This document shows positions 1 through 64,000 of a stretch of 64,000 bases of DNA, one piece after another (positions within the stretch are counted from its first letter, which is position 1; each line of letters opens with the position of its first letter). The stretch comes from Chrysoporthe austroafricana. Lineage: Eukaryota > Ascomycota > Sordariomycetes > Diaporthales > Cryphonectriaceae. Location: positions 2,970,383 through 3,034,382 of the forward strand of contig JYIP02000004.1 in assembly GCA_001051155.2 (NCBI GenBank). Direction: 5' to 3'. Both the position numbers and the translations under genes were made by a program. The notes beneath the pieces were generated by a model that saw nothing but the letters and a program-made list of their open reading frames with translations, did not search any database and was not told the origin of the DNA.

Positions 1-2
1 CG

Positions 3-587
3 GCCGCGAAGGTGAAGACGCACCGCACAGGCGAGTCCCCCACGCCCAAGGTAAAGACGCACAACACCGGCGGCAGCTCCTCCCGGCCCCTGCCCGACCC
101 CCGGACGTACTCGTCACCGACCACCTCACCCCCTTCCCCGCAGATGAACCGCACCGACCGCTTCCTGGCGACCAGCCCGGCGCCCGCGCCCGCGCGGCCG
201 CAGGCGTCGCCGACGTACGCGCGCGAGCTCGGCGGCACGGCGGAGCGCGACGCCGAGGACCGGCGGCGGCAGCAGGCCCAGCAGCACACCAAGGCCGGCG
301 GGTGGGCGTCCAAGTCGCTGCTCGAGCGCGAGATGGAGCTGGAGCGGCAGCGGCAGCGCGAGTGGGAGGACTCGCAGAAGGAGACGGCCAAGGCGGTGCG
401 GCCCGGCGATGGCCAGGGCGGCGTCGAGGGTATCGGCGGCGGCATCGGCGGGCGGTGGGACGTCGGCCAGTGGGCGGGGTACACGGGCGGCGACAACCAG
501 AACCGCGGGACGCAGGGCATCGGCGCCGGGCGGCGGCAGATCACGGGCCCGCGGCCGCTGCCCGGCACGCCGGGGTCGGGCCGCTGA
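3..587 (+). CDS. C-terminal part of an uncharacterised coiled-coil protein (5' truncated)
   Basis: The frame is open from the left edge of the window, so the start lies outside it; the visible part is about 194 residues. It begins with two short copies of a PKVKTHxTG motif, continues through a Ser/Pro-rich stretch, then an acidic-basic helical segment (around KSLLEREMELERQRQREWED) likely to form a coiled coil, and ends in a Gly/Gln-rich tail with WDVGQWAGYTGG and RRQITGPRPLPG. The tail looks like a conserved C-terminal signature of a fungal protein, but I cannot name the family. GC is high, as in the neighbouring genes. No function is assigned. Confidence 0.6.
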   Translation, partial: AAKVKTHRTGESPTPKVKTHNTGGSSSRPLPDPRTYSSPTTSPPSPQMNRTDRFLATSPAPAPARPQASPTYARELGGTAERDAEDRRRQQAQQHTKAGGWASKSLLEREMELERQRQREWEDSQKETAKAVRPGDGQGGVEGIGGGIGGRWDVGQWAGYTGGDNQNRGTQGIGAGRRQITGPRPLPGTPGSGR

Positions 588-1416
588 GGCTGAGGTGGGG
601 GGGGGGGTGGTCGTCGTCAAGGTGGTAGTAGGTAGGAGGGTCTGCTTATTTTTTGCTGCTCGCTTGCTCGGTTTTTACCATAGACATACATCATGCCCTT
701 CTGCGCGGCGTTGGCAAAATTTTGGTGGTATACCCATAATTTACTCTCTTCCAGCCTACCTACCTCGTTGGCCTTGTCTTCCCTTGCGCGTGTAGGCAGC
801 TCTGTTTACTCCGCCATTGAAGAGATGGTGTAGCTACAACCTGAGAGCGAGACATCCATCGCAGCCAGCACAGATGAGTACAGTATATAATTACTTGAGG
901 TCCTGGACTCGAGCACCCGCGTGTCGACACCGCTACACTGCTCACACTCACTGGCCGGTCCCGCTCCCATGCCGACACACGAATTCTCGGTAAGTCCTCC
1001 CCGTGTTCGGCTCGACTTAGAGGCCGGCAGCGAGGCCCTGCCCTTCCTCCCCCCGGCCCTCGAGGCGACGGATTCGTGCAGCGGATGCCTGCTTGCGGAC
1101 CGGCATCCCGGAGAATCTCCACAGCGTTACAGTAGCGCATGCTTTGACTGGTGGGACTTGGGTGCCTCAACCAGGTCGGTTCCTCATCTTGCAGCGCGGT
1201 CTGGCTTCCCGCCCTCCGAATCCGTCCTGTCCTGCGGAGACGCTCGCTCTAGCGAACCGCCGACGGGCTCACCACCACCTCGCTGATCCCTCCGGGGAGG
1301 AGGTGGTATAAGAGCGGGCGGGCGCGCCGCGATGGAGGCCCTGCGCCGCGGCCGTCCCCCCGTCCGCCCACCGGACCTGTCCTGCCCTGCCCTGCTGGCC
1401 CAGCCGAGACGCGAGC
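588..1416. other. Intergenic region with the promoter of the carboxylesterase gene
   Basis: No ORF here has coding character. It contains the 3' flank of the upstream gene and a pyrimidine-rich stretch and TATA-like box shortly before the esterase start at 1417. Confidence 0.6.
1307..1314 (+). promoter_or_regulatory. TATA-like box of the carboxylesterase gene
   Basis: TATAAGAG lies about 100 bases before the ATG at 1417, embedded in GC-rich DNA where it stands out. Spacing fits a fungal core promoter; not proven. Confidence 0.45.
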
Positions 1417-3599
1417 ATGGCTCCTCACGACCTCCTGCGGGCTGCCGCTGCCCTCCTGGCCCCTCTGGCCGCCGTCGCCGCCGCCCCGCCGCCGTCCCCG
1501 CAGAGCATCGGCGCCGACCTCACCATCCTCATGAATAATGACCTCCAAGGCATGTGACGGACCGGCCCCTCCCCCTGCACGGTTGTGCAGGCCCCCAGCT
1601 GACCGCACGCCCCCCAGGCACGAGCAGCCCGCACCTGGACTCAGCGGTGATCCTGCTCGGCAGCAACACCTCGTACCATGCCGCCGCCGCGGGCTGCGCG
1701 GCCCTGGGCGAGCAGCTCTGGTCCCCGGACGCGGCGGGCGCCGCGGCCGCCATCCGGCCCGCCCGGGACTACCTCGTCTACGAGGGCCGTGCGGCCGCCG
1801 GCACGCGGTTCTGGGTGGCCCCGTCGGGCGACACGCCGCGTACCATCAGCGCCGAGGGCGAGGTGCTAGCGGCGGCGGCGGGGCCCGGCCTCGCCCTCGC
1901 CGTTCTCTGCACGCAGTCGGCGCCCTTAGCCACCGCGGCGTCGGCGGGCGGCCCGGCGGACCCCGCGTGGCAAGTCGCGGTGCGCGCGAACGGCGAGGAC
2001 CTCGTCGGGTTGGTTCCCGCGCTCTGCTCTGGCGGGAGAGGGGTCTGATTCGTGTGTGCTCTCTCCAGGTTCCGGGACCGCGCGTCCTTCCGCTTCTACG
2101 GGGTGCGCTACGCGGCGCAGCCGGAGCGGTTCACGTATTCTGAGCTGTACGCCGGGTCCAACGGCACGGTCCCGGCGACGGCGTTCGGCAGCGAGTGCCC
2201 CCAGGCGCCGGGTGTCGGGTCGGAGGACTGCCTGTTCCTGAACATCTGGACGCCCTACCTGCCGCGGCCGGGGGGCGGGCGCACAGAAGCCCGCCTCAAG
2301 CCGGTCATGTTCTGGATCCACGGGGGCGGCTTCACGGCCGGGACCGGCAGCGACAGCACGTTCGACGGCGGGAGCCTGGCGTCGCGGGGCGACGTCGTCG
2401 TCGTCACCATCAACTACCGGCTGGCGACCCTCGGCTTCCTCGCCCTGGACGACGGGCTCACCAGGGGCAACTACGGCATCGCCGACCAGATCACGGCGCT
2501 GGGCTGGGTTATCGCCCACATCGCCGACTTCGGGGGCGACGCCGGCCGGATCACCATCTTCGGCCAGTCCGCCGGCGCCGCGTCCGTCCGCGCCCTGATG
2601 GCCTCACCCCGGGCCCGCGGCAAGTTCGCCGCGGCGATCCCGCAGAGCAACCTCGGCGGCCTCAACTACGGCGCGCCGTACTCGGAGTACTACACCATCG
2701 AGCAGGAGATGGCGGTGGCCGGCGCCGCGATCCTGGCCGAGGCGAACTGCACGGACGCGCCGTCGCGGGTCGACTGCCTGCGCCAGCTGACCGCGCCCGC
2801 CCTTCTCGCCCTGACGACGACGCAGTACATCGTCCAGGACGGGACGTACATCACCTCCGACCACCTCCAGCTCAACGGATCCGCGGCGCCCTACAGGCTC
2901 CTGATGGGCACCATGCGCGACGACGGCGCCGCGCTGATCGCCTTCCCGGACACCGCCAATGAGGCGGCCTACCTGGCCGAGATAGGCTGGGCCACGCCGC
3001 CGGCGGGCCTCTTCCCGGTTCCCGACGGCAGCGCGAACCAGACGCTCGACCTGTTCAACACGACGGCGCGGTACGCCACGGACGGCATGTTCCGCTGCGC
3101 CGACGAAGCCACCGTCTACGCCGGCCTCGCGAGCGGGCTCTGGCCCGCCGTCTACTACTACGAGATGGGCCGCTCGTACCAGCTGGACAACTGGCCGGGC
3201 TACGACGTGTGCCAGCCGCCCGCCGACGCGGCCCACCCGTACGGGGACCCGCGCGGGCCGTACTTCCGGTGCCACTCGGGCGACCTGTACGAGGTCTTCG
3301 GCAACGTCGCCTTCCAGGGCCTGCCGTTCCGCGACGGCGACGATCTGCCGTTCGAGCAGATGGTCGTCGACGCGTGGGCGTCGTTCGCGCGGACGGGCGA
3401 CCCCAACCCGGACGCGGGCTTCCTCGAGGCCAGGGGGTACGCCAACACGAGCAGCATCCTGCAGTCGAGCGGGCTGTGGAGGCCAGCTACGAGGGGGAAC
3501 TTGACGCTGCGGGCGCTGACATGGCCGCCGTACCAGGATACCTTCGGGGAGCAGCCGCAGTGCAGTGGCATCGGGCTGCCCCTTACGTACTATCAGTGA
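1417..3599 (+). CDS. Secreted type-B carboxylesterase/lipase with N-terminal extension
   Basis: Predicted exons are 1417-1549, 1618-2008 and 2069-3599, giving 684 residues. A hydrophobic Ala/Leu-rich signal peptide covers about residues 1-23, so secretion is likely. Residues about 45-180 form an extra domain with paired Cys and an LxxxxSYxxAxxxCAALGEQLW pattern, reminiscent of the C-type-lectin-like N-terminus of some fungal esterases. The alpha/beta-hydrolase part starts near FRFYGVRYA and carries the EDCLFLNIW block, the oxyanion HGGGF and the nucleophile elbow GQSAG. A late CHSGDLYEVFGN region would supply the catalytic His. It should hydrolyse carboxylic esters outside the cell; the substrate cannot be told. 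Intron 2 uses donor GTTGGT; intron 1 seems to be GC-AG. Confidence 0.88.
1550..1617 (+). other. Probable GC-AG intron in the carboxylesterase gene
   Basis: The only junction pair that keeps frame between the signal-peptide exon and the next exon starts at AAG|GCATGT and ends at CCCCAG, with a CTGAC branch site at 1599-1603. The nearby GT at 1554 does not give the right phase with any acceptor. Confidence 0.6.
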
Positions 3600-4664
3600 G
3601 CTGGCAGTGAATGAGACTGGCTAGAAATCACCCTTGAGATGACTACACGTTGAAAATTCTTCCATCGAAACGACCAGCTTTAGACCAATCCGATGGGGGA
3701 AAGGTGAAGTATGTACAGAAATAGAAGTCACAAATTTTCTAGGAACTGTGGGATGTGGAGGCATGTGGTCTGTTGATGCGTCAACTTCTTCTGCTGGGCA
3801 ACGTAGTCCAAGAGCTACCGGTAGTTTCTAAAGAGCGCCCACCTGGTGGAGCTCCGCTGCTCAAGACAAGCAGTGTGGAAGGCTTTTGCTACCGCTTTTC
3901 TTTGCCATTTATTAGGTTTTACAAAACCCACACCTACATTCGACCCCGGCTCACTGCTAGATATGGCTCCAGTGAGATGTATCATGTGTCTAGACGTATG
4001 TGTAGAGGTATCCAAAAATTGTGTTGTAGACGTCTATAGTGCTTGCGGGCTGAAACCAAAGATCATGTTGACCTGTCTTCATCCAGTGTAGCGGGGCGTT
4101 CCTGCTCCTCCCAACAAGCAAGTGTGAATCTCTGTGCTTGAATTGAAGAAATTTGACCTTTGATTGATAAGTTCCTAGAGTGATTTGTACCGCGAGACAA
4201 CAAATTGTCTTGAGGAGGAGGATGAAGGCGTTGCGAGACTCGTGACTGTCAGAGAGAGTTCGCAGTCACGACAGCCGCAGGAAAGGGCAGATCTGTAGCC
4301 ATGGAAGGCTCCCTGGTATTCTTTCAATTGGTCATAACCTTTTGAGCCACCTTCCTCCAACGGAATCGAGATGCCTCTGTCATCATGCTTCCCCGTTCTG
4401 ATCCCTTGACCTCTTCGTTGCTTTGCATCCCCCCCTCTCCTAGCTTAGCTGATGATTCGAATCGCCAGAGGCCCAGAGCTGGAAATTGAGAGGAGCGGTC
4501 ACAGCAGAGTTTCTGTTTAAAAACTTGCTGTTAGTATCCACACTCTCTCGACCAAGTTTGGCAGCTGGGTTTGGCTACTGGGAAGACTTGCCTGAATAGT
4601 GGGTGCCGACCACAAGTTGCGGTCATACCGGTGATGGCAAGGCCTTGGGACCTAGTCTCATTTC
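3600..4664. other. Intergenic, no gene recognised
   Basis: Short ORFs here are unrelated to anything I recognise and lack consistent codon use. GC drops clearly against the esterase gene. Confidence 0.5.
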
Positions 4665-4880
4665 TAAGCCAGCCCAATCCTCCTCATAACGGTGCCCGGC
4701 GACACGGGAAATAGCTGCGGTTGTCGCAGCGCCGACTAGAGTTACGATTGCCATGGTTGGCATCCTCATAGCCTCTCTGATCAAACCTGTTGAGCCAGTC
4801 CAGATTCTCTTCCCCGCTGTGCTTAGCAACACAGGAAAGATTGGCGAGGTTTGTTGCGCCGACCACAGTAGTGGTCATCG
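4665..4880 (-). repeat. Imperfect tandem duplication of the motif-X segment
   Basis: Unit 1 (4880-4791, minus strand) and unit 2 (4756-4665) align over about 90 bases. Translations run in parallel: TTTVVGATNLANLSCVAKHS against AIVTLVGAATTAAISRVAGH, followed by EExxDW in both. Confidence 0.5.
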
Positions 4881-5010
4881 AGTTTCCAGCTAGATCCTGT
4901 AGTTGGAGCTGGGTCTCCGCACTCATATCCATGTTTTCAACAATTAGTAGGCCTTGTAGCTTGAGAGCCTCGGAGCCTGTGATCAGACGGGCCTTCGAAG
5001 TTGGGACTGG
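4665..5010 (-). pseudogene. Relic resembling the C-terminus of a C5 cytosine DNA methyltransferase-like protein
   Basis: Read on the minus strand from about 5000 down, one frame gives ARLITGSEALKLQGL, then LQLQDLAGNSMTTTVVGA. This matches the order of the last C5-methyltransferase motifs: motif IX/target region with EALxLQG, then motif X with an AGNxM core. The frame ends at 4684 without a convincing protein end, and no catalytic PCQ, ENV or FxG motif is seen in the surrounding kilobase. I therefore read it as a decayed fragment. A second, divergent copy of the motif-X segment follows in another frame. Upstream ORFs to about 5367 could be further decayed parts but are not recognisable. Confidence 0.4.
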
Positions 5011-5367
5011 GAAATGCTTAGCAGGTCAGCACAGCTCTCTTGTTGTGAGTCCGTAGACTGGAGGGAATATCAGGATGAAGTGAGAAGGAGGAAGATGTGT
5101 CGTGTAGTGCTAACCTTTGTCCCGGTTTATTTATAAACCATAAGCCCTTCCCCATCAGCTGGGGCAAGTCGCCCCCATTGGAGAGCTGCTGGAAAAGCTT
5201 GTCTGGAGATAGGGTTTCATTGGAAGAGATCGACGCAGTTGTGATGTCAAAAGGAAGCAAGATGGAAAATGTGCGTCGAGAGACACGACGTTAAATAGTG
5301 TTAGCGCCAGCAGTAGGACCCAGCTGCTCACGCCATTGACCGCCTTCGCTTTCATATCAGAAGCCAA

Positions 5368-8153
5368 TAATAATGACGAGGAGACTACGCTAGTACCTTT
5401 CCATGCAAGAGCTCACGATCAAGAAAAGCCATGTTTTGTCTGGGCCACTTGGTAAGAGCTCGAGCAACAGAAATCAACCGCTAAGTGGTTCGAGGGCCCA
5501 CAAAGGCTTTTGATCCTATATGCTGCAGCCAGTGGAGCTGCGAGCCAAATCCTCATTTCCAATCATGAATGGCTTTCTATGGCTCCTCACCCATTGAAAA
5601 TGTTGCCCTTCTAGAGTTTAGGGCATCAGCCCTGAGACTAGAGCCACACCAGTATGGGTCAGTTTGACTCATTGAGTACCGCCCGATGGCACCAGCCTGC
5701 TATGTCGCCTTCCCCTTTCCTCCCCCGTTCCTATAGCCTCTGGTGATCTAACTGGTCTTGTAAATTCCCTGCGGTCGAACAGTCACGGCGAGAAAGCTCA
5801 CGACTCGTCGATATGCCTCTCAGACCCTCGCACTCTCGGGCCCCCGCCTTTGATGATCCAGGCCCTTGCCAGTCAGTCTCGCCTTCCCAACACCGCTATC
5901 AAAATCAAACTTCCGGGAATTCAACCGAAATGGATCACTAGGGTTGTTGATATCTATATTTCTGCGCAAGAATACGTGATAACGAGCCTTCTAGGAGGTT
6001 ATTGTCGACCTAGGACGCAGAACAACGTGAAAGCTTCGAAAGAGGCTTCCTCACCAGTTGACTAGGTAATCTTTCAGACACGGCTTAACAACATGTTTCA
6101 GCAGTACCCCGGCGAATGACCCCCCTGTGTTCCCCCACGTAGGATTCTGAAGGTCATCTGCAGCGTAAAGCCAAAGCCAAGTCAGTGTGATCGCCTCGGT
6201 TCCCTCCGCGGTGGGAGATTCTCCCGGGCATTCATTGCTCGCCGTAAACGGCGGGAACTTCAACCACCTGTAGCAGCACACAGACTCATCGGTGCGGCAC
6301 AATGATCTGCAGTCTCTTGTAGGCGAGTCTCACACTGACCTCGAGTGTCCGCGATTCATCTCTGGCCCCTGCCTGGGTAGCAGCCTTGCCGCATTATTCA
6401 TCATGTGTGGGGCTAACTCAAGCACGCTATTGGTTGGTGTGTTGACTTGCGGACGTCTTCCCAGGAGCGAGGCTGAAAACCCTCGTCTGTTCGCTGTCGT
6501 CAGTTTGTGCTGCTTCCTCTCCTGTCTGGACTGATAGTCCAAGTCTCATCGTGTAATTTAAATGAGCGCATGGATCGCGGTATAAATCGTAGTCTTGATT
6601 CATGTTGAGGTTTTGCTGATTCTGGCAGCTGTCCCTCCAGCGTCGTGTAGTTGTACTGCGGAGTAACCGTTGCTGCGGCCATGACTGAATAAATTAGATG
6701 GAACAGTTCAAGTCTCTGTAGGCGACAACTTCGTCCCATAAGCTCCGTGCCTTTGTCATCGGTTATTACTATCTAGAGACGAACCTCGTCTAATATGTTG
6801 ATATTCCTATGGGCAATTCATGCGGAGGACATGCAGCACCGTTCTGGGATCCGTACTATCCATTGTGGTTGTGCGTTCGGCCAAGAATACGTATACCGAA
6901 ACTGATTCCATATGACGCGGGAATAGGCCCATGTGCGCTTTGGTGCTGTAGTCGAAGGCTTGCAGATAGCAAGATCTGCACTACCCGGTAAGGCATCCCG
7001 AGCTAGTATGATACAAGTATCTGAGAAGGACTTCAAATCTTTAGGGATAAGAACGAGAGGATACAATCTCGCTCGCTGCCGACATGTGATCGCATTTTCA
7101 GTCATCAGCACCCGCAATAATTATGACACGGAATCGTGGACTGCAGAGCAGCAGCATACTGAGGCGAAGTCCTTGCTTGAGATGGCAATAACTCCACATG
7201 AGCTTCGAAAAAAAGTCTTGATACCGGATGTAGGTCTCTAAAATCATACAGAATGTACGGTGAGGAGTGTTTGATTAGCTATGTTTTTACGCAGGGTACC
7301 TAAGATCACGGGATTCGCAGTGGACCTACTTAAGTAATGCATGTTTGGCAGCGCGAAAGGGTATCACGTGCTTTGGGCCTTACCGGTTTGTTTACTGTAG
7401 ATAGGCGATGGACCGTTCGGTGACACAATCTACAGCTAGCCGGCCGTTTGCCTAGCTAGATTGCAGAAATGCAGACCACGGCACACATGTACCTTTGATC
7501 CTGACTACACTTCCACAGTGGAAGAAATAGCAAATCGACGGGGCGCCGATCTCCGACCTCTGGAAGCAGGAATTGAAAGCTGTTCCGATGCCTGAGTGCA
7601 TGTGGATCTTCGATTGCCACATCTCGTTTGATTGCTCCCGACCGTTGTATGCCAGCGCGAGTCAAACGCAACGGCAAGCGCAGGCAAGCCGGGGGTCTGG
7701 TTTGCCTAGGGGATCGTCCGCAGAGCTGCGGAGCGGGTAAACAACCAAGCACTAGCAGACGGTTGGGTGCGAATCGTGGGATCTGCACGAGCTTCCTGCC
7801 ATACTACAAGCGCTAGCGTAGTTGATGACTGACAGTAAGAGGAAAACTAGGAGCTGCTAGTTGGCCACAGGTTGATACCGGGCGCGCGAGGAATTGAGAA
7901 TAATCATGACGGGACGCGCATAAAAAGCCGCCGACCGCCCTGCATGCTGCCGGAAAGTTTGAACTCCAGCCATCTCAACCACAACTCACACATTCGCATT
8001 CACGGTTAGGCGGAGCGACTGGTGGCCATCACAGGTCGAGAGTGCCTCCACCACACCGCACCACGCAACCGAGACACCATCAACCAAACAAGACTCAAAA
8101 ACACAACGCACAAAACCTCCACCGGGGTGCATTCCGCCCCACAGAAGCTATAT
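5368..8153. other. Gene-poor stretch, nothing recognised
   Basis: Only short scattered ORFs with no family resemblance. Base composition is lower in GC than the flanking genes, which fits old decayed DNA. The last part, from about 7920, has CATAAAAAG and a CA/CT-rich leader that probably belong to the small gene at 8305. Confidence 0.5.
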
Positions 8154-8248
8154 CCTCCTCGTACTCCTCCTCGTACTCCTCCTCGTACTCCTCCTCGTAC
8201 TCCTCCTCGTACTCCTCCTCGTACTCCTCCTCGTACTCCTCCTCCTAC
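8154..8248 (+). repeat. 12-bp minisatellite, about seven units
   Basis: The unit GTACTCCTCCTC is repeated in near-perfect tandem from 8161 to about 8248. It lies about 60-150 bases before the ATG at 8305, probably in the transcribed leader. All three forward frames stay open over it, which creates misleading ORFs. Confidence 0.9.
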
Positions 8249-8304
8249 GTACATACACAGTCAACCAGACTCTCAACCGTGTGATTCACCACCAACAAGC
8301 GACA

Positions 8305-8598
8305 ATGTGCATCTACAGACCACACCAGCACCAGACCTGCGGCTGCCACCAGCGCGGCAAGGCCCTCCAGATGGTCCGTCGGGGCTGGCGCGGCCTGCGC
8401 CGGCGCTGGCGCGTCGACTCGGTCGCCAGATCGCCCGGGACCCGCCGCACCAAGAAGATCCACTTCTCCCGCCGCCGCCCAGCCGGCAGACCGGCCGCGA
8501 GGAACCCGCCCAGGCGCTGGCGGGTGGACCGGGTGACGAGGACGGAGGCCGGCCGCGTCCGGCTCATCCGGTTCGTCCGACGACCTGTTGGGGAGTGA
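8305..8598 (+). CDS. Small, very basic protein of unknown function
   Basis: A 97-residue intronless ORF. It starts with MCIYRPHQHQTCGCHQRG, a Cys/His pattern like that at the start of many small fungal proteins of unknown function. The rest is Arg-rich with two copies of an RRWRVDxVxR motif about 40 residues apart (near residues 33 and 74). The ORF is markedly more GC-rich than its surroundings and the ATG follows CGACA, a reasonable fungal start context. The basic tail could bind nucleic acid, but this is only a charge argument. A random GC-rich ORF remains possible. Confidence 0.45.
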   Translation: MCIYRPHQHQTCGCHQRGKALQMVRRGWRGLRRRWRVDSVARSPGTRRTKKIHFSRRRPAGRPAARNPPRRWRVDRVTRTEAGRVRLIRFVRRPVGE

Positions 8599-9363
8599 GA
8601 GGGAACTCTGGGTTTGCCTGTTTTCTCTGGTGCTGCTGCTTGGGATCTGTCTGCCGCCTTTGTGTTAGCGGAGCACTTGGTCGGCGTACAAGAGGGGATC
8701 GGGCAGGGGATTGCTTTTCGTTCATATTTGCTGTTGCAGGGCTTGAAGTCCAAAATGGAACAAGCATAAAGACAAGAAGATACAATGGCGGCTGGAAGGG
8801 GGTTGTGGTAATTATCCAGATTGCTCTAAGGAATCAAGAATTTTGTGGATGCGACAAACATACATGGATGGCGTCTCGGAATTCTGGAAATACGGCTTGC
8901 AAGCATCTCGATCGACAATAAATACAGAAACCACGAAAGGAGGATTGAATTATGAAGAGATCAATAGATTGATACCTGGCATATAAGGACGAAGCAGATC
9001 AAAAGATCTGTTATCATCTTCGCTCCGCGCTTGTGCTTTTGTGCTGCCATACAGTGAAGAAAAGTTTCGCATGTGCCTGCCTGAAGCAGAAGTGAAGCAG
9101 AATGGCCTGTCTCTTCCTCTGCCTTGTATCCATCTGGCTTGTTGGGCCTCCCTGCTGTAGAAGTTGATCTATTCGAACGCTCTATGGGAGTTTCTCTGTC
9201 CGGGTTGCAGATCAAGTATTCGATGCCACTCGGACTGCATTCGTGATCTTTCGTTTTGAGATGAGCCAGGCTCAAAGATGCTTTATTATCAAGAAGCTTA
9301 AATTGTGCTGGTCATGTGGACTGCAGATCACTCACCAATTACCACAAGCCATCCATCCACCCA
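8599..9363. other. Intergenic between two converging genes
   Basis: 3' flanks of the small basic gene and of the NRDE-2 gene. Nothing else recognised. Confidence 0.55.
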
Positions 9364-12300
9364 TCATCGACTGGCTCTCTTTCTCCACTGGTCACCAAAC
9401 TCTTCCAAATCTACACACATCCTCAACCCCTTTGTTGTCATCGTATGCCACACCGATCGGAGCTCACTGCTCTCCATGTCCCGCACAAGCGTCGTAAAGG
9501 CCTCCATGGCCAACGTCTTGGACCAGGGACAGGCGCCGAGCGCCCTGTAGAACACGTCCTTGGCCTTCTCGCCGCCCCGGAGCTCCTTCTTGCGCCCCTC
9601 GGAGAACCGCACGTAGCTGAGCCACAGCCCCAGGTTGGCCCGGCACGCGTTGCTGGCGAGCGCGCGCTCGAAGGCCGTGCGGACGGAGTGGACGCTGCCG
9701 ACGTGCATCTCGTGCCGGATGGCGAAGAGCCGGCTGGTGATGCAGTCGTGGGTCTTGGTCAGGACGTGCGTGCGCAGGAGCGTGCGGACGGGGTCGTTGA
9801 TGAGGATGCTGGTGTCGGCCCAGGCGAAAAGGGTCAGGAAGATCGTGTTGGAGGGGAAGAGGGCGATGAACCTCTCTAGCTGTTCGCGGAGGTAACTTGG
9901 CCGGAAGGAGCCTCGGGTGGCGTGAAGGTAGAGGAGATGCGTGGCGAACTGAAGGTATCGCTCGAGGTGGGCTGAGGTGCCGTGGCCTCGAGCGGCGGCC
10001 TCGGATGCAAATGCATGGGCACTAGCCATGGCCGTCTGTATATCTCCCTGCCGAGAACTGGTGGGCCCTGTCGAGCCGGCGAAGGGGGCAGCATACTCCA
10101 GCAGTGAGGTGGTCTCGGCAAACAGCGCGGCCTGCGGGATGTCCCCCGATGAGAGGAGAAACTCGCGACGGGTAGAGAGCGTTTGCCGTGCTTTCAACAG
10201 CTGGCTGTACGTTGCACCGGACTCTGCACCGCTTGGCTGGTGACTCCCGGCCGCCGCGATACAGTTGGCAAGAGCGGCCTTTACGTCTCCTCCCTCGAAT
10301 TCCAGCCAAGCCCATGTGGCCCACAGGCGCTCCTTATCGGGTAGATTCTGACTTGTGGCAGACTTCAGAACGTTTCTCGCCACGTCTCGATTTCCATTCC
10401 GCCATTCTGCAACAGCATAAGCGTTGTAGAGTGAGGTATTACCAGGCCACCTTTTCAAGAGTGCTTTTGCCGGTTTTCTGACAGCAGCTGGGTTCTTGAT
10501 GTATGCTAGCCCCATACTGTACTCTGCGATGGGCTCATAACCAAGGTCGGTGGCTAACTGCGTCACGGCTGTAAGAACCAAGTCAGACTCGGCCGACGGA
10601 ACAGGATCGAAGAATCGAAACCAGTTCAGTCCCGAGAAGATGGTGTCTGCAGATCCTGTGAACCGATGCCCCGGGTCTGCGAACCTTGGCGGCTGCTTTT
10701 TGCCGTCCTCAGCGTCATCACGCGGTCCAGAGTTCCACCCTTCCAATTTTTCGCTGTCGTGGTAGAGGAACGGATCATAACACATGTTGTGAATCCACTC
10801 GCCTGTGCTGTCAAGCGCAGCAGGTAGCCGACAGAATAGGAGGAAGGCATTCAGAATAGAGGCTCTGACTCTCGGCAGATCGGCAACGGCCGTCGGAAGG
10901 TAAAACAACAGCGGCTGTAGGTCAGCAAACATCACCACCCGAAACGGGTCATCGTCAGTGCCCTCATCAAGCGTCCTAGCAGGCAGCGCTGCAGTGCGAC
11001 TCCTCTGCGTCTCCACGGCCGCCCAGGCTTTGTAGACGTCTCTCGTCTCCGGGGTGCTTGGCGCATCGTCTGTCTTCGCCTGTGGCAGGGCTGGAACCTC
11101 CTCCGCCTCGCAGTAATTGCGCCAGCCCTTTGCCTCTCCCTCGCCGATTCGCGGGACTTCGCTTTCCCAAAATTCCTCGAACGAAGAGCTCATATCAGCA
11201 GCGCTGTAGTCGCCCTCCTGCGCGGGATGGGCAAAGGTGAGCTCCAATACGGCCTGCCATGCGGCGACTGCGAGCTCAGTATAGCCCGAATCACGAACGA
11301 AAGACGTCGTTCTGAGGAAGACGTAGATCAGCTCCCCGAGGATATGTATTATCCAGGCATCACCATCTGAATGGCAAATGTCCTCCAGAGACTTGCCCTG
11401 GTTAGAGTCCAGCGCAGTACGAACGGCCTCCGAGACCCGTTGCTGAAGAAGTTGTAGCCGCTCGACGTGTATCTGCTTAATTCCATCGTACGTGTAGGTA
11501 GCCATGTTGGAGAGCTCATGCTCCAGATGAGCTTTCCACAATGCGAAGCTGCAATCCTCCAGGTCCGTCTCCGCCCAGCGCTTGGCAAGCACTTTGCTGC
11601 TCCAGACACGAGAACCCTCCCGCATTACCCTGAGGAATAACCTCTCCTTGTCCGCCTTGGCCGTGAAGTGAGGCAGGGCTTCCTCAAGGAGTGAGATCCT
11701 CATGCTGGCTAGACCCCTGACCTCGTCGTCCGTCAAATCTTGGCGCGCGTCCTCACTGAGCTTGAGCAGGTCCTCCTGTATGTCAACGAGCTCAAGCCAC
11801 GCTTCGATATCCGCTGGATGGTCCTTGACTCGAAGTGATAGCTCGGTGGACCTCTGCCTGACGGGATGCGATGAGTCAAGGTCCGCCTCGGCCGCAGAAT
11901 CTGAGGTGTCCGCAGATTCCAGGTCGCTGTCTACAAAATCGCGCGGCTTGGCCTTTCCCTGGATGGACCGGTAATTGGGATCCTCATCTCCTGAAATGTC
12001 ATAGGCATCTTCTCCAGGATCTCCGGACCGGCGGTGCCCAGAAAGGGGAAGGAAGTCGGCTTCACCATCGGGTATCTGTGGCTGCTTCTGGTCCGACCCT
12101 GGACGCAGTCTGAAGACCCGGGTCTTCTTTCGAGACGCCTTGGACAGGAGCGTCCTGTCACGAAAGGCAGACGTCCCCTCCCCGAACCTGTCGCCGAGGC
12201 TGAACAGCTCCTTGGAGCCATCGTGGATGAGGCGGAGACGCCCCTGGCCACCGAGCACCCTGCCGGAGCCAGAGCGGCGGTAGGTGGGAACCTTGGAGCG

Positions 12301-12639
12301 GTCGTTGGACCCATACCTTACGATCAGCGGGTCTCCTCTCTTGTCGACGACGTACAGAGGGTCCTCTCGAGCTGCCGGGTGGGACGGCCGCCTCTCAGGA
12401 CTGCGAGACCGCCGGCGATCATGACGGCCACGGTGAGAGTGGGGCCTGGCGTCCCTGCTGCGATGGGCGTCAGGCCCAACACGCTCTTCATGGCGATCGC
12501 CCTTGCCGCGGCCCTTGTCAGATCGGGAAGACGGGTCTGGAGAAACTTCGGGCCTCGGTTTGAACGAGGCGAACTTCGGCACGGCCAGCTTCTTCTTGTC
12601 CATGTCGCCTCCAGGTCCGGATGAGATAGGAGAGGCCAC
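9364..12639 (-). CDS. nrl1: NRDE-2/Nrl1-family nuclear RNA-processing protein
   Basis: An intronless ORF of 1091 residues. The N-terminus has KKLAVPKFASFKPRP, then a charged Arg/Ser/His-rich low-complexity region to about residue 90 and an acidic patch with VDSDLESADTSDS. After that comes the NRDE-2 domain, opening with LRVKDHPADIEAWLELVDIQ, a HAT/TPR-like helical array that fills most of the protein. In fission yeast Nrl1 works with the helicase Mtl1 in splicing of cryptic introns, R-loop control and heterochromatin; animal NRDE-2 acts in nuclear RNAi. A nuclear role is expected here too. A second in-frame Met at residue 13 (MDKKKLAVPKF) may be the true start. It is a housekeeping gene bordering the accessory island. 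Confidence 0.85.
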   Translation of the reverse strand: MASPISSGPGGDMDKKKLAVPKFASFKPRPEVSPDPSSRSDKGRGKGDRHEERVGPDAHRSRDARPHSHRGRHDRRRSRSPERRPSHPAAREDPLYVVDKRGDPLIVRYGSNDRSKVPTYRRSGSGRVLGGQGRLRLIHDGSKELFSLGDRFGEGTSAFRDRTLLSKASRKKTRVFRLRPGSDQKQPQIPDGEADFLPLSGHRRSGDPGEDAYDISGDEDPNYRSIQGKAKPRDFVDSDLESADTSDSAAEADLDSSHPVRQRSTELSLRVKDHPADIEAWLELVDIQEDLLKLSEDARQDLTDDEVRGLASMRISLLEEALPHFTAKADKERLFLRVMREGSRVWSSKVLAKRWAETDLEDCSFALWKAHLEHELSNMATYTYDGIKQIHVERLQLLQQRVSEAVRTALDSNQGKSLEDICHSDGDAWIIHILGELIYVFLRTTSFVRDSGYTELAVAAWQAVLELTFAHPAQEGDYSAADMSSSFEEFWESEVPRIGEGEAKGWRNYCEAEEVPALPQAKTDDAPSTPETRDVYKAWAAVETQRSRTAALPARTLDEGTDDDPFRVVMFADLQPLLFYLPTAVADLPRVRASILNAFLLFCRLPAALDSTGEWIHNMCYDPFLYHDSEKLEGWNSGPRDDAEDGKKQPPRFADPGHRFTGSADTIFSGLNWFRFFDPVPSAESDLVLTAVTQLATDLGYEPIAEYSMGLAYIKNPAAVRKPAKALLKRWPGNTSLYNAYAVAEWRNGNRDVARNVLKSATSQNLPDKERLWATWAWLEFEGGDVKAALANCIAAAGSHQPSGAESGATYSQLLKARQTLSTRREFLLSSGDIPQAALFAETTSLLEYAAPFAGSTGPTSSRQGDIQTAMASAHAFASEAAARGHGTSAHLERYLQFATHLLYLHATRGSFRPSYLREQLERFIALFPSNTIFLTLFAWADTSILINDPVRTLLRTHVLTKTHDCITSRLFAIRHEMHVGSVHSVRTAFERALASNACRANLGLWLSYVRFSEGRKKELRGGEKAKDVFYRALGACPWSKTLAMEAFTTLVRDMESSELRSVWHTMTTKGLRMCVDLEEFGDQWRKRASR

Positions 12640-12894
12640 GAAGGCCGCCTGAGGCTACGCACGGAAGGTCGTGGGCCTCCCAGGAACCACTGCAGATGTC
12701 GTCGATCACTTGGTTCCAGACACTGAGTGTGGAGCGCGGCCGATGGAGTGCGTCGCCATGGGCGGGCGATATCTCGAAGCGCCGGAAGCCTGCTGGGCCT
12801 GGAGCGCGGGGGGGATGCGTCAGACTGCAGGCGAGATTTTCTCGAGACGGGCCAGGGCCACAGGTCCAAGAGCCAACGGTGAGCAGCGTTGGCC

Positions 12895-12934
12895 AGGTGG
12901 GGACGAAGTTCAAAGAAGTGCCAGCTGTGACACT
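12895..12934 (+). repeat. Left copy of a 40-bp direct repeat
   Basis: The stretch beginning AGGTGGGGACGAAGTTCAAA recurs at 13162-13200 with one missing base and two substitutions. The pair encloses the dispersed repeat copy at 12950-13167. Confidence 0.8.
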
Positions 12935-12949
12935 GGCAGGGTCGGTGCG

Positions 12950-13167
12950 ATGTCGCGACGGAGCCTCATGAGAGCTCCCAACCCGAACCCTGGCGAGTGT
13001 GGATGACTTCAGCTAAGGCCCCCCTGTCGCCCCCCCCCCACAATGGGCCTTCTCTTCCTCTGGCGGAACGGAATCCTGAGGGCGACCTACCAACAATGCG
13101 ACCACGCAGCAGTCCTACGAGATAAGTAGTGCTCGGCACTCGACCTCGACGGGGTCTCGAGAGGTGG
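12950..13167 (+). repeat. Dispersed repeat, copy 1
   Basis: About 220 bases match 29410-29642 in the same orientation. Shared blocks include GAGAGCTCCCAACCCGAACC, GGCGGAACGGAATCCTGA, GCGACCACGCAGCAGTCCTA and TAAGTAGTGCTCGGCACT. The opposite strand stays open over part of both copies, but conservation looks DNA-level. Type unknown: no transposase or clear inverted ends. Confidence 0.85.
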
Positions 13168-13200
13168 GGACGAAGTTCAAGAAGTGCCAGCTGAGGCACT
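13162..13200 (+). repeat. Right copy of the 40-bp direct repeat
   Basis: See the left copy at 12895-12934. It overlaps the right edge of the dispersed repeat by a few bases. Confidence 0.8.
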
Positions 13201-13313
13201 AGCCATCCCGCTGACTCAGCTCCCTCCCGATGCGGTATAGCGTCCTGCTGCGGTTCCTCGCCACACGTTCTCGTACCGTGTATGTCATCTACCACGGGAA
13301 TGCCTCTTTTTCT

Positions 13314-13601
13314 CTAGTGTGTCCCAAACCTGTGGATCGAAGAGCCATTCCTTGCCAGGGGAGCGGGAATATCGCCGCGGACCAGTTCCACCATTACATC
13401 CCGGATAGCCCGGACCTCTTTGGCTGCCTCCAGACTGCTAAGACCATACGCGAACAATTCCTCCCTCATGTCCTTCTCGACCTGTGTCCGGGTGGTGGGG
13501 CTGGCCAGCGCGATCGATTGGAAGTATGATGGGTATACGCGGCTCCTGTGGTCTCTCGCGGAGGTCAGAAATAGCTTCTTGGTTAGCATCCTCATCAGCA
13601 T
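13314..13601 (-). pseudogene. Possible C-terminal coding fragment, family unknown
   Basis: The minus-strand frame contains about 85 residues of plausible amino-acid balance (around RVYPSYFQSIALASP and EVRAIRDVMVELVRGDIPAP) and ends in a stop. No upstream exon or start was found in the neighbouring sequence. It may be a leftover gene end next to the island boundary, or chance. Confidence 0.25.
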
Positions 13602-13850
13602 CTGGGGAGGCTGTGGGAAAGCCTGATAAAAGGTCGGCGGCCGGCCAGATAGAGTGCCGGTTGCAAGGGTACAAAGGGGCGTTTTTTGCTCGCCTGTATG
13701 CTAGATTTCTTTCCCTCTAGAGAAGAACCTAGACAGCCGTTTCCTACCACCGGAATAGTACAAGATGTAACCAAAAAGGGCTATTCCCTTCAGAGGCGAG
13801 ATTGATAGCGAGGGAGCCTCTAGAGCTAGACGTACAATGTCAAACCAATC

Positions 13851-16800
13851 CTAACAGTGTTCTGTTTCGTATTCCAAAGCTTCCGACTCTGTCGAGCTTG
13901 ATTCGTCACTTTCACGATCGTTAGCCAGCATAAGCTCGATAGCTTCGTCTGTTGGACCTTCAATAACCTGTCCCGGAGGCGGAAAAGCGCACGCCACATA
14001 CTGATCCTCTTCGATGTTGAGGGAAATGAGTTCCTTAGCTGTCAGCGCACTATCAACTCCTGGCCAGCAACCTTTGGCGGCCAAGTTCGGCTTCTCGCGA
14101 GGAAGCCTCTCAAAGTAATCTGGGACGCACATCCGACATGCGAGGTGCAGCTTTGTGATCCCCTTGAATAGGCCGTCGCCCCGCGCCACATGCCACTCGA
14201 GCAGCTCAACGGCCACTTCCATGGCGTGTGACATCATCGCACGCATCATTATGTTGTCTGTGTTGGACTCTTCTGCGAGGAATAAACTTCGCGCATGTGT
14301 GCATGCTAATTGGAGAGGCAAGGCTGATAGCCCGTCTTGTCGGAAGGGTATGCTCGCATCGGCGCCGGCTTCCAAGAGGAGACGCACGCTTGGACCGTGC
14401 AAAGCGAAAGCGGCTTGCTGGATCAGGGTAGTGCCGCTTTGGCCCGTTGAATTAATGTGCCGGGAAAATCGCGGGTGGGTGAGCAGGCGGCTGAATTGAT
14501 CGCGCGCGTCCGCCCGGAACTCGGGATCCGTGCGGCCTTTTTTGGGAGGTAAGAGATGCCCGTGTAACTGAATGTGCAATATCATGTGCAGTGCTTCGAT
14601 ATAGATCTCTTCTGAAAGCTCGCGCTGCAGGAGGATATCGAGTTTTCTGTCGCTCTGGATGCGCCCAGCCAGGAGCCACTCTAACGGACTCTGGCGGGTG
14701 ATGGGGTCTTTGCCCAGCAAATTTGCACCGAACTCGACTAGCAGCGATAGCATTTCGATGGAAGCCCGGATTGCGATAGCCTCATGTATGACCGTCGACA
14801 TCGTTGTACCTGCCACTGCGTGCGGCTTGTTGACATCGACCCCCTTCTCGAGCAGAACCCGTGCTCCAACGACCGAGTCGGAATCAATAGCAGAGCTGAG
14901 ATAATCTCGTTCCCACACCGAGACGGGAGTCTCTAGCTCTTGTAGCGTGTAGAAGTCAACCAGCTTTTCCAGTATGGTTGCCCAAGCTACTTGGTGACCG
15001 GCTCTCTGGAGAGCCATACTGAGAGCGGACCGACCAAACGAGCCAGGCGTTGTATGTCTCACATATGACGCCGGGGAGCTGCTTATAACAGCTTCAATCA
15101 AACAAAGGTCGTCTTCTGTCGAAGCGTTGGCGATCAAATTCTGGAGATCTGATGACCCATCGTCGCAAAATCCGACGACTTTGTAATCGACGCACAGCCG
15201 GACCGTTTGAAGTATTGCAGAAGCACGGCTGTTTCCGTGGATAATCCAGTGAGCAAATGGCCTGCTGATGGGATGGAGCCTGATGAGGAAATTCGGTGCA
15301 TCTGGGTCTTTGTGGAATCGAGGGGGAAGTTCTTCGAGAATGTCCCAGTAGAAATGCTCAAGCGCCGTGAAGACGCACTGAGGTTCTATGTCGTCATGCT
15401 GAGGAAGAAGTAAGCGGACCAAATCCCGGTACCGTGCTGTGATAGCCCAACGGAGCGGTGTCCCTGTCAGCGCTATGTCGTGAGCATCACACTTGATCTC
15501 ACCAGTGGACGATACCTGGATGTGTTCGCCGAGCAGTAAGCTTACAGCGGCGCTCAGATCCTCGGGTGCGAAGAAAATGCTGAGATGAAGCGGAGTAACA
15601 TGGTGGAAGCCTGCGATCGCCAATGGAACATCTTGCCCAAGAAGATATGTCAGGGTAGAGAGGTGCCCACCAAAGCAGGCAAAGTGTATGGCGTTGAAAC
15701 CGAGGGCCGACTTGGCATGTCGAGGTGTATGTTGAAGAAGATCAGCCAAGACATCATCCCTTCCAAGCCATGCAGCCACATGAAGTGGCGACAGATCATC
15801 TACTTCAAAGTTATTGAAGATACATAACTTTATTGTCGATTGCATTGAAGGGCTGGAGCATAAAGTCGAATCGACGAGGCTTGGATTGTGTCGGGCAGTT
15901 TCCATAGCGCGACGGCTGAGAAGGTGAATTCGCTCTATCAGGTAGCGCTCAGTTGCAACTAATGATAAATGTTGCTCTATGGAGAGCTGGTCTCCGGCAT
16001 TCGGGATAGCCTCAGGCTCAAGACTGGCGGCAGCAGCGACGCGATAATACCACATCTTAGCTTTGTCGTAGCCTTGAGAGGCAGCTAGGTGCAGCCACTT
16101 GAGAACTTCCTCCATGCTGAAAATCCCGCCGAAACCAATAGTGTAGCATTCGGAAACGGTCATTGCCGCGTGTGCGCGAGTTTCTTTGGGAATTTCTTCG
16201 CTGGTACCGAGAATCTTCAACTCGGAGAGAATGCGTAACCTTATCTCGAGAGGAAGGTCGTCGGCAATTTTGGATCCGAGAAATAGAGCGTTGTCTAGGA
16301 TCTGTTTACATTGCTAAGCATCTACATAACAATGAGATTCAAGTATTTTTCCTACCTCATAGAGTGTGTTGTGAGCGGTCCAGCTCGCTATAGAGTTGCC
16401 TCCCGATAGTAAATCAAATATATCAACCGAGCTGTCAACGCTAGAAGTATCTTTCCTGGGGCAGAATTAGCTGATGTCTTTAATCTATTTCGCGCCCGTC
16501 TAACTTCACCTTCTGTTCAGCACTCAGGGACTTACTCTAAGGAGCTTTCTTCGTCTTGTAAAAGTGCAGCCAATTCTGACATATGCTTCCTCAATGTAGG
16601 CTCTTCTTGGAGGCAGCCATCCAGCACCGTCCCAAGGCGGATTCTGATGCCCTCTGGTGCTGCAAATTCACTAGAAAATCTAAGAGCCAGAGCGATGAGC
16701 TTGGTCCCAGACGCGCGGTTGAGGAAATCTTCTATCAAGTCGACGTCTTTCCCTCTGGGGACGTGACCAATCCATTCCAAGTCGAAGAACCTTTGGCCAC

Positions 16801-17632
16801 CCTTCATCACCTCCCATGCAAACAGACCAAACGAAAATACGTCGGTCCGCATCGCAGCGTCGATGTCAAAATCTGCATCTTGCAGTGCAGTGCCGCGTCT
16901 GATTTCCGGCGCTTCTAGCAGCCGCGTCCCCACCGGGCAGGGAACCCTGCCATGCGGATCGTCGTGTACAGCAATGATGGACTGCCCAAAATCCGAGATC
17001 TTGAGTAGCCATGTCGAATCCTCTCTCGCAAACACCAGTGCATTCTCAATCTTCACATCACCATGACATACCCGGAGTCGATGGAGAGCATCCAGGCCCT
17101 GACTGGCTTGTCGGACGAAGTCTAGTTTTTGTGCCGCGTCCAGCTCTCTGCTATCCTCTCTGAGGAACGCAGCTAGGGTTCCGGAAGATGAGTATTCCAG
17201 CACAAGCGCCAAGGTTGGGGAGTTGCTGAAATCATCGATACAGATGCCGAGAACGTCAATAATGTTGGGGTGTTTGCGCAGGCTGTGATGGCCGATGATG
17301 CGCAGCTCACGAGTGAGCTGATCAAAGTCTCTCGCTGTGCTCTCTCGATCGTGGTCGCTGGCTTGGACTATTGAGAGCTTTCGGCGTTGTTTCACTGCAA
17401 CCAAATGCTTATGCGGCAGGCGTGCCCTGCCAATCTCGATATTAGCGTAGCCACCACGACCAGCCACTCGAACCGAAGGTTCCTGAAGTTTGAGATCAAA
17501 GGACGTATAGAATTCCAGTTTGGTTGATGCTACCGCCGAGAAGAAATTCAGAGCCGTTACAGAAAGAGCAGAACCGTCCTCATTGACGCCTGTCGTGTTC
17601 CCCACGGAGGTGGACCAGAGGGAGAATGACAT
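13851..17632 (-). CDS. Protein kinase with C-terminal ankyrin repeats (island, copy A)
   Basis: Predicted exons are 17632-16536, 16455-16356 and 16301-13851; phases agree and give 1215 residues. Residues about 50-340 are a protein kinase: Gly-rich loop GRGGYA, VAVK Lys81, Glu109 of the C-helix, HGDVKIEN with Asp192, DFG Asp214, then APE at 241-243. The catalytic residues are all present, so it should be active, with HGD instead of HRD. From about residue 400 follows a short helical region with an AAMTVSECY motif, then two blocks of ankyrin repeats (for example LHVAAWLGRDDVLADLL and TPLHLSIF). The tail has KGCWPGVDSALTAKEL. It is a diverged paralogue of the gene at 24941-28618 and has one intron more. 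A sensor or signalling role is likely; the target is unknown. Confidence 0.85.
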
Positions 17633-18671
17633 GTTCGACTTGGTATATGATTATAATAAATTACTTGTAAGCAGACCTTACTCAAGAAGCTGAGCGAGAC
17701 ACGCTGTTTCAAAAGCTTGGCAGAGAGGTATGGCGTTCCGTTCTTTGCGTAATGCTTATTAGTACGCGAGCTAGTCCGAGAGGTCGTTGTTAGATATAGT
17801 GGAATGTTAGTGGTGTAAACGAAGTAAATAGCGTCAGCACTTGCGGATGCCGGCGACTTTTAACAACAGGTTGGAGAAATTGCGGAGTGGTCATTCAATG
17901 CCGCAAGCAGGCAACGAGGCAGCAATTTGAACGCATCCTAGCCAGAAAGGGGTGGCTGGCTGATGAGGGAGTTTCGCATTGCCACGTCAGATAGGCTGGG
18001 AAAAGAAAGTACACGGCACCGTCTGATCGTTACTGTGCAGGAGCCTTCTTTTTCTATTACTACCGCGCTTACTCGTTATTTGATTCCAAACAACCTTTCC
18101 TGACACAGCTTTCAAGAAAGACTATTTTAAAATATCAATCTCAGGCTGGTCGGCTCGTGAAATCTCTATAATGCTCTCGATAGTTGCACTGCCGATCTCG
18201 ACTTCTTTCTTATGACCAGCTCTATCTCCAGCTCTGTCAGCACTGCTACCGAGAGAAACTACTGTACTGCTAACTGTTTCCTTGATATCTCTACTTCCTC
18301 CAGTCTAGGAGCCTCACCGACCTCTTCACCAGCCTCGGCATGATCTCCGAGATCAACTACCTGCACGAGAACCCCGAGATCGAGGCTGTTATGACCACAA
18401 AGGAAGCAGGTCACTGGAATAGGCCGGCCCGGGAAGGACCGAAGCATGTGGACACGGATGCAATATCTTGGGACAAGCATTAGGTAACCAAGGGCTGGGG
18501 TCAGCATAGACAAATTAGATTGAGCTCATTGAGGAAGCGATGGGCAACGATGGGCCACGACGGTCCGTATTGAGCTACCTACTATTACAATGGTCAGGGA
18601 TCCCAAATGGTAGCTCGGCACTATGCCTAGTGCCCGAAAGCCTGTGCAACAGATTGTATATATTACTTTCA

Positions 18672-18901
18672 AAATATATAGAAATGCTACTAAGAGTTTG
18701 GTTCTTTGTTAAATCACCTTCCAGACTTTCCATTAGCTTCCACGAAAACGACTCCGGAATAACTTCTTATGCTTCAACCACAGCTGCTCAAAGAGCTTTA
18801 CCTTTCAGACAACTTATAGGATCTTTTCTATGAATATATTCTTTCATCCAGCGCCATACGTTTTCGATCGGATTAAGATCTGGCGATCTTGCCAGCCACC
18901 A
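18672..18901 (-). mobile_element. Relic of a Tc1/mariner-type transposase C-terminus
   Basis: The minus strand reads WWLARSPDLNPIENVWRWMK, the signature around the last catalytic acidic residue of the Tc1/mariner DDE superfamily. It continues about 55 residues with two in-frame stop codons. The N-terminal and central parts are missing and no terminal repeats were found, so the element is dead. Confidence 0.8.
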
Positions 18902-19284
18902 AATTGTTCATCCGCCCTGCAGGCTCCCAACGTCTCTGCTACGTACCACCCCGCGGTTCTGGCGCCGTCTGTGTTGAGAAACCGCGTCTCGCTCCTGGCT
19001 GGGGACACGGAACAGGTACTGCTGTCGATGACCCGGTGGATGCCGGTCGAGGACGGGAGACGGAATCTCTTAGGGACAAAGTAGGTCGGGGAGTACTTCT
19101 GAAGAGGTTGAATGGGCTTTGTAACCATCACGCCAATAGAGACAGCTAAGGGAAGAAGGACAGGAACAAGGGGTGGGCGGTAGAAGTTCGCCGTTCTTGC
19201 ATTGTAGTTGGCGACCAGGCGCCCAATTCGGACAGCATGAACACCATTCTGCGGTTCTGGTCAATAGTCCAGTTCATTCATGGG

Positions 19285-19286
<2 letters not shown>

Positions 19287-19358
<72 letters not shown>

Positions 19359-19366
19359 ATATATAT
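19287..19366. repeat. Compound (AC)n(AT)n microsatellite
   Basis: A run of about 15 AC units passes directly into about 19 AT units, then ends in a short imperfect tail. Confidence 0.95.
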
Positions 19367-19688
19367 GTCTTATTTTCTGGTATGAATCTCATTTGCTGTC
19401 TGCGAAGTTTTTATTATTTGTCAAGAATGTTTCGTTCTTCTGGATTGGAAAGGCAAAGAACAGTAATACCGGCTCTGAATGAATGTAGCATTTGTTGACT
19501 TGAATACGTTTGTACTGCTATGCTTCTTTTCATCATATAATTTCTTCGATTTATCATTCAACCAAGATGCAGTACAGCTGGGATTATTGCCATCATTCGA
19601 TGCCTGATTGTGAGCTATTCCTTGTGAAATATACTCTGATATGCCATTTTCTCGAACATAATCTCTGAAGTTGAATCACAAACTGCTA

Positions 19689-20160
19689 TCAACCACGACT
19701 GATCAACTGCAAATCCCTCTCCGCAACCTCACGGCCATTATTGACTAGCTTTCCTGCCTGGTCACTGAGAATGTATACCTGAACCCGCACGACACGAGCA
19801 ATAAGGAATGGCCCGGTGAGCGCGCGCCCAGATTTGAGGTAAACGCTATCATTAACAAAATAATTGCTCTGATGTCATGTCAGCTTTAAGCCTCGCTGAC
19901 TGTCAAGAAAAAGGTAAATAGTAATCAAGCAGAGATGCACAGCTACATACCTGTACCTTCGCTACCACTCGCGGCCTCACCTCGTCGTTCTCAATCACAT
20001 CGACTAGCAGGGGCGGATTTCCATATACCAACGCATCTTCACTGTTCGCCAAGAACAGGTCGTTAGATAGGTAAGACGAACTACACTTGTCATTACCGCC
20101 TGGGGGAGATATCACGCACGATGTTTCAGACGTGGTGCCTGCACTTGCCTGATCAGCCAT
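19689..20160 (-). CDS. Small conserved-type fungal protein with a possible SH3-like barrel (island)
   Basis: Two exons, 20160-19951 and 19868-19689, give 129 residues. The intron has donor GTATGT, branch GCTGAC and acceptor CATCAG, and both sides are phase 0. The first exon has a Ser/Thr-rich start and SEDALVYGNPPLLVDVIEND followed by RPRVVAKVQ. The second has YFVNDSVYL, TGPFLIARVVRVQVYILSD and NNGREVAERDLQLI, alternating short hydrophobic strands that resemble a small beta-barrel of the SH3/KOW kind. I believe similar small proteins occur in other ascomycetes, but I cannot name a domain. It lies between kinase gene A and the DUF6594 gene, divergent from the latter, so it may belong to the same module. 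Confidence 0.6.
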
Positions 20161-20254
20161 TGAATTGACTATGGTCCCAAATGTTCTATTGTGGGGGTGA
20201 TGAGTGTAGGATGGATCCTACCGTCCAAAGGGTGCTAAGGAACAACAGAGCCGT

Positions 20255-20255
20255 C

Positions 20256-20292
<37 letters not shown>
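20255..20292. repeat. (TA)n microsatellite
   Basis: A run of TA units with one C interruption, in the 612-bp divergent spacer between the small protein gene and the DUF6594 gene. Confidence 0.9.
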
Positions 20293-20634
20293 TAAAAAGA
20301 CACAGTACTGTCCTACCCAACCTAATAATCAGGCAGCAACACCCAGAAACAGCATCTTTCTATGGTTGGTGCCTAATGCCGTATGCAACCCAAGAATGCT
20401 ACGGTTGTGCCGCCTTGCTGCACTGGCTTAGGTAGATATGCGAATTTTGGGTCGATAAGCAGGCCTAGCTTAACATGGTATAAAATCCACAGATCGCTGC
20501 ATCATGCACTACGACAAGCGGCGCGAGAAAGCCGAATTGGGGCGAGAGCGGGTGAGAAGAGGGGGGGGATTGGTGGGTTTTTTTTAAACGAAAAAGGAAG
20601 CCTCCGTCGCCAAATCCTAGAGGATTCACGCTGT

Positions 20635-20642
20635 ATAAAAAG
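20635..20642 (+). promoter_or_regulatory. TATA box of the DUF6594 gene
   Basis: TATAAAAA lies about 130 bases before the ATG at 20773 in the divergent spacer. Confidence 0.5.
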
Positions 20643-20772
20643 GTGCATACCATTTCAATTATTTTTGACGCGAAGGCCTCTTCTCAAAATCCCGCACTCT
20701 TTCGGATGCTGACCCAGAAATAGTATTTTCAGGTCAACTATTCACACCGGGCATCTATCTGACTATACCAAC

Positions 20773-21944
20773 ATGTCCCAATCTGGTCTTCCAGCTCCCA
20801 ATAGCAGCCATGTGGCTACCACATTCAAGTTGAGTAAGCAACTTGTCACGATACCCATCCTCCTTTTCCGCCTTAGCCTCCGCTTTTTTCTGCTGACGTT
20901 CATGTGTCATAGTCGAGGACTATCCTGCCGGTTACCCGCGATTTTCCGCCCTGATCTCCTCTCATCCATCTTTCCAGGTGGCTCGACAATTTTCAAACTT
21001 ACGCAATCGAATTTTGTTGGAAAAACAGGATGTCCTAGCCCGCCTCGAAGAACGGCTGGAGAGGCTGGACGCTAGTGAACAGAGACTGCTTTTTCTCGGA
21101 TGTCTGCGACGAGACAACAACGACGAGCGGAGGAAGGTTCTGGTAGAGATTGACCATGCCCTTGTTGACTATGGTCCGTCTCAACCTCACAGATTTCTGG
21201 GACCTGATAATATCTATTATCTCGACAATTGGCACATCTAACACAAGGATTCAGACTCCTTCCTATTACGCAACAAGGAAATCATGAAATACCAGGCGGC
21301 AAAGCAGAGGGACAAGTCAAATTTACAGAACTGGCTGAAAGAGAATGGCTGCATAGCTCGAAGCGAAATTGAGTATCTCGAAAAAGACGACCTTCTAGCT
21401 TTAGGAAACGTTGATGCGGATGCTATCTACAGTTCCTTCGAAAGTTCCGTGGAAGATGCCATGATTTCGCTTGGGGCAGCAAGGTCGTTCAATAAGGTAA
21501 TTACTCGCTACTTGACATTACATATTTATACGGACCTGTTGGCTAAAATTTGTCTTCTTTTGAACAACAATTGGTTAGAGCATGACCAAGCCGATATCCT
21601 CAAATGCAGGTATATACATATTTCGACACGGCTTTATCAGCGCGGTGACCAGGTTCATTGTGGCTTTGGTACCAATTGTGGTGCTTTTTGCCCCTATGGT
21701 GATCATTCTGAATTTGAAAGAATTCAAGGCTAGACTGGCAGTCGTTCTGTCTGCTCTGTCTGTTTTTGTGCTATTGCTCTCGACATTTGTTCATTTGCGG
21801 ACTGGGGAGTTGTTTCTCGCAGGCTCGACGTACGTTCCAAAGTCCCTAACAATGCTTACCATTCTCTGCATCACACTGATATGAGAATATAGGTACGCAG
21901 CCGTATTAGTCGTCTTCATATCACAGTCTGGAGTTGCCAGTTAA
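20773..21944 (+). CDS. DUF6594 family membrane protein (island)
   Basis: Five exons: 20773-20833, 20913-21173, 21255-21496, 21579-21829 and 21893-21944. All phases agree and give 288 residues. The body shows the family pattern: GYPRFSALISSHPSFQVARQ, a coiled helix LEERLERLDASE, then LRRDNNDERRKVLVEIDHAL, VDYDSFLLRN and LKNW-like LQNWLKENGCIA. The C-terminus, from GIYIFRHGFISAV, holds three hydrophobic segments (residues about 205-285), so the protein is probably membrane-anchored with a large N-terminal domain inside the cell. DUF6594 proteins are abundant in ascomycetes and often lie near incompatibility-type genes; their biochemical role is not known to me. The stop is 57 bp from that of the convergent caspase-like gene. 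Confidence 0.82.
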
Positions 21945-22001
21945 ATGTATTCAAGCGTTCTACGTGTAGATTCCTAGTGCTTGATGATGATAAATGTGAC
22001 T

Positions 22002-24404
22002 CTAGGCACTGGCAGCTTGCAGTAAGTTCAAAACTTTCTGCCTGACCAACCTTAAAAGCTGCCAGTCTTCATACTGTCTCCAATCCTGGCTTCGCAGACA
22101 GGCCGCTACTGCGTCAGCATATTTCCTTCCCGCGGCGTGGGCTAACTTCTCGGCTGCTGCACGAAGCATGAACTGTCGAAGTGTTTCTGGATTAGTAAGA
22201 TGATCCCAACGCTGCCCTCTCTTATCCATATCTGGGAGAGTCCTCCAGCACCCAATCTCCAGCAGGAGGATACCCTAGTTAGACAGCAAGTCAGCGCCTA
22301 TTCTGACCCCTTAAAGGCCGAAAGACAAGACAGCGTGTAGATCTTGTCCACGCTAGCACTAGTTGTGGCAGGCGAACTCACAAGAGAGTACAGGTCATGA
22401 TGTGCTTCGAAGTTCACTGGTCGACCCCAACGATCTGGATGCCGGTAAATATTGTTTTTGGTCGAGAAGTCGACAGTGTTCCTCGTTTCAGCTTCCGCAG
22501 GCCGTGAGGTGTCGAATCCAACAAGAAACGGACTTTCTATGTCCCAGTCGTCGAAAGACTCCGCCTGAGAATTATTTCGATTCTTGGAAAAGATAACAAT
22601 GTTATGGCTCGTTAAGTTCTTATGAAACCACCCGATGGAGAGTAGGTGTATGACGGCATTACAAAGACAAGCAGATAGATTATTTCGTAATTCCAGAGGG
22701 ACGACCTTGAGTTTCCGTATCAGGTTGTCCAAAGAAGTAAAAGAGTGGTCGGCGTATTGCTCCGGAACTTGGTAGACGATACCTAATTTGGCCTGGCCAA
22801 GGGTATTGCGAGTGAAACCTAGACCTTTCATGCACCTGAAAGCTGAGTCCTTTGGCTCGGACTGCAAGGCGGCAATTCTCCTGATCTGGCGAGCTGTCCA
22901 AGTGAATGAGCTGGGATCGGTATCGTCATAGTTGAAGTACTCGACCATGACTGTGTATTCCCCTCGCCTTCCTAACCGCAAACGCCCTTGTGAAGGATCC
23001 GAGTGCTCAAAGTCGACGCGCATCCCATTGTCGCCGTCGTCGGAGATGTCTTCGTCTGCTGTAATGGCGAGACGCATGCCGATTCGATTCCTCAGTTCTT
23101 CAAAATTTGGCCCCGCATCATTGCGTATCTCGTCGAGAGAGCCCGGGTGGAGTTGGGTCAAAGAATCTGCTACGAATGCGAGCAGACCCTCTGAAGAACT
23201 CCTAATGGACTCAATGATTGCCGTCGGTTCTAACTCGGTTGGCTGTCCTGACGTATTGAGACCCTTCAGGGCATCTTCCAAAGACTTGCAGAGTCGACGC
23301 GCTTCCAAGCTTCCTTCCGGGGACAACAGAGCCCCATTTTCCTCCTTGGAAAGTAGCTTGGAGCCTATGTCGTTGGTTCTATCCGCGTCCGACAAGACCT
23401 GACGCACCAGCTGGATATCCTGAATTGATGTAGGAGAATCTTTGGTCATCCATTGCACAAGAGACATGGCCACTTCCGAGTCGATGTTGTTGAAAAGGGA
23501 CAGTCTAAAGTATATGTCCATCCCTTCCTTTTGCTTGGATGGTGCCGTTGTGAGAGGGAGCATTGACTCCGGTGCGCGCTTCAGCTTGATGGCACCCGCG
23601 CCTCGGTCACCACCCCCAAGTACGACGTACAATGGCTGTCGCATAAGACGATGTTCAGCCTGGGTCATACGCCTATGAAGTTCCGAAATCGTGACTTCTC
23701 CATCCTCGGTCATCATTTGCCGCGCTTGTTCCATAAGCACCGCTGTGAAGGACGGGGTGCCTTTCAAGCCAGTACTCGTGTAGCTGTCCTTGTCTGCGGC
23801 CGCCAGAAACTCCACGCGTTGAGAAGATCTGGCTCGGACGGCCTGGCCTGCAAAGCAACAATCAAGGATAATGATAACATCACAGGTGGCCAGAAAGAGT
23901 TGTGGTTGAATGCGATCCCAGTCCAAATCGGGACCATCCTTACGCTTTCTATGAGGTTTGGTCAGTCAGGAAGGAGACTCATGAGGTAAAGTGTTATGAA
24001 ACATTATGAACTCTTACTTACGCGGCCCAGGTACATGGACTCTTGGTCTCCACGTAATCCCCGTGTCCAGCGTAATACACAATCAAGAGGCACTGCTCGC
24101 CTCCATAAGAGGCCACTGATTTGGTAATGAATGAGCTAAGTCGTATACCAGAGTTTTCTGAAGGGATGTTAAACCGCCAGGTTTTATAGTTGAATACTTC
24201 GCGGAACATGTGCTCAAGTTGGTCTACCTCGGCTGAGACACCAATATCATCTTCCTTCCACGTTAGAAGTAGTACATTGACAGCAGAATAACGATGAATC
24301 CGCCTTGGCTGATACTCCGCTAGCTTGTCGGAAATGCCCCTCTCGGCGATGCCGTCCACAAGACATCCTGCCTTCCCGCCTTCGTGCCCAAGACTAGAAT
24401 CCAT
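22002..24404 (-). CDS. Caspase-like peptidase fused to a kinase-like domain (island)
   Basis: Exons 24404-24022, 23948-22382 and 22274-22002 give 740 residues in consistent phase. Residues about 40-270 are a caspase/metacaspase-type (C14) domain: VLLLTWKEDD strand, catalytic His114 in YYAGHGD, and Cys159 in IILDCCFAGQA. A linker of about 200 mostly helical residues follows. Residues about 450-740 form a kinase-like fold of the type seen in fungal incompatibility proteins. It keeps LGIVYQVP, FHKNLTSHNIVIF, YRHPDRWG and HDLYSLG, but has no HRD or DFG, so it is probably a pseudokinase. Proteolysis is likely its activity; the trigger and substrate are unknown. Fusion of these two domains, and its place between two kinase-ankyrin genes, points to regulated cell death. 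Confidence 0.85.
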
Positions 24405-24940
24405 TTCTTGTAAGTTGCGGGTGGGTAGCTGTTATGAAACTCGGTTCTTTGATCGTTTCTCTTCTGGGGGGAGAAGAGGTGGTGTGTCAGGAAAATGGAG
24501 TGACCACTCCCACTGGCTGGAAATGACGAAGGTCTTATATAGCTGTGTGGCCAGGCCAGCGCACTTGGCTGAGCACAGGCGGGGAACCGGGAGGGACGCT
24601 TGCAAAGCAATGGTACTGCCGGTAGACTGTACTCAATTAATAATATCTGCATGCTGCATTGGCTGCACCGGGTGGTAGTACCACAGTAATTATTCAAACG
24701 TATTATCTTGGCGAATATGCCTGGGCTGACTAAAGCCTGCATGCAGACGCATCATTGCAACCTAGAGCTGACCGGGCAGCTTCCCTGGGCTCCCTCAAAC
24801 AAGCCCCCTCTACTGGCATTCACATTCAGGGCACCAAATACTTGTGGTGGGCACTAAGTCCCCGCTGTCCTTCAAGCCTCGCGATACCAACTCAACTAGC
24901 TCGCAGACGAGGTCAACTGAGCTATTAACCTGATGTAATT
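24405..24940. other. Divergent promoter region between caspase-like gene and kinase B
   Basis: A 536-bp spacer shared by two genes transcribed away from each other, so co-regulation is possible. No ORF of coding character. Confidence 0.6.
24534..24541 (-). promoter_or_regulatory. TATA box of the caspase-like gene
   Basis: TATATAAG on the minus strand, about 130 bases before the ATG at 24404, the same distance as in the DUF6594 gene. Confidence 0.5.
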
Positions 24941-27900
24941 ATGTCTTCGATTTCTCTCTGGATGACCGAGAGTAGCGAGATGTCCAGGCCTGCTTGTGAA
25001 AATGCTACTCGGCATACTCCGGCACGTCATGCTCCCGCCTCATCTACGGTACTGAACCTCCTCGATTTGATCCTGAGCAAGAACTTGGCTCTGTACAACC
25101 AAAGCGATCTGGATTTCGAAGCTTCTCAAGGCGTTCAGCGCCCTCCTTCAGCGGGGTCGGGGGGCCACGCCACGGTCGAGATTGGAAAAATGAAAAGCGG
25201 GAAGGTGGTTGTCGTCAAGAGTTCTCGAAAATCAGCATTGTCCGAGGACTTACCTGTTCCTCGTTCTACTGACAGCTATCTGCAGCACTTAATCCTCGAG
25301 ACACAAATATTAACTCACAGTCATTTGAAGGATCATCGTCACGTTGTCGACATCTTCGGCCTCGCCATCAATAATTCCACCACCCTGGCGTCTCTGTCGA
25401 TCGTCCTACAATACTCAAGCCTGGGCAATCTATCGTCTTTCCTGCGCAACAAAGGAGAATCCCTCAATGCCGGTGACAAAATTGAGCTAGCCTGCGACGT
25501 GGGTCGTGGACTTCAAGCCTTGCATGAGGTCCATATCTGTCATGGCGATGTGAAAACTCAAAATGCACTCGTATTCGTCGACAACGGAAAATTCATTGCC
25601 AAGATTTCAGACTTTGGGGAGTCCATAATTGTAGCACAAGATGATCCGACGGGTATTGTGCGACATCCTCCTGGAACGCCCTTGTTGAATGCGCCAGAGC
25701 TTCGACAGAGCCATGGCAGGAATGCAAACTTCACCATCAATGAAGCAATGCAAACAGATGTCTTCTCCTTGGGTCTTCTCCTATGGGAAGTATTGAAGAA
25801 TGGCCGACCGTACTGGGAGCCTTCGTGGGTCGCTACATCGAAAAAGAACGAGATCGATGCTGGAGCCATGGAATCGTTTCTGGACGGATTGCATCCCGAC
25901 GCTCTTCTCGAGTACGGCCTGAATTTCATTCTAGAGCTGAAAATGGATCTAGAGTACTCGAGGAGAGTTGCCCTGACAATGCGCGGCTGTATTCGAGACA
26001 ACCCGAACGACCGACTCCTTATTGCTGAGATTGTTCACAAACTGTCACCGACATGTAAATCATTGAACGACGAGATTCGAGGAGGCCAGCAGAGTGGCCA
26101 TGACACGCAACCTGTAACGGCATGGGCTTGCCAGCAGACTCTGATACAGGTACGCTATCCCAGCTCTATTTGCTGCAGTTCGCACCGCTCTGGCACGGCT
26201 AGAGCTGCTGCCCCATGAGTCCAAAATATCACAGCAAGAGTACATGCAGTACGTGCTGGGAACACCTGCTAATGCAACACTTTGTAGCTCCTAGAAAAAC
26301 ACAGACGCGCCTATGGGTCGCGCAGACCGAAATTGCCGAGGACTCTTGAGCAGCACATGGTCGAAGAGCTGAAAACTGTAGCCACTGATCCGGTGGTACC
26401 GAGAGAGTTCCGTGCCCAAGCGGCAATGACCTTATCCGAGTGCTACGCCATCGCTTTTGGCACAGAGAATAACGATAATGAGGTTTTCCGATGGATGCGA
26501 CTCGCAGCCACTGAAGGCCACGAATTGGCATTGCTGTGGTCCGAAAGAATTGACGAGGCCATACATCGCGACAAAGTCCCCTGTGCTGATGTCTCAAAAG
26601 AACAATATTTGTGCAGGATGATCTCTCAAAACGTGGAAGATTCGGTACAGAAATTCAAAGAGGCGTTTGACTCAAGTCAACTTCCCCACCCGGATGCCGA
26701 ATTCCATGTCAAGCTTCTGAACGAGTCGTTCGTTGATACAGTTGAACCCCTACATTTGGCAGCATTGATGGGGGACGGGGTTGTAGTTACCAGACTTCTC
26801 CGTACTACATCTCCCCAAATATGCTCGACTGCTGGCTTTAATGCAGCTCACTACGCATGCCTTGGCGGGCAACTTTCGACTCTGAAAGTACTTCTTGAGC
26901 ATGGTACAGATCCGTCCTGCATTGGCGCCTACAGTATCACTCCACTTCATTTCGCAACGTTTTTCAAACCAGAGAATACTGTTGCAGCGGTCCAAATTTT
27001 GATCAAACACGGCGCTCGTACTGATATCCGATCAGATTCAGTCGAAAACGTCAACTTCAACATGATTCTCGAGGGAGTTCCCCTGGATTGGGCTGTCGAA
27101 ACGAGAAATCGACTCCTGGTGCAAGCTCTGCTCCCTTATACAACAGAACATGTTGGCATACAGATGGCCTTCTCTTTATTCTACTGGGAGATCGCTGAAG
27201 ATCTCCTCCGTCAGCAGTCTGCTGTCATGTCGCCAGTACAACTCTGCCCCGCATTCAACATCTTCAGAGTCAAGCGGTCAGTGGTGTTTCTGTACTGGAT
27301 AGCGCATGGGCGGGATGGCCCCGACGCAATACGTCGCACTATAGAATGTGCTCATCACTATGGGCTCCTGAGCCCCGGAGACGCTCTCAAAAGAGCGACA
27401 ATGACCAGTCATGCACAGGACGGCGATCACATTATCGAGTCTATATTGCGCTTCTGCAACAGCTCTGAGGTGAAACGCTCGACGCGAGGGTACCAAGAGC
27501 CTCTTATGTTCGTCATGTCGCAAGTACACCGCCAAAGCGGCTGGAAGCGAGTGATTGAGATGATGGTGGAGCATTACACTGTCGACGAACTTCAGCGTTG
27601 CGCGTTCCGGAATCAGCTCACCTACTTGCAATACGCGGTCTGGATAGGCTCAACGGTCTCTGCGAAAGTCCTGCTCTTGAAAGGGGTGGACGTAAACCAG
27701 AGAGCCCAGGGCGAGCGGGCAGACCAGTGTACGGCATTGGACATCTGTGCCATGGCCAATGCTTCTACGGAGATGTGGTCAATACTGCTCGATCACGGAG
27801 CAGATATCAATGAAGAGACTGGAGGCTTCACGCCATTAGAGCGCCTTTTGATTGTGAAGGGCACGGTGGAGCCGAGGCTTCTAAGTTTGATCCTGGAGCA

Positions 27901-28618
27901 ACCGGAAGCCGACAATACACATTGCAGGACTCTGCATCGTCTTTTTGCGATGGAACTGATTGTCGGGTCTGGAAGACGAAGCAGGATCACCGGTCTTGTT
28001 CAATGGGTCCTTTCTCGCGAATCCACAGCCAGACATATCAACTCACCTGATGAGCGCGGCGTGAGAATGTTGGATAGGGCAGCACTCTACCAACGTCTTG
28101 ACCTGGTCAATATTCTTCTTGACGCAAACGCTGACGCAAGTATACCAATCGCTATGCTGGACGGATTTCCCATTCTCCCCTTGCACATCGCCATTTTTAT
28201 GTCTAAGCTCCTAGATATCGAGCCAAGGGGACTCAATACGCCCATGGACAGGGTCCAGGCGACCGAAAGCTCTCAAAGTGATAACGATATCCAAAGAAGA
28301 ATGAGGTGGAACTTGTTGAACGTAACTATGGCATTCATTGACTGGCACCGTGCACGAGGTACCCAGCTCTTTGAGGGCATCACAAAGCTGCATATAGCAT
28401 ACTACATGGACGTCCCCGACCTTGTGGAACAGCTGATCGCGATGGGTTTCGACAAAAGCGCCAAAGGGGTCTGGCCAGGTATCGATGGTGAAGTTACACC
28501 AAACGAATTGCTACTTTCCGATCGCATTCATAAGGAAAAGGAACTATTGACAGAAATGATTGTCAAGTTGAAACTAGATAGCAAGAGATGGGAATCGGTA
28601 ATGACGAGGAATGCTTAA
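24941..28618 (+). CDS. Protein kinase with C-terminal ankyrin repeats (island, copy B)
   Basis: Two exons, 24941-26149 and 26288-28618, in phase 0, give 1179 residues. The kinase covers about residues 70-370: AGSGGHATVEIG loop, VVVVK Lys93, Glu120, HGDVKTQN with Asp203, DFG Asp224 and NAPE. As in copy A, HGD replaces HRD and all catalytic residues are kept. The second exon begins like copy A, with AQAAMTLSECYAIAFG, then ankyrin blocks such as LHLAALMGDGVVVTRLL, TPLHFATFF and VNILLDANADAS, and ends near KGVWPGIDGEVTPNELL. Sequence identity with copy A is modest although the layout is the same, so the duplication is old or selection has driven divergence. It diverges from the caspase-like gene over a 536-bp spacer. 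Confidence 0.88.
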
Positions 28619-29409
28619 GTTCACAAAAGGTTAGCCGCAGGAGTAGTTGTGATGAACTGCGAGAAATGGGTGATTCATCATTAGAATTACATACATCATA
28701 CCATAGTCCCTGCATTGCCCTTATATAGGAGACTTTCCGAGAAGCCCAATTATAGCCCACTTTCTTCTCATATATCTCCTCTTGTCGCAGTCTCTTAGTC
28801 AGACACCTGTAACACTCCCTATTCTCCTCGCCTTGCAGCATTTGCTAGCACTCTAGGCATATAGCCGTTCACCTTGCCCTAGCTCCTGTATATGCGCCGG
28901 GCTTGCGCTTCTTTGATCACCCCTATTGTCTTTAACGGACACCATTGCTTGCATGAGGTTGTGTTTGAACATTAGCAATGCGCAATATTGACCCTAACGC
29001 TACTCTATATAACACCTATAACACTCTACGTATCAGTGACTACATTCAAGTCTCAAGTTATGTTAATACTATAATAAATTCAAATGATAGGTGGTATATG
29101 TAATGAGCACTGCCTATACGCAAGTAGCAAGTGCCTCAAAGGTTTACGCTGGGCAAGAGCAGTGGAGTACTATCTGCCGTACACGGAAATACGATCAATA
29201 ATTCTTGGGGTGCGAGGTACTTATTAGCTGTGTGAGGAAATGCACCTAGATTGACGACTGAAGAGTCCTAAGGCAATTGTTGTCCAAAGTCCATCCTTAT
29301 ATGTCCAGCTCTTCAGTTCCAATTTGCTTGGATCGATGTCGAGCCCATCGGTCTATTTCCGTACAACCCTAATCTTGACTACGTAAGCGACTCCCAACAT
29401 AAGAGACTC
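28619..29409. other. AT-richer spacer downstream of kinase B
   Basis: No recognisable gene. 3' flank of kinase B, up to the second dispersed repeat copy. Confidence 0.55.
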
Positions 29410-29642
29410 AATGTCGCCAGAGCCTTATGAGAGCTCCCAACCCGAACCCTGGCGGGTCTGTCTGGATGGCCTCAGTCAAGCCCCCCTGTCGCCCCACACC
29501 CCCCCCCTTGATGAGCCTTTTCTCTCTGGCGGAACGGAATCCTGAAGGCGACCTGCTAAAGATGCGACCACGCAGCAGTCCTACGAAATAAGTAGTGCTC
29601 GGCACTTGGCGGTGTCGACCTCGACAGGGTCTCGAGAGGGTG
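29410..29642 (+). repeat. Dispersed repeat, copy 2
   Basis: Same orientation as copy 1 at 12950-13167. Most blocks are conserved, with several indels (extra bases near 29455 and near 29617). The 40-bp direct repeats that enclose copy 1 are absent here. The two copies stand outside the two ends of the kinase-caspase block. Confidence 0.85.
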
Positions 29643-30760
29643 GCCAAGGCATTAAGCGCAGCTACAGCCTGTCATGTGGAGAGTTTACTAGGTAGTCCCA
29701 TAGCATAATATATGTGCCGCATGGCGCGTCTGTCGGTTGATCAGCAAGGTCGATCGCGTGGGTGCTTTCAGGGTCCTGACAGGACCGCTATGTATGTACG
29801 CTATACCGTTCTTGGAATAGCAGCAAGCGGCGGCCCAATGACGGGCGCCGGCAGAGGGCACAGGGAGCCACTATGACCTCATTTGGCATAGCCACGCTGG
29901 TAGCCAGGGCCATGTGCTCTGGAATGTCCCAGCCGTACTTCTCGTCCCACCTCATGCGTATTATGTAGACACGCACGGCACAGCAGGATGGGGACCAACG
30001 GTCGAGATGGACAGGCAGCTATGAGGGGGTCCAGCGCATGCTCTCTGGCGTGGCATCAAGTGAGGATCGCGCCGGGTCTATGCGGGAATACGGCGCATCG
30101 TCCTGTGTTGTGGCGTGTGTGTGAGCGTGTGTACTTGGCCGCTACATGCTGGGACTGCGTAGTACCAGTAATTACTGCGTGCCCAGGGCTGAGGATGAAA
30201 CCCGTTGCCCGCGTGCAGTATGACGGTACGCAGTGAGACATGCGCCCTCCTTCTGTTCCTGCTCCCCGGGACGCCCTGTATCGCTGCACCACAGGCCTGG
30301 CAGGGCGAGTCTTGCGGGTACGAGCATATGCTATGTAACTGCCATGTACCCTGCAGCAGGTGAGAACCTTCGTGGTCCTAGCCGGCCTCGTCCACACCCA
30401 TCCGCTCGCGGGTCATCATCCCTCAGCTCTCCACCAGGGTCGATTAAAATAGGCCCCCAGCCCAGAGACATGCGACCTCGACTCCCGGTCCGGCCTGAAC
30501 GCTGGACCCACCTGACCTCCTCCTGCTACTCCTCCAGCTCCTCCTCGTCCGACCTGCACGAGCCGAGCCTCGACAGAGCACATCCCGCCGCGCTCTTTAA
30601 ACCACCCAGAGCCGACATCCATCCAGCCACCTGTCCATCCCCTGCCGACCCGAGAGAAATGCCCAACAACCTCCGTCGGTGATGCTAGGGAGGTCGCTCT
30701 GCGGAACACGCCCGTCCAAGCTCCACGATACCCTATCGTCGACGACACCGCGACCTCACC
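29643..30760. other. Upstream region of the chloride channel gene
   Basis: No gene recognised. The last 200 bases are rich in CT and CCTC motifs, as often seen in fungal promoters and leaders. Confidence 0.5.
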
Positions 30761-33700
30761 ATGGACAACAGCCACAGCCAGCAGAGCCAGCAGAGCCAGC
30801 AGAGCCAGCATAGCCTGCACAGCCAGCACAGCCTGCACAGCGGCCATGACGACCGGGCGCAGCACCTCCTGCCGCCCCTCTCCCCCGTGGCTCACCGGAG
30901 GCGCTCCCGCCCTGCGTCGCGCATACACAGCAGGAGGGGCTCCATCACGGAGGAGCCCAACGAGAGGACCTCCCTCCTCGGTGCCTCGAGGGCCCGCGTC
31001 AGGATCTCGAGCGAGGCCAACTCGCCGCGCACGCCGCGCACGCCGCGCACGCCTCGCCCGCCGCTGTCCACGGGCAACAGCTTTCTAGGTTCGTCTGCAC
31101 CCGCCCGCTGCCCTGCCCTGCGTCCGCGCCGTCGGTGCGAGTCCTGCCGCTGACCGTCTTGTGCTTCCCCCGCTGCAGGCAGTAGCCTCCCGAGCAAGCA
31201 CCACTTCCGGGGCGAGTCCTGGGGCGGCCGGCTGATCCAGGCGCTCTCCCAACACCAGGACTCCCTGTCCGAGTCCAAGGGCTCCCTCGTTCCCGACGAC
31301 CGCGTGTGGTACGACCAGTTCACCTCCACCGACTGGGTTCACGACAGCATCGCCGATGCCTACCGGGCGAAGGCCCTGCGGAGCCGGAAGGACTTCTGGG
31401 GCCGGATATACCTCGCCTTCGACGGCGCCCAGGGCTGGATCCTCTCGGCCCTGGTCGGCTTCATCGTCGCCGTCCTGGCCTACTGCATCAACGTCTCCGA
31501 GCAGGTCATCTTCGACTGGAAGGACGGCTACTGCGCCAAGGGCTGGTATCTCAGCGAGCGGCGGTGCTGCCCCCTGGGCGACTGCACCGACTGGGTCTCC
31601 TGGTCTGACGTCGTCAAGGGGCTGCCCTTCGGCGACCACTGGAGGGAGTTCGTCATCTACGTCTTCTGGGTCAACGCCCTCGCCATCGCCGCCTGCCTCC
31701 TGACGCTCCTGACTAAGACCGTCGTCCCTTCGGCGTACAGGCTGGGCACGCTGGACGAGAACCTCGCGGCCGAGGCTGCCGTCCTGGTCGACAATGAGCC
31801 CCAGGATGAGGAGGCGGAGGCCAGCCCCCCGCATCGACAGCAGCAGCAGGCGACCGTCAGCGCTGAGTCTTCTTCGCCGCCGATGGTCTACTACTCCGCC
31901 GCTGGTAGCGGGGTCGCCGAGGTGCGCGTCATCCTCAGCGGTTTCGTTCTTCACGGATTCTTGGGCCTGAAGACCCTTATCATCAAGTCCTTGGGTCTGG
32001 TGCTCAGCGTGGCGTCCGGTCTCAGCCTCGGCAAGGAAGGCCCCTACGTGCACATCGCGACTTGTGTGGGCAACATCGCGTGCCGACTTTTTGAGAAATA
32101 CGACCGGAACGACGGCAAGAGGCGAGAGGTGCTCTCGGCCGCTGCGGCCGCCGGTGTCGCTGTGGCCTTCGGCGCACCTCTTGGCGGCGTCCTGTTCGGC
32201 CTGGAGGAGGTGGCTTATTTCTTCCCGGCAAAGACGCTCTTCCGGACCTTCTTTTGCTGCATCATCGCGGCGCTCAGTCTCAAGTTCCTCAATCCATACG
32301 GGACCCACAAGATCGTCATGTTTCAGGTACACTACGCTGCCGACTGGGAATACTTCGAACTGATCAGCTTCGTCGTCGTCGGGTTTGTCGGCGGGTCCCT
32401 CGGTGCTCTGTTCATCAAGGCATCGCGCTATTGGGCCAAGAGCTTCAGGAAGATCCCAGCCATCAAGCGGTACCCGCTGGTTGAGGTCATCTTGGTCGCT
32501 CTCATCACCGGGTTGTTGTCGTATTGGAACGGCCTGGTCAAACTGCCGGTTGCGAAGCTGATGTACAACCTCGCCGCTCCTTGTGATTCTAGTGAAGACA
32601 GCCTAGATGAGGCTGTTCTATGTCCGGAGACGCGGGACGACATTCCTCCCATTCTCCTGAACCTTCTGGTGGCTTTCTTGATCAAGGGATCCTTGACGGT
32701 CATCACCTTTGGAATCGTAAGTTCCACAAATCCTTCACTGACACGCCACTCGTTCCTTGGATGTCCTTGATCGTCTTTTCGGAAAAGGTCTGCTTCGTGA
32801 TCAGTGAAACTAACGAGGCTTCATCCGCAGAAAGTTCCTGCCGGTATTTACGTCCCGTCCATGGTGGTAGGCGGTCTGGTGGGCCGGCTGATTGGTCACA
32901 CCGTCCAGTGGCTTGTGTTCACATTCAATCACTGGCCTGTATGGGACCGCTGTTCTAGGATAGGAGGGGCCACCTGTATCCAGCCTGGCGTATATGCGCT
33001 GATTGCCGCCGGTTCTACCATGTGTGGCGTGACCCGGCTCTCCGTCACCCTGGCGGTCATCTTGTTCGAGCTCACAGGCAGCCTCGACTACGTGCTCCCG
33101 TTCTCCTTGGCCATCCTCGTGGCCAAATGGACGTCGGATTTCATCGAGCCCGTCAGCATATATGTAAGTTAGAGAGATGGACGAACCGCTTAACATTGTG
33201 CTGACCACAACCAGGACCTCTTAACGGAGCTGAACTCGTACCCCTTCCTCAACAACAAGCACAAGCCGATCTTCACGTCGGACCTCGCGGACATCGTGCC
33301 CCGCGTCCGGCGCGAGCGGGTCATCGACATCACGAACTCCCCGCTGGTCTCGGCGGCGAGCCTCCGGCGGAAGCTCGAGCGGCTGCACGCGGCGGGCGAG
33401 ATCGACGGCGGCCTGCCCATCCTGCGCGACGGGACCCTGGTGGGCCTGATCCCGGCGCCGGACCTCGAGTTCGCGCTCGACCAGCTCTCCGACGAGAGCT
33501 CCGACCTCTGCCTCATGGCCAACGTGCCGTCCATCGACGACTCGGACGACGGGAGCACGGACCCCACCGACTTCACGAGATACATCGACCCGGTAGGTTT
33601 TTTTTTTTATCTGTACTGCGAGGGGGGTTCTTGAGAGAGTGTGTGGTCTGACAGGTTACACAGGCACCGGTGGCCCTCGACATACATTCGCCCATGGACC

Positions 33701-33834
33701 TGGTCTACGAGTGCTTCGCGAAGCTCGGGCTGCGGTACATCTGCGTCCTCCGCGAGGGCAAGTATGCCGGTATGACGCACAAGAAGAGGTTCGTCAAGTA
33801 CATGAGGGAGCTGGAGCACGAGGAGGGCTCCTAG
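30761..33834 (+). CDS. CLC-family voltage-gated chloride channel or Cl-/H+ exchanger
   Basis: Five exons: 30761-31088, 31179-32716, 32831-33163, 33215-33592 and 33664-33834 (the last could begin at 33655, adding three residues). The protein has 915 residues. A Gln/Ser-rich tract (QSQQSQQSQ) and a basic Ser/Thr-Pro region open it. The CLC core has GSGVAEVRVILSGF (in place of the usual GSGIPE), GKEGPYVH with the gating Glu, FGLEEVAYFFP, and KVPAGIYVPSM. Two CBS domains follow, around RRERVIDITNSPLVSA and HSPMDLVYECFAKLGLRYICVL. The gating Glu and the inner Glu in GLEE fit an exchanger of endomembranes. It probably sets pH or Cl- in Golgi/vacuolar compartments, like yeast Gef1. Confidence 0.9.
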
Positions 33835-34186
33835 ACGCAGGCAGGCGCCCTCACAGGCCAGAGCGTTGTATAGTATACCTGGGATTTTCTTATATGGGCC
33901 ATTTTCCTCTGTTCGGATTTCTTCTTGCATATCTTCCTGGAAAAAAAGGAGACGTTCACTGCATCTTTGGGTTAGAACGGCCCGGACAGCATCTTTTTTA
34001 TTCTCCTGTCGGCTCGCATTGGTGGTCTGTGGCGTTCTGAGTCTGCATATGTATGCTTTCATATCCAGGGGTGGTCGTGACTGGGTAGTAATAAATTACT
34101 GGTGGGTTCATACCGACGACCCTGTCCTGGTGTGCTCGTTCTTGTACGATGTCATGTGGGTATCTCGTCCTGATACGCCATGAACA
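33835..34186. other. Short spacer between convergent gene ends
   Basis: 352 bases holding the 3' flanks of the chloride channel and photolyase genes. Nothing else seen. Confidence 0.6.
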
Positions 34187-36289
34187 TTACGTCTTCTGCT
34201 TCTTCACATGCCTGTCCATGGGCCCCTTGGCCCGCTTGGTCCCATTTTTGGTCTTTTCCTTGCCCTCCTCGTCTTTGCTCCCGGTACCATCGGCGTCCTC
34301 TCCATCATCGCTCTCACCAATGGCCCCTTCCATCTCCTCATCCTCACCGCCGCCTTCGAACAAGCTCTTGTAGCTCCCGTCCAGGACCTCCTTATCGTTG
34401 CCGTGCAGGCCCACCTCAAAGGCCTTCTTCATGCTCGCGATGCAGATCTTCCTCCGCTCGGCAAAGTCAAACAAGGGCTTCGGGTACGTGCCCTCCTCTA
34501 GCTCCACGCCCACGCCGGGGAACTCGACTAGCCGCACGCCGGCCTTCTTCAGGTCGGGCAGCGGCGCCTTCCAGGGCTCGTAGATGTACCTGCTAGGCAG
34601 GTCCTGCAGCTCCGGCACCCAGCGCCGCACGAAGGCGCCCTCGCGGTCCCACTTCTGCCCGAAGCTGACGGGGCTGTAGCAGCGGTAGTACTGCGCGAAG
34701 AAGGCGGTGCAGCTGAGCCACTGCCAGTTGCCGCTGTTGCACGCGGGCTCGTGGTCGAGCAGCAGCTCGGCGAAGACATCGGCGCCGCGCTCCCAGTGCA
34801 CGTAGCACCCGCCGCGCGTGAGGAAGCACGCCACGGCGTGCCGCCCCAGGTGGTGGATCCAGCCGTCGCGCCGCAGCTGCCGCATCAGCGCGTCGATCCA
34901 CGGGAACCCCGTCGTGCCCGCCGCCCACCGCCGGAACCACTCGTCCGCCCGCGCCGAGTCGACCTCGTACGCACCGGGGACCGCGACCGTTGGCGGCCCC
35001 TCCTCCTCGTCCTCGTCGCCGCCGCTCGCCGACGACGACGCCGCCTCCATCTTCGACGGTAGGTGCCACGGCACGAACCGGACCTGCGGGTTGTGCGCCG
35101 TCTGCGCCATGGCGCGGCCCAGCGCCGCCTGGCAGGCGAAGTACATGTCGCGGAAGAGCAGCTGGCCCGTCAGGCTCTCGGGCGGGGCCGACGCCTGCGC
35201 GCGGTGCCGCTTGCACGCCTCCACCGCGCGGTGGTAGAAGAGCCGCGGCGAGAGCGCGCCGAAGTGCAAGGCGGGGCTGAGCAGCGTCGTGCTCGGCGTG
35301 TCAAGCGCCGCCGGGCTTGTGCGCGGCTTGCGGAACGCCGCCGCGCCCGCCGCGTCCGCCATGACCTCGTCGAGCCGCGCCAGCGCCGCCGTCTCCCCGC
35401 CCCGGTGCGGCGTCGTCGCCGCCGCGAGCCCCAGCTCCGCCAGCGTCTCGACCGCGAAGTCGCCCCGCGGGCCCGCGATGCCGGTGTAGCTCCGGTCCTC
35501 GCGCTCGCGCCAGCTGGCATTGAGGTCCGGGCCCTCGCCCGCCGCCCCATCGTCACGCCCGGAGGCCTCAAGCTCGTCGACGGGCGTGTCGCCCGGGTCC
35601 GGCAGGCTGTCCGGCGTGGCGACCGGCTCCAGCACCGGGCCGAGCTTCGCGCCGGCGGCCTGCAGCTGGCCCAGGCTCATGGTCGGGCGGCCGCCGTTGG
35701 CGCGGACGACCTCGTCCGGGTCCCAGAGGGTGCGGCCCGAGGCGGTGACGACCTCGACGCCGGCGGCGCGCGCGCACTCGGCGACGGCGCGGTCGCGGCC
35801 CCGCGCGTAGGCGTCCGTGTCGCGCTCGAAGACGAGGTGCGTCACGCGCCAGGCGCGGAAGAGCCGCGGGAAGAGCGTCTGGGGCGCCTCGCGCAGGACG
35901 AAGAGCTGGGACTTGGGGTTGAGCTTGGTGATGGAGGCCGAGAGGTCGTTCTGGCAGTCGAGTCTTTTTTTTTTTTTTACATGCTCTCAGCTATTGTGGC
36001 ATCTAAGCTAGGACAGAGAAGGGGGGGTGGGCGCTCACAGGAACTGCCACCTGTTCGACCCGCCCTTGGCCTTGTAGACGTAGTGCGGATCCCACGTGAA
36101 AATGGGCCAGAGGCACTCTGGCTCCAGGTCCAGCGCGGCCTTGAGGGCCGGGGAGTCATGAAGCCTGAGGTCGGTCCTAAACCCTGCGAAGAGATGAGTG
36201 CCTTGAGTATACATTTCGGAAGAATCTCAGACAGGCCTCGTCTTTAGGGAGAAGGACTTACAGTAGACCACTCTCGCAGATTTGCCCAT
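34187..36289 (-). CDS. (6-4) photolyase/animal-type cryptochrome
   Basis: Exons 36289-36262, 36183-36039 and 35963-34187 give 649 residues. The first exon codes for only nine residues plus one base, starting MGKSARVVYW across the junction. The N-terminal alpha/beta domain has NRWQFLLDCQNDL. The FAD domain has WIHHLGRHAVACFLTRGGCY, keeping both active-site His typical of (6-4) photolyases, then NSGNWQWLSCTAFF and YSPVSFGQKWD. It should repair UV (6-4) lesions with light or act as a blue-light receptor; the sequence alone cannot separate these. The C-terminal extension of about 70 residues is acidic and ends in KRAKGPMDRHVKKQKT, a likely nuclear signal. Intron 2 ends in an A-run directly before the acceptor. 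Confidence 0.88.
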
Positions 36290-37610
36290 GGTAGAGGTTA
36301 CTTGCGCTGTCTGAGTGGCACGAATCAAGACGCGCAATAATATCCAAGTCTGCGAAGAAAGAGAAGACGGAAAATCCAAAGCAAGCGAGCGTCCGCCCTG
36401 AGGGCCTCTCGTGCTGAGGCCCCGAGTCCCGACCCAGTCATGATGTCAAGACTCGCTCGAGACCATGAAGACCCCTGTTCCGGGTCCAGCTCACAGTCTA
36501 GATCCGCGATCTGCTGGGAATATGCTTAGAGTACTTAGATCGGCCACGAATGCAGGGACCAAGACACTCAATTCTGCCCTCGACGCTAAGCCAGTAGTTT
36601 TGGGCTATGTCTAGGGAGCGTTGTTCAAGCTAAGGAAAGACAAGAAGAGCTGGCCGAGGTGGAGCATCCAGATATTCATATTCGGCAGGGGATCACGAGG
36701 GAATGCATTTATCCTCGTCTGCCCAGCGTCATCAGGACTCTCTGGCTTGGTCCAATCCACATGCGGGCCGTGCCGAGCCTGCGTGCGAATCATGCGCTTC
36801 GGAACCGTGATGCGCAGAGGGGGTCATTATCTCATACAGTTCCCAGGCATATCCAGACTCACCAGCGAGATGAGCACTGGATATTGCAGATAAGTCATGG
36901 AGTTGTGATCACAAATATTCCTCACGGTGGCTGGTGAAACACCTTCGCTGGTGAAAGTAGGTGCTTCAAGTTGCCAGGGGATATAGTAAAGCCACCAACC
37001 AAAGCAAAGACGAATAAAAGAAATGAAAAAGGAGGAGGGGGGAAAAAAAAAGAAAAGAGAAAAAAGAAGCAGGATTCTCCGAGATCTCCTAGGTCACACC
37101 TCGAAGAGATCCCTTCAAGCTGGCATCACACGAGGGCTACTTCTTACCACCAGACGGAGCCCGACCTACCGCGCCGTCTGGCAAAAACCACGCGAAGCCA
37201 CCACGGAAGCCATCCCGAGACGCCCTCGGCCACATCACAGCAAATGCAGGCAGTAGATATTTCTATTCTATTGACGGGCTCTCTATGTATCTGCCCGGGG
37301 TCTTCTGGCCGCCTCCCCCAACGTCCCGGCGCGCGGCTCCGCGGGCCGCGTCTCCGCCCGCCGTGCTGAGCAGGAGAGGGCGCTGCAGCTCACGTCCCAC
37401 GACAGAGGGCTGCAGGGCCGAGGAGCAGCCAGGACCGAAGCAGCCACCAGGTGGCCAAGCCGCGAGCAGGGCCGACGAGACGGGTGGGCTGCTGTGCTGC
37501 GCGCGGTGTCGCGGCCCTCGAGCGTACGGGCAAGCTCCTCGCTTACAGCGCACGACGGTCCGCAGGAACGCCCTTCCCTTCCCTCCCTCAGACCGGGACG
37601 AAGGCGCCGG
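36290..37610. other. Intergenic, no gene recognised
   Basis: Upstream flank of the photolyase gene and downstream flank of the acyl-CoA synthetase-like gene. It includes an A/G-rich low-complexity patch near 37020-37070. Confidence 0.55.
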
Positions 37611-39693
37611 TCACGGCTGCTCCCTGTGCTGGCCGTGGCGCGCCCACTCGCGCAGGACGTTCTTGCGGATCTTGCCGGTGCTGGTCTTGGGCAGCTCGGC
37701 GACGACCTCGACCTCGCGCGGGACCATGAACCGCGGGATCTGGCCCTGCTCCCGGGCCCACGCCACGACGGCGCGGCCGTCGACCACCCGGCCCGGCCGC
37801 GCCGTCACGTACGCCTTGGGCCGCTCGCCCCAGTGCGAGTCGGCGACCGCCACCACGCCCGCCTCGAGGATGTCCGGGTGCTTCACGAGGGCGCTCTCGA
37901 GGGCCACCGAGGAGATGTTCTCGCCGCCTAGAGGGGGGGGGGGCACATTAGTGAGGAGACAAGGAGGAGGAACAGGTGATGCATGTATATATGTAGTCAG
38001 GATACACACCAGAGATGATGATGTCCTTGGCCCGGTCGAGGATCTGCACGCTGCCGTCGGGGTGGCAGACAGCCAGGTCGCCCGAGTGCAGGCCGCCGCC
38101 GGCGAACAGCTTGCGCGTGGCCTCGGGGTCGTCGAGGTAGCCCTTGGCGCAGATGTTGCCGAAGAAGACGATCTCGCCGATCTCGTGCCCGTCGCGCGCG
38201 ACGTCGACGAGCACGCCCTCGGGCTGGTCGGTGCGCACGACGCGCACGGGCAGGCTGGTGACGAAGCCGTGGCCCTGGCGCGCCATGCGCGCGTACTTGT
38301 CGCGGGGCTCGAGGTCGTCCCACTCGGGCAGCACGTAGCCCTTGGTGATGGGCCCGTACGTCTCGGTCATGCCGTAGACGTGCACGGGGCGCAGGTTCAG
38401 GGCGGTCATCTGCTCGAAGAGGTGGCCCGTCGGCGGCGAGGCGGCGACGGTCACGCGGCACGGGTGCCGCAGCCGCTCGGCGTGCGGGTCCGCGCAGAGC
38501 AGCGTGTTGACCGTCGGCGCGGCGTTGAAGTGCGTCACGCGCTCCTCCTTGAGCAGGCGCCACAGCAGCGGGTAGTCGATCTTGCGGAGGCAGATGCTGG
38601 TGCCGCGGACGGCGACGATGGACCACGGGAACGTCCAGCCCATGGCGTGGAACCTGGCTCTCGTCAGCGCCGGCGCCCAGAAGAGAAGGGGGAAGAGGGA
38701 GGCAGACGAGGGAAGGGGAGAGAGAGGGAGTGTGCCTCACTCACATCGGCAGGGTCCACAGGTACCGGCAGCGCCCCTCGTCGGTGTTCAGCCCGCTCTC
38801 GATGACGTTGCCCAGGGCGGCGAGGTACGCGCCGCGGTGGGTGTAGACGACGCCCTTGGGGCGGGAGGTCGTGCCGGACGTGAAGGGGATGGCCAGCATG
38901 CCGTCCTCGTCGTCGGCCTGGGCGTGGAGGCCCGCCCAGCCGCGGGCGCCGGTCTCCCGGTCGCGCGTCAGGCCCTCGAGGATGATCTCGTCGAAGGGCC
39001 CGCAGAGCTCGCCCTCGGTGGCGTCGGTGTCCTACGTAGCGACGGGTGTCAGCCTGATTTCTCGCACCCCTCCCCTTTCTCCTCCCCCCCACAACAGCAG
39101 CGCCGGATGATGGGCGGACCGACCGTGTCCACGACGACCTTCACGCCGGGCCGGGCGCGCCGGAACGCCCCCAGCAGGCCCTCGAACTCCCAGTCGGCGA
39201 GGACGAGGTCGACGCCGGCGCGGCCGAAGATGTAGGCGACGTCGTCCTCGCCGAGGCGGTAGTTGGCGGGGACGACGACGGCGCCGGCGGCGGGGACGCC
39301 GTAGATGCTCTCGAGGAAGGCCGGCGTGTTGGTCATGAGCACGCCGACGCGCCGGTGGCCGTGCGCCCGCAGGTAGTAGGCGAGCCCGCGCGCGCGGTCG
39401 GCGAACTCCTCGTACGTGCGGCGCAGCGTCGCGCCGTTGGTCGTGATGTGCACGATGGCCTCGGCGCGCGGCTCGATGGCGGCGGCCCGCGGGAGGAAGA
39501 AGGTCGGCGAGAGCGTGTGGATGTGGTGGCCGCGCGCCTGCTGCGCCTGCGCCTGTCCGCCGGCCCCCGCGGAGGAGGCGTCGTCTGGTGGTGGTAGTGT
39601 TGGTGGTGAGGGCTGCGGCGGGGAGGAGGAGGACGACGACGACGACCACAGGTGCCCGAGGACGTTCCTCAGGCGAGACGTAGGGTCCGACAT
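37611..39693 (-). CDS. AMP-forming acyl-CoA synthetase-like enzyme
   Basis: Exons 39693-39124, 39031-38745, 38653-38010 and 37927-37611 give 605 residues in consistent phase. A Ser-rich start (a run of about eight Ser) precedes the adenylation domain. Core motifs are FTSGTTSRPKGVVYTHRG, the YGMTETYGP block, GLHSGDLAV with the conserved Asp, the hinge DRAKDIIISGGENI and the C-terminal PKTSTGKIRKN with the catalytic Lys. It activates a carboxylic acid with ATP and then transfers it to CoA. The overall pattern (short linker, VYTHRGAYL, HAMGWTFPW) resembles the medium-chain/aromatic acid group rather than very-long-chain enzymes. No SKL-type peroxisomal signal is seen: the end is EQP. Substrate unknown. 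Confidence 0.88.
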
Positions 39694-40321
39694 CGTGGGC
39701 GTCGGCCTCGCGGTCTGCCCAGATTAAACTATGTGGTCAGGATGGACGGCGTGTCTCCCTGCGACAAGCAGCAGCAAAGCTGTCGAGAACAGAAGAAGAC
39801 GATGTGTCCCGAGGGGTTGGTTTGATGAGGGCTTCAGCAAGACGACCGCGCAGACGAGCCCCAGGTCTCCTTCACACACACACACAATACACACACACGC
39901 ACCACAGCGAGGATCACAACAGGATGCTCAGGACCGCGACGGGCGCACAAGGTGCCGTCATCTAGGCGCGCAGCTCGACAAGGTCGGTGGGGAGAGGTCG
40001 GCGGATGACGGGCGCAAACGCCGCGCGCGCCATGGCAGCGATACAACCCGAGGCCCGTGGTCGCAGCCACGGCCAGTTCCGAGGTCACCTGCCCTGATCC
40101 GTACGTAGGCCCCCCACGCCGTCCGTTCAGCCGTCCGCATACTACGTACTATAGTAGTATGTAGTAGTACTGTGCTGCAGCTTGGGGAACGCGGTGGGGC
40201 GGGGGTCGCTGGCGTGGTGCTGCTTATGCTGGTGCTGGCGCTGGTGCTTGTGGGGAAGACTTACACGGGACTACTCGGTAATACTATAAGTATCATAGTA
40301 CTGGGGTACATAGTCATTGGT

Positions 40322-40341
40322 ACGATACTGTATAGTATCGT
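40322..40341. repeat. Short inverted repeat in a TACTAT-rich region
   Basis: Arms ACGATACT and AGTATCGT around a 4-base loop form a perfect 8-bp hairpin. Several related GTAC/ATAGTA words lie within 200 bases. Confidence 0.6.
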
Positions 40342-40557
40342 CTGTACATAGTACCCAGAGCACTATAGTGAAATAACGGGCCGCTGAGAGCGACCACCCC
40401 GCATATGCTCTACATTTATTTCCCCCGCCGTCTCGTCTCCTGTCCATCAGTCCCACTCACCTGTCTCATCCTCCAGGCTCGCTGCTCATTTCCTCACCAC
40501 TGACCTACCGCACAGCATGTGTAATGACGAGCAGTGCCCACCTGTGGGGAAGAGGGG

Positions 40558-40560
<3 letters not shown>

Positions 40561-40588
<28 letters not shown>
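40561..40588. repeat. (GGCA)n microsatellite
   Basis: About seven tandem GGCA units. Confidence 0.9.
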
Positions 40589-41026
40589 CCACGGCTCCAC
40601 CCCAGATCGCCCTTGTGGGTCGCCCTATAGTCAATGCAACCGCTCTCGTTGGCACGACGGCGAATTTTCCCCAGAATGGCGTTGCGGGGGATTGGCCCCA
40701 TCCTACCTACCCCAGACGCCAGCGAGCCTACCTGTGCGTCCGTGCTGCTACTACTACTCAGTATGTGTTATGCATACTGGGGACCACCGGACGGACGGGC
40801 GGGCGGGCGACCGACTCGCTGCCCTGCCCTTCCCCAGCCCCTTTCGAGGCTGTATGCGGCGATGTTCGCCGCATTGGGATCGACCCACGGCCTCACCTCC
40901 CGTGACCGCGCGCTGTGCTGGGCAGTCGTTCTATGATCTTCTGTGGGCAGACGGGTACGGCATCAGGAGCTCATAAATACAACGAAACCTCCATGTTAGA
41001 GGGGAGGAGAGAGAGGGGGCCAGACA

Positions 41027-41027
<1 letters not shown>

Positions 41028-41068
<41 letters not shown>

Positions 41069-41069
41069 C
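41028..41069. repeat. (GGCA)n microsatellite, second tract
   Basis: About ten tandem units, preceded by GACA variants, about 100 bases before the transporter ATG and so probably in its leader. Confidence 0.9.
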
Positions 41070-41105
41070 GCTGTTGTTGTTCTCTCGCCAGCTGATCTGA
41101 TCACG

Positions 41106-41133
41106 CTTCTTCTTCTTCTTCTTCTTCTTCTTC
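41106..41133 (+). repeat. (CTT)n pyrimidine run in the transporter leader
   Basis: About nine CTT units shortly before the ATG at 41170; pyrimidine tracts are common near fungal transcription starts. Confidence 0.85.
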
Positions 41134-41169
41134 AAGACACACAATCTTGTCTTCCTCACGCGGCCCACG

Positions 41170-43164
41170 ATGGTATCGACATCAGAGGACACCGAGCCCA
41201 AGACGGGCGTCCAGCACTGCGAGGTCAGCCCGCAGGAGGCCCGGCAGAACTATGTCGCGCCCGGTGCGTCTTCCTCCTCCTCCCCGTGGTTTCCTATCAG
41301 GTGCAGACGGGCTGACTACGGCCGACAGGGTTCGCCGGCCTGTTCCAGTCCCGATACGTCGTCTTCTGCGCCGTCTTCGTGTGCCTCGGCGGCTTCCTCT
41401 TCGGCTACGACCAGGGCGTCATCTCCATCGTCCTCGTCATGCCCCAGTTCCAGGACCGCTTCCACCAGGTTTCTGATACAGCGCCCGGCGGGGGCTTCTA
41501 CAGTAAGTGGTCTCTCTCCCTCTCTCTCGTAGCCAGAGGAGACCCCGATCTGACAGCCGGCGCAGAGGGGCTCATGACCGCCATGATCGAGCTCGGGGCG
41601 TTCATAGGTACGTCGCGCACCGCCTCCCACAGAGAGACGAGGGGGAAGAGAGAAGAGGAACCTACCGGCTGACATGCTCCCCCGTGAGGCGCCTTCAACA
41701 ACGGCTGGATCGCCGACAGGCTGTCCCGCAAGTACTCCATCGTGGTCGCGGCCGCCGTCTTCATCGTCGGCTCCGCCGTGCAGACGGGCGCCGTCGACTT
41801 CGCGATGCTCGTCGTCGGCCGGCTCGTGGGCGGCGTGGGCGTCGGCATGCTGAGCATGGTCGCGCCGCTGTACATCTCCGAGGTGGCGCCGCAGGAGATC
41901 CGCGGGTCGCTGCTCGTGCTCGAGGAGTTCGCCATCGTGTTCGGCATCGTCGTCGCCTACTTCATCACCTTCGGCACCCGCCTGCTCGCCGCCTCCGAGT
42001 GGTCCTACCGCCTGCCCTTCCTCCTCCAGGTCCTCCCCGCCGTCTTCCTCGCCGCCGCCGCCGCCCTCCTCCCCTTCTCCCCGCGCTGGCTCGCCCAGCG
42101 CGGCCGCGACGCCGAGTGCCTCGCCAGCCTCGCCCGCCTGCGCCGCCTGCCCGCCGCCGACCCGCGCGTCCAGGCCGAGTGGCTCGACATCCGCGCCGAG
42201 GCCGCCTTCCACCGCGAGGTCGCCGCCGAGCGCCACCCGGACCTGGGCCTGTCCGACCCCGCCGGCGCCGGTGGGGGCAGCGCGCGCGGCCTGGCCGCCG
42301 CCGTGCGCCTCGAGCTCTCCGCCTACGCCGACTGCCTCCGCGGCGGCTACCGGCGGCGCACCATGATCGGCGTCGCGCTCATGTTCTTCCAGCAGTTCGT
42401 CGGCATCAACGCCCTCATCTACTACTCGCCGAGCCTCTTCGAGACCATGGGCATCGGCTACGACATGCGCCTCGTCCTGGGCGGCGTCCTCAACGTCACC
42501 CAGTTCGTCGGCGTCGCCACCAGCCTGTACACCATGGACGCCTGGGGCCGCCGCCCGCTGCTGATCGGCGGCGCCGCTGTCATGGCCGTCTGCCACGTCG
42601 TCATGGCCGTCCTCGTCGGCCTCTACAACGGCCGCTGGGCCGACCACCCCGCCCAGGGCTGGGTCTCGGTCGCCTTCCTCTTCCTGTACATGCTCGTCTT
42701 CGGCGCCTCCTGGGGGCCCGTCCCGTGGGGTACGTCTCTCCTACCGTGATCCCGCCTCCCTGCCCCCCCCTCCTTTCCGAACAACAACAGCCTCCAGCGG
42801 TAAGCGCGGCTAACGGCGTCCTCCAGCGATGCCGAGCGAGATCTTCCCCTCCTCGATCCGGTCCCACGGCGTCGCGCTCAGCACGTGCTCGACCTGGCTG
42901 AACAACTTCATCATCGGGCTGATCGTGCCGCCCATGATCCAGAACACCCGCGGCTTCGGCGCCTACGTCTTCTTCGCCGTCTTCTGCGCCCTCGCCCTGC
43001 TGTGGGCCTGGTTCCTCGTCCCCGAGACCAAGGGCCGCAGCCTCGAGGAGATGGACCAGGTCTTCGGCGACATGACGGCGGCCGCGGACGAGGCCCGCAA
43101 GCGCGAGATCCTGGCCGGCCTGAGGGAGAGCGCCCGCCGCCAGGAGGGAGAGGGAGATGCCTGA
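41170..43164 (+). CDS. MFS sugar transporter (sugar porter family)
   Basis: Five exons: 41170-41263, 41329-41502, 41557-41607, 41689-42729 and 42827-43164; every junction splits a codon after its first base. The protein has 565 residues and 12 expected membrane segments. Signature motifs are FLFGYDQGVIS in TM1, the DRLSRKYS loop, GRLVGGVGVGMLSMVAPLYI with SEVAPQEIRG, LPFSPRWLAQRGRD, QQFVGINALIYYSP, WGRRPLL and the final LVPETKGRSLEEMDQVF. It imports a hexose or related sugar at the plasma membrane. Its neighbour at 43659 is a convergent beta-glucosidase that could release glucose, a sensible but unproven partnership. Confidence 0.92.
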
Positions 43165-43658
43165 GGGGCTTTGATGCGCCTTGGTGCGCCTCGGCACCTG
43201 GTCGGAACCGGGAGTTGTCTCCGCTGGTGTGGCCCATGGGAGGTTTCTCCGAGGTGTATGTAGGTAGGGTAGCGTAGCATATCAGAAAGAATCGTATGAT
43301 GCGTTATATTCCGAACCTCTAGGGGATAGGCCCGCGCAGAAGGCGAGCAGTATAGACAGTGACCCTCTCCTATCGACACAAACCAGACAGCACAGCACAC
43401 CATAGCACACCATAGCATGCTCAGCAAACACGTATCTACATCACACCACATCACATCACCCCACCCCGTCCCGCCCCATGACTGGACGCCGAGTAGCGAT
43501 GCCCCCCGTTCGTCCGCCCACACAAAGTCCCCGCTGGAGGAGGTGTCCACACTCCCTCCCCCGTTTTCCTCCGCCCGGCCGAGCTGTGCGGAGCCTCACC
43601 TCCGAAGCCCGAAGATCCGGGCGACCCAGGACCACAGGTAAGAGGACCAACCATATAG
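43165..43658. other. Spacer between convergent gene ends
   Basis: 3' flanks of the transporter and beta-glucosidase genes. No gene seen. Confidence 0.55.
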
Positions 43659-43819
43659 TCAGCTCTTCTTCTTGATGAGGCTGTCGAAGAGCGGCTTGAG
43701 GCTCCGCGCGCTCTTCTTGGGGTAGCGCTTCTGGTCGTTCTCGTAGTCCACGAACGTGACGCCGACTGGTTTGTGTGTTAGAAAGCGACCGGAAAGAAGG
43801 AAAAAGGAAAAAGGAAAAG

Positions 43820-43858
<39 letters not shown>

Positions 43859-43906
43859 ACCCACCCACCCCCCCCCCCCCCGCGCCCCCNGAGAAAAAAT
43901 AAAAAA

Positions 43907-43993
<87 letters not shown>

Positions 43994-44019
43994 AGCTCAC
44001 ATCTCGTCTCGTAGCCCTC

Positions 44020-44052
<33 letters not shown>

Positions 44053-45394
44053 CAGGTACCCCTTGACGTTGACGCCGTCGTCCTGCGCGGCCTGGGCCAT
44101 GGCGCGCACGTAGCCGTCGAAGTAGGCGACGCGGAAGTCGTCCTCGACGATCTCGGCCAGCGCCATGTCGTTCTCGCCCTTGAGGCTCGTGCCGTTCTCG
44201 GTCACGTAGATCTTGGGGCGGCCGTACCGCCGCGACAGCCAGCCCAGCAGCTCGCGGAAGCCGCGCGGGTTGGGCCGCAGCCAGAAGCTCTGCGTCTCGG
44301 GCCCGATGCACTCGCCGCTCTTGCTGTAGAAGAGCGTCTCGAGGTTGCCGAGGAAGTCGTCGGCGGGCGGCTCGCCCTCGCGGTGCCGGATGTAGTTGGC
44401 CGTGTAGTGGTTCATGCCGTAGAAGTCGTTGCTGCCGCGGACCAGCGCGGCCTCCTCCTCGGTCCACTCGGGCAGCCGGTCGCCCAGCTGGCGGCGCATC
44501 GACTCCGGGTACCGGCCGAGGTAGATGGGGTCGGCGAACCAGCTGATGGCGAACTCGACCTTGCGCTCGGCGGCCGCGACGTCGCGCGGGTCCTCCGGGT
44601 CCCACGGGTACACGGCGTCGCCGTTGAGCGTGATGCCGATCTCGCCGCCGTCGCGGCGCTTGAAGTCGTCGCGGTACGCGCGCACGGCGCGCCCGTGCGC
44701 CACGAGCAGGTTGTGGCCGACGAGCCACGGCTCGCGCGCCGAGTCGCCCGCGGCGGACTTGGCGCGGTCGCTGCAGCGCCCCGGGGCGAAGTAGCCCGTC
44801 GAGTAGCCCAGGATGGAGCTGCACCACGGCTCGTTGAAGGTGATCCAGTGCTTGCAGCGCGGGATGGCGGCGAAGACGACGCGCGCGTAGTGCTCGAAGT
44901 CGAGCGGGAACTCGGTGCGGCTCAGCAGGCCGCCGTAGCGCCGGTCCAGCTCGTCGGGCAGGTCCCAGTGGTACAGCGTGATGAAGGGCTCGATGCCCGC
45001 GGCGAGCAGGTCGTCGGTGAACTGGCGGTAGTGGTCCAGCCCTTTCTGGTTGACGGGGTCGCCGCGGCCGCCGAGCGGGATGATGCGCGACCACGACAGC
45101 GAGAAGCGGTACGCCGTCGCGCCCAGCGACTTGAGCAGCGCGATGTCCTCGGCCGTGCGGTTGTAGCTGTCGCAGGCCACCACGCCGCTGGACCCGTCCG
45201 CGATCTTGCCCGGGATCGCGCAGAACGTGTCCCAGATCGACGGGCCGCGGCCGTCCTTGTCGACGGCGCCTTCGACCTGGTATCTGGGGGGGGGGGGCTT
45301 CTCAGCCTGGTGTTCCGGCAGAAGAAGGGGAGGGGGGGAAGGGTACTCACGACGCCGTGGCGAAGCCCCACAGGAAGTCTGAGGGCAGAGACAT
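43659..45394 (-). CDS. Glycoside hydrolase family 1 beta-glucosidase
   Basis: Exons 45394-45351, 45283-44001 and 43765-43659 give 477 residues, the usual family size. The start is MSLPSDFLWGFATASYQVEG, without a signal peptide, so it is cytosolic. Motifs: acid/base Glu in WITFNEPWC, nucleophile Glu in KIYVTENGTS, and aglycone/glycone residues in NHYTANYI and WSLMDNFEWAEGY. It cleaves beta-glucosides, such as cellobiose taken up by transporters, giving glucose. The 235-nt second intron contains very long A-runs, a C-run and the only N in the window. The exon ends on both sides are intact, so the coding sequence seems complete. Confidence 0.92.
43819..43991. other. Homopolymer block with an ambiguous base inside a GH1 intron
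   Basis: About 39 A, then a CCCACC/C-run, an N at 43890, and about 80 further A. Homopolymers of this length are unreliable in assemblies; the N marks an unresolved point, so the real intron length is uncertain. Confidence 0.85.
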
Positions 45395-47526
45395 GATGAG
45401 ATGGCCGACAGCTGCTCTCCGGGGCCGTGCAGGGTATCTATCGTCTTGGTGCCTACGCTGCGAGCCCAGCGATGCTTACGGTTGGCAGTTCAGATGTCGA
45501 AGGAGGAGGCAACCTCTCGACAGAACAACGACCTCGCGAACAGGGAGAACCACAGGGCAGAGGGCCAGGTGGAGGAGGAGGAGGAGGAGGAGGAGAAGGA
45601 GGGAGGGCAGGGCAGGGCAGGGCAGGGCCGGCGACACATATAGGAAGAAGAAGAGAACGACACAAAGTCCTACAAGCAGCCGTCGAAGGAGGCCAGCGAC
45701 GTTCGTTCTAGGGCGAGCAGCAGCACCAGCAGCACCGGGCCCGAAGCGGCAAGATCAGCAGGCCCCCGTCGTGCGTAGATTAGTCCAGAGTGGAACTATT
45801 CTCGTCCCTCGATGACTCGGACCGTGGCGGCCGAGAAGAGCGACCTGGGCATAGCGCACACCACACACAGCCTGGCCTCTCCCCTGCCCTGCCCTGCCTC
45901 TGCCCTCTCTCTGCCCTCTCCGCCTCCCTGGGTACCGAGGCCCAGCCGCACGTCAAGTCACCTGCGCTTGTCCCCCCCCCCCATTATCCTCCGCCGCGAC
46001 GGGGAGGGCCTGGCCTGGGCCCCCCTTTTTCCCTCCTCTGCCCCCACAGGGCGGGCGCGCGGGGGTAGCAGCCTATGCGCCCTCGTTGTCAGGGACGGCC
46101 TCGTGCTCTCCCATCCCGTCCATTGGAGGAGCTTCGCTCTGCCGCTCCATGACTGACGGGGCGTGGGTGGGTGGGTGGGCTGTCACCCAGCCCTGTTGAT
46201 ATTCCCCCTCCCCTCCCTCCGTTGCGGCAGCAACCCGTGAACCCGCCCGCCTACCGCGAAGGGCCCAGGGCACGCGATCGCCGGTCCTCTCTCTTCTCTC
46301 TCTCCCCCTTGGCACCGGGATCTGCTCCCTGGGGGGAGACGAGGAGAGCAGAGAAAAGGGAGCTGGCCTCGCTATCAGCGCTGGGTCTCACATATACCCA
46401 CCCCCCCCCTCTTTTTCCCGACCGCCGTGGGCCTGCGTCCCGGCCCGCCCACCCGCCGACGGCGCTTGTGCCAGGGCGCGCCTAAACCTCGGCAGCAGCA
46501 CGACAGGGCGGCGGCCTGCAGCCCTGCCCCGGCGGGCCTAGCCCACCTTCTTTCTCCTGGCGCCACGAGAGAGAGACAGAGGGAGAGGCGCATAAGATGC
46601 CAGAGCACTGGAACGTGCATGCGGAGGGACGCCGGCGAGGTAGGCTTGCTTTCCCTGCGCCGTCCGGTGCCCGGCGCCTCGCCCCCCGGCGGAGCCGGTT
46701 CGGCCTCGCCATCCGAGTCGTGCTGCAGCACCACAGCGCCCACACCGCCCCCTGCCAGGCCGTCGCGCCGCCGTCGCTGCTACCGGCGGCTGAACTTCGG
46801 CCCATTTTTGGAGGGCGCCCTGAGGGCGGTCTTCGGTACCTCTTCGGGACGCCTGGAGAGAGAGAGCAGCGGAAGCCGGCACCGTGTGGCCTGATGAGGG
46901 CATGGAGGAATCTCTTTCTGTCTATTGAAAATCATCGCAGGGTGGATGAAACTCTGCATCCGCCAGTATTACGCGTCGGATGCCCTATCGAAACCTTGAT
47001 TCGACCTGCAGCCCTTGGGCCCCCTTCACCCCGACCCCCTCCCTCGGACGCCATGCAGTCAAGTCGTGTGGACGGACACGCAGGTTGGGCAAGCCACTTC
47101 CCACCTCGTGCGCCCTGGGTGGAGAGGGCGTCCCCAAAACCGCCACGCCGACCTCTTACGCCTGGGGTCGGACCGCGCCGCCGGACCCATCTCGAACGCA
47201 ACCGCTCGAGCGAGCCGAATGTTCTGTTGCGTTGGGAAAATTTTTTGGATTATTCTCCCCAGGCGCATTCCTCGGAACCCGCCAGTGCTGCGCTTCCACA
47301 TGGTACGGCGGACTGGACTGGGCGGACCTCCTAGCCGTCCGAACTGCGTCTCGAGGCAGGCCAGGCCAGGCCCTCCCTTCCCTAGCTCGTATATCTGTGG
47401 TGTCGTGGCCACAGGTGCGCTCGATTAGGCCAGTTCCCCCAGGATCGTCGGGAGTACAATACACAAAACATCGTAGGAAAAAAATTCCTCCGTCCTCGTA
47501 CAGCACCATCCGGCAGAGCCCCGGTC
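45395..47526. other. GC- and CT-rich intergenic region, no gene supported
   Basis: About 2.1 kb with many overlapping ORFs in several frames. None has recognisable motifs and they are explained by high GC. It holds GGA and GGGCA simple repeats at 45570-45630, and C-runs near 45970 and 46400. Confidence 0.55.
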
Positions 47527-48388
47527 TCACGACTGACTGACGCCTTCCATACGGGCGTCGTCGACATCATCCCGGTCGCCCAGCTTCCTCTTCCCGCCCC
47601 CCGCCGTCGGCGTGCTGGCCCCGGTGCCCCCGTCATCCTTGTACTCCACGACCTCGAACTCGATCCTCGTCGTGCCGTCGGCGCTCTGGCGCGTGCCCCG
47701 GGTGGTCCGCAGGCGCCCGCCAAGGCTGCTGCCCTCCACGATGCTGTCGAACCACGGGATGCTGGTCGTCTCACGGCCGCCCGCCGGCTGCAGAGCAGCA
47801 GTCGAGGCCGCCGCGGCAGGCCCCTCCGCAGTTCCGTCGCCCGGGGCAGGAGACCCAGGGGCACCCCTCGCTCGCACTTCGACCGTCTCGCCCCCGCCCG
47901 GGGAGTCGGGAATCAGTCCCAGGTCCTCCAGGTCCCCCAGGTCCTCGCGACACAGGCTGCCCATGGTGACCTGGATGTAGTCCGCCTCGGTCCGTGGCTG
48001 CTCGGACCAGTACGTCAGTGGCGTGCCGCAGAAGCCACAGAACTGCCGTCTCGAGTGGCCCTCGAGGGGGTTCTCGTAGACCCGCCGTATCTGGGCAGCG
48101 GTCTCATCAGGGAAGAGCGCGTAGGTGGCCGAGTGAAACCAGGTCAGGGGGATGCGGATGTGGGCTGAGAGGGGGCTGGCCTGTGCAATGCCTAGATGTT
48201 AAGTGTCAGTCGGGGGACGCGTCTGGTGTGTTCTGCAGGGAGAGAGCCCAATCTGGCTGCGACATACGATGCGACGCGCCTGTGCCAAAGATGACCTGTG
48301 CGACCTCACTGGCACCCTGGGGAGCTCTGATGAGGTACTGGTTCCTGTGGCAGGCACAAGAACCTCGGAGGGGGCGTTCGAAGCTCAT
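47527..48388 (-). CDS. GFA-domain (glutathione-dependent formaldehyde-activating-like, CENP-V type) protein
   Basis: Two exons, 48388-48268 and 48191-47527, give 261 residues. The start MSFERPLRGSCACHRNQYLI contains the CxC zinc ligands. After the intron come WFHSATYALFP and HSRRQFCGFCGTPLTYW with the CxxC pair, then DYIQVTMGSL. These are the hallmarks of the GFA fold, which binds zinc and often glutathione adducts; many fungal members have no known activity. The last 130 residues are a low-complexity tail with a nuclear-type GGGKRKLGDRDD motif, unusual for the family. A role in detoxification is therefore only one possibility. Confidence 0.82.
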
Positions 48389-49124
48389 GGTGACTACACA
48401 ATCCAGCCGGTCAGGTGGTCAGGTGGTCGTCGAGGTGCAGTAGGAATGCTTAATACAGTCAAAGAGGGGTAGCGTCTGTATGTGTCTGGCGTCCTGTATC
48501 TGTGTCAAGCTGGGAGCTGATGACGGGCTGAACTGTGAAGACGACGTGGTGTCGGCGCTGCCAAATATGAGTGACTGGACAGTGGAAGATGAGGAGAGTC
48601 GACGAATGTTTGATGGGATGTTTGCTCGTCGTCATACCTGGTATGACCTCCAGGCACTCAGCACGGGAATGCAGGCCCCTCTGCTCCACCTGGAGGGGCA
48701 AGTGGGGTTCAATGCTGTGCACGGTACATCACAATATTATGGCACTACTATGTCTTTGGCATGTCACTTCGACTAGTGGCCCGGGGAAGCTCTACTGAAC
48801 ACCCCTGTACCTGGCCAGCCCCGCTGCAGCCCACCTCGAGAGCTGCACGCCGTTTCGAGATGTTTCCTTGCAATGCCTTCGAAATTTCTACCAGCTTCTT
48901 CTTCTTACAACGCGCTTGTCGCTCATCCCTCACCTCATCACCCACCTCTCAGTCTCCGGTGCACTGCAATCCTTGAGTGGAGATTTGCTGGACGAAATCC
49001 TACCTGCCCTGAAGATGGAATACTGTGGCGTGCTGACGATGTTTCAACGAATCCGAGCATCTTAAATAGTTCAATCCCTCACACACCCCCAGACAAGGCC
49101 AGGCAGGCCTGGCGCTCAAACCGC
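48389..49124. other. Intergenic, no gene recognised
   Basis: Upstream flank of the GFA-domain gene and downstream flank of the MDR gene. Short ORFs only. Confidence 0.55.
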
Positions 49125-50198
49125 TCACGACAGGTCCACGACCAGCTTCCTGGCGCTCACCCCCTGGGCCACCAGGTCGACAGCCTCCTGGACGCTCTCG
49201 AGGCCCCTGCCCACCACCTGGGCCTGCGGCATGCACTTCATGCTCCCGTCCGCCAGCGCGCCCGCGAGCCAGTCCACCCACACGGCGCGCCCGCACGCGT
49301 CCGCCGTGATGTCCATGACCGCGCTGCAGCTCATCTCCACGCCCGCGGGCAGGTCCAGCGGCGGCAGCAGCCCGGGCGGCACGACGGTCGCGAGGTGGCG
49401 CCGGCCGCCCAGCGCGTCGACGAGCCCCGCGAGCCGGAGCAGCGTGCCGGGGACGCCGGCGAGGTCGAAGCCGAGCATGGCCGCGAACACGCCGGCGGAC
49501 TCGCCCTGGCCCCGCAGCACCGACGCGATCGCCTCCACCGCGCTCTCGTCGTGGTAGTCGAACGTGTAGTCCGCGCCCGCCGCCCGCACCGCCCCGAAGT
49601 TGTGCGGGCTCGCCGTCGCCGCCACCACGTACCCGGCCGCCTTGGCCATCTGCACCGCGCACATGCCCACCGCCGAGCTGCCGCCCCAGACCACCAGCGT
49701 CTTCCCCGTGCTGTTGGGCGCGGTGCCCGCCCGGGGCAGCTGCAGCGCGAGCGTCTCCTTCATGAACAGCGAGTACACCGCCGTGCAGAGCGGCAGCGGC
49801 AGCACCGCCGCCTCCGTGAAGGGCACGTGGTCCGGGATCTTGGCCACCAGGGGCTGGACGGCCGTCGTGTACAGCTGGAACGCCCCGTACTTGGCGCCCT
49901 TGAGCGAGAACGCCGACACCGCGGCGACGACGCGGTCGCCCTTGGCGAAGCGCGTGTTCCGCGGGCCCACCTCGGTCACGACGCCCGCGACGTCGATGCC
50001 CGGGATGCTGGGGTAGTCCTCCGGCTGGAGGAGGATGCCTTGCGCCTGGACCTCGAAGTCCACGATGTTGATGCCCGCGGCGTGCACGCGGAGGACGATC
50101 TCGTCGCCCTCGGGGACGGGCATAGGTGATTCCTTGATGACATAGGGCCGGGCCTTCGGCTCGGTGAGCCACACTGCTTGGTTCTGGGCGGGAGACAT
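49125..50198 (-). CDS. Medium-chain dehydrogenase/reductase (zinc-type ADH superfamily, enoyl-reductase-like)
   Basis: An intronless ORF; I start it at the internal Met MSPAQNQAVWLTEPKARP, which fits the family start, and not at the earlier possible start near 50309. The length of 357 residues is normal. The GroES-like part has INIVDFEVQAQG, YPSIPGIDVAGVV and RFAKGDRVVA. The Rossmann part has VVWGGSSAVGMCAVQMAKAAG, a GGxxxVG nucleotide site, and ends in VSARKLVVDLS. The catalytic zinc Cys of true alcohol dehydrogenases is not evident, so it is closer to the trans-enoyl or quinone reductase type. It uses NAD(P)H; the substrate is unknown. No polyketide synthase lies nearby, so it is not obviously a biosynthetic-cluster gene. 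Confidence 0.85.
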   Translation of the reverse strand: MSPAQNQAVWLTEPKARPYVIKESPMPVPEGDEIVLRVHAAGINIVDFEVQAQGILLQPEDYPSIPGIDVAGVVTEVGPRNTRFAKGDRVVAAVSAFSLKGAKYGAFQLYTTAVQPLVAKIPDHVPFTEAAVLPLPLCTAVYSLFMKETLALQLPRAGTAPNSTGKTLVVWGGSSAVGMCAVQMAKAAGYVVAATASPHNFGAVRAAGADYTFDYHDESAVEAIASVLRGQGESAGVFAAMLGFDLAGVPGTLLRLAGLVDALGGRRHLATVVPPGLLPPLDLPAGVEMSCSAVMDITADACGRAVWVDWLAGALADGSMKCMPQAQVVGRGLESVQEAVDLVAQGVSARKLVVDLS

Positions 50199-50916
50199 TG
50201 CTGCTGTTGTGGTCTTGGAGGCGAGAGTAGGTAGGCAGAGTCGAAGGTGGATAGGTGGATTGCTGTCCAGCGTGCCCCAGCACTCCACCGAGGAGGCACG
50301 GCATGCCACGCTCGTTTATACCTAGATGCCTCCACGCAGTACTTCGCATTCTAGAGAATTCACACCAGGAAGTCTACATAGATTCGGACGAATGCAGACC
50401 GGAACTCCGGCATCGCCTGATCGGGACGATTTCTGCAACCATTTCCGACGAAATCCGAAATCCGAAATCCAGTGCGCGAGCCGCACTTACTACCCTAATA
50501 TCTCACGCTATTGTCAGACTGACCCCGAGGCTGCCGAGATGAGTCGCATTTCAGTGGTATTCATGGGCCAGAGCGGCAGAAGAAACGGTTGAGGCTCTCC
50601 ACACCATCATAAGCCAGCTGCGAGAAGGAGGGCTGGAGGATAATTCAGCCCCCAACTGGGCCTGCCTGGCCCACTCTATCTCTACTAATAGAATAGCATG
50701 AGACTTGTTCAAAGTCAGCATTCATTACATACATACGTCAATCGGCCGAAATCCGTGGGGCAATAGTGGTAGCTAGCTGACAGCTACGCGGCTAGTCTCT
50801 TGTTCCCTTCTGCGGCTAAGACGAGCCCGCTTACAGCAGTAGTACCAACGGCCGGCCCTCCGGCGGGCGCGGGCTCTCGAAGTCCTGCCGGCGCCGGCGA
50901 GCTCTCCTTCACCACC
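50199..50916. other. Intergenic, no gene recognised
   Basis: Promoter side of the MDR gene and 3' flank of the TFIIIC gene. Confidence 0.55.
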
Positions 50917-53900
50917 TTACAGGACCAGCCACGTCTCGGTCAGCGCCCGCGCGCCCTCGTAGTCCCCGTTGGTCAGCGCGAAGGTGCGCAGGTTCACCGC
51001 GCTCTCGTAGACGAACTCGCGCAGCAGCAGCCCGCCCTTCTCCTCGCGGGCCTCCAGCCGCGCCGCGTGGGCGCGGGCCTCGCCGAGCGCGCGGGCGTAG
51101 AACTGCGCCGCGAGGTGGTAGATGCCGAGCAGGTGGTAGCACCGCGCGACGTTGTAGTGCGCCTCGAGCCGCTCCACGACGTCGTCCGAGGCCGCGCGGC
51201 CGCCGTAGTACGCGAACATGTAGTGCATGCCCTGGGCGATGATGAACTGCCGGTTCTCGGCCTGGCGCTTCATCGCGTAGTGCACGTAGGCGATGCCCGT
51301 CGACAGGTTGACCATGGGGTTCTCCGGGTCGAGGGCCGCGGCGCGCAGGAAGTAGTTGAGCGCGTACGTGTAGCTCGTCGACGTGAGGAGGATGTGGCCG
51401 TAGAGCATCAGCAGCGTGACGTCGAGCGCCTCGTGGCGCGGGCCGAGCGCCTCCTCCCGCGGCACCGCCGTGTCCCACGCGCCCGTCGTCCGCTCGGCGA
51501 GGTCGGCCGGCAGCAGCGTCCGGTCCATGGCCTTGATCTGCCGGAGGATGTACTTCTGCGCCGGCCCGGAGGCGTACCAGCTCACGGGCGACTGGCACAC
51601 CCGGCACAGGGCGCTGAAGACGCGGTAGCTGTCCGTCGCCGCGTGGCACGAGCGCATGAAGAAGCGGGCCACGGCCACGCACGTCTCCTCGTCTGCCGCC
51701 TGCACCGCGCACGCCGCCCAGGCGACGTGGATGAGAAAGGTGTTGTCGCTGGACTTGTAGACGATGGAGTCGCGGGCCGACTGGCACACGATGTACGCCT
51801 CCTGTGCCTGTTGCCTGCGGGCCAGGCTGATGGCGTATTCGAGGAAGAGGTCGAGCCACTGGTCGAAGGGGATGCCGCGATGCTCGTGGCGCCGGAGGAC
51901 GGGCCCGGGGCCGCTCTCGTCTTCTCCGGGGGCGAGTTCTGGGCGAAACCATTAGCCACATTACATATCCACAAGAAATCCCACGAGGACATAAACGGAA
52001 CTTACTCTGCTGCAGCCGCTCCGCCATGGCAGCAAGCTCCCTATTGCCCCCCGGCGCCGCCGTCCCCTCCCGCTCGCCCTGCCCATCCTCAGCGGTCCGC
52101 CCCTCCGCGGCCCTCTTCTCGTTCTCCTTGAAAAACGAGCCGTAGCCCATGAAGTTGAGATACTTGTCCCACGGGTAGAACTCCTTGAACGACCGGAAGT
52201 CGTCCACCAGGTCCTGCGCGGCCGCCATCCACTCGTCCTCGGCCTCGACGTCCCCGCGCGCCATGCGCTCCCGCAGCTCCTGCACCTTGTGGTACTTGCC
52301 CCGGAAGCTCTCCGTGACGTTCTGCTCGTACATCTCGCGCTTGGCCTTGCTCGCCATGCGGCGCATGTGCTGCCTGCGCACGCGCTTCGGCCGCTGGCCC
52401 TTCCTCTTCTCCCGCATGACTTTGTCGCGGATCCGCCGCCGCCGCCTGGCCCTGGCCGCCGCCAGGTCCTCCCCCTCGTCGTCGTCCTCGCCGCTGGCGT
52501 CCTCCTCGTCCTCCTCGTGCTCTCGGCGCTGCTCGTCCTCGAGCGCTATGGCCTCGTTCACCAGAAGGAAGGCCTCCTCCTTCTCCTGGTGCGTCTCGTA
52601 CATCTGCGCGAGCTCCAGCCGCGCCTCGATGTTGTCCTCGTCCACCTCGATCGCCCGGAGGAAGAGGTCTTCTGCCGTGGCCTGGTCCTGCATGTCCAGG
52701 TAGCACCTGCCCTTCTGCACGAGCATCTCGGAGTCGACCTCTCCGGTGAGCCGCTCGTAGAACTCGTAGAAGTCCAGCGCGGTGGTGATCCTCCGGCTCT
52801 CGAAGAGCTGGTTGGCCAGCTCCTTGATGACAAAGGGGCTGTCCTCGAAGTATTCATGCACCGACGCGTTCTCGAAACCGGGCGTGGGCGTTAGCCACTG
52901 TAGGTGTCGCGTGGCCTCCTCTTCCTGCCCAAGCTTGAGGCGGTAGATGGCCAGCTTCGCACGGAGGTCCAGAGGCAGCGCGGGGCCGTACATGCCGTAC
53001 GGGAACTTATCCGGGACGTATTCCGGCACCTCCCTCTTCCGGTCCTCCTCCTGGTCCCACTCGCGGTCGTCATCGAATCTGTCCCAGAAGGTCTCGTGCT
53101 GCCGCCCGATCAGCAGCCGCGAGAGCGACCGCAGCGCGAGCGCCGCATCCGAGTACCGCTCGAGGAACGCACACATCTCGACGTAGATGATGACGTCGGA
53201 CCACTCGAAGGTGGCCCGGAGGCGCTGGCCGCCGGCGCGGACGTGCGCGATCGTCAGCTCGTAGAACCCCCGCGCCTTCTCGACGTACTTCCTCGCGTTC
53301 CTTGTGTCGAACGCCGCCTCGGCCATGTTCCGCAGCACCGCCATGTCGTACGGCCGCCGCTGCAGCACCTTGACGTACTCGGCGGCCGCGACGCTCGACC
53401 GCCCGGCCTCGAGCGCGCAGTTCGCCTTGCCGATCCGGGCCTTCATGCTCTTCGGGTTCGCCCGGATCGCGGCGGAGAAGCACATCTGGGCCGTCTCGAG
53501 GTTCCGCTCGCGCCCGCCGGGCGTGGTGTCGTCCAGCGCGAACTGCGCGACCGCCAGCCACCCGTAGAAGTCCCTCGGCCGCAGGTGCGCCGCGAAGCAC
53601 ATGGCCATGATGGCCTCGGCCATCTGCCCGCGCTCCTGGTGGATGCTGCTCAGCATCATCCAGGCGTCGTAGGTCTCGGCGTTCTGCCGGATGACCTCCT
53701 CGACCACCCTGAGCGCCTCGTCTAGGTCCCGTCGCAGCAGCGCGTCCGAGGCCTTGGACAGCAGTATCTTGATCTCGGCGCTCGGCTCCGCAATGTTGCG
53801 GGCGCCACCTCCGACGCGACGGCGTTTGCGCGAACGCCTGCCATCCCCGCGGTCTCCTCGCTTGCGCTGGTTGGTGCCCCGCACTAAGGGATCGATGGCT

Positions 53901-54273
53901 GGGTCGATGAGGTCCACACCATCTTCGTCAACGTCTGAGTCGAATGCGCCGCCCATGGAAGCCTTGAATGCTGCGACGTCGGCATCAAGCTTGGCAATAT
54001 CAGCTTGGAGCCTGAAGTCGTCTGAGTCGGCATCCGAGATCTGGGCATCATCCGCAGCACGGTCTGGCACCTCGAAGTCATCATCATCATCATCGATGAA
54101 GCTGTATGTGATATCAGCTGATGTGTATGTAGATGAAAAACAGCACAAAAGTGGGCGGCGTACTCATCTCGTATTTGAGGTGCCTGCTGCATTGGCTGTA
54201 CAGACAGCACATTGCTGATTGTGGAGGGCGGTTCTGGCGGAGGCGCCAGCAGCTCTCGAAACTCAGCCTCCAT
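50917..54273 (-). CDS. sfc4: TFIIIC subunit Sfc4/Tfc4 (RNA polymerase III factor, TPR protein)
   Basis: Exons 54273-54164, 54101-52006 and 51938-50917 give 1075 residues. The start is taken as MEAEFRELLAPPPEP; an earlier Met at 54306 would add eleven residues. An acidic region with a DIDDDDDDFE-like run leads to a basic patch (RRSRKRRRVGGG). Two arrays of tetratricopeptide repeats follow, the first from about residue 130 (LLRRDLDEALRVVEEVIRQN, YDAWMMLSSIHQERG), split by an acidic-basic linker with QRPKRVRRQHMRRMASKAKR and FYPWDKYLNFMGYG. The second array ends in LTETWLVL. In yeast this subunit of the tauA half of TFIIIC recruits TFIIIB upstream of tRNA and 5S genes. Essential nuclear function is expected. 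Confidence 0.92.
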
Positions 54274-55110
54274 CCTTGCGCTCGTCAGGAACTGTGTATG
54301 TGGCAAGCTGGCAGGCTGAATATTGCTTCCGGCTGGCGCTCTCTATGCTGGCTCGTCGCAGGGGATACCGGCCAAGTGGGAAGTGCGGATTGTCGGATTC
54401 TGGTCGTAGAACGAGCTGCACCTTGTCGCATCCCTAGCGCATATACCCTTTGAATAGGATGCCTCTGAGGCTTGACAGCATGGTTGTGATCACTGTACGC
54501 CGTGTCAAAGTAGATGGATAAACGGTGTTTGGCTCACTTAAGGGTGGAAGTTCGAAGACGGTTCTTGATGAGGAGTGGATGTGAAAGTCTGACCCCACTA
54601 AAAATTGAGGTTGAGTATGAGCTAGAATGACGCCAGGGCGTGGAGATCTGAAATCGGACCAGGGTTTTTGTGGGTCATCAGGACGTCAAAGTACCCTGTG
54701 TCGCTCTACAAATAACGAATCAATAGGGTTCAGCACACTATTACATATCTCCATGGACAGGAACTGTAATTATGAAACCTTTGTCTTGCTGAACAAGACC
54801 GTCTCGCTCTGCGTCCGTCAGTGGGATAGCAAAATAGAACAGCGTCGTGAGTTACCGTTTTGGGATACTCAGGAGCCCCAAATGCCTATTCCTTAAGTTC
54901 CGTGTAGGCCCTTCATTTGTTCCGTTTTTGTTTTTTTTTTAAAAAAAAAAATAAAAAAAATTCAAGAACAGTTGATACAATCAATCTATTACAGAGTCCC
55001 TGCACGGGATCCGCTGGGGATGCACTCGGTATGAACGTGGACAATGTAATGTGCCTACCACGTAGTGGGAGGCTAAACACGGTTCTTTTACACATCTACT
55101 AGTTCTATGC
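54274..55110. other. Intergenic, no gene recognised
   Basis: Promoter of the TFIIIC gene and 3' flank of the HET gene. Includes a T/A homopolymer stretch at 54930-54960. Confidence 0.55.
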
Positions 55111-57470
55111 TTAAACGAGTATGATGTTCGACTGATGAACTCCAGCAAACGATAAATCCTCTCCATGCATCACCCCTCGTATATGAGCATCTCCAATAAG
55201 CTGATATCGCTGGGCCGTGCCTTCAACCACCGGACCCGACTCCGCCGGCCTGAGTATCAAAGGCACCGCAACCCCCGGCAACACGCAGACCTCATCCCCC
55301 GGCCTGCAGTCGAAGGGGACAGCGCCGAGGAGGCCGCGCTCCGTGACGCAGAACCGCCGCTGTCGGCCGAGCAGGGACAAGGCCTTGTTCACAAAGTCCC
55401 TCAGCGGCACCATCTCGTCCCGCGTCGGGAAGGCCCCGCGCATCGCGTCAACCGCGTCCTGAAACTCCATGTACATGGAGACGAACTGGAAGAAGCCGAG
55501 CCGCAGGGCGTTGTAGGACTCGACCTCCCAGAAGTCGCGCGGCGCCTGGCAGCACACCTCCAGGAACAATTTAGGTCCGTGTCCGTCCTGCTCGGGGATG
55601 TGCTGGCTCGCGAACATGAAACCTTGCCATGCGAACATGCAGAGAAGTTCAAGTGTGCCTTCCCTCATAGCTCCGGGTGGAACGGGGGACGTACGTCCTT
55701 CTTGCGCCCACGACATCAGCTCCTGGGTCTGGGCTGCTAGGCTGCAGTGTTGGATCTTGTCCACGAGCGCTCCGCAGACCCGCAGCATGGGCCTCTCTGG
55801 ATTGCAAGGATCCCGGACGACTTCCATCGTCCTGGGAGTGCCTTCTTCCCCGCCCGCAGAAAAGCCTTCGGTTTTGAGGGGGGAGTATTGATGATCAGTG
55901 ATGCTTGGCATCCGGGACGCCGGTGACCAGTTCTGCGAGTCCACGTTAGCGATTTCCCTGGGTGCCCTGACAGACGTAGATAGCTCACGGGGACCCAGCT
56001 CGGGAGCGCCTCCGTGCGCGCAGTGTTGGAGGCTCGCAGTAGCACCTCTGGGCCATGCCCGCGCTCTATGAGCCGCTGCGCCAGGCGTATGAAGACATCC
56101 CCGAGCGGCCTTGCGTAGTCCACCAGGTCGTAGAAGTGCTCGGCATCTTTCGCAAGACCGAGCAGTCCGAAGACCATGTCGCGGGCCTCGGTGGCGCAGA
56201 AGTCGCGGTAGTCGGACAGCAGGTCGATGAGCGGCTTGTCTCGATCGGGGGTTCTGGCCAGGTTCTGCTCTTTCTGTGGCGAAACGGGCACCTAATATCG
56301 AGCATAGGAAAGAATAAATGAGTGTACTCTATCTTTAGACAGAAGATGTTTTCTCTCACTTTTACCGTCACATCACGAGTCGGTATTTATATATCTCGTG
56401 TCTTTACGGTCCCAATCCCACGACCAACGAGGTCTTTTCCACACTTTCAGCATCCTATAGGCAGCGTGGAAGCTAGACGCGATGCCCAGTGTTGCACCGC
56501 CGTCGAGAATCGTTGGGTCCTCGACATGAAGGCCCGGCGTTTCGAGCGCGTTTGATGAAATATGCTCCGGTTGGAGATACGCCGCGTTAAACTCCCGGCT
56601 GAAGGCCATCAGAAGGCCTATGCAGGCGAAGATCCTGTCGGGGTTTATCGTGGCGGTCCCCAGGAACCATTTTAATTCCTTGGCCAAGACCACCTCCTGC
56701 TGGATCCAAATCCTTCTAAAATACGGAGACGCGAAGAACTCCCTCCAGATCTGCCACAGGGGGCTGGTCACGGCGGGCAGGTTGTAATCCTCAAGAGCGT
56801 GTTTCGTGAACCTCCAATCGCTACCACCCGTGCTTGTGTGGCCCTCCTCACGACCAGGAGCCGACAAGTCGTTTTGTAAAGCCGAGAATGCCCTGATCGT
56901 GGCAGTCATCAGCGCCTCGAGATCCTCCGCCTTGTCGAACGACGGCAGGATTTGTCCACAGACCGACTCCGCTTGTTGATAAACCCGGCCCATCAAAGGC
57001 AACTGCGTCTTCTTCTCCTCCAAATCGGCTTGGTTTATGCAGACGGCATCGACCCAAACCTTGACGCCGAGCTCAGGATGTCGCAGCATCTTGAGAGCTG
57101 CCACGATGTTCCGCGTAACGAAGAAGTCTGCACCCGCAAGCTTGATGGTTTGCAGATCGGACGTGTCACCCCAGACATAGGATAGCGCTTGGTATCGCTG
57201 AAAGGGGTGCCGGCGGGATCCAGGCGGGCCTGGGACATCGTCTGCGTAGAAATCGAGGGCTGCGAAGAAAATCTGGCCTTCGTCTCGCGCCGCCTGGTAT
57301 TTTCTGACCGGTGTCGGTTGTTCAGGATATTTGGAGTGGTCGGCGTTTAGATCGCATGGTAAGAAGTGGCAGCGTATTTCGTCGTCCGCCACCCCCGGGT
57401 TAACAAGAAGCACCCGAATCGAGGTCGAGCTTGGAAGGGGCTCGTACTTGAAGTCGGGATTGAACGACAT
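55111..57470 (-). CDS. HET-domain (heterokaryon incompatibility) protein
   Basis: The start is set at MSFNPDFKYEPLPSSTSIRV (57470). Exon 1 runs to about 56408, exon 2 to 55989, and exon 3 is 55932-55111; the second junction (donor GTGAGC) is clear. The first is not: joining 56408 to 56269 keeps frame and gives about 721 residues, but the acceptor is weak. HET motifs are in order: YQALSYVWGDTSD, VWVDAVCINQADLEEK, YFRRIWIQQEVVLAKE. These are followed by the usual ATEARDMVFGLLGLA and PSWVP blocks. The C-terminal 270 residues are the variable part. HET domains are TIR-like and trigger programmed cell death in vegetative incompatibility; the partner is unknown. It is a second possible self/non-self gene in the window, about 26 kb from the island. 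Confidence 0.85.
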
Positions 57471-58847
57471 GCTGCACGAGACACCAGTGATACGAGTAAT
57501 GATCTGAGGATGTGGCGGGACCGCAGTTGCAGTAGAAACCCTGAATAGTGTCTCAAGTGGGATGAAGCGGTTCGGGTTCGTCGAAGACAACTCTTGGAAT
57601 CACCAATGAAAAAGGACGGTTGGGGGAATTTGAATCTAATAGCGGAATGGGAAGAGGCTAGTTTGTCGAGGGCAGGTGTGCCAGCGCGCATAGGTAGTAT
57701 CATGACTGCATATCCCGTTGTGGCCGAGCAAGGGCTGTCCGCCGGACTACCTGGCTTAGGAGCAATGTCAGAGTTGCTCTAGTAGCATGTAAGTGATCCT
57801 GCAGAGTAGGCTAGGGGGTGGGGGCCATTGTGTTCGTGATCGCGGCTTTTCTCCGTGCCTTTTCCTTCTATATGCTGAGATGAGAAATAGGGCTATTGAA
57901 GCGTGCCTGTCTGAAATAGAGTCCGATAGCATTAACGATGGCGATGACAATAGTATTAGTTGTATGGTCCCCAGCTTGCCGCAACTTGTCTGTATGGAAA
58001 TACAGTAAATTTATCAATTTCACTTCTCTATAAGCAATTGTTACGCACTACACACCGGCCAGCATATAAAGTCTAAGACGCCTAAGCGCCATGAGCTAGA
58101 GAATCCTCGTAGATGTTGTATGGCTCTCCTGGGTGTATCCAATTCAACCCCCTCCTCATGCCTTCCGCAACTCTCGCCATGCCCACCACCACTCGCCATT
58201 CTACAGCCATCCGCCAGAGCACGGCAAATCACGGTTCCCACAGCAATAAGCTTGTACGGCACTGTTGTAAGCGAGACGTTGATACGGTATCTTCGACGCA
58301 AACTGCGAAGTTGTTTATAGTAGGCAGCGCGGCACCACCGCTCTGATTAAGTAAGCAAAAAACAAAAAACCGGTGTCCAAGTTTACCGGAAGTTATGCCC
58401 TGCCAAACTTTGCATCCCAGTTTCTCTTTCTCAACCCAACATTTCACAATTTTCTTTTTTTTTTTTTCCTTCTCTCGTCATCCCTGAAATATGTTTCTCC
58501 CTTGTTGGGGGACATGAGTAGTCCGCTGTAGAAAGCTGTCCTAGATATATACCAGGCTGTGTCCAGAAAGTTTTGTGTGTCGAACTACGCCCAAATTCCA
58601 TATCAATCAAGAAATGCTTGCCGTTCGTTGCCGTCAACGTAAATTCTTTATATCCAGGAAGAGAGCGCGCGCCGGTGGTCCTTGCAAACGGAGGGCGTGA
58701 GGTCAACCCACGCCCTGATTGTGATCTTGAGAGGCCCTCTTCCTCTAGCGCGAAAATCTGTGGCGATCGGTCACCAAGAGCACGGCTATGTGAGCTTGCC
58801 CGTAGCCTTGGCATCTGCGCTGGCTGTTAGCCCGCGGTCCACACAGC
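57471..58847. other. Intergenic, no gene recognised
   Basis: Promoter of the HET gene and 3' flank of the Vts1 gene. A T-run lies near 58453-58468. Lower GC than the neighbouring genes. Confidence 0.55.
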
Positions 58848-60738
58848 TCAGAACGCTTGGAGTGACTTGCCCTTGACCTGTTCGAAGACCTTCAGCATCT
58901 TACGCCGAGCTCCCAGAGCGTTCACGCCTCTCTTCTCCAACGCCTCGTCGTCCAGTTCGACCAACTCGTTCCACTTCAGGTCCTTCAGATTATCCGTGTA
59001 CTTGTGCAGGCGGAGGCTGCGCAGCCAAGCCGGGATGTCCTGAAGCAGGGTAGGGTCGGTCGGGTCCTCCGGAGGCTTGCTGGTGCCCCGGCGACCACGC
59101 GGTGAACGGCCCCGGTTCATGTCGGAGTGGTCCGACAGATACCCCTCGTGACCTCCCATCGTCAGGCCTCCGAGACCGACCATGCCGTTGTTCAGCAGAG
59201 GGGAGGTTCCGCTGTACGGGTTCAGGAAACCGTTGGCCTGAGGGGAAGCAAAGGCACCCATGGGCTGGAACCCAGCCGACATGCCACCCTGCAGCGCGAA
59301 GCCGGGCGAGTTGGGCCGGGAGCCGCCGCCACCAAGCTGCTGGTGCTGCAGCGCGATCATCTGCTCGGGCGTGAGGACCTGTCCACGCTCATTGCTCATA
59401 ACAATGTTGAGTGGCTGGCCACCCATGCCCATGCCCATGCCCATACCCATGCCCATGCCCTGCGTGTTGGGAGGCAGAGGCGACCCTGGCGCGTCGTTGG
59501 ACCGGGTGCGGCGGTACCTCCGGGGGTCGTCGAGCGCGAAGCGGTTGTTAACCGTGGAGAGGGCTGCGAGCTTCATCGCAGTGGCATTCGCCACCATGTC
59601 CGCCTGGGTTCCAGCCTGCTGCCCCTGATTGAAGTTGGCCGCCATCGGGGTATTGACCATCGAGGCCCAGTTACCACCGCTGGGGCCGTACGGAGAGAGA
59701 AGGGGCAGGTCGGACTTCTCTCCAGTGGTGATCGTGGTGCTCTTGATCTGCTGGTTTCCAGAGATCTGCGGGTGTGGGGAGCGGAGGCCAGCCGAGGGAG
59801 GTGGCTGGACGAACTGGCCCATGGGGGTCTGTCCGGTGGATGACTTGGGGCGCTGATCAGCACCCCACGGCGATGCGGCGCCCTGTCCATTCCCCTCGAC
59901 GCCGTCTGGGCCCGAGATCGTGGGGGCCACGAGGGAGTTTCGGTCGACGGTGCTGTTTCGGTTGGAGGGAGGGGCGGCGCCCGTCTGTTGCGTGAACTTG
60001 ACCTTCTCGGTCGCGATAGCGGCGGCAGCGTCCGGGAACATCGCGTTGATCACGGAGGAGTCCAGGCCGGACTGGCGCTTGGCGGCCGAGGGGGCGCGGG
60101 CGAGCGAGTTCCTGGCAGACTCGACGCTGAGCTTGCCCATGGCATCGCTCAGGCGGCTCGACATGGGGTCTGGGAGGTTCGGCAAGGTCAGCAATGCCCC
60201 GCCGCTCTCGGTCGGGAAAGGGATTTGTGTTCCTACCTTTGTCAAAACCGGCCGGGGACAGCACGCTCGACATGGGATGGTTCTTGGCCATCTGCTGGAG
60301 CACCTGGATGAAGAACCGAATCTGGACCTGCGTTGCCTGCTGCAGCAGCGCATAGAGGGCAGCAGTGCGCTCGGCCTCGCTCAGGACTCTGAACCACTGC
60401 TCGATGGCGCTCAGCTCGTCCTTGAAGTCCTGGTCCAGGGTCGCAGCGGCCATCTCTTCCAGGGTATCCTCATACTGGTCGATGTCGGCGATCCACTGCT
60501 GGGCAATCTTGTCCTGGGGGTCGAGCTCGCCAACGCCGTGGCCCTGCTGGCCGTAGAAGTCGGAGCTGGGGCGGTTGAGCTTGGACTGGGGCGTGCCGGT
60601 GAGGGTGGCCATGTCGGCGGAGGCGCGGAGCTGGTGCCCGGACCCGATGGCTCTCGAGGAGGGGGGGCGGAGCGAGGAGAGGTTCCCCGCCTCGGGGGTG
60701 CTGTTGCGGTTGCTCATCATGTTCGAAGTCGAGGACAT
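58848..60738 (-). CDS. vts1: Vts1/Smaug-type SAM-domain RNA-binding protein
   Basis: Two exons, 60738-60237 and 60169-58848, give 607 residues. The N-terminal conserved region ([20 protein letters not shown] to [18 protein letters not shown]) is typical of fungal Vts1. A long low-complexity centre includes a (GM)n tract of six units from a CCCATG hexamer repeat. The C-terminus is the SAM domain, residues about 540-600, with [20 protein letters not shown] and [14 protein letters not shown], the helix that reads the RNA hairpin loop in yeast Vts1 and Smaug. It binds stem-loops in mRNA and recruits deadenylation (Ccr4-Not) in the cytoplasm. The upstream 1-2 kb may hold a long leader. Confidence 0.93.
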
Positions 60739-63700
60739 GGGATATAGCTAAGCAGCGGGCAGGATTCGATATCGAGGTCGAGACCGAGATCGATGGTGGC
60801 AGCCGAGACAGTGCTCCGTGCTAGACTGGAAGAGGATAGGCGGGAAGACGGAAGGGCGCTGGCGTATTAAAAAATGTGTAAAGAAAAGCCGTATGCAGGA
60901 GGACAGGGCCGTGTCGCATGGACCTGAAACAGCACTGGAAGGCTGCCCGAGGAGCAGTCGGATGTACGGTGGTGTGGGTGCTGTCGGGTTCCCTGGGGGC
61001 GATCTGTGGCCCGTGGATCCGTGTATTCTGTATCCCAAACTTCAGAGCCGGGTGCGAGGGCGGTCGGTTCGTTCGGAATGGGGGGTCTTCGACTAGATAT
61101 TACGATTGAGTCGACGGTGGCTTGACTGTCGTCCGCGGCGGGGGTGAAAAAATTGCCTGGCTAGAAAAAGCTCTTGATCTCGAGGAACGGTATCAATGAG
61201 ATGGTCGAACTTCTCCTGCAGTGACCTGCTGACCTCAAAGGAGATGTGTCGGGAAGGGCGTGAAGTCGAAAGGCGAACGGAGCGCTGGATCCAAAGAGAG
61301 GACAGAAAGCCTCGAATAGGGGAGCCCCGAGGGTCTAATATTCAGAACTGCAGAACCCCGTGTCAGCAATGCGACTAGCCACATTCGTGGTGTGTGTGGG
61401 GGCCGGCGAGGCGAGGTTGAGGCTTCTAGCCTTGAGGAGGGTGCGCAGGTTCGGTGGGGCCAAAAGTGGTCCGAAGACGACGACGACAGGAGACCACGGC
61501 CGAGAGAAGTCGGGGTGCTACTGAGCGCTGACCGCAGGCCGAGGCACTGGGCGTTGGAAGGGAGCAGCGTGGCAGGCGGACACTCACAAAGAGATAGGTT
61601 GACAAGAGGTATGGAAGAAGTTTCGACAAAGGGTAGGGGGAGGCAGAAGACGGGACGAATCTTGGGCTGGTACTGTGGGGGGGGATTGACGTGACCAGGT
61701 CGATCTCCGAGCTGGGTGCCTCAGGCTGTCGTCGTCCTTGTCCACATGGAGGGCGCAGGCCGGAGCAACGAGACCGTCGCGAACGGAGGTATGGGAAGTA
61801 TGCCACGGAGGGCTGATGGGTAGAGGAGAGGCTGTGAGGTCTGCGATGTAGTTTCTACACACAGGGATGATGACGGCGGTGATGAGGGTGATGGTGGATG
61901 CTACTACTAAGTAGTGTGCAGAGGAAGAGATTGGTCTAAGGCAGGCAGGGACTTACGGCCGTCTAGAACAAATCAACGGTCTTGTATCCAAAATGACCAG
62001 AAGGCAGGACTGTTCCAGGCTAAGAGCAACCTCTCGTCGCCACAGGGTGGTTGTGGCTCACAGGACACGAGACACAAGGACGGGGAGGAAGGCTGTGGCC
62101 AGTGAGAGTTTAAAAATACAGCAGCCATTGATGTGTCGTCAGGCTTGGAGATGGGGCGCCTGCAGGCTGAACGACTAGGTCCTGCCAAGCCCCTGTGCCA
62201 CGGGTGAAGTAGCCTGGCTAGCCTAACAGCCTGCCTAACAGCCTGCCTCTCCAGCTCTGCTAGCCCGCGGAGAGTGGTTACCAGACGGGACACCAGACAG
62301 CCAGCAAAAGCTCTGCGCGGTGGGCTCCTCAGCAGATACCGATCACCAGACACTCACTCCCTTCCCAATGTGGTCGAGGTCTCCTCCGGACAGGTTCCCA
62401 GTTCGGAAACCCCCCTTTACCAGGGCTGCCACGCCAGTCTGATACGAGCAGAACCACAGAGGCGAGGAGCGAGCCGGCGACACTACGTTGCTATGGTATT
62501 GCCATGCATCACCACAGAGCCGCAGAACCAGATACTGCCACCATCCATCCCTTCACTGCCTCGACCTGAGACGCCTTCCATTTATTTGTTCTGGAAACCA
62601 AGCCTAACAGTCGGTGGCGATACTGTGCTCGCTCCGTCTGCAGGCCCGGCGGGCAGGTCCTGGCATCTCGCGTGCTCCCCCGTTGCGCGTCTAATCCGGG
62701 ATCGAGGGGGTGGGGCGGGGGCGGCAGCCCGCGCGCGGTGTCTGAGTGGTGGGCGGGTGAGCTCACGCCTCTGAAGAGGATGATGCGGCCGCCAGGCCCG
62801 GTAGCAGACTGAGACGATCGCCCGCCGAGAAGGTTGACGTTGCAGCCGGGTGGGTGGGTGCCAGCCAGGGGCTAAACATAGTAAAGAGCCCCTCAGGCCG
62901 CCCCTCTCGCCCCCCGATGTGTGCGCGCGCGTGCGTGTGTGTCCCCTTTTTGGATCTGGCCCTGGCTCTCGAGCCCAGCCTGACTCATCAATCTTATCGC
63001 AAGGTTTGCGGCGCTCCAGAGCCGCAGCCACAGAGCATTACATTAGTACGGGCCACCATTTTAGCATGTACTTGTGCTGAAGGGGATTTGTTGAAATACC
63101 GATGACCACGTGGCGGCCTTGGGGCTTTTTGGCCTGAGCTAGTTCATACTCTTTCTCATCCATGACCCTGTGGCATTTTGCTATGTGCTGGACTGAGCCC
63201 GTGCGCCATGACAGTGATCACCTGTCAGTAGGCGGCTTCCTGTCGTCGACTCTCTGGGTGACTCCGGGCGCCCGGCTCGACAGCTCTTAGAGCTTACTGT
63301 TTCTTATCTCTGCCTTCCTCCATTTCGAGACCGGCACTACGGTGCGCATAAGCACTACGGACCGCAGCCTTAAACCGAGCCCACAGGAAGACGGACGGCG
63401 CAGGACGGGGAAACAGATATACAGTGATCGTTACAGGGTTCGCGTGTACCGAGACAGCGACTGCCACAGGCTGAGGTGTGGGGGGGCACGACAGGCGTCC
63501 GCTTCCCCAAGGGTAATATGCAGAGAGGTGTAGCCGGTTCTTTCATGCGCCTGAGTCGTCGGGAGATGAAGGCAGAGGCGTTTGGTAATAGACAGGCTAG
63601 ATGGGATCCTTGATCTTGGCACGAAAAATAATCCTTCAGACATTTGAACATGGAAAGTAGGTTCAACGCTGTACACACTAATGCCATTTGTTTCACGATT

Positions 63701-64000
63701 GAGTGTTCCCGCCGGGGGAGAGAGGTAAACACACAGGCCGAAGAACGGCCGCATGATCGGGGGATCGTGCGCGCTGTCCACTGCCCGTAGGTCCTCCTCG
63801 CAGCACCAAGGGGGAACGCTTCGCGGTCGGAGCATGTCACTCGGCCAGGCATCACCAAAGAGGTCGGGACGCAGCGCGGGATCTCGGCTGTCGTTTGATG
63901 CCGTCGAATTGGGTCACGGCTGTGGCACCCTAGCCGTACGATGTCCGCGAACAATCTAAGCACAAGAGACGCCCCAGTATGATGTTCCCCCAACCGTCAT
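60739..64000. other. Upstream region of Vts1 and unassigned DNA
   Basis: About 3.3 kb. ORFs in all frames are short or GC-driven and carry no motif. Part may be the promoter and long 5' leader of Vts1. Nothing else is supported to the right edge. Confidence 0.55.

Follow-up and report, generated by a model that had tools for sequence, protein, structure and literature searches.

Between the genes for NRDE-2 and a CLC channel, two kinase-ankyrin genes (KAL and KAR) enclose a gene for a caspase-like protein with a kinase-like domain (CASP), a DUF6594 gene and a small predicted gene (SMALL). Do these five genes serve one cell-death pathway, and if so, how might it be switched on? We analysed the block within a window of 64 kb, the whole stretch of DNA under study (C17:2970383-3034382 of a genome of 48.15 Mb in 22 contigs). 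Protein searches with KAL and CASP placed the best relatives of the block proteins in filamentous ascomycetes.

The block and its flanks

The gene order from left to right is KAL (-), SMALL (-), DUF6594 (+), CASP (-) and KAR (+), with KAL at the left end and KAR at the right end, both oriented outward (Table 1). An earlier sequence-only reading had placed these five genes between NRDE-2 and the CLC channel, and gene models and Pfam recovered all of them as described; introns in our exon models are GT-AG and the frames are full-length. SMALL and the DUF6594 gene are divergent with 612 bp between them, and the DUF6594 gene and CASP stand tail to tail with a gap of 55 bp. Pfam scans detected no NACHT, NB-ARC or HET domain in the five block proteins, and the 64-kb window contains no Rfam match to a structural RNA at curated thresholds. 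A HET-domain ORF (PF06985, 1.2e-25) lies some 27 kb beyond the right end of the block, next to a SAM-domain ORF and another ORF that has no Pfam match. Between KAL and SMALL runs an open stretch at 18300-18480 (+), LTDLFTSLGMISEINYLHENPEIEAVM, which is perhaps a stray piece of another gene. CA/TA microsatellites are found on either side of SMALL (19285-19370 and 20250-20292).

Table 1. Features of the window, ordered by position (position 1 is the first letter of the window)
Feature	Position	Strand	Remarks
NRDE-2 ORF	9364-12654	-	Pfam
43-bp repeat bracketing the left direct repeat copy	12895-12937 and 13162-13203	+	none found at right copy
Left direct repeat copy (~220 bp)	12950-13164	+	blastn; upstream of NRDE-2
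KAL	17632-13851	-	3 exons: 17632-16536, 16455-16356, 16301-13851; 1215 aa
Decayed transposase remnant, putatively Tc1/mariner-type	18700-18905	-	six-frame translation; SPDLNPIENVW, then stops
SMALL	20160-19689	-	predicted; exons 20160-19951, 19868-19689; 129 aa
DUF6594 gene	20773-21946	+	5 exons; 288 aa; PF20237
CASP	24404-22002	-	exons 24404-24022, 23948-22382, 22274-22002; 740 aa
CASP/KAR divergent intergenic region	24405-24940		536 bp, from gene model ends
KAR	24941-28618	+	exons 24941-26149, 26288-28618; 1179 aa
Right direct repeat copy	29411-29639	+	blastn; upstream of CLC
CLC channel ORF	31154-32770	+	Pfam; start near 30761 by eye
HET-domain ORF and two adjoining ORFs	56376-57599; beside it 55114-56328 and 58851-60380	- (HET-domain ORF)	Pfam

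The direct repeat of about 220 bp that had been noted outside each end is present, its left and right copies being identical in 190 of 234 columns (81%, with 24 gap columns; blastn, E 2e-61); at this level of identity the flanking duplication looks old. A repeat common throughout the genome would have spoken against a discrete unit, and an 83-bp core of it matched two sites, the two flanking copies, in a whole-genome DNA search that passes over very common words. On this ground we rejected a common transposon end as its source. The repeat is consistent with an insertion event in which intergenic DNA was duplicated. For the 43-bp repeat that brackets the left copy, the genome search returned no further copy elsewhere. 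The transposase remnant inside the block was assigned by its SPDLNPIENVW motif, which we take to be that of a Tc1/mariner-type element. In 2-kb windows, the GC content is about 45-55% in the block, as against about 57-66% in the flanks next to it, and it is also about 50-51% at 4-8 kb of the window, outside the block. Block and flanks do not differ sharply in their RIP indices.

Domains and active-site motifs

KAL and KAR both carry a kinase domain and ankyrin repeats (Pfam), separated by a stretch that is Sel1-like by eye; Pfam scored Sel1 only in one homologue, below the cut-off. The two proteins share 32% identity over 1180 columns, and in a tree of kinase-ankyrin proteins, which like the motif table samples 22 of the 43 proteins found with KAL plus KAL and KAR themselves, KAR forms a lineage separate from KAL. 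A recent duplication was rejected for these two reasons. In the aligned columns the catalytic Lys is kept in all 23 covering rows, and the loop Asp and the Asp of D-x-G in all 22; the Phe of DFG is substituted in four rows, two of them from CASP-linked proteins. A strict pattern search recovered VxVK in 19, the HGD loop in 15 and DFG in 18 of 24 sequences, but it misses variants, and the aligned columns are decisive. By these motifs, the kinase-ankyrin proteins have the intact catalytic residues expected of RIP-type kinases. The best PDB matches of the KAL kinase include TNNI3K, with tyrosine kinase and Eph chains scoring equally.

CASP proved to be the caspase-like protease with a kinase-like domain that had been described, with Pfam scores on either side of the cut-offs: its C-terminal domain matches DUF7580 at 31.1 bits (cut-off 27), and its caspase domain matches PF00656 at 19.4 bits, below the cut-off of 21.4 that its relatives P0063, P0066 and P0067 exceed. 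A profile of the caspase part only gave no PDB match at 0.01. In the alignment, Cys159 (in DCC) is invariant in 11 of 11 rows, and His114 (in GHG) is present in all nine of the 11 rows that reach it; CASP thus possesses the catalytic His and Cys of C14 caspase-like peptidases.

The kinase-like domain has fared differently from the kinases of KAL and KAR. All 11 CASP-type sequences have lost the Lys (Glu464 in CASP), the HRD Asp and the DFG motif, and by these losses the domain is a dead pseudokinase. The sequence-only reading had overlooked both its dead state and its MLKL-like profile match, and with them the contrast to the intact kinase-ankyrin partners. In the PDB, two sequence profiles match MLKL best (5.8e-6 and 2e-8). 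Structure searches with the model of a CASP homologue found the kinase fold and did not single out MLKL, which is absent from the best 50 rows of either list; these lists are filled by kinases and inform on the pseudokinase part only. In phmmer, one CASP homologue gave matches with a best E of 0.05 or worse, including GCN2, metacaspase-1, RIPK1 and MLKL. Pfam, the alignment and the homologue fold place the caspase-like domain at the N-terminus of CASP and detect no HeLo or four-helix-bundle killing domain there. CASP may therefore work like MLKL, but we do not class it as MLKL, because it lacks the N-terminal four-helix domain.

The DUF6594 protein matches PF20237 (5.8e-48), and its hydropathy profile shows hydrophobic segments towards the C-terminus, two of them strong and one borderline. 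An AF2 model of a homologue is of low confidence (pLDDT 60, pTM 0.39). SMALL, with no Pfam match, second copy in the genome or PDB match, is the weakest gene of the block, an unsupported prediction from its open frame.

Linkage of kinase-ankyrin and pseudokinase genes

The searches with KAL and CASP returned 43 and 24 proteins, respectively, each among the best 7994 word-sharing candidates. Among the matches listed, five of the ten named species with a CASP relative that covers half or more of CASP (Didymosphaeria, at 27%, was left out) carry KAL- and CASP-type relatives on a common contig, as judged from species, contig size and locus tags rather than from maps. The relatives are two locus numbers apart in Fusarium gaditjirri (FGADI_13096 and FGADI_13094, on a 25-kb contig) and in Biscogniauxia marginata (F5X99DRAFT_406802 and 406800, on a 562-kb contig). 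In Cercophora samala (50 kb), Lasiosphaeris hirsuta (603 kb) and Mollisia scopiformis they share a contig with their order not given, that of Mollisia being long (2.8 Mb). The CASP-linked kinase-ankyrin proteins are spread over the tree and come from fungi that we take to belong to several orders. Among the same matches, Cosmosporella, Ophiobolus, Neonectria, Thelonectria and Trichophaea have a CASP relative and no kinase-ankyrin match, and several Fusarium kinase-ankyrin proteins stand without a CASP match. By these data the linkage of KAL and CASP looks real.

For DUF6594 the picture is different: none of the 24 matches listed in a protein search lies on a contig of a kinase-ankyrin or CASP match. 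The kinase-ankyrin protein P0022 from Gyalolechia, presumably a lichen fungus, has the first 86 columns of DUF6594 at its end (Pfam), and this part breaks off about where exon 2 of the block DUF6594 gene ends. We read P0022 as a gene model that runs into an adjacent DUF6594 gene, and regard DUF6594 as a weakly supported member of the module. The sequence-only reading, in which all five genes act together, is partly supported, by the linkage of kinase-ankyrin genes and CASP. Its own counter-scenario, in which relatives carry the same genes scattered and unlinked, does not hold for KAL and CASP but may hold for DUF6594, save for the one Gyalolechia model, and for SMALL.

Within this genome, a search with KAL at E 1e-10 matched KAL, KAR and one kinase piece on C20 only. 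Domain searches yielded at least 133 kinase loci (145 matches; 141 of 186 candidates scored), at least 67 ankyrin loci (159 matches; 150 of 310 candidates scored) and at least 14 loci where the kinase-like domain is CASP-type or DUF7580; further matches inside the same gene were left out of the kinase and ankyrin counts. We refer to the 14 as pseudokinase loci, the loss of catalytic residues being verified in the CASP family, in CASP itself and at C1, C2 and C19. All distances were taken from one domain match to another rather than from gene ends. Four kinase-ankyrin genes (KAR, C1:2546752, C2:234169 and C20:398535) satisfy an automatic rule that asks for ankyrin repeats downstream of a kinase on the same strand, and a pseudokinase match lies within 3 kb (1.2-2.9 kb) of all four. 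Further such genes may be missing, because the rule missed KAL. With KAL added by hand, five of five kinase-ankyrin genes lie at most 12 kb from one of the 14 pseudokinase loci, versus three of 128 other kinase loci (P 1.7e-7; per locus 2.9e-6), and a kinase lies within 12 kb of six of the 14 pseudokinase loci, versus 0.9 expected (P 1.7e-4); these tests assume an even spread of genes and overstate the association if accessory genes cluster. Of the ankyrin loci listed without a kinase, one in 63 is near a pseudokinase. Eight of the 14 pseudokinase loci, among them the HeLo-pseudokinase gene at C1:5964k, have no kinase within 12 kb.

The domain that precedes the pseudokinase varies from pair to pair. 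The partners at C2 (1.4e-32) and C20 (3.2e-8) carry a HeLo domain, and the N-terminus of the C1 partner has no assignment. On C19 (L043, C19:3003000-3012999), a single frame of 819 aa at 2280-4736 (+) joins a kinase (2.6e-25) that keeps its catalytic motifs to a C-terminal CASP-type pseudokinase, and is, to judge from these motifs, a naturally occurring fusion of both partners. DUF7580 scores below the Pfam cut-off at C2 and C19, and the pseudokinase assignment there rests on the match to CASP (1.4e-16 and 4.3e-14) together with the lost motifs. At L041 (C1:2546000-2555999) and L035 (C20:394000-403999), the kinase-ankyrin and pseudokinase genes have an NLR-like frame next to them (NACHT by eye). 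Downstream of the DUF7580 gene at four further loci (L051, L052, L054 and L056) come subtilisin-like frames on the same strand (motifs by eye), and these loci probably encode proteins with a kinase-like domain and an S8 protease. One of the four, at C17:574k, is the locus that has an ankyrin-free kinase match 4.1 kb away.

Proposed mechanism and known systems

We hypothesize, with a probability of about one half, that the block encodes a kinase-to-pseudokinase module for regulated cell death, in which an ankyrin kinase would license an executioner that is gated by its pseudokinase and has a caspase domain in place of HeLo. KAL and KAR would be the sensors, their ankyrin and Sel1-like solenoids keeping the active kinase silent as long as no ligand or non-self variant is bound. 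Once activated, the kinase would engage or phosphorylate the CASP pseudokinase in the way that RIPK3 acts on MLKL, and the N-terminal caspase-like protease, which the conserved dyad suggests to be active, would be released or dimerised. We speculate that the protease cleaves a membrane executioner, for which the adjacent DUF6594 protein is the best candidate, and that the compartment dies, possibly in the service of allorecognition. Since HeLo-pseudokinase genes adjoin kinase-ankyrin genes at two other loci of this genome, the pseudokinase seems to be a shared trigger socket for interchangeable killing domains. More tentatively, filamentous ascomycetes may possess a modular death system in which ankyrin kinases are paired with MLKL-like pseudokinases that carry swappable killing domains (HeLo or caspase-like), and which this block would join to a caspase and a DUF6594 membrane effector.

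Part of this scheme would survive if the core relay consisted of a kinase-ankyrin gene and CASP, with DUF6594 and SMALL as bystanders and with an unlinked substrate of the caspase, for example a fungal gasdermin. We consider this possible, if rather unlikely. It would account for the 24 unlinked DUF6594 matches and for a linkage outside the block that amounts to one read-through gene model, and proteases clustered with gasdermins are a known pattern in the part of PMC12881547 covered here; yet the tail-to-tail position next to CASP, and the Gyalolechia model with DUF6594 sequence directly behind a kinase-ankyrin gene, argue for a closer association.

Two further explanations differ on what the kinases do, or on whether the genes have a common function at all. 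The kinase, or a kinase-pseudokinase complex, could be a restraint that holds the caspase off, in the manner of a toxin-antidote or guard system, so that its loss or mismatch after hyphal fusion would kill, as in het-type incompatibility. A single caspase gene between two divergent kinase-ankyrin genes, with CASP and KAR diverging from one intergenic region, would suit such an arrangement; the occurrence, among the matches listed, of kinase-ankyrin relatives without CASP and of the reverse speaks against it. We consider it improbable. We give still less credence to an accessory hot spot, in which unrelated fast-evolving genes came together by chance or insertion in a transposon-scarred interval and share no pathway. 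The transposase remnant, the flanking direct repeat and the lower GC content are consistent with it, as are the unlinked DUF6594 matches and the caspase (0/3) and DUF6594 (0/4) paralogues of this genome, none of which has a kinase or a pseudokinase at most 15 kb away. It does not explain, however, the linkage of kinase-ankyrin and CASP genes in five other genera, nor the kinase-ankyrin/pseudokinase pairs at three more loci of this genome and the one fusion.

Homology of HeLo and MLKL, two-gene clusters of a gasdermin and a protease, and fusions of proteases or HELL domains to kinase-like domains are described in the covered parts of four papers (PMC12881547, PMC10197012, PMC9815663 and PMC7849911), which describe no kinase-ankyrin partner gene. 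The covered part of PMC12881547 mentions fungal proteins that join HeLo/HELL to a kinase or pseudokinase domain, describing no kinase partner gene for them, and a protease with a kinase-like domain, a kind to which the subtilisin-like loci of this genome probably belong. In the covered parts of reviews including this one, the links to necroptosis in fungi are NLRs and amyloid motifs that act on HeLo domains, and PMC12881547 calls for further work on the extent to which necroptosis is conserved. Titles and abstract openings, in a literature set that excludes bioRxiv preprints and most subscription journals, contained no pair of a kinase-ankyrin and a pseudokinase-executioner gene and no caspase-pseudokinase protein, and a search of the same scope returned nothing on DUF6594 or DUF7580. 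Because that literature contains no such report, the pair of kinase-ankyrin and caspase-pseudokinase genes appears to be new within the known fungal regulated-cell-death clusters.

The block resembles the gasdermin-protease clusters (HET-Q1/HET-Q2, CHAT-TPR) in that a protease gene adjoins a gene for a membrane protein, but its protease is caspase (C14)-like and two kinase genes are added; Pfam, with no gasdermin-dedicated profile, found no S8 or CHAT match and recognised no gasdermin in the five proteins. With the HeLo/HELL-pseudokinase proteins, which at C2 and C20 also stand beside kinase-ankyrin genes, CASP shares the combination of an N-terminal death domain and a C-terminal pseudokinase, except that its caspase-like domain sits where HeLo would be. 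RIPK4 and ANKK1 are ankyrin-repeat kinases, and like them and TNNI3K, KAL and KAR combine a kinase with ankyrin repeats; the order of kinase, Sel1-like stretch and ankyrins is different, and we claim no orthology. A further parallel is with RIPK3 and MLKL, where an active kinase is likewise combined with a pseudokinase-bearing executioner; MLKL is also the best PDB match of the two sequence profiles. In contrast to that system, the executioner of the block begins with a caspase-like domain instead of a four-helix bundle, its kinases carry ankyrins, its genes are physically linked, and the structure search with a CASP homologue does not favour MLKL. If our hypothesis is correct, an ankyrin kinase encoded next to an executioner with a pseudokinase gate would provide the kinase step of a necroptosis-like death in fungi, the replacement of a pore domain by a caspase would mark the pseudokinase as a reusable switch, and the RIPK-MLKL principle would exist in filamentous ascomycetes in the form of adjacent gene pairs.
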